The notes below the pieces were generated by a model. The model was given only the letters and a program-made list of their open reading frames with translations. It ran no database searches and was not told where the DNA came from. The position numbers were made by a program, and so were the translations under genes. From Thuidium tamariscinum (Eukaryota > Streptophyta > Bryopsida > Hypnales > Thuidiaceae): a stretch of 64,000 nucleotides of DNA. Location: NCBI GenBank assembly GCA_947034885.2, contig OX344753.2, positions 4,650,001 through 4,714,000 on the forward strand, read 5' to 3'. How positions within the stretch are numbered: position 1 is the first letter of the stretch; every line of letters begins with the position of its first letter. Of the stretch, positions 1 through 64,000 are shown piece after piece.

Positions 1-118
1 GGAATATGCTATGGTCGATTACTATACATGTGATTAATCTCTAGTTTGATACTCTGCTAGATTCTTTAGAAGTGCTTGATTTATGATTATCTTCTTGGTG
101 ACTCGGTGGTCACTGTAG

Positions 119-3100
119 GTTGCACCCTACGAGCGTCCTGCTTTGAGTAAGGGCTACTTGTTATCCAAAGGTACGCATTCTCCTGCTCGGCCAATATTTT
201 TTGGGGTGATATCGGTTTAGTCCATTGTCTGGATGTGTAAGTTGAAACCAAGCTTATGGTGTGGCTGTGGAATATGTAGATCCAGCGCGATTACCTGCTT
301 TCCATACATGTGTGGGTGTCGGTGAGGAATCGCATTCTGCCAAGTGGTTTCAAGAAAAAGGTTCGTGTTTTTCATTACTAAGGTAGAGGATTCTCTTTGC
401 GTCACTTCAAGCATATGTAGGGGTGTGCTTTCATTGAGAGATCAGGATGGAGTTGTGGAGGAATTACTTTGAGTACAGGATCCAAGATCCCCTGAGACCA
501 ATTATCTTATCACTATGTATGGCTTTCTCGATGTAACCGTTCAAATTGGGAGATTGTAGACCACAATTGAAGGGACAGTAGACAACTCCGTTTCCATTCA
601 ATTTTGAGTGGCCATAGACTTTCAGCCAAGTCATGCTTACACTTGAAGGCCAAGCAAGTTGTTTGAATAGATGAATTGCTGTTGATAACAGGGGTCAGTC
701 AATACGAGGTCCCCAACGGTTTTATTACCCTCTACCTGATATGGTCAGGGGTGCAAAGATTACGAACCTTATGTAACGCACCCGCATGTTCCTGATCTGG
801 TCTTCTTAACGGTGCAGGGATCGAACTGGTGCTTGGAACGCGTGTCACGGAGGCAAACGTGAGGACTGAATCTCTCATTACAGCTGCGGGTGAAACTATT
901 TCGTATAGCGCCCTGATTGTTGCAACGGGTGCTCGGGTATGTTCCTTTTGCATATGAGATCTCCAACTCAATGAGCGACTCTTAGTAAGAATTTGTTTTA
1001 AATGAATTTTGCATGGTTTAAACACTCAACATACTGAGGCTTCCGTATTTTCATTTATCTCTTTATGAATCATCGAGAAGATTCTATTAATGATGTTGAC
1101 TAGAATTCCTGAAACACTCTAAACCCTAGACCTTGTTTGTTACATAGTTGCTTTGGGGAAAGTTGGACTTGTTGAGGGTGAGGACTAAGAGACGGGGAGC
1201 AGGTTTTGAAGGTGGATGAGTTTGGGGTCACGGGAGCAGATGCGAAGAACGTTTGCTATCTGCGAAACATCGAAGACGCTACGTGCCTGGTGGATATGAT
1301 GGCAGAGTGCCGGGAGAAAGGTGGCAAAGCTGTTGTTATAGGCGGTGGCTATATTGGGATGGAGTGTGCTGCAGCTCTCCATGGCAACCGCATTCCTGTC
1401 ACCATGGTGTTTCCGGAAGACTATTGCAGTTGGGCTCGCACTTCTCACTTTAATTGTTTTTGTTTCTCTGAGAAGAGGTGACATGATCTTGTGTGTGGAT
1501 TTTGAGAAATAGAGCTATCCTTGAAAGTCAGGCACCATTTCAGATTTCTGATTGAACCACCTAGTGATAGGTTTGCTTATTGATGGCACTATTCATTAGA
1601 TTCACTCCCATTTGTTCACCAAAATAAGATCAGCAACCCCTCTTTAATGAAACTCTAGAAGGTCTTGCTTCTCTAGTAGATGATGGTGGTAAGGTTGCTG
1701 TTGGTATATGATATTAACTGGATTTTGTACTGTCTGCAGTGCCTCGGTTGTTTACCCCAGAAATAGCGACGTTTTATGAAGAGTATTATATGAAAAAGGG
1801 TATTCAATTCAGGAAAGGAAATGTTCTCTCATCGTTTGAGAGTGACGATTCCGGCAAGGTACCACTATAGGCCGCCACTATATTTCCATCTTTGTTTAAA
1901 TGTGATGATTCTAGCAAGGAACCACTAAATACATTCACGAAGTTTTGAGTGTGATGAATCCGGCAAGGTATCACTATACTGTATGCTGCCACTATTTTCC
2001 TCTATTGTCTGCGAATAAGGCTTTTTCGTCATCATGTTTTAGTCACATCGTATCACCTTCTAGATTATGCTCTTCACAATATGATCATTGAGACTGGTAT
2101 CAAACGTTTTCAACAAACTGCATGGTGGGAGTATGTCGTAGTAGGAATTACACTCAGTTTCTTAAACAGTTGCTTTTAGGAGTTGTTACTTTAGTGCATA
2201 TGATGTTGCATCTGAGTATTGGCCAGTCTTACCTTAATTGCAACCATGCTGAACCGTCCCAGAGGTGCTATGCTAGGTATGCACGGTGGGAGTATGTCGT
2301 AGTAGGAATCACGCTCAGTGTCTTACTTCAACAGTTGCTTTTAGGTGTTGTTACTTTGAATGCATTTGATGCCCATGACGTTGCAACTGAGCATTGGCCA
2401 GTCTCAAATTGCAGCCATGTTGAACGAACCTTTTCGGTGGTGCTGTGCCAGGTGACAGCAGTCATATTGAAAGACGGGAGCCGCATCGAGGCCTCCCTGG
2501 TGGTTTGCGGCATCGGCATCCGCCCCAACGTGGACCTCTTCGAAGGGCAGCTCACTCTGGAAAAGGGCGGCATCAAAGTGAACGGCAAGATGCAAAGCGT
2601 GAGCAACTCTTCCGTGTACGCAGTGGGCGACGTCGCAGCTTTCCCAGTGCCCATGTACAACGACATCCGGAGACTGGAGCATGTGGACCACGCTCGCAAG
2701 TCGGCAGCTCACGCAGTGCAAGCCATTCTGATGAACAACAAAGTGATGGACTACGACTACTTGCCTTACTTCTACTCTCGTGTGTTCACCTTGTCCTGGC
2801 AGTTCTTCGGAGACGACGCCGGTCAGTGTGTGCTCTTCGGGAACCGTGAGTTTGGCAAGTTCGGGGCTTACTGGGTGCACGAGGGGCGAGTGGTGGGGGT
2901 GTTCTTAGAGGGAGGCTCCAAGGTGGAGTACAGTGCGCTGGCGAAAACGGCCAGAGAGAGGCCGCAGGTGAAGGATGTGGGATTGTTGAAGAAACAGGGC
3001 CTGGAGTTCGCATTGGCGGTGGCGGAGCCGATGCCACAAATGTCGTTGATGAGTTCGATTTCCTCGGCCGAGAGTGAACTCCTGTTGTCACATCCTTACA

Positions 3101-3198
3101 AATGGGCAATTCAAGCGGGCAGTGGGGTAGCTCTGGGATTGGCTGTCGTTGGTGTGATATACTGGTTCGGTAGCCGGAGATCCAGGAGGAGATTGTGA
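119..3198 (+). CDS. Monodehydroascorbate reductase, peroxisomal membrane (MDAR4) type, 5' end outside window
   Basis: FAD enzyme that uses NAD(P)H to reduce the monodehydroascorbate radical to ascorbate. Exons I can join in frame: 119-170, 280-360, 818-936, 1203-1428, 1740-1858, 2452-3198 (447 residues in the window). Seen: PYERPALSKGYLL, PARLPAFHTCVG, GIELVLGTRV, the NAD-binding GGGYIGMECAA, MVFPEDYCMPRLFTP, the FAD-contacting SVYAVGDVAAFP and FYSRVFTLSWQFFGD. The N-terminal FAD GxGxxG exon lies upstream of base 1. The last exon ends with a hydrophobic segment of about 20 residues followed by SRRSRRRL, as in the tail-anchored MDAR4 subtype that detoxifies peroxide at the peroxisomal membrane; cytosolic and plastid forms lack it. 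Introns carry local duplications (separate entries). Family assignment is strong; the location rests on the tail. Confidence 0.93.
410..745 (+). repeat. Dispersed repeat in an MDHAR intron (copy 1)
   Basis: This intronic stretch aligns, with substantial divergence, to 37080-37400 in the first intron of the NAD+ synthetase gene, in the same absolute orientation. Shared blocks include CATATGTAGG, GAGATCAG, TGTAGACCACAA, CGTGCTTACAC (here CATGCTTACAC), a block reading TTGCTGTTG followed by CAGG and GTCAGTCAA, and CCAAACGG/CCCAACGG near the end. No terminal inverted repeat or coding potential was seen. Confidence 0.55.
1843..1998 (+). repeat. Local duplication of an MDHAR exon-intron junction
   Basis: The junction after exon 1740-1858 (GATTCCGGCAAG|GTACCACTAT, then GCCGCCACTAT) recurs as degraded copies in the intron at about 1901-1927 (GATTCTAGCAAGGAACCACT) and 1948-1998 (GATGAATCCGGCAAGGTATC, then GCTGCCACTAT). 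The third copy keeps an AAG|GTATCA context that resembles a donor site. Confidence 0.7.
2121..2432 (+). repeat. 161-bp tandem duplication inside an MDHAR intron
   Basis: The segment beginning at 2121 (TGGTGGGAGTATGTCGTAG) is repeated from 2282 with offset 161; both end in a motif like TTGCA(A/G)CCATG(C/T)TGAAC. The pair lies just 5' of the last exon acceptor (exon starts 2452). The whole stretch is open in the frame of the final exon, so a 358-codon reading frame runs 2122-3198, but residues before V(TAVILKDG) match no MDHAR sequence and are read as intron. Confidence 0.75.
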
Positions 3199-6100
3199 AA
3201 GACCATTGTTGTGCTGGTCCTCTTTTTTCTCACTACTTTTTCGTTCAATTATTTTTGTTGGTATATGCTCTTCAGATCCATGCACGTGTACCCTTTCAGG
3301 ACCTTTCCTCAGTTGTTTCTTCTTAGAAGATACTATTTGTGTTCTATCAAGCATTGTAACATATGTGAGAGTGACTTTTAGGAGAGTCTAGAGTTCAGAG
3401 ATCCTTGGGTAAAAGGGTTAAGTGTGTTGAATTTGATTTTCGTCACTGAATTTCATACGCATAACATTATTATGTGATTTTAGAAGTACTTCCACAGTAA
3501 TGGCTAGAGGTAGAAAACTCTGCAGGTATATAAGTTAGAATACAAATCTATATAAGATTAGGGTAATCCTACCTTATATAAATGGCTAGAGACAGAATAC
3601 AAATTTGAGCATATTCCCAAAAGGGAGACATAGAAAAAATAAAGAAAAAGTTGATGCTTGTTGAACTCTCTTCAAGGTGCAAACATTTAAAGTAGGGCAT
3701 GGTTTAGGAAAATCGATGAATTCAGCATTGACCTCCTATAACTTCTGCATATCATAATCAAATATTGTTCTTGAATTTTTCCCAACTTTATTGCACTTTA
3801 TTTTTCTATGTTATGAAAATGAGAGCTTCCTAGTAATCAATAGTGTTTGTTAGAGAAATTTGCTTAGTTTTAGGTGATCCTACCTTGTTTTATAAGTCAT
3901 TAATCCCTAAATGTCAAGCTAGTCACCATGGGAACCAATGAGTAGTGAATAGTAGTGACTTCAACGCAAACCCTAAGCTCCAAATAGAAAAATTGATATT
4001 ACAAGTCAACCTTCAAAGTAGTCCTAAGATGAAAATTATTGAATGGACAATGTGGATCTCATGCCATCTTTAGAGAATTTTGAAGTCCTTATAATTATCA
4101 GTTTAATGAATGAGACTAATTTTTGCTAACAGTCATGGTGTAGGACTTCTAGTTTATCAGGGGGAAAAAATGGATGAAAAAAGTCTCTTCTCCATTCACC
4201 ACATTGTTCCAATGTCATTCATCGACCAAAAATTGGCATTTGTGTTGTTCAAGGGTTAAAGGTATCCCATTTGCTTGTGTTAATAATGTGATGGTAGTTG
4301 CAAAGTGGGAAGTTTTTAATCATTACAAATGATAGCTAACATTCCTATTTTTGTTTAAAAGATGGGTGGCTTTAGACAACATTGTTGAGAATAATAATCT
4401 ATTTCATGACTTCCTATATACCTTTTATAATTTGTTGGTAGTTATAAATGTAGCTAGTAGACTCTCAACAATGTCCACAAAAATGTCTTGTTGTTGTTAG
4501 TTGACTTATGCTTAAGCTCAATGAAACTTAATCAAAGGCCATAGTAGAAATTGCAAGCAATAGGTTTCATAAATTTGTAAGCATTCATTAATTTTCTATG
4601 AATGTTTTACAACCATACTTTAATATGGAGTATCGTTTTATGTTTACAAAGCGCATTCTAAAGTTTAGTAAAAATTACCAAATAAAAATCATTGAATGAA
4701 TATAAAATGTAATAATTTTTCATGAGTGCAATAATTGAATATAGAAGTTGAATATTGAAAAATGATTTAAAAAAAAATCTACAATAGAACCTTCATATCC
4801 TTGATTTTATTGACTTTTTTGGATTTTGTTGTCAAGTGCACTTAATTTATTTTATGTAAATATGTAGGTGAAGAAAGGGATATAATTTTTGCATTTGATG
4901 AATTAACTTTCAAAGTTCCTTAACTATATTTTCACCAAAAACGCTCCAAAACTGCAATTTCTAGTTTAAGTATCAAATTTTTTTCTTAAAATTTTTTTGA
5001 CACATGTAACAATAGAATCTTATAGTGCATTGGTTTAAAAAGATGTAGAAAAAAATTTAGAATTTTTTACCTTGTAGATTGCAAGATATTAGTGTTTGAA
5101 TAGATGACAAAGCTAATTCTTTAGAACTCATTCTTCAAGCCAAATTCTCTACATGCTCAACAAAATTTTAAATATTTGGAATTGTACAACATAAAGGAAA
5201 AAAATAGTAAGTAGAAAGTAGATAGTGATTCAAAATACTAAATTGTTGATAATTTAGTTATGGAATTGAAAAATGCCACTCTCAATGGTTGTAACCTTAT
5301 AATAAACAAACTACATCTAATGTTTTATTTTTCAAAAATATTGAAAATTGAATTAAATAAAGGACTTCAAAGTTTATTTTAAAATTAAAAAATCCATAAC
5401 TACTTGCAAACTAAAAACCCTCATAACTTTCATCTCATTAATCAAAATGGAAAGATTCAAAGCTTTCTAACTATATATAGATCTAAATAATGAATTTCAA
5501 TTTTATTCCCTTAAAAAAGTGATTTTTAAGATTTGCTCAAAGTGCCCAAGTTGAGAAAGAAATAGCATATTATGTAAGCATCATGATACAAAGAATTATA
5601 ATGAAGAGTATAACCCTAATATAGAGGGCTACAAAATTCGCTTCATGTAGTTTACACAAGTATAGCCTTTGTGGCATTTATGCCATTGGTCTAGTTTTTG
5701 TCATTAACTCAAAAATCCATAACTTTTGGATTATATATTTAAACACTACAAAACAAAGTCCATCACACCATCTTTATGGGTTGTTGCAAGAAACACCATG
5801 CAAAAAACATAGTATTTTCAATAGTATTTTTTTTCGGGAGTACTTCAAAATTAGAAAAAAAAGTTTTAAAAAAAGTGAAAAATATGTTTCATGTATAAAC
5901 CTTTAAGAAGAAGGTACCCTAAAAAGGAAAAGTATAGGAAAAATTTGTAAGTAGGAAAACCAGAAAAGTGCAAAATCTCATGAAAATTAGTACTTTCACA
6001 TTTTAATTTGTAAAAAATAGGAAAATAAATTTTTTTTTAAACTAAAAATTTACCATTTGAAGAAAGTTGATGTTGATGAGATTTGACCAAAAAAACAATC

Positions 6101-9100
6101 TTAGAACCATCATCAATGTTCAAAAATTGTGTGCCATGGGAAAAAATTTGTACTTATGTGGAGGACATAAAATAACATATTTTTAGATTTTATTTGGAAT
6201 TTATAGGTTTTACACCTATGCAAATAGACCATAAAAGTTTTATCTTCAAATCATAAAATTTAGGCACAACGAACGTAATGAAAACCATAAACTACACCCT
6301 GTGACAGCTCAACAAAAATGATTTTTAAATATAAAATGATTTTTTTTAAAATTTTGAAAAATAAGGGATCTAATAACCTTCAAGTTAGGTATGTTCAATA
6401 AAAATTTCATGTTCATTGGACTTAATCTCCAAAAGTTATAGTGGACAACAAAAAAGTGGCTCGCATTGTGACGGGAAATAGGACCGGTGTTTCTTGCAAT
6501 GACCCTTATATAAAACTTTATAATAATACCAAAAGATCTATAATGATGATGATGATTGAATGATGCACAATCCAAAAGATCTATAATTTATGATAATTTA
6601 AGATCCAAAAATAATTTTAAAAATCCATAGATTTCACACCATCCATTGAAATGCCACAAAACAAAGTTTGAGCACCCCTCTTGACAAAGAGCTTTCCAAC
6701 AATTAATCAAAATTGAAAACGGAAGACACATGATTTTAGAGATCCTACTGCAACAAACAATGCAATCAACCTAATTTTATGTATATATACATAGATGCAC
6801 ATGTGCCATGTGCCATTTCCATAGTCAAAATAAAAAATAGTGATTGTCTAATTTTTTAATTCATAAAAAACTTAAAAATTTGATAACTTTCACACTAAAG
6901 GTCCAAATGCTACAAAACAAAGCTTATGCACTCATCCTTGTAAAGGCCTTCTAGCAAATCCAAGAGTGTAACTTGGGGATCTACAATAGTAGAAATCATG
7001 CTATAAATGATGGTCTAAGAGATCTCATAGTAATAAACAAACAAAACAAAACAAACAACCTCATTTCACATAGAGATGTAAGGTGAAATCACCCTCATTA
7101 TATGAGATTGAGGTCCTCAATAAGGTTGCCAATTCCTTGGAGTTTCCTAAGGTGTGGGAAGTCTACTACCTTTGTAGTCTAACATGGATAAACTTCAACT
7201 ATGTCTAATATTAATTTTTAATATTTCATATTTTGACAACATATTGGTGGTTTATAGCAACTTGAAACAGTCCTGCCCTTACTTCAAATCTCATCTAATG
7301 ATTTGTGCCATTATGTACAATTAAAAGAAGAATTTGACAACCTAGGTTGTCAAATAAGATTTTTGAAATCCCTTTACTTTACGGTGGCCAAATTCAAGGA
7401 GCTCTTTTGAAGTAACTCACATTTAATTAGCTTTGGCTTGGAATTAGGTTTGATGAAGTTTAGGATCTACTACTATCCTAAGCCTAGAAGTTATATGGAC
7501 TTTGAAAAGCATATAGGGAAATAGTATTGTAGACTAATAGGTAGGAGTTTCAATCTCATATATACTTGCCTAGTTTTCCCACCTTCGCTTCCTCAACTCC
7601 AACTTCTATCCTTCAACTTTATATGACCCTTATTAGAAGACCCTTCATTTTGAATTAGCATTGTAAATTAGATGAATCTTGAAACTTTAGAGGTATAAAA
7701 GAGAATAGCATTGGATTCAATTTCCCAGTTGACTTCAACTTCAAAGAAATATGGATGAAGTAGTGTGGCAAGAGGACTAGGATTCATTTGTGTTAGTTTC
7801 TAAAATTGAACTCTATGTATGTGTAAAGATGATATAGTCAAGGTTTTGCAACATCTAAATAGGTATTTTGGTTTGCCATTGACAATTTTAAATAGAATCA
7901 TTTGTTTGACTAATAATGATTGTAATAACTAAAAAATATGACTATGCAAACTAATTTCTTTTGGTTCATCCATTTAAACCCCAAATCCAAAGAGTTTTTA
8001 GTTGAACAAGTTGTCCAAAATCTTAGGCAAGTTGCCAATAATAGTCAAGAGTTCCAATTTTCATAATCTTTGAGATTTATAAAATGGATTGAAAGCTAAA
8101 TGTGGTACACTTTATTGTTCCTATGACATACAAACCACCCAAGAAAAACTCCTAGAAATGACCCATTAGAGTCTTACATCAACCCATGACAAAATAGACT
8201 TTTCTTAATAAATGAGATTAGGACTACATTGGGTTGGTTAGTGGCCAAAATTAATGCCATGGATGATAGTAATGGAGTTAGAAATGACTTGCTTCAAAAA
8301 CTTCTACCTTTTCAATATAAATTCATTAGAAGAATTGATTTTTTTAATTCCTTTATATTATAGTCATATTAGAATATATTGTAATTGATTTAGGTAGTAG
8401 GATGCCCATTATGCATGCATTTTTTGTTGGTTTGGAGGTAGTCTAAAGACTCTTTTGGGTAGATCCTACAGTATACTTCAAAATTCATATGAAATTCAAA
8501 TAGTCAAAATATTAAAAAATAAAAAGTCAATTGCTCTCTTCATTTTTCACATTTGCTCACTACAATAGGGCAAAATACTCATTCTGGTTGGTTTACTTTA
8601 AAGTACAATGAAGTAGTTTTCAACTTGAAGCTTCCATGGAAATTTGAAAACCATGGGGCAAATTGGGGAGCCCACAATAAAATCACCTTCAAACTTGATA
8701 CAATAAGATTGAAGTTCACAATTAAGGTAAGGTAGAACTTCCTACATCCAATCACTTAACCAATATTGGGACAAATTATAAGCAATATGAAGCAATGCAA
8801 TTCTTTCTCTTGTACAAAGATAAGAAATATTGAAACTAAATTCTTTTTGTCATTTTACTCTCAAGATTGAAATTACTATGAATTTTGGGAGCCTAAAAGT
8901 GTTTAGGGTCCATAGTCAATGCCTAGAATCTTCCAATTTGAATCATAGCTAGGACTACTTTTCCATTCAATACTTCCCACACTCTTCATGACACTTTGAG
9001 ACATGTGTCATGACCTTACTAGTCCCAAGCTTGAAAAGGAGAAAAAAAATATTCGAAGCTTTGGTTGGAAAACTATTCCAATTTCAAATGGAAATAGCTA

Positions 9101-9150
9101 TATCCTAGGAGGTTGGGTATAGGTCCTTGGTTGGGTATAGGTGGTTCTAC
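3199..9150. other. AT-rich intergenic region
   Basis: The first 200 bp are probably MDHAR 3' UTR. The rest is AT-rich with homopolymer runs and no supported gene; open frames are short and lack family similarity. One terminal-inverted-repeat element (5778-6505) is recognisable. Other parts (about 4800-5560) share phrases with 15300-16700 and 24400-25080, indicating older dispersed repeats whose ends I could not define. Confidence 0.6.
5778..6505 (+). mobile_element. 728-bp non-autonomous TIR element, family 1, copy 1
   Basis: Terminal inverted repeats GGGTTGTTGCAAGAAACACC (left) and the complement of GGGTCATTGCAAGAAACACC (right). The interior matches 27827-28558 over nearly its full length in the same orientation, and 41674-42397 in the opposite orientation. 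No transposase frame is present. Target duplication is not clear from the flanks, so I do not assign a superfamily. Confidence 0.8.
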
Positions 9151-10251
9151 CTTAGTCACCAGTATGAATGAGAGAAGAAATACCCAATAAGGTAAGAACT
9201 CAGTTTGAATTGCTTGTTAAACCCCTTCCGACGGAACTGAGCGGCTAGTTGATGGCAGCAATCAAAATTAATGTTTCTTCCATTGTAATAGAGACAATGA
9301 AAGAAACATGATACCAGACCTAACTTGGCATGGTTCCAATCGTTTCTCACAAATTTGGGCAAAGCTGACTGTAGTAAAGCGGTGTGCCTTGCTGTCAGTG
9401 GCCCACACTCGCCAATCAAAGTCTGAGGAGGGGCGATAACCGTTCCAGCTTGGGTCAAATACTCAACTACCATACAGTAGCTGGAATCCCAGGGAAGAAT
9501 ATTTTCGGCTCCTCTGCTGACTGTCCAGAGGGAAGGATTTCAGGGATAATACGGAGTACTAAATTACGAACTATGATCCCAACTCCAGAACAAATCTATG
9601 CCGTCTAGATTTCACGTTTAAGAAGAATGACGTGCAAATAGTTTTGGCGATTAAACCAATCGAGCACATTGCGAAAGCCTGAACTCCTTAGTTGATCATG
9701 TATGCATCCCCCTTTCGTAAAACTCTTGTACGAGACATCTCATCACCCCCAGTTACCCTGGTCTCGTCACCTGCAAACGAAAACCTGTTGCACAAAAGAG
9801 ACGCAGTGCTCCTCCGTACTACATCTGGAAGATAGCTAGTTTCATGGATGTGGGATATCAATCAGCGCTCCGGTGTGGAGAGGTTCTTCCAAAGGAGAAC
9901 AATCGACAGAATACACTGCTCTGGAAAAAATTATGATAAAAAGATTTGCCTACTGACGGCCAATTGATTAGAGAATCAATTTCGCACTTGGAAGAATTTT
10001 CTTCAAATGCATTACAAGCCAACAGGGTAAAGAATAACAGCTCTCTGTAGTCTTTGGAGACGAGACGACCCCAATATCATGATATTACTAGCTGTGCGTG
10101 TTGCCTTCGGCAATGACTCCAGTCATCTTTGTCCTACCAAATAAAAGTAAGTGAAAACAAATGGTCTGGATAGACAGAACTGAGAATGGCCTACACCTAA
10201 TTATGTTAACAGAGTTACAAACTTTCAATCAAGAGCCGACAAGGCAGCATG
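9151..10251 (-). other. Probable 3' UTR of the F-box gene
   Basis: A less AT-rich stretch immediately downstream (minus strand) of the F-box stop codon. Short open frames on both strands resemble nothing recognisable and none has a convincing start. Its abrupt compositional border near 9150 and its position fit a long 3' UTR; an uncharacterised small gene is possible. Confidence 0.35.
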
Positions 10252-12206
10252 TCACGAACCATTGGAGGCAGACCATCGAAGCACATGGCATGCAACAAGA
10301 TTGATTGCAAGCCGGGCCCTAGCCAGAGGTGTCCTTGAATGCGAAGGGCGTGCGTTCTCTGGATTGACGTTGTTAACCGCTCCAATAAGTACATTCTGCA
10401 AATCAACCACCACAATTTTAGCGTAATCCCCAGACCGTACAATGTTCACCCGAATGTGCCCCAAATGGCCAAAGTCGCAAATTACATACCTACAGGACTT
10501 GGTATCTATCACTTTGAAAGCTTCAAGCAAGGTAACAAAAGGCACCAATAGAGGCATGAAGTCATGCCCTACATTTCGAGCAATTTCTAAAGATACCATA
10601 ACTACTATTAGCTTCCAAGGTGGACTCTCCATGTTTAGGTCGGGCACTTGGGTTTTGACAATGTACTCATGATCACTCATTAAAAATTTCATATGACCAC
10701 CTTGCAAAACTCTATTTAAACGTTTCTCGAATGCGGTATCAACAACCTCGTTCAAAAATTAGCACAAGGCCCCCATTTGAACTAAACAATCTTTCAGGTT
10801 GAGCAGCCACAGACCTGGGCGGCATTTGAATTTGATGAAGGGGCATCCAGAGTAACAACAAGAGACACTCTACTCGAGTGAAGACAAGCAACCCCAGCCG
10901 GAGTCACAGCCCTGCATTTTTTCACTTTCATCTTCACAAGACTCGGGCAACCACCAACGAGCGCTTCCATTCCCCGATCAGAAATAGGACATCCCTTAAT
11001 GCAAAGCTTTTTCAAAGCTAAACATTTAAGCGCAATGCACGAAAGCTCAGAATCTCCAAACGTGTCACTCGTACAAATAGCTAACCGCTCCAAACTCGAG
11101 CAATCCGATGCCAAAAGGCTCAAGCTCGCAGTAGTCGCACTAACCCCAATAATCACAAGCTCTTGTAAATACTTGCACTTTCTAGCAACCATAAGAAGAC
11201 CCTCATCTCCCACACGGCTGCTCTTCATCACATCCACATGCAGCTTTCGCAATAACTGACATCCACTCGCCACAGCCGAAAGGCCCACGTTTGTACATTC
11301 GGTAGGCTTCACCAAATACAACACTTGCAAATTACTCCACCGCGCCACAGCTTTCAGTCCTTTATCGGTGACACACACCTTCTCCAAATGAAACTCCACC
11401 AGGCTAGTCATATGATCCGTAATAATCTCCAGCAGTAAATCCCAATTGCCCGGCACCCGAGACAAAATCAGAGTATGCAAGCTCGTGGAACCAGCAATAA
11501 GCGGACCAAGCAGATGCGCGTTCGGCAAATCCTTAACACACAACCTCTTAACACTACACGGCCCAGGGAGTACATGCTCAGACGTGGTGGGATTGGTCAT
11601 AACAAAACCCCGAAGCCGCTTCAAAGTCAGATCCTCCAGGTTAAAGCAATTCTGTAAAACAGAGTTGATGCCGCGAGGCCCGAATTGACATGACCCGCAC
11701 GAAAACTTGCGTAATGAACCGGACGCAAACTCCGCGAATTCCTCAAGGCCGGCGTCGGAAAGACCCTTACAAGCCTTGATTTTCAGTTTTTGCAACTGCC
11801 GACACTGTGACCCCACCAGGCAGAGCGCGCTGTCGTCGATACTTACCGTCCGCCGGTCGCATTTCAAAGCGAGTTTCGTAATGTGCGGGAAGCGGCGAAG
11901 GAGCGCCGGCAGGGATGAACCAAGCTCGACTGATGCGTGGAGCGACAGGCGTTGACGACTTTGCCCTTCCACGCGGTACCACCGCCTGCATACTAACGCA
12001 CATCTGTTTCGATCTGTTGTCGAAAGTTTTCGGAACACCGACGCGACGCACTCATCGGGGGCATAAGCCGTCCAATCGTCTCCTTCAATCAACTCCTCTT
12101 GTCGTCTCTCTCTCTCAACCTTGTCCTCCTCCTCGTCTTCTTCCTCGTGGACTCGACTAGGGTTCCCTCCCGAACACGCTGCTACCGTCGAGGCGCCCTG
12201 CCCCAT
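10252..12206 (-). CDS. VFB/SKIP2-like F-box and leucine-rich-repeat protein, two exons
   Basis: Substrate-recognition subunit of an SCF ubiquitin ligase. Exon 1 is 12206-10815, exon 2 is 10395-10252; phase 0 on both sides, 511 residues, close to the roughly 520 of Arabidopsis VIER F-BOX/SKIP2 proteins. Start MGQGAS is conserved and carries a Gly2 that could be myristoylated. Seen: acidic linker, F-box at about 43-88 (YAPDECVASVFRKL, CALVCRRWYRVEG), then Cys/Leu-rich LRRs (LKIKACKGLSDAGLEEF, KCKYLQELVIIGV, LCIKGCPISDRGMEAL). Reading straight on in exon 1 gives a 470-residue product ending CGCST; I reject this because CAG|GTCTGT is a usable donor and the downstream exon supplies the family tail (SRTP...INLVACHVLRWSASNGS). 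The 420-bp intron is itself open for 120 codons. Full LRR exon is intact. Confidence 0.9.
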
Positions 12207-12463
12207 GCTTGGACTTCTTCTCTCTATCTCTCTCTTTGATCACACTACATCACCATCACCATCTCCCTCTTCATCTTCATCTCTCTCGCTGCTAGGGTTT
12301 CCAACGAAACGCCAAGATCGCCATTCTCCTCCATTCTCGTCCTCCGTTCAAAAACATGCTTTCAAAAACAAGCTCCTCGCGCACCATGTGACACCGCTAA
12401 ACCAGTGAAGAAACGAATCTCGACGTGAACTCGAGCTCCGCAATCTGGACCTGTGCTGCAATA
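12207..12463. promoter_or_regulatory. CT-rich leader/promoter region between divergent frames, with telo-box
   Basis: Plus strand is rich in TCTCTC tracts (12100-12120, 12217-12235, 12270-12290) and contains GCTAGGGTTTCC at about 12291-12302, the complement of the telo-box AAACCCTA common near plant transcription starts. It serves as 5' region of the minus-strand F-box gene; the CT-rich orientation would also suit a plus-strand leader. No TATA box stands out. Confidence 0.45.
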
Positions 12464-12706
12464 ATGCAAAATCACCGCGACGACGGAGGAAATGCGAAAA
12501 GGAAGCGGAACAATCAAGACCTTGGTATCAAGGATGTGGGGGAGGTGAAGGGAGGAAGGAGAGAAAAAGATAAAGAGAGAGAGATCGGGAAGATAAAGAA
12601 AAAGCTGCTACTTCACTTTGACTGGCTTGGTCGCCAACTCGCCATAGCACCGGCTCGCTTTCCAAGGAAAGTTCATAAGGTTCTCCATAACCTTCTTGGC
12701 ATGTAA
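12464..12706 (+). CDS. Hypothetical small basic protein, 80 aa
   Basis: ATG-initiated frame MQNHRDDGGNAKRKRNNQDL... with a Lys/Arg/Glu-rich centre (KGGRREKDKEREIGKIKKK) and a C-terminal part FDWLGRQLAIAPARFPRKVH. No family recognised. It sits just across the CT-rich region from the F-box gene and composition is richer in GC than the desert beyond 12.75 kb. It may be a real short gene, or part of the F-box 5' UTR/promoter read on the wrong strand. Confidence 0.25.
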   Translation: MQNHRDDGGNAKRKRNNQDLGIKDVGEVKGGRREKDKEREIGKIKKKLLLHFDWLGRQLAIAPARFPRKVHKVLHNLLGM

Positions 12707-13490
12707 GCTTTAAGTATGGAGTTAGTTTAGCTTCAGTCAAAGAAAGAAAAGAAGACTCATATCAACAAAGATTTTCATTTCAACCACCGGTATAGGAGAG
12801 GGCTCAAAAACAGTTTGGTCAGTACGAATCACCCCTACAGAGGCATTTAAAATCATGCACATCGTTTGTAATAGAGAGCAATTTGTAAATGGTGGCAAAT
12901 GAGGGTTATATGTGCATGGTTCAAGGATCCCGAGGAAGTGAAATATGACACTGTGGCATTCCATCTTGTATCTTAAGTAATTTTTGAGTTTTTATAAGAC
13001 AGAATGAATGCACAAAAAATAATGCATTCAAGTTTTATTAACAATAGCCAATGAATGCACACTTATGTACAACTCCTTTCTAGGAAAGTGGCGCTCTTTG
13101 TTGGCTATGTGTGTGGGTCAATTTTTGATTCACATGTGTATTCATTCACTATGACTTCTACCATTTCTAGCATGTCTGTTAAACAAGTCTTCGACTAGCT
13201 TGGTTGATTCATAGCCTCATCAAGTGCCATTACTCATGCACCCTCTGAGCAACATTGCCTCCCCACTACACCTTCATTTCATAAAATCATAAGTAATTGA
13301 AAACAAGGTACAAAATTGTGGAAAAACAAAGTCTCCTATAGTTTGTAATTTGCCTTCCTTTGAAAATTATTCCCATATTTTTCTAGTTCTTCATAACATT
13401 CGGTTGCGTCCCTTCAAGCCTCCTCCAAATAATCCATCCACGTAATTAAATATAAGGCCCCAAATCAGGCTGACTACTAGCCTCATGAAC

Positions 13491-13767
13491 TAAGGTAGGT
13501 ACACCCAAAAGTGCCCTGCTCCTAAAAGTGCCATCTACAATGCACATACATTTCCGAAATCAGTCATGTTCACAGACTGTAGATGGTGCTTTCAGAAACA
13601 GACTTTAACCGTTAATAACTTTTGCATACGGTATCCAAATCGTGCGTTCTTTGGTGCGTTGGAACATGTTTTTACTTGCCAACAAGACTACATAAAAATT
13701 TGAACTAATTAATAGCAGGTTCTAGGCTCAATATGAATAAGTGGCTTTTGGGGGTGTACCTACCTTA
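13491..13767 (+). mobile_element. 277-bp MITE, family 2, copy A
   Basis: Terminal inverted repeats TAAGGTAGGTACACCC...AAAAG at the left and ...TTTTGG(GG)GTGTACCTACCTTA at the right. The interior (GCACATACATTT, GACTGTAGATGGTGCTTTCAG, CAAAAGT complement, GTTGGAACATG) is present in inverted orientation in the copies at 22202-22478 and 22479-23074. No coding capacity. Confidence 0.8.
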
Positions 13768-14734
13768 ATTGCTTTCAAAAATCCTTGCCTCACAGCTTCA
13801 CTTACGAAGAAGTTAACTTAACTTCTTAGATTCTAAGATAGATTTAATTTTTAAAAAGGCCCTCTCAGTTCATTCATTTAGGAACTAAAGTGTGCAAGTT
13901 TGTCAATCTTTTATAAAGGTTTTTAAACTCAATTTTTCCAACCTACTCCTCAAACTCTGACATATAATGGCATGTGGTCTTATATATAGCTATAGAATAG
14001 TGCAGAATATTCCATACCATTTCATCCTTTGGATAGAATGATGTAGAATATTCCACGTCAATATGTCTAGACATAGGCAAAGTAAATTTAGACTATTCAA
14101 TGTTATGTTACATTTTTGTATAGATCTTCATTTCTTGTTAAATGCTACATTTCAAAGCCTCTTACCTTAGTATATAATGTGCCATTGCCACAATCTAAAA
14201 TAACAAAATAAAAATAATGGTGATTTTTTTTTAATTTTTATTTGCAAACTTTTTGAAATTGAATAACTTTCTCACAATAAATCAGAACGCCAAGAAACAA
14301 AGCTTGTACCCTCCTTTGCTAAGCACTTTCCAACAATATTAAGAATCCAACCCATGGTAGTATAGTATAGGAGATCTTAGCGTAACAAACAAAACAAACA
14401 AAGTCACTTCAAATATGGATACAAATTTTGTTGGCATTACATCAACAAAAGTTACGTGTGATGAAACTTGATTAGGTACCTACTTTAAAAATCTATAAAT
14501 GCTACATTGATAAAGCCAATTATAGGTATAGCTCTTTGTTGAGTTGCGATCTTTAGTGGAGTGATGAAACTACATTCATCTATATACCAAAATGAATAAT
14601 TATAATGTAATTGGCTATGTCCTTGTAGCATTTATATACTTTTAGCTTACATACTTACAATAACTATTTTAGTATAGGATTTGTAGATGCAAACCCTCCT
14701 TTTCTTTGTTCAAAAACCAATAAATGAAGCATAT

Positions 14735-14757
14735 TATATATATATATATATATATAT
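14735..14757. repeat. (TA)n microsatellite
   Basis: About eleven TA units in AT-rich intergenic DNA. Confidence 0.9.
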
Positions 14758-17700
14758 GAAGTTTTCATATTCATTCAATATAATACAATAGATAATGATA
14801 CCATCTCAAGATTAGTGGGCATCAATGAACAATTTAATAAAGAATACTACTTCAAGAACAAATTATAGAACTATCTTTTTTGTGTCCTTCTCTACTTCCT
14901 TAATCAACGGTTTATCATGTGTTTGTACATGAACCCTATTTTCTTGGTACAAAAATGAAGAGTGAGGTAGAATCACTTTTATATTCTCTACGCAAATCTT
15001 GTTGAAATTTTTTTGTCACTCCTCTTTGATGACTTGGATTGAACATATTTAATGAAAATGCAAGGAGATAATAACTTTTAGAAAGTCATGTCCCTAATTT
15101 TCAACAAGGGATTTCAACAAATAAAAAAATTAAACTAACTTCATGAAATTTTTTCTTTAATCATGTACATGAAATGGTTATAGTAATTAAAATAGATAGA
15201 AAATCGGGCCATCATTTGATATTTATATTTTGGTTAGTTGTAATACGCAAATGAATTTGACCAAGCACATATTGTTGGAGAACAAGTTTGAATTAATAAA
15301 CGTTCAATTAGATGAATAATCTTTTTTAGTTGAATTTTAAAATTTAACCCTTAAGGGTTTCTTTAACCACTAAAGCCTTGAATTGTGTTTTTTGGCAACA
15401 TAGAAATTTTGGATAGCTCACTACAAATGGAGTTTTTATTTTTTTCTTTGAAATTTTCACAAAACATATCTTTGAGGAGTAGCTTTAAGGCCCAACAATT
15501 TTCATAACTTTTGACTACAATATGTTGTTTCCATTGAACTGTGGGCAGCTTGGGCAACAAAAAAAACTTCCTTAAATTTTTATTTTTAAGAAATAAAAAT
15601 TTGAAATAGTATTATTAGATTTTTATCTATGTGGAAAGCTTTGAATAATTCCATTTCAATAAATGAGTCAAAAGTTATAAGGAATCTCAATTTGGAGTAG
15701 TTTGTAGGTAGTTATAGAATTTCTACTCTACAAAAAAAGATGAAATTCTTTATTAAATTCAAATCTTAATATTTTTGAAAAAAACTAAAACATTGGGTGA
15801 AGATTGTTTATTACAATATTTTAATCATTGGGATTGTCATTTTTCATTTTTATAAATAAATTGTTCACAATTTAGTATTTTGAATCATTTTCTACTTTTT
15901 TCTACTTACTATTTTTTTCCTATATGTTTATCAATTCCAAATGATTTGAAATGTTTTGACCATATAGCCAACTTGAATTGTAAAATGAATTCAAAGAGTA
16001 ACCATCATTTTGAGTATTTTTTCATACAAATGTGACCTTGTGAAGTACAGCTACTCAGATTTTTGTAGGGATAAAAGAAAGATTTTTGCTAGTTCAAATG
16101 TTAATAACTTACAATCTACATGGTGAAAGTTTTTGAAAAATTTTCCACATCTTTTCAAGCCACCTAACTACAAGATCCTACGGTTAAATATGTCAAAAAA
16201 TGTTTGTTTTTTAAAAATTGCATTTGTACTAGAAATCACAGTTTTGTAGTGATTTTGGTAGAAATATAGTCAAAAACCTTTAGGTGTTAAGGTACAAAAT
16301 GGATTTTGGGCAAGTTCCTACAATCTTGACTTTTAATGAAACTTTATAAAACTTTTCTATGAGATGGAAAAAATTATTAGCTTTAGGAGAACATAGCTTT
16401 TATTTCAGTCACTACCTATAGGCAATTGTTATACCACAAAAAGCCCACATTTCAATTTGGCAAGTTGAAAAACAAATTCACAAAAACTTGAAACAAAATT
16501 TTAATTTTTCCTTACACGCTAAATTTTTCTACATACAAAGCTTTAATTCAATCCACTTGGATTAGTGATGTGAAAGTTATGAACAATTTTGTTTTCACGC
16601 AATTTGAGTGTCTTCTTGAAAAAATAACTTATAGGATTCATTTGTAAGTGCAATTTTCACAATTTAAGAAAAAATTGTTTGAAAAAGTTAATTTTTCTTT
16701 TTAGAATAATCTCACCACTACAATTATTGTATGACAATTCCATCTTAGAGCTATTACGTCGTCAAGAACCAAAAAGATACAACATGTCTTCTTCAAATTT
16801 TCAATGGCAAATTCTTTGTAGGGTGAAACAAGTCTCAAATATTTTCTAAAGTAGGATCTTGTATAATAGCAAGTTAACAAACTCATTGTAGTTTTTAAAA
16901 AATTTAAAAATTCTAATGTGAAGAGTATTTAAAATTTGTTAGGAGATTTATGTAGTCTCATAGAAAAAAAATATATAATTTTTTTCTAATGAAAGGAATA
17001 GTAGGGATGTAAAAAAATGTTTTCTTTAGACATTTTTAGTCTTTTTTTTGTACAAAAAAACTACATGAAGAGGAAAAAAATTCAAATTTGCATTTTTAGG
17101 ATTTAAAAAAATTTAAGGTTAGTATGATTAAGAATACAAAATAATTAGAATAATTCCAATTTAAAAAATATTTTATATGATATGATAATAATATTAATTA
17201 TTACTAGCAAATATTGTCTCAAATTTATATTCTCAAATTTCTCTTAGAATCCAATTTATCTCTTTGGACTTTCTATTCCTATTGTTTGAAAATTTGTACA
17301 AATTTGAGAAAGCATTTTATTTCTTATTTTAAAAATCAATTAACACTTCATTTGCTTTAGATTTCAATACACTTTTTTTATGAATAAAAGAGAACTATTT
17401 ATTGTTTTATAATTTCTCTACTTCACAAGTTGTATTTTTTGCCTATAAAGTTAATAATCCTAAATTGTTATAATCTAAAAGTCTAATGGTCAATATTTTC
17501 CACAATCAATTATATGCATACTAGAAAAAATAGTCTTACTTTAGTATGGTTTAAATTAAAAATTTCAAGTTCATCTATGTGCAAAAAAAATATCAAAATG
17601 GGACAATTCATTGAAAACCTTCATTGTTGAAAAATTGTTGGGTCATAAGGGGTTACTAATTTAGTTTTTCTCTAAACCTTAGACCTACTACTTAACAATT

Positions 17701-19134
17701 TTTTGAAGAATGAAAGTCAAGCATTTTTTTTGAATTTTTTTGAATTTTATAGATTTTCAACTCGATTTGTCAACACAGTTTTTTTTAATGCAAATTCTAT
17801 AGTGCAAAAATTTTCAACAAATGGCAAGCAAAATCATCTAAAATTACAAGCTAGTGTTCAAAAAAAATTTTAATTCCAAATTTGAGTGCTCATATCTTCA
17901 AATTTTTATTGTAAACTTCATAAATTTTTTTTACCATGTGATCTTAAACAAGTAAAGTACAAGATCCTTCAGTTAGATTATTAAAAAATTGTTGTTTTGA
18001 GTAAAGTACTTAGTAGAAATGATAGTTTTGAGTATTTTTTGATAAAAATATGGCCTTTATTTTTTGGTTGTTAAACCCAAGATAAAAATGTTTGATGCTA
18101 AATTGAAAGAAATCAACTCAAAAATGCCTACTTTTGTGCACAAGAAATACATAAATCCAAATAAATTGAATAGTTCTAATATAAACTATTATTTTTATTG
18201 TTACAATAACTAAAAGTTTAATATAATGTCAATTTGTTTCTATTGAATAGTTGTTTACAACTTTTTAAACATGAGAGAAAACAAGCGCCAATTTTTTTTA
18301 ATCTAATGTGAATAAGGAATTTATTCATCTAATTATGGTCTCTCATTAGAACCCACACTCTATGACACAAAACTACTTATCCATGTTTGAAGTTAGATCC
18401 TATAACATTGTACCTAATCAAAATCAATATGACCAAATATTAAAAACCTTTTAGAGCAATACACTTAACTAAAAGTTCACTCATGTGCCTTGACTTGAAA
18501 TAAAGTGGCATTCTTTCCAAAAAAAGGAAATATGAGTGGTCTCTCTACTAAGTTAATTGTATTGCCCCTCCCCCTCCACTAAAATAAAACAATCTTTGAT
18601 TTTGGCAACTTTTTCAATTGCCAAAAATAGATTCTACAAAAATCAAAAGACTTTCATAATGGCCATTTATGGCTCATGTTTTGCTTTGTGTTCTCTTTGC
18701 AATGAAAATATATAATGCTGAATGCCGCTTTCAAGGTAGATTTGTTAACATTCCATTGGTTAATTAGAAAAACATTATAACTAATAATGCATCCTTTCTT
18801 TCTACACTCATAAATTTGTAAAAAGTATACATATTGATGTCTACTATGAACTATTAGACTTGGCATTATGTCCCATAATGTTCTTGATTGAGTGTCTTGG
18901 CTTTTAAGCATTATCTATACAAAACAATGATATTAGGTTGTCCATACTAAATTCTTGACATTTAGGACTATATAAGTATTTTTAGTTATTGTTCAAAAAT
19001 GCGTTATTTTGAATTAGGTATTGTTGTATTTGGGACTCATAAACATGTATGTGTGTACATGAAAATATATGTAGAAATATTTGTTGACTCTGATGGTTTG
19101 TAAAGTAAATATCTTCATGAAGACAAGTCAATTG

Positions 19135-19362
19135 TTAACCCTTGAATGACAAACACGTAGCCATGGAAATCATGCATTTTGACACCATGTGACATCATCT
19201 ACTTTGAAGTCAAATATACTCATTAGAAGTCAAAGTATTGTAGAACATCTCCCCTTTCTACCGCTAATGCAGAAGATGAATAGTTGCACTTCCGTTGTGT
19301 AAGGGAAAATTATTTTGTCATTCATCAGACACAAAACATCCACCTCATCGTTTAAGTGTTAA
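19135..19362 (+). mobile_element. 228-bp TTAA-flanked MITE, family 3, copy H1
   Basis: Starts TTAACCCTTGAATG and ends AAGTGTTAAGG; the interior (AATCATGCATTTTGACACC, GTGACATCATCTACTTTGAA, TTTGTCATTCATCAGAC) matches the element at 24729-24958 throughout. Flanked by TTAA on both sides as in that copy. Confidence 0.7.
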
Positions 19363-19454
19363 GGCAACCTAATTTCACTATTTTGTGTAGTCTATTTCAT
19401 TTTTGTCAAAAAAAACACCAGAATCCCACCACCACAAATTAAAAAAACAATTAA

Positions 19455-20300
19455 TTGGGAACCTTGGTCAAACGCTCATTATATAGATGCTTACGTGGAT
19501 GGTTATTACGAGGTTCATTGTACATATCACGTACACTTTTATTATCTTTCCTCACCGTCCTGCAACTCTGCTTTGGTCAACAAACTCGCCTTCTACGAAA
19601 CCGAGAGAAAGAAAAAGAAAGGCTGCCAAAAGATTCCCAAAAGCAAGAGCTCAATAAGAGGGGGAGAAAGAAAAAGAAATTTCGCCGGGCGGGCGGAGTT
19701 TATTGACTGGCTCGTCCTCCTGCCCGGCCTCCGGGCCCAGGCATCATGTCATCGTATGCCTCAACCTGAAGGCTCACTCCAGGGCAGCCTGGAAAGGGAA
19801 TTTTTTTTCAATGGGGGGGCGGATATAGGGGAAAGCTTTATTATATTATATTCTCCGTATTCTTTTAAGTTAAAAATTAATTTTAATTGGTTATTTGACC
19901 ATGTTCAAGCGTCTAATTGGGGAGGTGCTAAATTCGTTCATGACCCTCCTATAGGTTACCGGATTTAGGGGAAAGGGGAGGACTACGGTGTTGAGTGTCG
20001 TTAGTGATCATTTGGGGTTTATTTCTGAATATTTATGGTATTGTTTTCAGGGTTGGGGGCCAATGAGTGAGGTTGCCCACCCTGGATTGAAGTTGGATGG
20101 GGTCTGGGGCACACAATTGCTGACGGGGGTTTGACAATTGGGCCATTGGGGGCCCCTTGTATTGGTGTAGGAAGAAGATGAAGTATTTCATGCGTGGTGG
20201 GTAGGAGTGAGTTCTATCTTTGGGAAATTGATGTTTTCGTTTTATTTGTTGGTGGTAATGTGGATCAATAGAATCATCATTTGTTAAAGTCATCATCTAC
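19455..20300. other. GC-richer island of unknown nature
   Basis: Composition changes abruptly from the surrounding desert. A 157-codon plus-strand frame (19495-19968) contains KKKKGCQKIPKSKSS, GRAEFIDWLVLLPGLRAQ and a C-terminal FDHVQASNWGGAKFVHDPP; a 105-bp G-rich block (ATTTTTTTTCAATGGGGGGG) interrupts composition. No domain recognised, codon use is not convincing, and no introns with partner exons were found. Could be a gene remnant, organelle-derived insertion or a non-coding transcript. Confidence 0.25.
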
Positions 20301-22174
20301 TTTGAATCTTAGCACATGAAGAATTGAATTTCAAAAGTAGATGGGGATGTTAAACTCCTAAACAATGAGGGCCTTTGTTCCATCAAAAAACACACTCAAC
20401 ATTGCCATTTTCTATTGTAAAGTGTAAAAGAAACTTGAAAAGTATTATTTTTGGACATTTGATTACAGGGTCTTAGACCTAACTAGCATGAAAATGTGTA
20501 TAATAGATTTCAAATTTTTTTGCTACATGTATGAGAAGATATCCATGTTTAAAGTGAAGAAAATGAGGTTTTTTTTAATACAATGTGGGAATAGATTATT
20601 TGACTTTGAACCTTTTTTAATTTAAATTTTCTACACTATTGAATTTTGAGGTCTAAAATTTTATGGTGGAAAATTGAGTTGAGAGTTTAGGATAAAAATT
20701 AAACATTGAAAAAACAAACTTAATTTCCATATGTAAAAAAAATTGTTAAGTAGAAGAAGATAATCAACAATCTTGATAGGACTAGCAAAGCTATCAACAT
20801 CCATATTAAATATATAGATCATGAATGAAATGTCATTATTTATCTACATGTAGTTCAACGATCTTCACTTTTAAAAAAATTAGGGTGATTTTTGACAATT
20901 TCATCCTTTTAAAATCAAAGAATCACTTGCAAAAGATTCTAAAAAGAATCACCTATCTATTTAAAGGCCGTCTCACACTTTGTCCCAAGTCCCAAGTTCC
21001 ATTGAATTCTCAAATTTTGATTAGTGGAGAACTAATTATTATGATTTGGGGCTTCACATTCTACATCACTCTAAAATACTTGCATAACAACACTTTTTGG
21101 AAGTTTTGGCACCAAGGAAGCATGATTTGGAGGTTGAATTGAGTCTTGTCAAAATATAAATCCAACTTGGCCTTGAAATCTCAACAATTTTGTTGAATAT
21201 AAAAGGAAGAGGAAATCTCCATAAAAAACATCCTAGAAGACTAATTTTTTCTCCTAATTTGTCCAATAGAGATTTAATGCTAAAAGCATCTTCCCAATGG
21301 GCTATTGACTTTTTGACCAATTTTTTATGCACTTAAATGCGACATAATATTTGTACAAGAGACGAGTTCAGGTTTATAGTTGGGACTTTGACCTCCACAC
21401 TACAAGTATTAAGTTCCATATTTATTACTTTTTCATTCGCTTTCTGCAACCCCAAAAATTTAACATTTCGTGGCATGTATTATCTCATGGTGTAAAATAT
21501 TCCACATCCAACAAGACGGCTTCACAAATAGCCAAGTGGACAAGTGGAGCCTTGATGTGATGAGCAAGGTGTGCGAAGGAAAGACTGTCTTTGGCTCTAC
21601 AGTAACTTAGAAAGTGTAGAATATTCCACATTCAACAATACTTCATCAACAACCAAGTGGACAGGTGGATGCTCTGAATGTAATGACTAGGGTAAGGTGG
21701 TGGGGATGAAGGCTATTAAATGTTATGAAGTTGGACATTGACCTTGAACTGGAACTTTGAAAATTGGGAGTTGGGACTTCGGACATAGTGTGAAACAGCC
21801 ATGGAATTGCCAGAAAAAGGAGGAAAAAATGCTGGTATAGTATTGGCTGCACCTTTTACAATCCAAATGCACAGAAAGTGGTAACATTGATAGCCAGACT
21901 GATTGAATCATTGCCACCCTCTGCCTAACTTATACTGTGGCAGAATTCGAACTAATCTTTTCCTATCCAGGTACTGCCTGCCTGCACACCTTGGTTTCTC
22001 TCAGCCAACATGATCTGCTGATGACCATACTTTCATTCTATTTAGAGTGGTCCATACTAAAGAGGATGTCATTCCAATATTGGAGATCATTGTGTTCAAC
22101 CTTTCAAGGCCCAACAACTTTCTGACAATGAAGGTTTACAATGAAGTGTGCCACTGTGATGTTTTCTTGCACAC
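20301..22174. other. Intergenic, nothing coding recognised
   Basis: AT-rich. A degenerate repeat of the phrase TAGAATATTCCACATCCAAC occurs at about 21500 and 21610 and, in related form, near 14000-14060 (TAGAATATTCCACGTC). No gene, RNA gene or complete transposon end pair identified. Confidence 0.5.
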
Positions 22175-23074
22175 AAGGTGGGTACACCCCCAAAAGCCAC
22201 TTAAGGTGGGTACACCCAAAAGTGCCAGTTTTTCATACTGTGCCTAGTTCTTGTTATTATGTTGTTCAGATTTTTTTACAGTCTTGTTGGTGAGTGAAAG
22301 CATGTTCCAACGCACCAAAGGACAGTGGATTTGGATACCGTATGCAAAAGTTATTAACAATCAAAGTGTGTTTCTGAAAGCGCTATCTACAGTCTAGGTA
22401 CATGACTGATTTTGAAAATGTATGCATGTTGTACAGGGTGCTTTAAGGTCATGTGCCATTTTGGGTGTACCTACCTTATTCATATTGTGCCTAGTTACTG
22501 TTATTAGCTTGTTCAGAGTTTCATGCAATCTTGTTGGCAAGTGAAAGCATGTTCCAACACACCAAAGAACGTTGGATTTGGATATGCAAAAGTTATTAAT
22601 GATCAAAGTCAGTTTCTGAAACATAAGAGGATTTTCAGCTGATGTACAAGACTGCAAGTTCCCAGACGATGGGAATGCACTAGGAACACTGGGAACGCGA
22701 TGCTGATGTGGTCGAGCGACTGCCACATCAGAAAATACTAATTTTTGATTAATTTTAATTAAATATTAAATATTTTAAATCATTTTTTTAAATCATTTTT
22801 TTAAATCATTTTTTTGCTTTTTAGTACATTCTGAAGTTTTTTGGAAAAAAAAATTTAATTTTTCTTTTTCAAAATTCAAAAATTCAGACCAGCGGGGGGC
22901 TGGGCTGCAGCAGTGGGAACAATTTCAGGGAACACCCCTGAAACAGTCTTCTGGAGGCCCAAAAATCCTCTTATGGCACCATCTACTCTATGTGAACATG
23001 ATTGATTATGAAAATGTATGCTCATTGTAGATGGCACTTTTAGGAACTTGGCACTTTTGGGTGTACCTACCTTA
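22175..23074 (-). mobile_element. Compound family-2 MITE: solo end plus two joined copies (B, C)
   Basis: A lone end AAGGTGGGTACACCCCCAAA (22175-22194) precedes copy B (22202-22478, 277 bp, both ends TAAGGTGGGTACACCC / GTGTACCTACCTTA). Copy C continues directly (22479-23074), repeating TTCATA(C/T)TGTGCCTAGTT and GAAAGCATGTTCCAAC, and ends GTGTACCTACCTTA; it lacks its own left end, so B and C share one. Copy C is split by a different element (22622-22975). Confidence 0.8.
22622..22975 (+). mobile_element. 354-bp TIR element, family 4, nested in MITE copy C
   Basis: Ends CATAAGAGGATTTT and AAAATCCTCTTATG are perfect 14-bp inverted repeats. The interior right part (TTCAGACCAGC, AGGGAACACCCCTGAAACAG) matches the element at 48029-48280. 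The host sequence reads CTGAAA before and GCACCATCTAC after; the uninterrupted phrase CTGAAAGCACCATCTAC (complement) occurs in copy A at 13491-13767, so the insertion point is defined and no target duplication is visible. Confidence 0.8.
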
Positions 23075-24728
23075 GATGTGCATCATGTGTTTGAAATTTG
23101 ATTGTACAAAAATAAAGACTACTATGTCTTGTATACATAGAATTAATTGTGAATTTTTTTTACTTTTGCATTAGGAGATTTGAGGTTTTGAAAAGATTGT
23201 GGGTTTCCAAATTGTGGGAACGCAAAAATTACTACGAGAACATAGAAACAAACACAAGAAGATGACGTAGTCAAGAGTGTGCCATGTCATTAAATTTATT
23301 TATTTTTCAAAATTTTGACTTCTTTTTGCATTTCAGGACCAAATTTTTAATTTTTAATAATTGCTAGCCTGATAGCAACTAGTAGTTTTAGGAATAGACC
23401 TAAAGTTGCCCTTTAGAGGTTTCAAATCTTTCCTAATGGATTTTTAGATTATTAAAATTTTGGATGATCAACTTCATAGGCAAAAAATGCAGATTTTGGA
23501 GAGAAAAAATTAGGAATGATGATAAATGATTTTTTACTAATCCACCCATCCACCCCCTAAAAAATTGTCTTGGAATCTAAGGCAAATGTAGTATTTTTTA
23601 TTTCAAAGTTTAAAAAATGAAAAACTCTCTCAAACTTGTATACATTTTCTAACAAAAGGAGTAAGAGGTATAAACTGACCAAATTGGATCCTATAAGATT
23701 AAAAACATTTAGATATGTGAGAATTTTTGAAATATAAAAATTGATTTTATTATCATGTTGTTTGGAACATCAAAAATTTGGAATCATTCTAATTATTTTG
23801 TGTTCATAATCACTAGCCTAAACCTCTTAAATTTTAAAAATTGCTAAAAATAAAATAAATAAAAATTTCCAAATCTTATTAATTTATGTAGTATAAAGTC
23901 TAGAAATGTCCAAAGAAAATATTTTTTTTCCATCTCTACTACTCCTTTCATCGGAAAAATATTATATTTGATCCCTTTTTCTATTAGATTACATTTCCTA
24001 AATAAAAAATTTATATACTTTTCACATTCAAATTTTGAAAATAAGAAAATGCAACAAGTATGTAAAATTATTAGTCTACAAGATTCTAGTTTACAAAATA
24101 TTATGATTTATTTCACCTTATCAAGATTTTTCCATTGAAAATTTGAAGAGGACACATTATGTCCCTTTGGTCCTTGAGGGATTGATGTTGCTCAACATTT
24201 GTTTTTTTGAACAGTAAGGTAGGAGGCTCACAAAGTGACCATTTGAGAACTAATCTTCTTTTGGGGGAAGCGAAGCTCCTTGAAACAATTTCTAATAAAT
24301 TTTTATGGGAAGAAAAATGTAATTGGCATCTAATTCAAGTCATTTAATATTTTTAGGACCTTTGTGGAATTAGTTACAAATTTTTTAAGTTGAAAAGAAG
24401 TAGTCATTAGTGGTCATCAAAAGCAACTACTTCCTCAAATGTACAAAATTTGTACATTGAAGACAACAAAATGTACTTGTGAGTGAGTAGGAAAATCATA
24501 ATTACCCGGAAACTAAAACACCTCATAACTTTCATGTCATTAATTAAAATGGGATAATTCAAAGCTTTCCGTGTATATATAAGTCTAGAAAACCAATTCC
24601 AAATTTTTATTTTTAATGAAAGTGATTTTTTTAGATCTACTTTGACTACATGCCTAATGGAAAAAAAATTAAATATCATACAATAACTTTTGAATTATAG
24701 AGTCAAAAGTTATGAAAATTGTTGGGCC
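23075..24728. other. Intergenic, nothing coding recognised
   Basis: AT-rich sequence sharing blocks (partly inverted) with 15300-17400, for instance TCCCTTTTTCTATTAGATTA-type tracts and the CATAACTTTCATGTCATTAA phrase also seen at 5420. It represents old dispersed repeats. Confidence 0.5.
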
Positions 24729-24958
24729 TTAACCCTTGAAGGATGGACCGGTGGCTACAGAAACCATGCATTTTGATACCGTGTGACATCACCTACTTTG
24801 AAAAAGCCAAATATATGTATTGAAAATCAAAGTACAGTAGAAAATCTTCCCTTTCCACCCCCAATACCGAGGATGAAAAGTTGCATTTCTATCCTGGAAG
24901 GAAATATTCTTTGTCATTCAGCAGACGCCAAACGTCCGCGACGTCGTTCAAGGGTTAA
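24729..24958 (+). mobile_element. 230-bp TTAA-flanked MITE, family 3, copy H2, with empty-site evidence
   Basis: Bounded by TTAACCCTTGAAGG and TCAAGGGTTAA. Its flanks, GTTGGGCC on the left and AGATCTTCTTGATC...TTTTGTG-like sequence on the right, occur joined as GGGCCTTAAAGCTACTCC on the complement of 15470-15500, which is a related repeat without the insertion. The host site is therefore TTAA and it is duplicated, the insertion signature of piggyBac-type elements. Confidence 0.75.
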
Positions 24959-26404
24959 AGATCTTCTTGATCTATATGTTGTGTGAAAATTTCAAAAATA
25001 AATAAATAAAAACTCCATTTGTAGTTGAATTGCCCAGATTTCTATGTTGCCAAAAAACACAACTTATCCTTTAAGAGTCAATGCCAGCAATTATTTTAGC
25101 AAAAGGTGGCAACACTAGATAGTTGACATTGTGTCACATTTTATTTGATTATTATTATTCCTCCTCCTCCTCTATGATACTATAATTTTGTACCCTAAAC
25201 TTATTATATTTACTATATAATATTATAACATCTGGATCTGGATTGTATGGTACTATCTTTCCAACGCCCTTTCCAGCTTGTGAATTGACCAAAACATTGT
25301 TAAGTCTAGATCCTTGAAGGAGCCATTTCAGTCAAAGTTTTTTGTTGAAGAGAAAATTGGAATGATTTTTGGGTCCTGTACAGTGTGGACAAAGCACATG
25401 GAAGAGAAGTCCAATTTGTACTGACACTCTATCTCTTGGCAATGGCAAGCATTCGCTCACAATCATAAGAAGCCAAAGTGTGACCGGTTTGTGATCATGA
25501 ATCCATGTGCCCACCTTCACGTAACTTGACATATTGGTGGCATAATTCTTTGCAAAAAAAACAGGAAAAAAAATTTGAAGTTCATGATTTATACTTGATG
25601 ACATGAAGGCCTAGTCGTTTTTCTTTTTCTTTTTTCTTTTTTTAAACAAATGATAAGGCCAAGTCTTTGAGATAGTGTGCAGTCTGGACACTCTTCATTA
25701 GTAAGTTAAGCCAAGTTGCTTCACTTCGCTAGCATTCGTTTCTGACAAAGGCATGCAGGCCCAGAAAATTGGTAGACAGCTTTGTTGCAGAATTTATTTT
25801 TTTTCATTTTGAATCCCATAAAATGCAAGGAAAATCGTCACTTTTGGGTCAAGATTTTTGGATGGAAGAATCGGCAATACCTTAAGTGATTATTTTGGAT
25901 AAAGTCAAACCCCTTGACAAATATCTGAGGTAAAAGTTGGTGCCATAGCCAAAAGTCGATGCACTCGACGGTGCTAAGGTTCTTCTCGGTGGACAGATGT
26001 AGCTAGCTAAGTGGTTGAGTATTTTGAGTCAACAACTTTTCATAGATATTTTATGTATTTGCATAGTCTTTGTTTAGAAATGTGTATAAGTTGTATATCC
26101 TCGTGGAGAGACTTTTCTAAGAAAAGATACTTTATATTTTGTTAATTGGAAGTCTAGTGGTGACTATTACATCTTTCAAGTGTTATTCATGACTTTTGTT
26201 GAACTTGTGTTATGAGTTAGACCTGCTTTACCATTGAAACTCCTGAATAGTAACAAGTATTACGTGGGCTTTGTGAAGAACATATGCGACTAAACATGTG
26301 AATATAGAAACCCAACTAATAACGAAAGTTGTCATTCAAGTATTCAATCAATGTTTGTACTCTTTCTTACAACAATTGACATCCTAATTTTTAGTCAAGT
26401 TTCA
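24959..26404. other. Intergenic, nothing coding recognised
   Basis: The first 120 bp continue the repeat interrupted by the element at 24729. 25130-25990 is a little less AT-rich but its frames match nothing I know. Confidence 0.5.
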
Positions 26405-26603
26405 CACTACAAGAAAATGGGGGCAAATGCAATTGCGGAAGAACAACTTCTTATCCACAATGACAAAACAATGATTGCCACTCCCTAATTACACCAATGC
26501 TACCTTCAAATGAGTATCACAATCATTTTGTAGTTGTCAATGTGATGTTTGAATAAGAACAAAACGAAGTATAATGTTCATCCACCATTTTTCGTTATGT
26601 AGT
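26405..26603. mobile_element. Possible short CACTA-like element
   Basis: Starts CACTACAAGAAAATGG, the usual CACTA/En-Spm terminus in plants, and ends TTTTTCGTTATGTAGT, an imperfect complement. About 200 bp, non-coding. The right end is diverged, so the call is tentative. Confidence 0.35.
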
Positions 26604-27826
26604 AATTTGAATGGAGTCGTGCTTGTCTACTATGAAAGGATTGCCTCTGTGTTCTTGTGATTGAGATTGACTCCAAAGTGACTAGAGAATGACTCAAAAG
26701 AGAACCAAAGTCTTGTTGTAGTTTAGGATATGTTAAAGAGAAGTCTACAAGGACTAGCCAAAAATTGTAGGTAGAAACAACTTAATAAAACTTAGGAGCT
26801 TTAGTATTATTATTTACATTTTCTTGTCATAATTTTTTCCCCCTTTTTTCTTATTCTTTCCTTTTCTCTACGCATGCTCTTCAATTTCTCTCTTTCTATA
26901 TACTAGATTGTTTCTAGCTTTTGCATTTGTGTGATATTCCTTTTTCTTCTTGTTTTTTTTGTTTTCTATTTAGGCGTCTCTCACTTTTCTATACCAAATT
27001 CTATTTATCTTTTTCATTTCATTTGGTTTTTTTCCCTTCAAAATTTTTATTTTGTTTTATTTCAATCTTATCTTTTTTCAATGATAATGTTAATAAATTT
27101 ATTCTACCTTTTGTGATTGTTGTCATTTGCTAACGATTCTTCTTTTAATGTTGAAGCTTATGGCTTCTTTATTTTTGTAGTTTTGCCTTCATGTTCCTTG
27201 TTTTATCATTGTTTCCTTCATCTTCTTGAACATTTACGTTCTTATTCCTACTTCTTTTTCTTTCTAAAGAGAGTGGTGCATTCCTAGTGGATTGATTCAT
27301 TTTGAATTCAATTGGTACATACTCTTCTATAATTGCACAAATTTTCCTATATGGGAGAGTTTAATCTTGTATGAGTATGGGAGCAATGATTCCTAAAATT
27401 CTTGTCATGGCCATTAGACAACTTTGAAACACTTCATATGCTTTAAATTTTCATTAGTCATGGTCCCAACTTGAAGATGTGAAGGAATTTCAAAGGAATA
27501 TTCCAATTGGGTCAACTACAACACTAATTTAGCAATCCTTTGAAACTAATTTAGCATTCCTACAACACTAATAGAGCAAAGGCTAGCTATGACTTCCACC
27601 TAATTAGACTTAGTCAAGTAGAAGTTGCACTATAGTACCGCATTAGAATAATAATGCAAAAACAACTATGTCACGTCTTCTGCACTATTAGGTTCAAGAG
27701 AAAAATTGATAGAAAATGTCAAAGGCAATACCTTTTGCAATCCCTTTTTCAAATTTGTCTACAACTTTTGATTTGAGGCTCAAAATTTTAAAGAATTTTT
27801 TGAGATGAAAGTAAGATTGACTTTCT
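26604..27826. other. Intergenic, T-rich plus strand
   Basis: 26820-27240 is strongly pyrimidine-rich on the plus strand, which makes open frames without meaning. No gene or defined repeat found. Confidence 0.5.
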
Positions 27827-28558
27827 GAGTCGTTGCAAGAAACACCGTGCAAAAAGCGTAGCGTTTTCAATGGTACTCTTTTTTTTTTCCAGGAGTACTT
27901 TAAAATTAGAAAAACAAGTTTTAAAAAAATTGAAAAATATGTTTCATGTATAAACCTATAAGAAGAAGCTACCCTAGAAAGGAAAGGCATAGGAAAAATC
28001 TCTAAGTAGGAAATCCAGAAAAGTGCAAAATCTCATGAAAATTAGTATTTCCACATTTTAATTTGTAAAAAATAGGAAAATCAATTTTAAGAAAAACTAA
28101 AAATTTTCCATTTGAGGAAAGTTGATTTTGATGAGATTTGACCAAAAGATCGATCTTAAAACCATTACCATTGTTCAAAAATTGCGTGCCAAAAAAAAAA
28201 TTTGTACTCATGTGGAGGACATAAAAAAACATATTTTTAAATTTTTTTTGGAATTTGTAGGTTTTACACCTATGCAAATAGACCATGAAAGTTTCATCAT
28301 CAAATCATTAAATTTAGACACTGCGAACGTAATGGTAACCATAAACATATTTATGTGACAGCTCAACGGAAATGTTTTTTAAATATAAAATGATTTTTTT
28401 TAATTTCTGAAAAATGAGGGATCTAATAAAATTCAAGTTAGGTATGTTCAATAAAAATTTCATGTTCATTGGACTTAACCTCCAAAAGTTATAGTGGAAA
28501 ACAAAAAAGTGGTTCGTGGTGTGACGCGAAATAGTACCGGTGTTTCTTGCAATGACCC
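27827..28558 (+). mobile_element. 732-bp TIR element, family 1, copy 2
   Basis: Ends GAGTCGTTGCAAGAAACACC and GGTGTTTCTTGCAATGACCC; interior collinear with 5778-6505, including GGGAGTAC-type blocks and ATGTTTCATGTATAAACCT. Non-coding. Confidence 0.8.
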
Positions 28559-28744
28559 TTCCAACTTTTACAAGTCCAATGTTTTTTGAAAAAAGTTGCT
28601 CTAAAACATTACTTGTGGCACAATTCATATGTTTTACATATCTTGCATAGTTTATCTTGCCTCCCACCACCCCACTAATATGAAAGGCTTGTCATTTCAA
28701 CTCTTTGTACTCACTCACTAAGTGGCTTTAGAAGCTATGAAACT

Positions 28745-28855
28745 TATTTGTCAAATATGGTGTATAGTGGTGAATTGTATATGGTGAATTGTATATGGTG
28801 AATTGTATATAGTGTATTGTATATCGTGTATGGTATATAATATATTGTTGTGGAA
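28745..28855. repeat. Short tandem repeat, GTGAATTGTATATG unit
   Basis: About seven imperfect copies of a 14-15 bp unit (GTGAATTGTATATG, then GTGTATTGTATATC and variants). Confidence 0.85.
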
Positions 28856-29516
28856 CTTCAAATGTATTCATATATGACAAAATGACTACTCCTTAAGCAA
28901 TTGTTATTATATTCTTTTTTGCATACATTGTTGCAACCTAATAATGATGGAAAAATGACTTCCTATATCTTAGGACAATGACCTAAATCCTAATTAAATT
29001 CATGTTACTTTAGAGTGACTATATAGAATGACTTGCCACGTGTCAATTCAATTGAATAGTACAAAGACTCCATCACAACTTCCAAATGACAACATAATGA
29101 CTTCTAATGTGGTTGTTCACGATAGATGTTTGATGGATCTATTATAACTTTGAAATGACTTGCAAATGACTAGCCATATGGATGAAAAGGGAAGCACTTT
29201 CAACATGGAAGTGCAATAATCATTTTTTAACTCAAACTTTTTTTTTATCAACTCAAAGATAATTGTTCCATCCATTACTACATCTAAGGTACAAATTGTT
29301 GGTGATAATAAAAACCACAATCATTTATTGTCCACTAAGACATTTCGTAGTCAAATGTGTCCGGAATGACTACTTAAAGGGAATTAATATAGTCAATTTT
29401 TTGTAGTATCAAACAAGAGTTTTCTATAGATCTATAAATCAAATTCTAATTAGAGTAGGGCAAAATATTGTAGGACTTCAAAGTAATTACACAATGAATG
29501 CATGGGAACATATTCC

Positions 29517-30450
29517 CTTAACCCCTAAAGGACCATTGTCCCCTCGGGGGACAATTTGGAGTTCGGGCACGTTCCGTAGACCTCAATTTTTAATGAATCT
29601 TTTTGAAACTTTCTCATAAGATAGGAAAACTGATTAGCTTCATGGGAATGTAATTTTTATTTCAATTGGTGACTGGGAGCAAAAGTTATACCACAAAAAG
29701 CCCAAATTTTCGTTCGGCGGGCAGAATTTTTTTTTTGCAAAAAGTCAAAATTTAATTAAAATTTTTTTTTTTTCTAAAATAATATATTTTTGCCTACATG
29801 TGAAGCTTTGATTCACTCTATTTGGACTTATAATGAGAAAGTTATGGACAATCTTGTTTTTCGGGCAATCTAAACAATTTCTTGAAAAAATAACTTATAG
29901 GATTCATTTTTTAATGCAATTTTCACAATTTTTCAAAAAAAATTGTTGGACAAGGTTATGTTTACTTTCTAGAACAATCTCACCATTGGGATTATTGTAT
30001 TTCAATCCCATCTTAGAGTTATTAACCATTTAGTTTTTCTTTCAATCTTGGACCTACATCTACTTAACAATTTTTTAAAGAATGAAAATCAAGTGTTTTT
30101 TGTGTGAAATTTTTTTCCTAGACTCTCAACTCAATTTCTTAACACAAAAAATTATAAATTCAAAGTCTATAGTGCAATTTTTTAATACAAATTCCAGTCA
30201 AAGTCATCTGAAATTGCAAACCACAGTTCAAAAAAAATTCTATTTCCAACTTTGAATGCTAATATCTTCCAATCTATACGGTCAAACTTCATGAAATTTT
30301 TACCACTTGATCTCAATCAAGTTAGGTACAAGATCCTACGGTTAGAATCTTAAAAAAATATATTTTTTGTTTTCTTGGATGAATGCAACAGAAATGGCAG
30401 TTTTGAGAGGTTTTTGACAGAAAAAAGGCCTTGGTCCTTTAGGGGTTAAG
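29517..30450. mobile_element. 934-bp TIR element with TTAA near its ends
   Basis: Perfect 19-bp terminal inverted repeats CTTAACCCCTAAAGGACCA / TGGTCCTTTAGGGGTTAAG. The interior shares blocks with 16020-16700, 17700-18060 and 41600-41670. TTAA next to CCC at each end puts it with the TTAA-flanked elements of this window. No intact coding frame. Confidence 0.8.
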
Positions 30451-30959
30451 TTACTACATATTCATTTCATCATGTTCTCCAATTTTGCATTTCCAAATTG
30501 CTTAACGTCTAATCAAAATTTGATAAAATTGCTTAGTACCTTGACACCTCAAACCTCGCCTTTCCAAATTGAGCAATTGCCCTATTTGACTATTCTAGTC
30601 TTTTTAACAATACAACCAAATCATTCATCCATTTCTCTACAACTCCTTGCATGTCTCCACTATTGATCGGTATTATATAGTCGATCAATTTTTGTAGACT
30701 CTAGTTTTGGGTGATAGTTTGATTGGAATGAGTTTAAAAGGGCCGGGATTTCAATAATGACACACTAGGCACTTAGAGGGCATACCTAATAATCTCACAA
30801 TCCCACGATACAACCCACAATCCTTAAATTGAATATGTACCTTTTGATCAAAAGTAAAGATCTATTAAGATATTTTGTGATCCTTAATAAAATTGAATGA
30901 AGATTGTGTCCAATAACCTCTTGTCAAGCCTCTCATCTCTCAAATATTCTCACTAGCAC

Positions 30960-31468
30960 TTTCACAATATAATGAAATTCAAGCCAAAAAAGAAACAGAA
31001 ATGCGTCCCAGAGGGCCACATTCCCTTCCCAGAAGTGTTGTCATTTGTGCAGAGCTACACATCTGGGCGCAAGGAGACCTTTCCACAAGAGTTTTGTGTC
31101 TGCTGTTCATTCTAATATTATGTAAAGTAAGGGTCGTCACGCTCGTACACCTATTTGCTCCATACCTTGATAGGCAGGCCTCAGTGTTGCGCCTTGTACC
31201 CGACTCCTTAGGGAGAGTATTACTACCATGAATAGATTCACGACGAATGCCGCCTGCACAAATTCCAGACAATAATCTGCAGATTTATAAAAAAAACCCA
31301 CCTACATCTTTTTCTAAATCCAGGAGGTAATACTTTACAATAGAAACACTTTACAATAGAGAAAATTTTCCTTTTCTTTAGAATTTGAAAAGTAAAATTT
31401 GTCGTTGAACAAACGATCTACAGGCTGACATACTGTTCTACAAGTCGGTCTTTTTCTACATTTCCTGC
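30960..31468 (-). other. Probable 3' UTR of the NAD+ synthetase gene
   Basis: GC-richer sequence directly after the stop codon at 31469-31471. A 97-codon minus-strand frame (30979-31272) lacks recognisable features and lies where a 3' UTR is expected. Confidence 0.4.
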
Positions 31469-34400
31469 TCAGCTCGCCTGTGAATTACCAGAAGAGGCGG
31501 CTGGGACACCAAGACCAGTGGCATAAGGGGCGGCAGCTTCAGCTGCAGTAGGTTGCAAATGCTGTCTGAGTTCAGGGAGGGGTTCTGGCATGCTGGCTTC
31601 ATACTTCTCCACGAGTTGATCTATACGTCGAAACTGCCACGGCCACCGAGTGTTGTACAGGAACTGTCTCAAGTCGTATCTATTATCTTCTGGAGAATAA
31701 GTCTGCCATTCAAAGACACATGGAGTTGTCAGTCTTAAAACTCAAGCTCCCAGGAAAATGAAGACGCTAGGAAATAGAGAGAAGTTCTCGAAAGGTTGTT
31801 AACCCCCTTAGGGCCCGCCCAAGAATGTCAAATTCGGAGGCTAATAGTTCATTATAGTAGCTTTCAGAACATATTTCAATCGTTTAAAATGTAGAATATG
31901 ATGTCTTTTTCTACTGATACATTTTGTTACCTTCCTTGAAGATTCCTACGAGGTTGATTCGATTCCTAAAAGATTGATTCAATTCCTAAAGATTTTGATC
32001 ATTCGGGCACCATGTAACATACCTCCGCGTGGTAAGAAGGCGTCAAGGTCGTCATCTTGTGTCGATTAATGGAGTAGTACTTAAAAAAGTCCTTCACTTT
32101 TTGTGCCACTTCTGATGGAGTGAGACGTCCATGCCATCTTATGCACAAATTCTGACAAAACAACACCTCAAACTTGTCAAATATTGATGGAACTTTCAGC
32201 AATAAAAAGTAGCCCTTGCGCTTAGAAACCTTAGACGAATTACCGTCTAGACCTCCTTGAACCGGCAGTTAGTTTAGGCAATTTTCCACCCAGCAATGTA
32301 GCTCCCTAATTTTCGAGCTTGATATAACACTAAAGAGCAGGGACTGAAAAAGTGAAAATAATTTGAGTACCTCAAACATAGAAACAGGGCCACAACGGAA
32401 AATCTTTCTCAATCGTCCATACATCCCGAGCTCCTCATATGTCATTCCCATATCGCTCTCATCAGTCTGTGAAACAACTGAATGTTAGAGAAGACAACAT
32501 TTTGGAAACAAAAGAACACAATTAATCACATGTGAATTCCGTGGAGAGTTGTGAGGAATGGTAAAGATATTCCCACCATGCAACACAGTGCCGCGACTGA
32601 TGCCTTCTTGCTGCTTTAAAAATATAGCGTCAAGGAGAAGGAAAGTAAAGCCGTTTCATCGAGAAGGATGATTTACCTGCGTATAACTTTCTGTGATAGG
32701 CTCCAATTCTGCTGTTGGTGTTGCTCCTTCAACTTCTGCCAAACTTTGGTATCCAAGATTCAAGGCACCCCAACGTAAAAATGCTCGGAGATCTCCTTTA
32801 CTAATACCTCCGATAGGGTTTATGTCCGCTGAACTACAATCGTACTGCGTTTCCCAACAACAACAAAATTTCATCATCTTCAATTGATAATCCATGATGA
32901 AATAAGGCAACGAACAACACGAGTAAATACAAAAAAGATTACGCCTGAGGGTCGTCTAACTGTGGACTCAGAGGGGAAAACTACTTCTGCGGCTTCGCAT
33001 GGAACAACCATCACCTTCAGAGTAATGGAGGCAGACAAAGACAGCGCAGAATGATTGTTTAGTAGGAACCTTAGTGAGGTAGCCCCGAAGACCTTCATCA
33101 ACATTTGCACTTCCAAGTACAAGCAGAAATCCAGGCTTACTCCGCACCCATGGCAATAGAGAGGCTAGCATAAACGCGATCACCATGCGAATACGGGCTT
33201 GTATATTTTGCAACGCGAGATTCTCTGTCTGTGATCCTCCATGCACCTACACATGCAGGTCAAGCTCCCATGGATTACTTCAACTGTAGAAGCAGCAAGA
33301 CAATTGCATTCTCCCTGAGACTACCAGATCAGAAGCTCTTGAAATGAAGATGAAGAGGCAGTAAAATTCAACTCTTCTATATCTATTAACGCGTCAACAA
33401 CGTGGGCAAGATAATGTGAAACTGACCAGGTACATTTTCATTACTAGAAAGGATAGTATACTTTGTGGCAAAACACCAGAAAGAGGCAGGGGATCAGTTC
33501 CTCTGAACGGGAAAGGTGTATTTTAGTAACATGCAAATGAGAAACATACCTTGTATCTTAGTTTCTTTCCGGGAAATATGGTTTCAAATAGCTTGAGGAG
33601 GGATTTCACGACCACATCAATGTTGACATTCAAGTGTGAAGCGCCAATTTCTTCTGCCAACCGTTTAGAACGTCCTCGAGTTTCTTCTGAGCTGCACATC
33701 ACAAAGCACTTCAACCACATTAGGTCCTCTTCTATAAAGGTCGTGAAACATCACAATCGTTAGTGGTTCTCTTCCGGAAATGGATCTGACCACCACAAAC
33801 TGCTCACAATGTCTGTTCCTAAATGTAATTAGAGCGTGACACGCCAAAAATGGGAAGGAAGCCTATGAGACGAATGAGAACCTACGTGTCACACGTACTT
33901 AAAGGTTATGCACAACCAAAGCAAACGTGAAGTAGAATCATTTGGATGACTCAACAAAATAAATTCACTAATACAGAACCCAACCTCCATTGAAGTATTC
34001 TAGATTATCTAGCATTACATTTAGCAAGGTTGTCATTAAAACATGGCTTACATGGCGCAAGAATTGTCAGGGTTCAATGCGGTAAATTTTCTTAGAATAC
34101 TTTTGTGTTTTTTTTGTGTTTTTTTTGTGTGTGTTTGTGTGGGTGCAACCAGAAAAAAACGCATCTTAACACACAAATCTCAAGGAAACAAACTTGAGAG
34201 GCAAGGAAATTTGCTGCACAAACCTATTCTCAGTTCCCATGTATACCGTATGTAGGAGCCGTCGAGCAAACTCTTCAGCGGACTGAGGTAATTCATTCTT
34301 CTGATAATTGCCGATGCGAACAGCATCTGCGATGACTTGCTTATCCCCGTCCTTCACAGCTGCAGAAAATATTTAAGGTTCGTTACGGAAGGAGGTACTC

Positions 34401-37400
34401 TCAAAGAAAATAGTTCGAGAGAACCTTCCTCCAAACAAATATATGGAAAGTGCAAGATTTTTGCAATGCACCTTTGACAACAAGTTGGCACATGGAACCG
34501 ACAATAGCAGCAACTGATGAGCTGTCAGCACCCCCTGAAAGAGGCAACAAGTATCCGGTTGCTCCACTGCGACGTAAGTAATCCCAAAGCCAGCAAGCTG
34601 GACCAAGTGCTATTTCCTCATAAGGGTCGTGGTAGCGCACCTGCAACATATCGAGATATTAGAAGGTCCATTAATTTAAACAAGAGTTTGCTTGTTAGTC
34701 CAGCAGGAGCATAGAACTAACTCTTGCAGAGTAATTGTTGAGCGTGGTAACAGGAAGAACTAAAAAAATGCATAAAACTCTGTACCACGAACGGTTGCTT
34801 ACCTGAACAGGATTCGTACCGTAGTGGTTAGTCAGATTCATGGGTCTCGAGAGTTTGAACTTCACTGGAATAGACGGGGTTCGGGGCTCCTGACTGGCTT
34901 GTTCCCTCAAACTACTAACTGCACCTCGGAAATTTGAAACCTGCCAGTTTTATCAAAGCAAGTTCCGTCAGAAGTTCAACCGTGCTTGACGACGTGTAGC
35001 CATAGATTCTACTCCGTGTGTGTGTGTATATGTGTGTGTGTGTGTATATATATATTTATGCATGCATGAGTGAAAAACAGAGCAAAGAAGCCACATATCC
35101 CAGTCGTTTCCCAGAGCCAAGAACACACAGCAGAACTTTAAAAACGAATAAAATGAATAAGTCGAATAAACTAACCGTATCCAAGTCCACAGAGGCCATC
35201 ACAACCTCAACATCTTTCATGGAGAACTGCGACCCTTGTGCCACAACATCTCCATTGACCACTATGCAAGCGGATCCATCTGCAAGAGAAGTTCCAATTA
35301 GTCATCTGCCAAATAACTATAGTTTCATGCAGAGCGAGCAGTGGTGAGGATCACGTGCATAGGACTAAACACGGTAGTTGTACCTAACAACTATGTCTAG
35401 AATCGCCAAGGTAATCACAGAAAGACAAACAAACAAACAAACACTGATTCGTTGAAATTGCCTACTTAAAAATAAGTTTGATGCTAATACAACAGGACAA
35501 ACTAACCTACCATATTGCACTCCAGGGTATTCAAGTGCATTTGAGCAAGAATCATAACATACGAATTCGCAGATCACATAAAATCGAGCACCACGGCATT
35601 TGAGTATAATCGATTTAGGAAACCGCAACTGCTGGCCACATCAAACAAAACTGAGAGGACGCACCATAATAAAGACGGCCCCCATCACAGCCTTGCTGAT
35701 TCGCATACAAGTAGACACCACCGCATTTCCCAGTTGCACTTCGCATCAACTCGATCCTCGTGTTGAGCTTGCGGAGCTGGTGATGGCTGCCGCTTCCATT
35801 AGCAATGATTTCCACTCCGTCCAGGGACAAGCCAATGTGAGGTGCAGAAGGTGTGAACAGTTCCTCACATGTCTCTGAAGCCACGCTCCTGCGTGAAAAG
35901 CAAACCATTTTTCAACGACCACATTTGCATGATACTCGCGGAGCAATCACCATTTCAATCATCGGCACTAAATAATCCATGCTTGATAACCTCTGTACCA
36001 GGTGGTCTAAAAGAACGTCTGAACGTCTAACAGAATGGCCAAGAATATATGCACTTAGAATCCGGGTTCATGCCACTTTGCATTTCAGGTTTTGAGTGTG
36101 CGAAAGAGAGTTATAAACTGAAGCTCATAACTAGATAACTTTACAGTATTGTGAGAGTCAAGACTAGATGAAGCTGATAATTAAAAACCTAGCGAATACA
36201 GATGGTTCAAAGGTAGGAAATAACTGAGAATCAAACTTTGGCATGCCCTGCAACTACCAAATCACGAAAAGGAAGGCACCGCAGCTACATGCAAGAGAGT
36301 GGCGCAGCACTTGAACTTCCACTGCCACAGGACTCCAGCGCAAAAAAGGCGATTCTAGATGTCTCGGTGAGAAAACGGCCCCACTAGGTTTGTGCGAATC
36401 AGTGGGTTGCGTGAAAAGGTGTCACCTTGTCCAACAACTTTTCCGATTAACCGGAATTTCATGAACTAGTGCTGAAACCCCTAATGACCTAATTGAAGAC
36501 ATTGCACACCTAAGTCAAAAAAAATCTCGAGGACCTTCGATACATCAGAGTACGAAATACTTGAACTATAAGCGCCATGTACAAAAGAGTCAGAGAAGAG
36601 CAGAGTACTCACGAATCCTGAAAGGAAAGGTAGCCATCTCCAAAAGGAACCGTTTCCTGTCCAGTGACTTCCCTGATGCACTCCGGGAGTCGGAAAGACT
36701 CTAGCTGACGAAGGCGTTTCCAGGCAGAAAACCAACGTAGCTCACGGTAATTTCCGTCATTGGCGAGGTAAAGCTTGGGTCTGATGAGCAGGAGTTGGCC
36801 ATCCAGACAGTAAGCTCGACAGTTGTAGCGCACTCCACACTCTTCAACCGGTAAGCCAATGTCACAGACTATTCCATTGGTTAGGTCTGACGCTAGAATT
36901 TCGGCCAAACATTCCCATCTGTACATGGCAATCACTTCAGAAATTATTCCCAATCACACGGAGCAATACTCAACTGTTCACAGAAATAAGAATTGAACGC
37001 AATCAAATACAAACCCGAGGTATAACAGCCGTTAAGAAACCGCTAGATAATACTATTGCATCACTTTAAGCATTTCAACATATGTAGGAGTGTAATTTGG
37101 GGAGATCAGTATAGAGCTATGAAGAGATATTTGATTGCAAGAGCCAAAGCTGCTGAGATGGAATTTCTACCACTATATATGAATTTCTTATGCAATTTCT
37201 AATTCAAGGTAAGAGGGTGTAGACCACAAAAAGTGACCACATTTCCATAGTAGACATTTAGCAAACTCGTGCTTACACCACTTGCTAATAAGCCTAAGCA
37301 AGTGTATGAACAGGTGAGTTGCTGTTGGTAGCAGGAGTCAGTCAACAGGAGGTATGATAAATTTCCAAACGGATTCAGTATCCTCTATCGTATAGCAGCT

Positions 37401-37744
37401 ACAAGTCCCTCCATCATAAATCTTTTCAATTGAGACAACCAGACTAGAATATTCGCGCCATAAATTTCAACTACAGGACCATGTGCCTTAAACCCTAAAC
37501 CTCAGATACAACAAAAACACGACACCAGAATCTTGGAATGCGATTCTTACGAATGCTGCAGCGTGTCGCCCTCCAGGAAGTGATCCTCGCAACCATAGCC
37601 GCAGAGCTCGAGCTCCGGCCCCACACGGAACGTGGCGCCCGCGTCACGAGCTTCCCGAATCGACTGCTTGGTGCGGGCCAAATTGCCGTCGAAGTCCATG
37701 GCCCATTGGTTCAAGCTGCACGTCGCCAACTTCACCAGCCGCAT
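31469..37744 (-). CDS. Glutamine-dependent NAD+ synthetase, 13 exons, complete
   Basis: Catalyses the last NAD step: nicotinate adenine dinucleotide + ATP + Gln to NAD+. Exons: 37744-37551, 36918-36613, 35888-35665, 35279-35176, 34940-34803, 34640-34472, 34359-34224, 33691-33550, 33246-33070, 32844-32677, 32466-32371, 32151-32023, 31702-31469. All junctions keep frame; 738 residues against about 725 in Arabidopsis NADSYN. The N-terminal nitrilase-type glutaminase has Glu44 ([10 protein letters not shown]), Lys113 ([14 protein letters not shown]) and Cys174 (ETCEELFTP). The C-terminal synthetase has the ATP-binding SGGADSSS from residue 357, [30 protein letters not shown] and [20 protein letters not shown]. 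The start [19 protein letters not shown] is the family's. Cytosolic. Intact. Confidence 0.95.
35015..35056. repeat. GT/TA microsatellite in an NAD+ synthetase intron
   Basis: Runs of TG followed by TA between exons 4 and 5. Confidence 0.9.
37080..37400 (+). repeat. Dispersed repeat in NAD+ synthetase intron 1 (copy 2)
   Basis: Partner of 410-745 (MDHAR intron). The clearest shared block is GAGTTGCTGTTGGTAGCAGG with GTCAGTCAACAGGAGGT, against GAATTGCTGTTGATAACAGG with GTCAGTCAATACGAGGT. Confidence 0.55.
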
Positions 37745-37749
37745 CGTAC

Positions 37750-38080
37750 CGGATTGGTAAAAAATAACTCCACAGAACCTCGCAACGATCGAAAGACCTA
37801 GAAAAAGAATACTACAAGATCAAAAAAATGAAACAAATCCTCAATTGAATGCTATGGTGCGACCATGTGGTTGTGAATTCAGTTTTGAAAGAAGAATCTG
37901 CAGGTGTGTACTGGATTTGTCGAATGGACCTTCGCAAAAGCTTGCAACGATCGAAAGCCCTAGAAAAAGAATTCTACAATATGAAAAAAATCTGAACAAG
38001 GCCTCAGTTTAATGCTATGGTGCAACCATGTGCGATTCTGTGTTGAATGCAGAATCTGCAAGTGCGGAAAGAGCGAGAAT
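37750..38080. repeat. 162-bp tandem duplication upstream of the NAD+ synthetase start
   Basis: GCAACGATCGAAAG(A/C)CCTAG, TTTAATGCTATGGTGC(G/A)ACC-type and GAATCTGCA(G/A)GTG blocks occur at 37782, about 37848 and about 37900 and again 162 bp further on. The pair starts within 10 bp of the ATG, so it covers the 5' UTR and proximal promoter of this minus-strand gene. Confidence 0.75.
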
Positions 38081-41000
38081 TGCATGGCATCAACCAGAAT
38101 TGCTAACCAGAATTTGGCAACCCGGGTGAGTAGAAAAGTGTAGCGTTTGTCTACTGTGAGAAATTCCTCCCTCTTCAGGAAGGACGGAGGATCGTTCGTG
38201 CGTGGAGAAGAAGGTGGCAATCAGCTTCCTCTGTATCGTCGAAAGATGAGAACTGCGAACTTGGAGGACTTCGGACTTGGAGACTCCGGGCTTGGAGGAC
38301 TTGGGAATTTGGACTTCGCTGGCACTGGTGGGTAAGTTAGTTATGGAATAAGGTTAGAGGGCTTCATCTAAGCAAAAATAGACCTTTTCAGGATTTCTTA
38401 ACCATAGTTTCAACTTTTGTTCATTATTAATCCTTCTATAAGCAAAGAGCGTGAATGTCAGTTTCTTCTTTTAGCTGTTCATTACTTTAAAACTGTGTAC
38501 ATAGCATTGCAATTCTTCCACACTAAAAGCTTGATTCATTTTAAGATGAGTTCACACTATTTCAAAGCCTTTAGTAGGGATGGTTGTTAATGACTAGGTA
38601 GTTTTCAAGCCACCTCCTATATTATTTTCTTGTTTGGCCTTTAGCAATTTGAGACAAATGCAATTTAGAGATTTTGATTTTTGGAATTTTGGGTACATGA
38701 CTAGCTATAGTTGACGTCTACTTTCCTTGATTCAAACCACTTGTTTGCCCATTTTCATGCTAGTTTGGGCAATGACATTGCAATTTTGGAGACGAGACAG
38801 TAGTGGAGCAAGTATAAGTTGTACATGGGTTGGGCAAGGTAGGTGCATGGGATACCATTGGGTTTAGAAATTTGTTTTTCTTACTTTATTGATTGACTGC
38901 ATTTCAATAATCCATTTCTTTTCAATAGCAATTGCTATTTTTTATTTTGTTTTATAATCAAGACTAAGGATTTCATCTATGGTTTGTTATTGCTGCATAG
39001 GCTTGCTATGAAAAACAATTGTGATTGTTGCTTCATAGGGGATATTTTAGGCATGTAAGAAATTAAAAGGTTGTTGCTTTGGAATTCACCAAATTACTTT
39101 TCAATTCCTACAATTATACAAATATTATGTCAATTTTAGCCTAATCAATTTAGATATATTGGACACACAAATTGGAATATCTACCTAGAGATTCATACAT
39201 AATGACACTCTTTCCTTCAAAAGGTATGAAGACCTTGACCATCCTTTGAGATCAACTTACAAAAATATATGGTATGTTTGTATGCTAGTTTCTAAATCAA
39301 CAACTTAAATGATTTGAATGGCTTTCAATCTTTGTATTAGTGATTACAACTAAAGAATATAATCTAGAGCATAAGAAAAAACAATAGAAACAACAATTCA
39401 GGACTATCAAAAATCTCCAAAATAGTATCAACTAGGAGCCCCCATTTTATCACCTAGGATTGTTTATTTTTTTTGTTTATTTTTTCAAAATATAGTGTGA
39501 AAAATAGTACAAAATGCCCTCAAAACTCCAAAAGAGTGTAAAACCAAAATAGGTATACTACATGCCAATATAGTATTTGATCATATTTTGAGTGTTTTTA
39601 TTCAATTAGGTTGAAATCCCGCTTGTAAATAGGTTAGAAATTGCCAAAATCCAAATAATATCCATCTTTGGTAGAATTATCTGAAATGGCCCCACCTATT
39701 GTGTATGTGATGAAGTTGACTAACATAGGTCCAAGAAAACTTGGTGATAATACTAGAACTTAATTTTATGGGTAGGTTTCAAATTTCCCAATCAATTTTC
39801 ACTTTTTGTAGAAATCGTGATTATTAGCCTATACATTGAAAAACATTACAATGGATCAATAAAGGAAATCTAGAGCCTAAAAATAATATTTTAGGATTAA
39901 AATAACACTAAGACCTTCAACAATGAAGTCGCTTTGCGAAGATTCTTCTCTGTGTGAAAGATTCTTTGAAACTTGATAATTAAAGGACAGTACAAGGTTT
40001 TACTCTTCTTTGATAATCATGTAGAGTTCAAATTTGATTTTATACATATTTTGTAGGATTGTGTGGAAGGTTTCACAAAAAAAATTGGAATTTTTTGATA
40101 CCTAAAAGATGTTTTTTTGGATAGTCAATTGTTTTAACTTCCAACAAGAAATTTATTGAAATTACCCAAGTTGCAGCAAAATCTTGCTAAAAATTACAGT
40201 AGCTTCTTTTATATTAATAAAAATTCACAACAAATTTCAAGACATTTTGATAGCCAAAAGTATTCAAACTAACGAGATCCTCCGAGAACTAACAAAATTA
40301 AAGATTATGGTGAAGTTTGACCAACATTTTGGATGCATACAACATTAGAATGAGGTCTAAGCTAGGTCCTTTTTTACTCCTTTACACTTACTAAAGACTT
40401 TAGGCTAGTTACTTTAAAAAAAAAATCAACTTCTAAAAGTTGGACTTTTACCCTTTTGGATTGTTAAGCTAGCGCTAGGATTCATTGAGTTTTTAGCGTT
40501 AAAAAAAGGGGTGATGGATACCTTACAACCAAATATGGCCTTACAAGCCAATGGTCTAATTTTTTTGTAATTTGGTATTAATCTCAAAAAGTTAAAAAAA
40601 AATAGACTAGCGTTGAAAATTAAAAAATGGTTAGATTAGGATGAAAATCCTAAGTGATAAGATTATGACAAGAAAATGAGAATAAATGACTGTCTTTAGA
40701 AGGATATACATGGACATCCATTTTTCTCTTAAAACACCCTTTGTAGCCATTATTTTGACATGTGACCACGTTGTTCATTTAATTGAATTTTTGGCCAAGT
40801 TTGAGCCAAGTTGAGCCAAGTTTGAATGAAATTGCTAAACACATGTTTTATTGTAGCATTTCAAGCTCCTATTTGGTACTTTTATCGAAGTTTTGAAGGA
40901 CTTTGGGGTCCCTTTTGTATCTTTGGTGGAAGTTTTTGCTACACTAGTTGATGTTTTGTTGAGTTTTTTTGGAGGTTTTCTAACACTTGTATCATTCCTA

Positions 41001-41560
41001 GATAATTTCTTTCGTCATGACTAGCAATACTGCTTATGAAAGACCTCTAATACTTGTTTTTGTTGTATTTTGTGTACCAACAATTTTGTACTAATATATT
41101 GAAGTGTTTCTAGTTTTTACTAACAATTATACTAATCCATGTTATAGTTTGATATTTGTACTAACCGTGTTAAGTATCTATGATTTTCTTATCCCATTTA
41201 GGATGGTGAAGCTTTGACTTTATGATTTTAAGAGTTTCCTAGAATTTTGTAGAATTTTTAAAGCATAGCATAGCTTTGATTTTGTTAAAAAAAATAGTGA
41301 AAATAGAGAAAAAAAATCTATTAGAACACTTTAATAAGCCTTATTGCTTCCAACTCTTGAAAAAAATTATAAAATTTAGATACTAAGAGTTCAAATTTTT
41401 GGCGTTCAAAAATTTGTGTGAATAGCTTAGTATTTGAAAGTCAAGTTGTAGGAACTTCAAAAATCTCAAAAAAAATTCAGATAGTATTGAAGGGGCTATA
41501 GATAGTCTAAGTAGAGTCCCAGAAGGCCATAGACAGTGAGACCTAGACGTACAATGAGAC
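38081..41560. other. Promoter-distal and intergenic DNA
   Basis: 38147-38340 is GC-richer with a short 10-bp-like repeat (GGACTTCGGACTTGG, GGCTTGGAGGACTTGGG) and probably belongs to the upstream region of the NAD+ synthetase gene. From 38.4 kb onward it is AT-rich with no supported gene. Confidence 0.5.
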
Positions 41561-43098
41561 TTAACCCCTAAATGCCCAAGCCTTTTCAAGTGTATTTTGA
41601 CTATGGAAAAAATACATGGACTTGTAGTCATCTCTAATGAAGCAAGTTGATTTTTTTCAAAATCTAACCGTAGGGTGAATGCAAGAAAGACTTGTACTAT
41701 TTGGCGTCACACTTTGAGTGACGGAGTTGTCATGAGCTATAACTTTTGAAGCATTAACTCTTTGAACTTGAAATTTTTATTGAAGATGGCTGACTTGATA
41801 GTTATCAAAACCCTTATTTTTCAGAAATTTTCAAAAATCATTTTATATTTAAATTCTAATTTCTCTAATTTGTCACACTTTGCGGTTTAGGGTTTTTTAG
41901 TACTGGGGAGTACTTTAAATTAATAATTTCTATTACTACACTAAGTAGACATGTTTCTACCAAAGGAAATTTAAAAAATCATTATTCTTTTTCTTCTACA
42001 TGTGTGCTAACAGGCCTCCCTTGCGCGCACATTTTTGAACAATCAAGATAGTTTTTGCATCATTATTTTGTTGAAATATCTTTACTATAAAGTCTTCCCA
42101 AATGTACAATTTTTAGTTTTAAGAAAAATTACTTTCCCTATTTTTTACAAATTAAAATGTGAAACTATAGTGAAAGTTATAATTTTCACGAAATTCAGCA
42201 CTTTTCTAGTTCTCCTACTTAGAGAATTTTTCTATGCTTTTCCTTCCTAGGGTATCTTCTTCTTAAAGGTATATACATCAAACATATTTTTCACTTTTTT
42301 TTAAAATTGATTTACTATTTATATAGTACTCCCAAAGAAAAAAGTGAGTACTATGCTAAACGCTACACCTTTCAGCAGGTCTTTCTTGCAATGACCCTGT
42401 ACAAATGTTTTAAGAATTTGTTTATCATTAAGTACACAAATTTTGAGTGCAAAATTGTATAGGAGTTGTGAGATTATAATGAGAAAAGAGTATATTTTCT
42501 ATATTTAGTATACTATCTTTTTCCACAATATTTTCTAAATTTGCATATACATTTTTTTGGAGATTGGAGGTGACATAAACAACTCCATAGAGTGTTAGCA
42601 CACTAAAATATACTTCTAAAAAACTTGATTTCACATGAAAAGCTATTAAACTCATTACACAATCCACTTTGCAATTGCTAAAATGCAATTATTTTTTATA
42701 AGTAGAAATTGCAAATAGCTCCAAATCAATAGTTGTATGTTAAAATTTTCAATAGTGAAAATCACTAAAACACTTTACACTTTCTATTGGAACCATTTTC
42801 AAAGCAATTGGATATGTACAATTTCTTAGATCTCAAATCAAGTGAAATTGCTAAACGCTAGGAAATGAAGTAAAATTGGCAAGCTTTACTCTTCACTTTT
42901 GGTACATGTATGCCTTTGAAGACCTCTCAATAATCAAATATGTACTTTTTTCAATAAAAAATGAAAGTTTTCAATAGTTAACCCTTAAAACTGCCCGAAT
43001 TTTTTTTTAAACGGTCAAAGGAATTTAATTGCCCGCTCAGAATTGGGCCTGGAATTTTAGATTGACCATATATGATCGGCTAGGCAGTTAGGGGTTAA
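41561..43098. mobile_element. TTAA-flanked element interrupted by a family-1 copy
   Basis: TTAACCCCTAAATGCCCAAG at the left and GGCAGTTAGGGGTTAA at the right are inverted copies. The outer flanks ACAATGAGAC and ACATACAATGAAACTTAGAC look like one interrupted tandem stretch. A smaller TTAA-bounded unit 42978-43098 (TTAACCCTTAAAACTGCCCG ... same right end) is an alternative reading. The family-1 element at 41674-42397 splits CTAACCGTA from TGTAC, joined (CTAACCGTAGGATCTTGTAC) on the complement of about 30325-30345. Confidence 0.6.
41674..42397 (-). mobile_element. 724-bp TIR element, family 1, copy 3 (inverted, nested)
   Basis: Ends GGGTGAATGCAAGAAAGAC and TCTTTCTTGCAATGACCC; body is the inverse of 5778-6505, with blocks such as GCTATAACTTTTG and GAAATTTTTATTGAA. 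More diverged than copies 1 and 2. Confidence 0.75.
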
Positions 43099-44740
43099 AC
43101 ATACAATGAAACTTAGACATGCAATGAGAAGGGGTTTAACCAACCCAGTTCGGCTATGTGGGTGCCCACTTCTAGCCCACTCCATCATCACTTTGAGAGG
43201 GGGTCAACCAACCCAACGACACCACCTAATAGTTGGGTAGTTGAGAGAGGTAATTTGGTAGCAATTTAGGCTAATTCAAGTAGTAGTTGGGCTCCATTCA
43301 AGCTAGTACATGTAGAAAAAAATATAGAAAAAAACACAAAAAAATTATATATCAATTATTTCCTTTGGCATTTATAAATAGGTAGGGAGTAGAAGCTAAG
43401 TTTTAAATAGAAATGTCAAAGGACAAAATAGAATAGGTAATTAGAAGAGTCTTCAGTCAAGGTTTTTTCATTGCAAAACTTAACAATTAGAAGTAAAAGA
43501 GAAAAGGAAGAAGTAAGAAGTAGAATATAACTTAAAAATTAGAACTTTCAAATCTCTCAACAATCCATAGAATAAAATGCTAAAGATGCAAAAAATGTTG
43601 CTATTGTAGTAGTTGAAAGGACATTAGCAATAGACAAGATTAAGAGGAAATCTTTAAAAAATATTTTGAGCCATTAGAAATTAAGATAGAATAATAATTG
43701 ACTTGGATAGGAATAGTAGTCAATTATTATTTGAGAGTTCGGAGCATTATTGTATAATATCTAAATTAAGTCTTGAAATAAAATAATGGAGTTTAAATAA
43801 CAGAGAAAAAAAAAAGGAAATTTAAGAAAGAAATAGTAAAGGACAAGAAAGTATACTAAACTACCATCTCGGGGGGGGGCACTATGTCTTGTGTTAGGAC
43901 ATCATGTGCGTTCAAGCCTTATTAGTATTGGGGCTATGTAGGTACATCCGGTGAATTAAAATAGGCCTATCTTTACCTAAATTTCTAAAGTCTGCTCATT
44001 ACAAGTACCCTATCTTTACTTTGAAATTTTTTGGGGCATCAATTAATTACACCCTACTTTCATTATAAATAAAGAAGACCTGCATTCTGGTTCCGGATAC
44101 AAGAGGAGAAAAATTGGTCACTAACTTTGCCTAAACATGTACTCTGCAATAATAAACATGTCATATACTTAGAAAACACAAGATACACAATACTTTCTGG
44201 TGGCAGTTGCAGTGAAACACATTCAAAGAATACAACCCAAAAACAAACACACAACTTCAAGTAATATTATGTGCAAGTGTATACTATGAAAGAAAATGCT
44301 TGTATGAATATAGGAAACTATGCAACGTGCAGAAATACACATTTGTGTTCACAAATACAACATATGCCATGAAAAAAAGTCCCCAAACTGGAAGCCACAC
44401 AAACTCAGGAAGACAAGTCTACTACAGTTTTATAATTTGAATTATCAAAATGGCCTGTGCTATCAAAAATGGAGGCAATATCTTGAAAACATGAAACAAA
44501 AACAAATGCTGCAGCTTGTGCAGGTCCGCCCTTTCCCCTTCAAATGTAAGAGAGAAACCTGCAGAGTGAACCAACACATACAAACAAAGCGAGTTGAATT
44601 CAACTGAAAACAAGAAAAGAAACAAATGTAGGAAACAAAACTTGTAGTCTACAACACCAACACATTGAAAGAAATTGAGAAAGAAATTCGATTGAAACCA
44701 AAAAACTGAATCCACATAGGAAAAAAATGATGGAAGTGAA
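43099..44740. other. Intergenic, nothing coding recognised
   Basis: AT-rich with a G9 run near 43870. Frames at 44063-44715 have no recognisable similarity. Confidence 0.5.
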
Positions 44741-44744
44741 GAAT

Positions 44745-45930
44745 TGACCTTAACGCATTCTTGGGGTCACCCAGACTGTGGAAGACAAGGCCTGGCCATC
44801 ATCTTTGTGCACCTGGATTTCTTCCTGCCAGCCACTTCGTAAAATTTGTCGGAGCTAATGCAACTCAGCCACAGTCAATGCACTAAGAGGACTGGTGCGC
44901 AACTTCAGCGGCATCTCAACTTGGAGCACCCATGACCTGCTAAAAATAGCACTTGCCTTGCGGGACGAAGACATCGCCACATCAACCTTGGCTACATCAA
45001 ATTATACCAGTCGCAGCGCTGCAAGTTGGGGTGTCAAGTGTGCATACATCCAGGATGCATTTGAAACACCTGCCAAACACGAGAACAAGTGCAATGCTGC
45101 ACCCCGATGCACACGACACTCAAAACGGAGCTAGTGGTCATCAAATTCAGGAGAAAGTTGATGAAGAATAAAGTTCAGGAGCACCTGATTCACAACGCCT
45201 TCTGCAACTGATCCCATGGCTGGTAATTCTGGGCCAAAAAACTAATGTAGCCTAGCCCTCACGAACTGGAAACAGAAACACACCCCAACGAAGCAAAGCA
45301 GAAGACATTAGTAGCGAGAAAACATCCGGGTTCTAGTAGGAACAGTCACAGAACTTTACATTTGCTAACGAAGAACCAACCAAAATGGGAGGAGAAAACA
45401 ATCACAAAGACAGGAGGGTAAGTGCGACACCTCAGCGATTCAGTTTCGCTCTTTGCTGCAAATCCAGAGATGACCCTGCACACACCATCGATGCCAACAT
45501 TCAGCAGTGACAAAAGAACGGCTCCAGGATGCAATGGCAACGGCTAGGAACTAAGTACAAGAGCATCGACATGTAATTTAAACCAGAACCGAATTTCTAA
45601 GTCACACACTTGCAAAGCTACGGATGGAGGCAGCTCTTGATAACCGCGGAATTCTAAGAAACCTTTCAGGAAAACCCAGCAAAGAAAAGACGTGTATTTC
45701 CAACTGCGACTACTACAATAAAACGAGGGCAAGGAAACCACAGCTTCAGCTATCGCAACAAGACGAAGGCGATGAATTGGGAGGAGATTCACCTGATTTC
45801 AGCTTCTCCACCGAGCGCCAAGACTTGGAACAAAAGACAAGTGCATCTCGCAAGACCTTGGGGGCTGCAAACGTTTTTGGACTCCAAAAACACAAGCATT
45901 CTCTACTCAGCCAAGTTTTGCCCTGAGAGT
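44745..45930 (-). other. GC-richer island, possible small gene or pseudogene on the minus strand
   Basis: At the 3' side (44752-44930) a minus-strand frame preceded by a good acceptor (TTTTTAGCAG) reads MPLKLRTSPLSALTVAELH, stop (TAG), LRQILRSGWQEEIQVHKDDG and QALSSTVWVTPRMR, then TAA. The sequence looks protein-coding on both sides of the TAG, which is one transition from CAG. Upstream, 45340-45930 is GC-richer and may hold 5' exons, but I cannot join them. Family not recognised. Confidence 0.35.
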
Positions 45931-46179
45931 TTAAAATCTAATCATTAACTTCAAATGACACAATAATACCTGTATGAGTGGATGTGACAAACTACAGCAA
46001 ATTTTGAATTCCAAATGTCTACCTCAAAATCTTCATGAGTATTTTGAAGATCTCATTGCTAATTGTCAATTCAAAAAGATTCAAATAATGTAACTGTCAA
46101 TTGAATGCTAAATGTTGGGTTTAGGGTAATCAGTCCAAGAATTTGTATGTGGGGGCCTCAAATAAGAAATTAGGTAATT

Positions 46180-47110
46180 CATAAAAATTAACTTGCAAAA
46201 GGCTTTGGCTATAGGGTTAAAAGGAAAAAAATGGGTTTTGGGTTTAGGCTTCAAGACTAAAATTCAAATACTGTAGGTAAAAGGAAAAAAAATGAGATTC
46301 TGTATAACACTCACAAATTAAATTCAAATTCCATGGGTAAAAGATAAAAAAAATTGGGTGTATATATTAGATCAGAAATTAAATTATAGAGGGTAAAAGA
46401 TTTTTAAAAAAAAGGTGTGTGTGTATAAGATCAGTAATTAAATCCAATTACACTGAATAAAAGATAAAAAAGAAAAAAAAAGGTGTGTGTATAAAACTCA
46501 CAATTCAATTCAATTCAATTACAGTACATAAAAGAAGAAAAAAAAAGGATGTGTGGATACGATCCAAAATTAAATCCAATTACAGTGGATAAAAGAAAAA
46601 AAAAGGATATGAGTATAAGACTCACAAATTAAATACAAATACATTATATAAAAGAAAAAAAAGGGTGTGTGTATATAAGATCAGTAATTAAATCCAATTA
46701 CACTGGATAAAAGATAAAAAAGAAAAAAAAGAAAAAAAAGTGTGTGTGTGTGTGTGTGTACATAAGACTCACAAATTCAATTCAATTACAGTATAGAAAA
46801 CCAAAAAAAAAGGGTGTGTATAAGATCAGAAATTAAATCCAATTACAGTGGATAAAAGATTAAAAAAATAAAAAAGGATGTGTATATCAGACTCACAAAT
46901 TAAATTTAATTATAGTATATAAAAGAAGAAAAAGCAAATCTGAGTTTATAAGATTAGAAATTTGGTTTCCAATTATAGTGGATGAAAGATTTTTTGTTTA
47001 GAAAGGATATAGGTATAGGGTTCAAAAATTAAATTCAAATACTGTGGATAAATGACTTTTATAAAAAGGACTATGTATAAGATTCAAAATTAAATTCAAA
47101 AGGGCTATCA
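46180..47110. repeat. Degenerate tandem array, unit about 70 bp
   Basis: About twelve copies of a unit built from AAATTAAATCCAATTACAGT, GGATAAAAGATAAAAAA, a poly-A stretch, GGTGTGTGTATA and AGATCAG or GACTCACA. A-tract and GT-tract lengths vary between copies. Composition gradient suggests older units at both edges. Confidence 0.85.
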
Positions 47111-47264
47111 GAAAGATTTTAAAGGAAAAAAAATGGATGCCAATTCTGTGGTTTATCCCCCACACCTAATGCCAATAGCGCTTTTGGCTGTAAATATATC
47201 TATACACAAAAAGAAAAAAACAAAACAAGGTGTAAGTGTTTAGAATCCTAACCATGAGTGGTGT

Positions 47265-47468
47265 TTGGATAAAGAAGAAATCCTCCTCGAACATCCCTAC
47301 GCCAAGAAAACATTCCTACGGCATCTTAAATGGCCAATTTCCATGCACTTGATGAAATACAAGATCAAGAAGGACAAATACTGTGAATTTGTAGATGTAG
47401 CTTGTGTAAATGCAATGGGTTTCCTTCCTTTAGATCACTTTCGCAAAACTAAAATTGACAATTTATAA
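47265..47468 (+). pseudogene. Coding-looking fragment, 67 codons
   Basis: Open frame DKEEILLEHPYAKKTFLRHL, then KWPISMHLMKYKIKKDKY and FLPLDHFRKTKIDNL, stop TAA. Codon use and amino-acid makeup look more coding than surroundings, but there is no ATG in frame before it and no family is recognised. It may be an exon remnant. Confidence 0.25.
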
Positions 47469-48028
47469 TCTGCTTGTTTCTAATTGCAACAAATCTTGGG
47501 GCTTCGTACACACCTAGTTGATGAATGAGGAATGCTGGTATGTGAGCAGGGAGCGGTGAGAGGGGAGCAGGAAAAAGTGAGCATGGAGCAGGGATTTTAG
47601 GAAAAAAGACCTACCTAATCCTATTACCGTGGAAAAGGGTACCTAAAATCGTGTAATTAGTTTGTTCCAAAAATATTAAATTTGAATTTTTTTCAATCCA
47701 ATTCTAATCTAAAGCCATGGAATTTTGGAAGCTTAGATCTATAGCTATATGATATAAGCATTATGATCATGTAATTTCAAACATTTAAAGTTCTCTACAA
47801 GAGCAAAGAATAGAGATAAGAGAACCAAAAATGATTTATTAAAGTTTAATTTATGAAATTTAAGAGACCCTATTACCGTATAATTTTCATAAAAATTTAA
47901 TTTGTATTAAAACGGGCATGTAAAGCCGTGGATTGTTAAGGAAATTTGGATACCTAATAAAATGATGGTTTCTAGTTTTAATAAAAATAGAAGGAAATCT
48001 ATGACCATGGATTTTTGTCATTTAAGAC

Positions 48029-48280
48029 ATTAGATGTTTTTTGGGGCATTTAGAAGGCTAACATTGTTGAGAGATTATCATGCTAGATTTTACTATATTT
48101 TAATTAATTATTAATTTAAAAAAATCAGTTTTTTGTTTCATAACTTTCTGATTTTTTTTTTTTTTTTTTTTTTTTTTTCCTTCAAAAAATTCAGACCAGC
48201 AGTCGGTGGTTCATTGCACAGTGAACAGTTTTAGGGAAGAACCCTGAAATAGTCTCCTACGGAGCAAAAAAACATCTAAT
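48029..48280 (+). mobile_element. 252-bp TIR element, family 4, second copy
   Basis: Ends ATTAGATGTTTTTT and AAAAAAACATCTAAT. The right interior TTCAGACCAGCAGTCGG, AACAGTTTTAGGGAA and CCCTGAAATAGTCTCCT matches the element at 22622-22975. The two copies have different but internally matched terminal repeats. Confidence 0.75.
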
Positions 48281-48747
48281 ACTTATAATGGAAAGACCAA
48301 GTAGCTTAAAGAAATTGAATGAAAAACTATAATACTACAATACCACTCAAAAAAAGACATATATAGTTATGGCATAATATTGCAACCATTAAAGTTATAA
48401 GCAATTGTGAATCGTTTAGAAACAAATCTTTTGTTGTTTAAATTCACACAATGAGAAATTGAATACTCACCAAGATAAGAAGATACAATAAGTTTAAATA
48501 TGTGGGTCACTTGGATATAGCATTCAACATTTAGAACACACAATCAAATGCCTGTATAATATATGATAAAGTAAATGCCATAAAACTGGAGGGCAATTTA
48601 GAGCCACAATAGTGAAATACACTGAAAAATGAAAACCACTCAAAGACCACCACTAGAGCTACAGTCACTAAAGGTTGAACCTTCAATCTCAAATTCCTCT
48701 CTTTGATCTGCCTATATATCCAAGAACTCCTTTACCTTTGGATCATA

Positions 48748-51700
48748 TCAAAGCTTTTGTCGATTCACTATTGGAGATGGAGCATCAACATATGCTTGAG
48801 CAATCCTCTCTGTATAAACCGGGAGAATGAAATTGAAAGGCGGACTCTGCTCATTTGCATCTTGTACTTGCTCTACTACAGTGTCTCTGCAAGACAAGAA
48901 AAAAAGGTTAGTAAAATACAATGTAATTCAAATATTCTTATAAAATGAAAAATGGTGACTTAACAAATGAATCACAACTTACGCACAAGAGATGAATCAA
49001 TTCCTCTTTGGCTTCTTTGTAGGTGGCTGATCAAGCAGTGGGGTAGTGGCTCTATCCTTGGTTGTAGAAATAGAGGCTGCAACAGGGGCAAACGGGGCAA
49101 TCATAGCCTTGAAAATGAGAGGATCATCTTCTAATGCTAAGATGTGCCGTCTAGTCTCCAAACAAGCCTTGATGGATGAACCTGTTGGAAAACAAAAAAT
49201 ATATGAATAAATTATGAAAAATCAGCTCCAAAGAATGATGAATAGAACTTAAAATTGTAGAAGAAAAAAAATACCTGTTGTAGCTTTGCAATCAAGGACA
49301 ATATCTCCAGGCTTGCAAAATTGTAGGATGAGATCTCGCATAAAGAGTAAGTTCTTCTCACGTGGACCTCTCCATGGAATTTTCTCATTCATAGAAAGGC
49401 TTTCAATATCCGTAAGATTGAAGAGAGCATCATTTTTCTCTAAAGGCTCACCATCATAAGAAGAATCACGATTTTCTTGGAATGAAAACCGTGAAGGAAT
49501 CTCCCGCCAAATAAACAATTGAATCCAAAATCGAACAGACTGCAAACATTGAAAAGTTGAATATTAGAAAGAACTGTATCTCAGAAATTACAATATCAAG
49601 AGAGCTACAGAAATTTCAGAAATCACAATGTCAAGGGAATTACAAAAATTTCAGAAATCACAATGTCAAATAAATCATCAAAACAAAGGACTTTGTAAGT
49701 CTATTTTAGGATAGACTTTCTATAACTTTCTACAAACTACTCACAAACTAAAACTTACAATGTCAAAGAAAATTTCAGAAATTACAATGTCAAGGAAATC
49801 ACAAATATTACAATGTTAAGGAAATTACAAAAATTTCAGAAATCACAATGTCAAAGAAATCACAAAAATGAAGGACTTCAAAGTTAAGGGTAGAGTAGAC
49901 TTTCTATAAATTCCTACAAACTAAAATGTACAATGTCAAAGAAATAATAGAAATTACAATGTCAAGGGAATTACAAAAATTTCAGAAATCACATAAATTT
50001 CAATGTCAAGGGAATTACAGAAAATTTCAGAAATCACAATGTCAAAGAAGTCACATAAACTTTTTCATTTATCGTTAATGATGGATCCCGTGCAGATGCA
50101 AGATGTAGCTCATTGATTCCCCACCAATCTTTGGCCAACTTCATATCATACTGGTCGGCCAACTCATCAACTTCTTTTAGCAATCTTCGATCATCACAAT
50201 GTATGAGTAGGAGGGCACCATCATCATGCAAATACATATCAGCCATCTCAAAGAGAGTCTCAACATAATTCTCTTTGCGCGCATTCCACTCTGGAATTGA
50301 AGTTGAAAGACCTGGAACAGGTAGATTCTCTGGAATGTCTGCAATGATCAAATCAAGTCCTGTATGCTTGTATTCTTTGCAAAAGTCGGATGTGACAGTA
50401 CGATTGCGAGTAGCACTAATCTGCACATTTCATACATGTAAAGTTAGAATTAAAACCTTCAAAGCAATGCCATAAAAGATGAAATGTTGGAATTAAGTTG
50501 AGAATACAATACCTTAGCTATAGTGTCATGCAACCTTATCCATCGAGGATCAGGGCCAGTGGACTCTTGTAAACTATTCAAGAGAGTGATGAGAGAAGTG
50601 CACTCTACAAAGACATGAAGAGAGTCTTTAGGCTCTATCATTGAAGAGCTGGTTGAAGGGAACATGAATCGTTTCTTCTTTCGAATTCGATTACCAGTGG
50701 CATGAATAACATTCGATAAAGAAGAATCTGGAGCAGCAGGTGCAAGGCCATCATCATGGCCTTGGTCTGACATGGGGGTAGTCTCATGACTCTGTGAAGG
50801 CGCGGCTACAAGCTCATTTGCTTGAGACTTCTGTCTTTCGGCTTCTTCTTTCTCTGCCTTCTCTTTCTCCGCCTTCTCTTTGGCCACCCTCTCCATCTCT
50901 TCCTTCTCCTTCTTTGTGAGCCGCTTTTTCTTTGGTGCCTTCTCTTGTGGTTGATTGACTTCTTCTGCATCGTTAGGGTCAAGAATAGCAAGTTGTCCAC
51001 CATCAAAAGCTGTCCTCTCTGCAACCTCTGAGTCAGGGGTGTAATTCCAATGACAATCAAGGTACCACCCTCCCGCTTCCAAATGTGTAGCTTTGAACTT
51101 CTTCAATTGCTCAAATGTAAACATACAAAGATCAGAGTCTTTTTGCAACCAAGAAAGGAAAAAGGGTGGTACAGCTTCTGCTGAAATTGCATTTTTGGGA
51201 AGTAGAACCCGCATAAAGTACCTGAAGTCAAGGAGACAAATGTCATGATTGGCAAGTAATTCATGAATGAAAACAATAAGAACAAACAAAGCATTTTCAT
51301 CAACTTTTAGAAGTAAAGGTAACAAATAGGAACAAAAAAAAAGAAACAATAGAAACTACATAATAAAATATTAAAGCAAGTAGATAAGTGCAATAGCATG
51401 ATAGTACCTGTATACAATACGTCTCATTGCACTCTCTGCTCCAGGGAACTCTTTAAATACAGACTTCTTTGTATAGAGTTTCTGATCTTTGTTTCCAAAG
51501 AACGAGATAAATGCTTTGTCCCAAAGCAAAATGTGCCAACTCTCCATATAATCAGAGGGCATTCGAACACCTTGTATGGTCCAATCTACGACAATGTTTT
51601 CATCTTTGCAAATGTTTGTAACCATCTTAACAACTGCCTCCTCCATCTATTAAAATGAAATGAAGAATGTTAAAAATACAATAAAATGAAATCATAATAA

Positions 51701-54700
51701 GTGCAAGAAAGAAATGATTTGCGGTCACAATACAATACCTCAGTCCAAAAAGATGCTTTATTGATCCAAGAATCCCAAAAGAGGTCTTTATCCTTGGACC
51801 CTGGAAAGCGATAAGATTGTTGAACCGTCAAAGATGCATTCCACCACCTTAACCACCGTGCCTTGTGTTTTGCTTCAATGTTAGCGGTGGCAATTTTTTG
51901 AAGCTTTTCAATCGTCATTTCAGGATTTGGATATTCACTGAAGTGTCTATCAATCTGAGCACATAAAAACATTTATATTAGATTGAAATGATGCAATGTA
52001 TAGATAAATTCAGAGATTACAAGTTTAAATGGAATACAAATGAACTCATACCTCTTTGAGAAAATCATTTCCGTTCTTTGGATTTGCCACCGCTAGGTAT
52101 TTGTCAAAGTCTTTGGCATGAACAGCCTTGATAAACTTGTCTGAGGCATTTTTCATTGCTTCCCAAATGCCTGGAGCAGTCCTTTCTTGGAGTGGTGTCC
52201 GCATCGTGTACTCTTGAGCTGCTTCATCGGCAGCCAATGCAATCTCCCGCTACAATTGAAAATTACAAAAATTACAATGTCAAAGGAAATTTCAGGAATT
52301 ACAATGTGAAAGAAATCATAGAATTGACAATGTTCATAGAATAACAAAAATTTCAGAAATTACAATGTCAAAGACACTACAGAAATTACAATGTCACAAG
52401 AATTACAAAAGATTTCAGAAATCACAATGTCAAAGAAATCATATAAATAGAGGACTTCAAAATTTATTATAGAATAGACTTTCTATAAACTAAAACTTAC
52501 AATGCCAAAGGAACTACAAAAATTTCAAAAATCACATTGTCTAGAGAACTACAAAAATTTCAGAAATCACACTATCAAGGGAACTACAACAATTTCAGAA
52601 ATCACATTGTCAAGAAAACTACAAAAATCTTAGGAATCACATTGTCAAGGGAACTACAAAAATTTCAGAAATCACACTATCAAGGGAACTACAAAAATTT
52701 CAGAAACTACACTATCAATGGAACTACAAAAATTTCAGAAACCACACTATGAAGGGAACTACAAAAATTTCAGAAATCACACTATCAAAGGAACTACAGA
52801 AATTTCAGAAATCACACTATCAAGGGAACTACAAAAATCTTAGGAATCACATTGTCAAGGGAACTACAAAAATTTCAAAAATCACACTATCAATGGAACT
52901 ACAAAAATTTCAGAAACTACACTATCAAAGGAACTACAAAAATTTCAGAAATCACACTATCAATGGAACTACAAAAATTTCAGAAATCACACTATCAAGG
53001 GAACTACAAAAATCTTAGGAATCACATTGTCAAGGGAACTACAAAAATTTCAAAAATCACACTATCAAGGGAACTACAAAAATTTCAGAGACCACACTAT
53101 CAAGGGAATTACAAAAATTTCAGAAATCACACTATCAAAGGAACTACAGAAATTTCAGAAATCACACTATCAAGGGAACTACAAAAATTTCAGAAACCAC
53201 AAACTGAAACTTATAATGTCAAAAGAAATTTCAGAAATTACAATGTCAAAAACATCACTGAAATCACAATGTCAAAAAAAATCACAGAAATTACAATGCT
53301 AAAGGATTGTCAAAGATATTACAATATCAAAAGAATGTCAAAGAAATTACAGAAATGACATATAAATGTTGCAAGAAAAACAAATTGGAAATGTGATTGC
53401 ACCTTATACAAAAAGGAGATGAAGACATTGACTGTCAAAGAAAACCAACTCAGTCTCATTGCCTTCACCTTCTCACAATATTCGTACTCTTCAGGAGATA
53501 TAAGGTCCTTGAAATCAGCAAGAGGTAAAACTCCAAAATTTCGAATTCGCCGCAATCGAGCTGGAATTGTGCTCTTCACATGATCATGCTCAGTAGACCT
53601 ACACATTATACAATGCATTTGCATGAGAATGAAATCAAATTTCATGGCAATGAATTCATATTTAGATTCTTCACAAATAAATTTAAATAGAATAAGAAAC
53701 GTACCAGTTAATATCACTCATTGCATTTAACAAGTTTGCCACTTGACCTCTTGGATCCAATATAATGCAATGAACTCGCCAATGCCAATTAAGTTCTATA
53801 GGATGATAGTTGGTGATGTGTCGCATCCATGTCGAGACACGATGATTTCCATCCCACATATAAAACATCTTGCCTCTCAATTGGGCAAGGTCATCATCAA
53901 CCATCAACTCTTTCTCAAACTCCTCATTCACATGTTGCCAATGAGGACTCCACTTTGCAATTTTTTCTTCAGTCACGTCCATAGTTTTTTCGAAATTGTT
54001 GTATGGTGATATATATAGAACCCGATCACCATCTCGATAGCCAGTCATAAACTCACTCTCCAATCTCTGAACATCCATTTCACCAACCGGTCGAACCTTG
54101 TCCATAACAATCATTCGACAAAGAGGTATCTCAAGGCGTGATCTAGAAACTGGTTGGATACGCAATGTGTTGATGAGTCCTGTAGTGTCCACTTTAAGCT
54201 GTTTGCGGTGGAGTTGCTCACTCTCCAATACACTTGTTACATCAACTAGACATTCACATCTTGGTTCATCATCTTCAAGATCAATAGATGCAACCTTCAA
54301 AAAAATGATAGATAAAATGGCATTAGAGAAGAGAGTGATTTACATTTAAAACTTGTTGTTTTGAATAATTGTACATACACAAAGTAATGGAAAGGACATG
54401 AAGTTGAGAACATGTAGAAATTTCATTTACCTCAACAATTGGAGGTGCAACTCTTCCCGTTTCTCCTGTAACAACTCTCTCACCATCATTGTTGTTCTCA
54501 CCTTCTTCCTCCTCGACATATGTGATTTCAGTTTCCTATTCTTCATTCATCTGATTAGTTGAAATCATTGAAGAAAACTTGACATAAATCCTCCATTATT
54601 TATAAATGAAGATGAAAGGAAAATGAACTCATTCTTGATTCTTGTTTACAACATCGTAGTATACAAATAAGACAACACAAATACAACAACATTGACAACT

Positions 54701-55404
54701 GAATTCCTAAATAATCTCAAAGCTCTAAAAAATTTCCACAATGCATATCCAATTTCGTTTGAATTGAAGTAAACGGCTAAAATCAGCTAAAATCAGCTAA
54801 AAACTCATTCTATTAGAAAACTAGAGAAGCTACAAAGAAATCATGAAATGGCATCTTTTCTCAAAATTCAGCCTAAAGTAGTACAAGTTATGGACAGCCT
54901 CGTCAACGAGGACTATATGATTGAGTATAGTTCAAACCAAAACATTGGCATTGATCCAAAGAATGTGCAAATATTGTCCTTCAAATTTTTTTTGTTAAGA
55001 ACAGCCCAACAATCTTAGCATTTTTCAATTAGATTCGAAGTTGTTTTGAGTGTCCTCATCAATGAGGACTCCTCGAAATAGTCGTGTGTAATTCAACCTA
55101 ACGATCTAAACAAAGAATGTATAATTTTAGGTTTTTTTGTCAACGAAGATTTCCCGAAAGGGCTGTAAACAAACCAATGTTGATTAGGGTAGTCGCCGTT
55201 TTGGGTATCCTCGTCAACGAGGACTCCTCAAAACTGCACGCCCCGCAATTGCTGCCCCCCCCCCCCGAAAATACACAAAACTTCGAACTAGAAATGACAG
55301 AGAAAAAATTAGAAGAGAAAACAAACCTCGATGTCTGGCTGAGTGTCTTCTTGCGTTCTATGCGAAGCCACCGCCGAACGCTCTGCAAATTCTCCCTCTT
55401 CCAT
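48748..55404 (-). CDS. ParB/sulfiredoxin-like plus permuted DNA methyltransferase-like fusion protein
   Basis: Exons: 55404-55327, 54535-54431, 54294-53705, 53598-53403, 52249-52052, 51954-51739, 51646-51408, 51221-50513, 50420-50061, 49539-49275, 49181-48997; all junctions keep frame, 1,046 residues to a TGA at 48999-48997. Order: acidic N-terminus (ITYVEEEEGENNND); ParB/Srx-like domain about 62-250 with KMFYMWDGNHRVSTWMRH at 203-220; helical middle, including a Lys/Glu-rich stretch KKRLTKKEKEEMERVAKEK; methyltransferase-like part from about 778 with LDLIIADIPENL (motif IV position, Asp805) followed by ILQFCKPGDIVLDCKATTG and ETRRHILALEDDPLIF (motif I). Order IV then I is the beta class, as in bacterial/phage ParB-methylase fusions (COG1475/COG0863). 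DPPY reads DIPE and FxGxG is eroded, so activity is doubtful. A further in-frame exon (48886-48748) follows a donor 14 bp past the TGA, suggesting loss of about 50 residues. Nuclear function unknown. Confidence 0.7.
49560..50045. repeat. Scattered minisatellite-related units in intron between exons 9 and 10
   Basis: Phrases such as AATTACAAAAATTTCAGAAA and TCACAATGTCAAGG recur about ten times, interrupted by a unique-looking 80-bp block (AAAGGACTTTGTAAGTC) that itself recurs near 49860 and 52440. These are the same words as in the array at 52260-53350. Confidence 0.8.
52260..53350. repeat. 35-bp minisatellite in intron 4 of the ParB-methyltransferase-like gene
   Basis: Core 52500-53205: about twenty head-to-tail copies of a 35-bp unit formed by ATCACACTATCAAGGGAACT followed by ACAAAAATTTCAGAA. 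A variant with AAATCTTAGGAATCACATTG recurs at about 52626, 52836 and 53011, i.e. at intervals of 6 and 5 units. Edges are degenerate. Because 35 is not a multiple of 3 and the unit lacks stops in any plus-strand frame, long frames (up to 168 codons) cross it without being genes. Confidence 0.92.
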
Positions 55405-55456
55405 TTGCAGCAACAATCGCCACAAATCGTACGCAAAAAAGATGCCTCGTCAACGA
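54898..55456. promoter_or_regulatory. Phased 14-bp palindromes in intron 1 and 5' region
   Basis: CCTCGTCAACGAGG (arms CCTCGT/ACGAGG) at 54898-54911 and 55209-55222, a matched variant CCTCATCAATGAGG at 55054-55067, and a partial copy CCTCGTCAACGAGC at 55445-55458 about 40 bp before the start codon. The first three are 156 and 155 bp apart inside a loose tandem repeat that also repeats CAAAGAATGT. The variant keeps near-symmetry, so selection on the palindrome is possible. Confidence 0.6.
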
Positions 55457-56118
55457 GCGATCTTCCTCTGCGCCAAACCCTCAGCAACTTTGACGCACGA
55501 TTGGACTGGTTTGCAATGCTGGCCTCGGGGAAGGAAAAAAAAAGAGTACAAAATTGGTAGATTTAGGTCAGCGCTTTATTTTGAATAGCAAATGTAATTT
55601 TGAGTAATTTGGTTTGAAATTTTTTCATACGTAGATTATAACCTTACAGTTAACTCCAAATTTTTTTAGAATTTTTAGACTCACTACTGATTTTACAAAA
55701 ATCATCAAAGTTCACAAAAAAGTCCACGGGCAAGATTTGCCTAAAAATCTTCTGATTCTGAAGATTTCAGACTAGGTTCCAATCTGCTGAAATCATTTTT
55801 AGGCCATAAAACATTCAATAACCATCCAATTTTTATGTGCCATACACCATTGGAATCGTCTTCTTAAAATACACGAGAAGGTCTTCCCTGTCAAATGAAG
55901 CTCTACCAAAAAAAAATACATACTAATTCAACAAACAACCTAATCATTTTGGTATCTATTCTTCTATACTTTCAAGCATCTTCTGGCTTTGTTATGTAAT
56001 GAACTAGTAAATAAGTACTTAACAAGTGTTCTTCTAAACAAATTCTCACTACATCTTATTTAAAACATCAACTTCAAATGATCAAATAATATGATATACT
56101 TATCAAATTTTGTCTACT

Positions 56119-56478
56119 TTAGGCAGGTTCTTCGCTATCTTCGTCACTCTCGTCCTCGCTCTCGTCCTTACTCTGATCGTCTTCTTCGCCATGTATGTTG
56201 TCCTCATCTCTTTCAACCATAGATATTGGTTCTTCAATAATCTTATCAAGACATGAAATACCGTCACCAACTATGTCGGCTACTTCTTGGTCACCAAAAT
56301 CAAGTGCTTTAGACGTCTCACCATAGCTATGCTTTCCTCTACTTAAAATTTTGGCCCCTCTCATCTTAGCTCTTGATCTGGCCTTCGGAGTTGTGTAATA
56401 TAGTTTGCGTCTTTTTCTCTTCTTTTTTATCAACCTACTTGCAACCTGAGACTTAAGGATCTTGATTTCTTCAAGCAT
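56119..56478 (-). CDS. Unrecognised basic-then-acidic protein, probably nuclear
   Basis: ATG frame of 119 codons: MLEEIKILKSQVASRLIKKK start with a very basic run (KKKRKRRK, a likely nuclear localisation signal), ALDFGDQEVADIVGDGISC in the middle and an acidic tail (DDQSKDESEDESDEDSEEPA). The ATG directly follows GTAGATCAG, an acceptor-like sequence, so this may be a last exon whose upstream exons I could not find in 56480-57690. It lies between the methyltransferase-like gene and the transposase relic, on the strand of the former. No family recognised. Confidence 0.4.
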   Translation of the reverse strand: MLEEIKILKSQVASRLIKKKRKRRKLYYTTPKARSRAKMRGAKILSRGKHSYGETSKALDFGDQEVADIVGDGISCLDKIIEEPISMVERDEDNIHGEEDDQSKDESEDESDEDSEEPA

Positions 56479-57696
56479 CTGATCTACCACACATACATTT
56501 GGAAACAAGCATCACAATAATACCGTCTCTATCACCTCCAAATTATCTATCATTCAACCCTACTAGCTGTAGACATAGTTCTAACAAACATTGAGTCTAA
56601 TTTAAATAATGTTTTTAGCTATTCAAAGCCTTCAAAAATTGACAAAGGTGCATTATTCTCATCTCTCACAAATCTACAATCTTCTTTCACAACAAGAGTA
56701 AAAATCACCTACTGGATGCATAGCTACTGTAACACAAACTCAAAACGCTTTCAAGACCAAAGAAGTATTACAATGATGTCCTACAACTTTAATAAAGATG
56801 GTAAGCAAGATGTACTAACAAGAAAAACTTAAACTCTCTGGCAACGGTAAATGACAATTGTACAAGTCTGAAGTTTATCCAAATTTTGAAATCTGACGGA
56901 TCTGTTATTCTAAATGTTATTTCTTGTATAAATACTCTATCAATCTTCTACTATAACGTAAACCTGCAGGTGGATTTGGCGCTCCCACTACTTAAATGTT
57001 TGTATTTTCTTTGATTCTTTGTTCCTGTTTCATACAAATGACGGCTACTTCTAATGTGGGCCACTTCTAATGTAGGCCACTTCAAACTAAATCTTCACAT
57101 ATATTATATTTCATTTATTTTTAATTCATAATTCATATTTATTATTAAATTAATTAATATTAGACATGTTTATTTTCAAAATCGGATCATCATTAATCTA
57201 ACTATGTTGACCACTTCAAACCAACATCTTAACATATACTATATTTCATTTATTTTTTAATTCATAATTCATAATCATTATTAAATTAATTAACATGAGA
57301 CATGTTTATTTTCATAATTAGATTCTTATTAATCTAATTAATTTATTCAAGTTTATACTATTATTAATAAATTTGGTACTATGTTTTATTGTCTACTATG
57401 TCAGTATGTCAGTATGTCACCATTAGGTGTTTTTAGTTTGCTTCTCTTTTCTAATGAGGTTCTTTTAAGAGATCAAGATTAATGTCACTTCTTGAACTCT
57501 TGTCAGAATTCATCATTGAGAAATTTTCAAACGATTTTCTAACTATTACTAAAGCCGTTGTAAACTACTTCATCATCATATTTGCTAACTACATATTTGT
57601 TTCCAGCACAATCTCTTTCTTTTCAATTCATTTCTTCTGAGTGCAGTATGGACGTAAATTAGAATGGTATCTTCATGAGACTTCAATCTTTAAGCA
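56479..57696. other. Intergenic spacer between divergent genes
   Basis: A direct repeat of about 170 bp is visible: 57060-57185 and 57205-57330 share CTTCA(A/C)ACTAA..., ATATTTCATTTATTTTTAAT, TTCATAATTCATA, AAATTAATTAA and GACATGTTTATTTTCA. No gene seen. Confidence 0.6.
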
Positions 57697-60600
57697 ATGG
57701 TAGACTTTACAGAGATGGCTATTGTAAGGACGAATGGTGAAGGGATTCCAATAACGTTTCTAGTAGGCAAAGATGGATTTGCTGTGGTTTCTACGTTTCG
57801 ATTAAGTCTTAGGTTTCAGTTGAACGAGGACTCACTTTATATTGATGAAGAGGTGTTCGATGATCATAGTGGAGACCTTACTCATACAATTGGTCAAGTC
57901 CCTGTTTCAGATGGTGTTGGTAGATTGTGGCATTTGAAGCCTGGTCAATTTAGGGTGTATGGATTGCGTGAATCCATTATGGTAACTTCTACGAGTGTTT
58001 TTACATCTCGTCAGTCCTCTACGTCCTCTCGTGAAACACCTTTAACAACACGAGTTAAATTAGAGCTTGGTTTGAATGATGTCACCATTCTAAGTGATGA
58101 TTCAGATGACAATTCTCCTAAGCAACTGCAAAGCTCTAAGATTCGATGTCATGAGTCAACTTTACCAAGTTCTAGTACTTTGCCAAGCTCTAGTACATTG
58201 CCAAGCTCTAGTATTTTGCCCAATTCTAGTACTTTGCCCAGCTCGAGTACTTTACCCAGCTCAAGTACTTTACCTAGCTCAAGTACTTTGCCGAGTTCTT
58301 ATGAGCCATTATTTGCCAATCCCTCTAGTAGCAACAAATCTATTACATCTGTCATTGATTGTTTAAGAGAATTGCGTACACTGAAGGAATGTAGAAATGT
58401 CTTGAAAAAAATTGATTATGACACTATTACTATTCATAGAGTGAGCGTATTACCTCCAACTTTCAATGGAGATGTCATTTTTGAGTTTCCACCACTTACT
58501 ACCTCCACTGCTCTATCTCAAGTTAAGCAAATGAGTGGGATGGATAAGCGGTATGATGGGCATGTCTGGTCTAAAACTATTACAACAAATATAACAAATA
58601 CCATGGGATTATCATTCCGTACATCTTCATGTGTAGGACATCTTCAGTGCATCAATCCGGGCTATGAGTTTCTTAGTCGTATTCATCGAACCAAGCCTGT
58701 CAATGAACTAGAATGGGAAGGGTTCACACCATCACTATTTGAAGTAGGAAGTGCACATCCTCAAGGATCAACACTTGTTTGTAAAATATGCAAGCAACCT
58801 CCATCCTGTATTGCTCGATGTTCTGCAAGGGTATATTATGTGTTTGGAAAACAGAACTTCTCTCGTGCATTTATACATCTTGGCATTCATCAACATCCTG
58901 TCAAAGATGGTGAACTTAGAGACATCAAGAAGCGAATCCGTATTTTTATTGGTGAACAAATGGAGAGAACACCAGTTACGACAAACTCTTCAATTGTGTT
59001 GGAGGCTACAAAAGAACTTGTGGGAGAATTATTGCTACGTCCAGATGAAGTTCCAGTGAAGACCCTCAACATTGATGAACTTCTTCCAGTTCTTGACAAG
59101 TGTAAATATTTCAGCTCTCCAAATATTCGAAATGAGGTAACTTCATTCAAATACTTAAGGAGGTTTGGAGTTATGGATAGCATTACAAAATTGAGGGGTA
59201 CAAGCTCTTGGGCATTTGTTCAAGAGAATAAATTTCCAGGTCAAGGATCGGATATGGATAAAGTTTTTGTCTTCAAAATGTCGGAAGTTGGACCCGGTAG
59301 TGGACTAGACTTGGTCAAGCGAATGCAACTCGACGGTGACCTTTAAGATGCTTGGTTAATGTTTGATCATGTTAAACGTGTTAAAGGTTGGACTACCATG
59401 ATATGTCATGTCTACGACTCCATGTATTGTTGTGTTATGACTATTGCCATCTGTGATATGCAATCTGAAGACTGTGCTGCTCAAATTATATTTTGAAAAA
59501 ACTTGAATTCGGTTCTTGCAAGACATGGTGTATCTCACCTTAAATTCAAGGGATTTATGGCTGATAGTGCCCAAGCAAATTGGAATGCTGTGAGGACAAT
59601 CTATGGATCAGGTGACATTCATGTTCCAATGAAAAACCAAGAAAGGACTTGTCTTTTCCATTGGACTCAATCAATGGAAAAGCATACAAAAGCTGATATT
59701 CGATCAGACTTACAAGATCAGCATCGTTTGCTATGCAAATAATACAAGAATGTTATTTCCTCTGAAGAATCAGAAACTCGATATCTTGCCATTAAAGCTT
59801 GGTGGTTATCATCTGGTGCTACGACAGAAGAAGGACTTCATTGATTGGAACTTTGGCTATCGTTCTGGCATTTCCGTTACCACCAATGGGGAGGATTTGA
59901 ACAACTTGTAAGTATCTATTCTTCATCTATTCTATTTCAAATATCTATTTGTTTAAATCTATTTATAGCAAAAAATTCAAAATTTAATTTTATAACCATT
60001 ACTAATCATTTGGACAATGTCAATTTGAAAATGTATGTATAGTATACATGATTTCACTACAATTCTTATAATTACTATAAATAGATCATCAAAGACAGTA
60101 TGGGTTATTATTTATTGCATTATTAATCAAAAAAATTATATTAAATTAGAGACTAATAATCCTTGTCAACAAAGATCATGAAATTTGAATCTTCAATTAT
60201 TTTATTTTTGTAATACTAAAAGTAGACATAATTTAGCATGTCTTGCCACTTCATCAACAACAATGACACAGCTTAACCTCCTTTCCTAGTTTTTTGATAA
60301 AAAAATGACATGAACTAAAAAAGAGGTCTGTTTTCTTTGTCTTTGATGATAGAAAGTTTATTGTCTTTTCTTGATTCATATTATAATTTCCTTCTTACTT
60401 TAATTACTAGTTATACTATCAATATTAATAGTAATAATGTTATACTTACAATACATTTATATTTTTTTCTAACAAAATTTTCATTTTTGATTTCATTGTC
60501 ATTTCAGAATCTGAGTGAATCTGAGCTCGCGGAAATGCCTTCTTGCAATTTAGCCGAAACTGTCCATAACAAGTGGCTTCAACAATCTGGAAATCGAGGA

Positions 60601-61977
60601 AACGATTTATACATTGCCACTGTTGACGACTATGTAAGAGCCTTTATGCAAATGGTCAAGTATTATCAATATCTTAAAGGCGATCAAGCTGGAACAGGAC
60701 CTGGAAAGGAAGAATTGTTACTCCGAGTTGCCCAACGATCAGCGCAACGATCGGGGAATTCAAAGGTGCTCACTGAAGCTATGTTCAACATTCCAGAAGT
60801 GAAAGAATTTCTCAATAGGGAGCCTCGTCTTGAAGGTGAAGAAGTGTTTGGATCACAAAAACGCAAGCCAGATATGCCATTGGGCTATGAATATGATTCA
60901 CACCGCTCGGACAAAGTAAATTTTTCTCATCCACGCATTCAAATGAGGTCGAAGAGAGCCTCCACAAGCACTCAAAATTTGAATCCTATTATTGAAGATG
61001 TTATTCCAACTGCAGATACTGAGATGGAGGATCCGATGACAACTGAGGGAAATTTATGAGAAGGTTTTACTTACAGAGTTCCTCATGTGTCAGCAATTCA
61101 AGAGAGCAACTGTGATGAGTTTCAGTGGCACATTGCAAGGCTTCCTAAATCCTCAGCAAAGGCTTGTTTTGCCCTCCAAGCTATTTCGAAGAAGAAGTGT
61201 ACAGCAAGGATTGTCCAAAGCAATATTGCTACAACAGCATCAACGTATACAGGAATGATGACCAATTATAAGAAAAATCGAAATGAGCAAATGCAATTTT
61301 TCTTTTGCAATGACGACATTGAACGTTGTGTGAAGGGTACAAGTCGGAAGTGGGTGTTGTCAAGACCTAATGTCCCTGCCATATGGCCTGTCAAAATGGG
61401 TACCAATTTGTCAAAGCAAGAGATTTTGGCATTTGAAACTGCTGGCTTTCAGCTTCCACAACGTCAAGTTATTTCACCCCGAAGACTGTTTGGTAAAGAA
61501 GCAGGTTTAGATTTGGTCTCTGCTTATCCTGTTCCATGTATACCAGATGAGCATCCAAAAATTTGGTCAGGGAAAACCATTCGTCGGAATCCAAAGGCGC
61601 CAATAGTAAAACACGCGAACAATTGTGCATCTACAATTACACTAAAGGCATGCATTCGTCGGGTAACAATGGTTCCTCACCCTGGATTTGGTTGCATTGT
61701 TTGCCTTGACTCTGGATTGGAGCCAAAAATTGAACAATATATGCTTACTATTTCATCATTTCCAGAGTGTTCATGTCCATACTTCAAAGAAATGGCTACA
61801 AAGTCATTAGGCAAGCAAGGACAATGGGCAAATTGTAAGCATCTCTATTTTGTTTTTACAATCATTTGCAACCTTGAGTCAGCAATAGATGCCTTCATTC
61901 ATGCCCCAAGTTTCAGTTTCAATGAAGTCAAGAAGATCCTTCTTAGTGGGATATTAAATCATTTAGCTCTAAGTTAG
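57697..61977 (+). pseudogene. MULE-type transposase relic with SWIM zinc finger
   Basis: Two exons, 57697-59907 and 60508-61977, phase 0 across a GTAAGT..TTTCAG intron, 1,226 codons in one frame. Five in-frame stops break it: TAA 59344, TGA 59494, TAA 59740, TGA 59842, TGA 61057; there is no frameshift. Layout: Ser-rich region with TLPSSS repeats; Cys/His cluster CKICKQPPSC...HLGIHQHPV resembling zinc-binding domains ahead of MULE transposases; DDE-type core with GWTTMICHVYDS and GFMADSAQANWNAVRTIYGS, CLFHWTQSMEKHTK and FWHFRYHQWGGFEQL; C-terminal SWIM finger CSCPYF...WANCKHLYFVF. Such enzymes cut and paste Mutator-like DNA transposons. The relic cannot make a full transposase as it stands. 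Superfamily is inferred from motifs. Confidence 0.75.
58156..58302 (+). repeat. 18-bp coding repeat (TLPSSS)n
   Basis: Nine in-frame copies of an 18-bp unit encoding TLPSSS (one ILPNSS variant) in the N-terminal part of the transposase relic. Codons vary between units (TTGCCAAGC, TTACCCAGC, TTTGCCCAG). Confidence 0.9.
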
Positions 61978-62637
61978 ATTTTTTATTGCAAAACAGTATC
62001 AACTTTTGTACCTTCTGTACTCATCAATGTATATGTAGTGAGACTAAAAGGGCTACTACTTCCATTTCACTTTCAACATTGAGATTATTGTATAATTTTT
62101 GTTGTTTTCCTTATACCTATATTTTGCATTATGATTTATTATATTCCATCATTGATATCATGTATTTGTACCTTCATTCTCTTCTAACCATTGTGTTTTG
62201 ATTTTAATTTTTTAGTTTATAATTCAAATTCTCTCATTTCTTTTTGAAACAAAATACACAATCATCAATTCTAAAAATGTCCACGGTAATGGGTCTATTT
62301 GAGATTTATTATATGACACAAAAGCAATTCAATTCAACTCTCAACTTCTTTGGTTTTAAGACAATTTACTTCCACGGTCATAGGCACTGTAGTAGTGAAG
62401 TTACAATTTTGAATGGTATATATTTTGATTTTTACCTTTTTCATCTGTTCTTTTCGTCCATTGTCTTCTATTTTTGCATCCAACTTCATCCATTTCTTCC
62501 ATCTACTTTCATCTATTTTTCATCTACTTTCATCTATTTTCATCCATTTTTTCCATCCACTTTCATCCATTTTCATGCAACTTTATTTTTTTTCATCCCA
62601 AATCAATGCTCACCGCTCACAACTTGCTGCTCACCGC
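61978..62637. other. Pyrimidine-rich spacer
   Basis: 62470-62590 repeats TTTCATCTATTTTCATCCA; 62606-62643 repeats CTCACCGCTCAC. No gene. Confidence 0.6.
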
Positions 62638-64000
62638 TCACCGCTTACGTACTAGCGACGTTGGTTGATGAATGCCTGATTGAGAACCAAAATAAGTGTA
62701 CCATCAAAACCCAGAACCTTGGGCTGCATATACCCAATGTTTGCTACCGGCATAGAAATCACTCCAACCTACGTAGCCACAGTCACTCAATTTTTTGTTA
62801 AATGCACCGTTCAAATATCCTCACAAATCAATCATCTCACAAGTCTGCAACCGCCACAGATGATCGAATCTAGTATTCCCAGAATATGAAACTATGATAA
62901 CCTTGAGAACAAATATAAGTTGAATAGAATACACAGGCGTTTTCTTGAAAAAAACTAAATTGAGAAACAAGCCATGGAACCAACTGTCAAGCCATTAGAT
63001 TCTTCACCTTTTGCTTTGCAATATCCGAATTTGCAAACTTGAATATCCGACCACCAGATACCACCTACCTGCACAGTGCATACTTCCATCCGAGTAATGG
63101 TGCCTAGTGGCATCCACTAATACCATAAATCCAGAACCAAACTCAAAGACGACATTACAAGCGCATAGATCATCAGGAGGAGGTTATAAGAAGTTGAACT
63201 CATGCCAAGTTCCTAACGCCACTCCTAATAAGGACTTACAGAAATTAGAAAGTTAGGATCGGTGGTACATGCATTGTAAACACAAACATGTTAGGTCACA
63301 CAATCACAAGGAGACCAAGTGACCAACATTTGAAACTGTAGGTTTTGAGGAAAAAAAAAGACTTCCAATTCCTGCAAGGTTAGCAACTATGTATTAACAG
63401 ATACATACTCATTCAAAGCCTCAGCATCGCTTCTGTCCAAGCTGTAGACTTGATTCTCTGCATTCAAAATAAGAGTCACATTTGTGATGATAGACTCCAC
63501 AGTAATCCACTTTGAATCTGTTACATTATACTTGAATTTGTATTGGCTAGCTGCTCTTGAATAATATTGTAAGATAACTTCAATACTCGAAACTGTAGCA
63601 CCCTTTTTCCTGGAGTTTCATCACGATTGGCAAGATCCACGGGTTGCTTGATGGATCCCCAGGAGTTGCCACCAGCTCGTCTTCGCATCTTCTGAATGCG
63701 TCCAATCCACCAAGTGCCCTTGTCCACACCTTGTAGTGTTGACGCTGTTCTGTTTGATTTGCCTAATCGACATCTTCCTCTTATTTTAGCTGAGGTTACA
63801 ATTGATGCCCTTGCAATCGTAGAACGTTGCATGAAATAGACTCCCACATCCGAACCAATCCCCACAAAGCATGAATTTGAGCATTGAGTAGCATTTTGGT
63901 AATCCTCACTATTATTGAAGTACAATGATTTCTTCACTCGAGTCAACCTGTCCTTCGAAAGAAAAGGATTACCATTCAATTGCCCTACCAATGTAGACTT
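62638..64000 (-). pseudogene. Degraded gene of unknown family, 5' part beyond window
   Basis: Three exons fit: from beyond 64000 to 63405, 63234-63069 and 62891-62638. Seen: LVGQLNGNPFLSKDRLTRVK, DKGTWWIGRIQKMRRRAG, QPVDLANRDETPGK; then in another frame SSIEVILQYYSRAASQYKFK, TDSKWITVESIITNVTLILN; LLGVALGTWHEFNFL, NVVFEFGSGFMVLVDATRHH; LWRLQTCEMIDL, DCGYVGWSDFYAGSKHWVY. A one-base shift occurs in the A5 run (complement of T run 63604-63608); in-frame stops are TAA 63186-63184, TGA 62823-62821 and TGA 62706-62704. Both splice pairs keep frame (GTATCT..GTAAG and GTAGGT..ATAG). I do not recognise the family; WW- and KW-rich surface suggests a compact domain. Position next to the transposase relic suggests mobile-element origin, which is inference. 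Confidence 0.55.

Follow-up and report, generated by a model that had tools for sequence, protein, structure and literature searches.

A two-gene MULE-like DNA transposon family in Thuidium tamariscinum carries a ParB-like/methyltransferase-like gene

We analyzed a window of 64,000 nt of Thuidium tamariscinum DNA (assembly GCA_947034885.2, contig OX344753.2, positions 4,650,001-4,714,000, forward strand), and all coordinates below are those of the window. The minus strand holds a gene that was first read as 11 exons with GT-AG borders at all ten introns and an open product of 1046 residues. An earlier note on this DNA had placed DGNHR near residue 209 of the joined product, followed by DIPE and a permuted motif-I-like block; these were located at residues 209, 805 and 980 (DCKATTG), respectively, and the description of a plant gene with introns in which a DGNHR domain is fused to an amino-methyltransferase-like domain of permuted order (motif IV preceding motif I) is borne out. 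The exons, the GT-AG introns and the open 1046-residue product of the 11-exon reading are real; however, comparison with sibling copies replaced it with a 12-exon family model, in which exon 2 begins at 54550, exon 11 extends as far as 48983 and exon 12 begins at 48886 (Table 1). Under this model, the reading frame of the window copy is interrupted by stops at codons 31, 1052 and 1103, and it is therefore a lightly damaged copy. The gene end at 48748 in the 11-exon model coincides with the third of these stops, and the last exon of the open sibling extends 23 codons past the end of the window copy before reaching a stop.

Table 1. Features of the element and its two genes, in window coordinates.
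Feature	Position	Strand	Remarks
MULE-like DNA transposon, whole copy	47527..62663	.	15,137 bp; sibling regions align between these ends
Left target-site duplication, GTTGATGAAT	47517..47526	.	Perfect direct repeat of 10 bp flanking the element
Right target-site duplication, GTTGATGAAT	62664..62673	.	Pairs with left repeat
Left terminal inverted region, GAGGAATGCTGGTATGTGAGC..., with GAGCGGTGAG-type subterminal repeats	47527..47607	+	Gapped inverted match to right end; sibling alignments stop at or near here
Right terminal inverted region, CAACGTCGCTAGTACG... on minus strand	62587..62663	-	Gapped inverted match to left end
ParB-like/methyltransferase-like gene, family model	48712..55404	-	12 exons; premature stops in window copy
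Family-model exons 1-4	55404-55327, 54550-54431, 54294-53705, 53598-53403	-	Sibling comparison
Family-model exons 5-8	52249-52052, 51954-51739, 51646-51408, 51221-50513	-	Sibling comparison
Family-model exons 9-12	50420-50061, 49539-49275, 49181-48983, 48886-48712 (window copy)	-	Sibling comparison
Exon 3, ParB/Srx-like domain (putative) with DGNHR	53705..54294	-	73 metagenome relatives
Exon 9, methyltransferase-like first half, ADIPENLPVP at motif IV position	50061..50420	-	DIPEN conserved in copies and relatives
Exon 10, second half of methyltransferase-like part, with WRGPREK and beginning of motif-I-like DCKA(T/A)TG	49275..49539	-	PF01555, PHROG 3008
Exon 11, remainder of motif-I-like block and following stretch	48983..49181	-	Gene model, siblings
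Intron 4 tandem array, ~20 copies of a 35-bp unit at 52506-53201 with related shorter units on both sides	52255..53402	.	
Intron 9, related short tandem units	49540..50060	.	
Transposase-like gene, two exons, ~57696-59907 and ~60511-61977	57696..61977	+	In-frame stops in window copy; open in sibling

Across the element that contains this gene, siblings are ~94-96% identical (alignment between the ends, six copies). The first inverted-repeat searches reported no ends, which were recovered by gapped alignment; the inverted termini are imperfect, spanning ~70 bp with gaps, and an equal score was reached by 1 of 1991 random 80-bp pairs. Six of the seven elements with both ends fetched have a perfect 10-bp duplication of their own, and the repeats of other copies differ in sequence while being placed at the same two points; the seventh element, C2_42.4, has no target-site duplication. 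MULEs are described as having target-site duplications of 8-11 bp, and several have acquired additional open reading frames (PMC6446971). The element has two features of MULEs, a duplication of 8-11 bp and inverted termini.

Searches of the genome with the ParB-like exon and the methyltransferase exon identified 571 and 550 candidate places, respectively, and all 150 places scored for each exon were significant. At 31 of 32 close ParB-exon places, the methyltransferase exon follows 2.9-4.1 kb downstream in the same orientation; the two halves of the gene travel together. Close copies of the family number ~30. Stops or splice changes occurred in seven of eight copies, and one copy, C3_13.7, is open for both genes. 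Based on the element ends, the target-site duplications and the repeat nature of the sequence, the locus is almost certainly a DNA transposon and not a host gene. The earlier note had instead inferred a plant nuclear gene domesticated from a ParB-methylase fusion of bacteria or phages, as a multi-exon, intron-bearing gene with a two-domain product might suggest. Domestication is extremely improbable for a gene that is repeated at 150 significant places scored per half, sits within ends with 10-bp target-site duplications, adjoins a transposase-like gene and, in the window copy, is interrupted by stops. Plant genes of similar type with many exons that pass for "domesticated" may likewise be transposon cargo, and caution is warranted.

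The adjoining transposase-like gene is transcribed divergently from the ParB-like/methyltransferase-like gene, and it lies inside the same inverted ends and 10-bp duplications; the family is a two-gene family. In sibling C3_13.7, the transposase-like gene is open and encodes a 1220-aa product. Three of three aligned transposases show, by eye, a SWIM-type CxC...CxH end and conserved Asp in two blocks; Pfam gave no MULE match for the transposase and a sub-threshold SWIM match (E 0.84). The ParB-like/methyltransferase-like gene is the second gene of this MULE-like family, and its product is probably an accessory factor, which would act in trans on element DNA either in anti-silencing or as an aid to transposition.

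Pfam identified residues 778-1046, when searched alone, as a match to PF01555 (N6_N4_Mtase; 29.2 bits, cut-off 26.7, E 1.1e-6), which argues that the methyltransferase-like half is more than a chance resemblance; scores were below this cut-off for the complete protein (24.7), for the open sibling (25.5) and for one distant copy (20.6). The best PDB match of this half was DpnA (5hfj, E 0.029). PDB matches obtained with the methyltransferase alignment were dismissed as chance. As in the beta (permuted) class of N6/N4 amino-methyltransferases in PF01555 (DpnA, CcrM), the motif-IV-like block precedes the motif-I-like block, whereas the PF01555 score is near the cut-off and the catalytic motif is replaced. 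The usual catalytic motif IV of amino-methyltransferases is [DNS]PP[YFW], e.g., DPPY or SPPY. In all copies and relatives read, the motif is instead [DE]-[ILVY]-P-[ED]: DIPEN in 8/8 copies, DIPEN (21) or DLPEN (3) in the 24 metagenome relatives, and DVPEG and EYPDG in the two distant loci, with [DNS]PP[YFW] absent from all three sets. Neither the first proline nor the aromatic residue of the usual motif is present in its place, except that one distant locus has a Tyr at the first-proline position. Motif I is largely retained as D-x-[KNT]-A-x-x-G in copies and relatives. This half probably keeps a Rossmann-type fold and perhaps SAM binding, and it would recognize DNA or the repeat arrays of the element; ordinary amino-methyl transfer was presumably lost because of the replacement of the catalytic motif.

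Alternatively, the protein could actively modify DNA, as a SAM-dependent amino-methyltransferase or through a changed D-x-P-E chemistry, and mark element DNA (4mC, 6mA or another group) so as to shield it or time transposition. The PF01555 match, the retained motif I and the conservation of the replacement motif itself are consistent with such activity, and an enzyme of bacterial origin has been reported to deposit 4mC during spermiogenesis in Marchantia (cited in PMC8885841). However, motif IV lacks the residues noted above, and bdelloid N4CMT became inactive when Ser and Tyr of its SPPY were changed to Ala (PMC8885841); we therefore regard active modification as unlikely. Like the protein studied here, N4CMT and the Marchantia 4mC methyltransferase are eukaryotic and contain an amino-methyltransferase domain of bacterial type, whereas N4CMT has a catalytic SPPY, has been shown to be active and is presented as a bacterial-type gene that the animal gained by horizontal transfer, and not as a transposon gene (PMC8885841).

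In the DGNHR half, N and H of GNHR are conserved in 50/50 aligned sequences, and G and R in 48/50. The ParB/Srx fold has the strand order beta-alpha-beta-beta(motif)-alpha-beta, with a GxHR-type motif before a helix; the strand order of this half was compared with it by eye only. Of the ParB/Srx-like reading in the earlier note, the conserved GxHR-type motif stands, but searches of Pfam, PHROGs, NCBIfam and PDB profiles gave no match to the superfamily, and the ParB/Srx identity, drawn from motif and order only, is unproven. One distant copy had a sub-threshold DUF1015 match over the GNHR stretch (E 0.003, 17.0 bits, cut-off 25.8), and weak Pfam matches to unrelated families among 50 ParB-like members were set aside as chance. 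The DGNHR half would serve as a clamp or nickase of the ParB/Srx type that handles DNA in a nucleotide-dependent manner. One possible role that follows this reading is that of a transposition cofactor: the protein would bind the ends of the element, at their GAGCGGTGAGC-type subterminal repeats, and its DGNHR domain would nick or clamp DNA to assist excision or integration. The conserved GNHR motif and the retention of the gene with the transposase in both distant loci read are in keeping with this role, and nonspecific nicking has been reported for the ParB domain of Bce_0392, a ParB-methylase of Bacillus cereus (PMC5512222). As none of the profile searches supports ParB/Srx membership, we hold the cofactor role to be doubtful.

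A whole-protein database search found no relatives among 7997 candidates scored, probably because the collection holds exon-sized open reading frames; exon-sized queries identified 24 metagenome relatives with exon 9 and 73 with exon 3. Two distant loci were read out of 118 weaker places scored in the genome, and both keep the gene pair in unchanged order and orientation at a transposase identity of 43-45%. The distant element scanned for ends, with a transposase identity of 43-44%, has similar termini (first 20-30 bases) and a perfect 10-bp duplication. In the two loci, the ParB-like/methyltransferase-like protein has 27-49% aa identity and retains the key motifs; its middle region, which the earlier note had called large and new, is matched in both distant copies and is therefore an old part of the protein.

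Among seven copies of the young subfamily, pairwise mismatch was 0.0202 in exons, 0.0119 in introns without arrays and 0.0189 in intergenic sequence, and the expectation that exons would evolve more slowly than introns failed. The copies look largely neutrally decaying, since exons diverge no slower than noncoding parts. This pattern, together with damage in 7/8 copies, is what a passenger gene, captured once and carried without function, would leave; however, dN/dS is below 1 (0.46-0.63, 15 pairs) and the architecture and key motifs persist in the distant loci, such that we consider a passenger very unlikely.

For the accessory factor, the likeliest net role, which we propose tentatively and by analogy, would be to protect the element from silencing by the host, in the manner of VANC in VANDAL MULEs; an aid to excision or integration is the next likeliest and less probable. 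VANC is reported to target tandem repeats in noncoding regions (PMC10398659), and the noncoding tandem arrays of the element recall these targets. The intron 4 repeats are candidate binding sites; the arrays may also be inert. Like the Arabidopsis VANDAL elements, this is a plant MULE-type element with a transposase, an additional gene, noncoding tandem repeats and a duplication within 8-11 bp. Unlike the product studied here, VANC, compared by description only, is presented as a sequence-specific DNA-binding anti-silencing protein, and the available description mentions no ParB-like or methyltransferase-like part. MULEs are known to bear additional genes, at least one of which (VANC) helps its element to escape silencing, and the candidate here is quite different, with domains otherwise of bacterial and phage conflict systems and a conserved non-standard catalytic motif. 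With this family, one can ask whether transposons of plants turn DNA-modification parts of prokaryotic type against methylation by the host. Fungal DNA transposons with TET/JBP dioxygenases and MuDR/Harbinger elements with SET domains are likewise described as eukaryotic transposons bearing an epigenetic-type enzyme gene (PMC12730594), although the enzyme class and the host groups are different.

A more speculative scenario, which we think rather improbable, is that a lineage of plant transposons acquired a conflict protein of the ParB-methylase type, whose methyltransferase became a new DNA-acting module (with a conserved acid replacing the catalytic aromatic residue) coupled to an NTP-dependent ParB-like motor or nickase, and that the product recognizes the repeats of its own element and removes or overwrites the silencing marks of the host. 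If true, this would be a self-versus-host epigenetic system assembled from prokaryotic defense parts. Bacterial and phage ParB-methylase fusions (Bce_0392, compared by description only, and polyvalent proteins) share ParB-like and amino-methyltransferase-like parts with the product, which has a GNHR-type motif; they differ in that the gene here is an intron-bearing plant transposon gene with a long middle region and a motif IV other than [DNS]PP[YFW]. The fusion may plausibly be of bacterial or phage origin, as the earlier note inferred. No close relative of the ParB-like half was found in phage records (TBLASTN), viral contigs or GTDB genomes, and no close viral relative of the methyltransferase half was found in viral contigs. 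The IVDGNHR-type pattern occurs in four viral stretches; one lies within a 1937-aa open reading frame, the only such viral locus returned by a follow-up scan, and appears ParB-like by eye.

The ParB-like/methyltransferase-like gene is a transposon gene. The earlier note had described a plant nuclear gene, which was not borne out, as the gene lies inside a repeated transposon with inverted ends and 10-bp target-site duplications. The imperfect inverted ends of the window element lie at 47527 and 62663; gapped alignment of the 80-base end pair gave a score of 59, equalled by 1 of 1991 random window pairs, and an identical 10-bp word (GTTGATGAAT) stands immediately outside both ends. The plus strand of the window contains the 11-mer GTTGATGAATG at the two element ends and nowhere else; the minus strand has a single instance, near 58894. 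Both ends are available for seven elements (the window element and six siblings). Six of them carry a perfect 10-bp duplication, each its own (GTTGATGAAT, ATTCCAAAAT, TAACTGGAAC, CCTCTCCCTC, GTTGGTGTAG and GAGTTGGACA), and are 15,137 to 16,581 bp long. The exception is sibling copy C2_42.4, which has no 10-bp duplication; the count omits sibling C5_9.0, whose left end is outside the fetched region.

We used a 132-aa segment from the ParB-like domain to search the plant's own genome (363 Mb, 19 contigs); this identified 571 candidate places, and the 150 that were scored comprise 32 at 77–100% identity and 118 at 37–46%. A methyltransferase exon query yielded 550 candidates, with 150 scored. Seven close copies were fetched with flanks and aligned to the window. 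In the six copies listed, DNA identity to the window was about 94–96%, and alignments ended 0–17 bases from the predicted element end where that end was covered; the listing omits all of C9_16.8, the remainder of C3_13.7 and the start of C4_25.8. For pairing of the halves, 48 of the 150 ParB rows (including all 32 close ones) were set against 45 of the 150 methyltransferase rows. The two halves form one gene in 31 of the 32 close places, with a methyltransferase row 2.9–4.1 kb downstream on the same strand; at the remaining place the distance is 18.8 kb. No ParB partner was found for three of the methyltransferase rows entered (97, 84 and 58% identity). The weaker ParB rows gave 10 pairs among 16 entered, which were hand-picked and hence provide no rate.

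The second gene is part of the transposon family and is retained in distant members: the head-to-head gene pair is present in both loci fetched from the 37–46% group (C8_4.95 and C6_24.69), and their second genes, at 27–49% identity, keep the order ParB-like, middle, motif IV, motif I. The sequence of C6_24.69 does not include both ends. In C8_4.95, a scan for 10-bp words common to both flanks returned 43 pairs, led by CCTAACTTTC with ends CAACGACGCTAGCATGTGAGC and CGGGGATGCTAGTTTGTGAGC. Because 200 shuffles of these flanks in the 9-bp scan (median 10, 95% point 13) reached a maximum of 15, and the window element scored only 13 (10-bp) and 12 (9-bp), the C8_4.95 scores of 16 (10-bp word) and 15 (9-bp scan) are not decisive by themselves. 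What convinces is instead the likeness of its ends to both window-element termini (the locus being shown in the other orientation).

The partner gene in sibling C3_13.7 is open, with two exons and 1220 residues. TBLASTN aligned the transposases of the two distant loci to it with 43–45% identity, and the three are alignable over most of their length. As read by eye from the alignment, they share invariant Asp residues in CHVYDS.YC.VMTIAVCD and FKGFM.DSAQAN, as well as a SWIM-type end, CxC...CKH. A Pfam search of the transposase-like product found no match to the MULE domain. MULEs are described as making target duplications of 8–11 bp; many of their groups have SWIM ends, and several carry additional ORFs (PMC6446971). 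We regard the element as MULE-like rather than as a proven MULE. In the literature covered, which left most subscription papers and all bioRxiv preprints outside its scope, a ParB-like and methyltransferase-like pair on a plant transposon or MULE was not found among the best matches listed. The number of TLPSSS units in the transposase-like gene is unequal between the window and C3_13.7. Beside sibling C5_23.2, a second transposase-like stretch (~4241–7677 of fetched region L010; ~69% DNA identity to that of the window) lies 1.2–4.7 kb past the end of the methyltransferase gene, and probably belongs to another element of a related subfamily.

The 11 exons of the earlier note are present, on the minus strand, and the motifs DGNHR, DIPE and DCKATTG are found at residues 209, 805 and 980 of the joined product. 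The permuted methyltransferase-like half was also supported: the C-terminal 269 residues alone matched Pfam N6_N4_Mtase (29.2 bits, E 1.1e-6; cut-off 26.7) and PHROG 3008 “DNA methyltransferase” (E 3.7e-7), and weakly matched DpnA in the PDB (E 0.029). The motif IV-like block precedes the motif I-like block, which is the order of the permuted (beta) class. A monodehydroascorbate reductase 3-like gene and a plant-type F-box/LRR gene elsewhere in the window support its plant origin.

Features of the window, with coordinates on the forward strand
Feature	Position	Strand	Remarks
Monodehydroascorbate reductase 3-like gene, C-terminal part	2095-3195	plus	ordinary plant gene
F-box/LRR gene	10797-12236	minus	open, without evident introns; Pfam LRR_At5g56370, F-box; plant-type
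Three-copy repeat	5772-6507, 27821-28560, 41672-42395		about 73-91% alike; two direct, one inverted; unrelated to transposon as far as examined
ParB-like/methyltransferase-like gene, first model	55404-48997	minus	11 exons; all ten introns GT-AG; open product of 1046 residues
AT-rich tandem arrays	52506-53201, 49581-50038		35-bp and 26-44-bp units; much of introns 4 and 9
Transposase-like gene	57696-61977	plus	window copy interrupted by in-frame stops
18-bp coding repeat (TLPSSS units)	58159-58292		within transposase-like gene

All eight copies carry DGNHR as well as DIPEN, the latter at the motif IV position. Metagenome relatives of the methyltransferase half have DIPEN (21 of 24) or DLPEN (3 of 24), and the two distant genomic loci have DVPEG and EYPDG at the corresponding position; therefore, the catalytic [DNS]PP[YFW] was found in none of the sequences read (eight copies, 24 relatives and two distant loci), which retain the second proline and an acid at the aromatic position. 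Since replacement of Ser and Tyr in SPPY is reported to have abolished the activity of bdelloid N4CMT (PMC8885841), ordinary methyl transfer by this half appears doubtful. Motif I is DCKATTG in the window and DCKAATG in six of seven siblings; in C2_42.4, where a stop occurs at this place, it was not found. Three of the 24 relatives do not contain motif I; in the other 21 it lacks the Asp once and the final Gly once.

For the proposed ParB/Srx-like domain, the motif fits, as does the strand/helix order by eye; a profile match did not follow, with none from Pfam (one and 50 members), PHROGs, NCBIfam or a PDB profile search. The ParB/Srx label is therefore treated as a lead. One distant copy had a sub-threshold DUF1015 match over the GNHR stretch (E 0.003). 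Among 50 aligned members (49 of 73 relatives plus the window), N and H are invariant, and G and R are each conserved in 48. Across all 73 relatives, 51 have [DE]GNHR and 7 have variants; the other 15, 107–215 aa long, lack a motif of this type. In viral sequence L036, IVDGNHRLA occurs at 4527–4552 of the reverse strand in a 1937-aa ORF, in a setting that looks ParB-like by eye; this ORF is possibly a polyvalent protein.

Based on the 12-exon family model, C3_13.7 is the sole copy of eight without an internal stop or altered splice site; its reading frame meets a stop 23 codons beyond the extracted stretch. In the window copy, codons 31, 1052 and 1103 are stops; each of the remaining six copies contains between one and nine. 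Two of these six have an altered donor, one of them also a frame change, and a further copy has an in-frame deletion. Of the 89 CpG sites in the majority sequence, 15 are changed to TpG/CpA in the window copy, as would be expected of a methylated, silenced copy. Pairwise dN/dS was 0.46–0.63 (15 pairs from six copies of equal CDS length, two being omitted for length). Across seven copies (C5_9.0 omitted), pairwise mismatch was 0.0202 in exons and 0.0119 in introns without arrays for the second gene, 0.0189 in intergenic sequence, and 0.0217 in exons and 0.0205 in the intron for the transposase gene; these rates by region speak against strong selection among young copies.

The product may act in trans on element DNA, with the intron arrays (35-bp and related units) and GAGCGGTGAGC-type subterminal repeats as candidate targets. 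The methyltransferase-like half would recognize DNA but not carry out ordinary catalysis; the DGNHR half could be an NTP-dependent clamp or a nickase; nicking is reported for the ParB domain of a B. cereus ParB-methylase (PMC5512222). The outcome might be aid to transposition or escape from silencing, as with VANC, which is described as binding tandem-repeat noncoding regions of its own VANDAL copies and inducing loss of silent marks on them (PMC10398659). Element length varies among copies from 15.1 to 16.6 kb, possibly in part through the intron tandem arrays.
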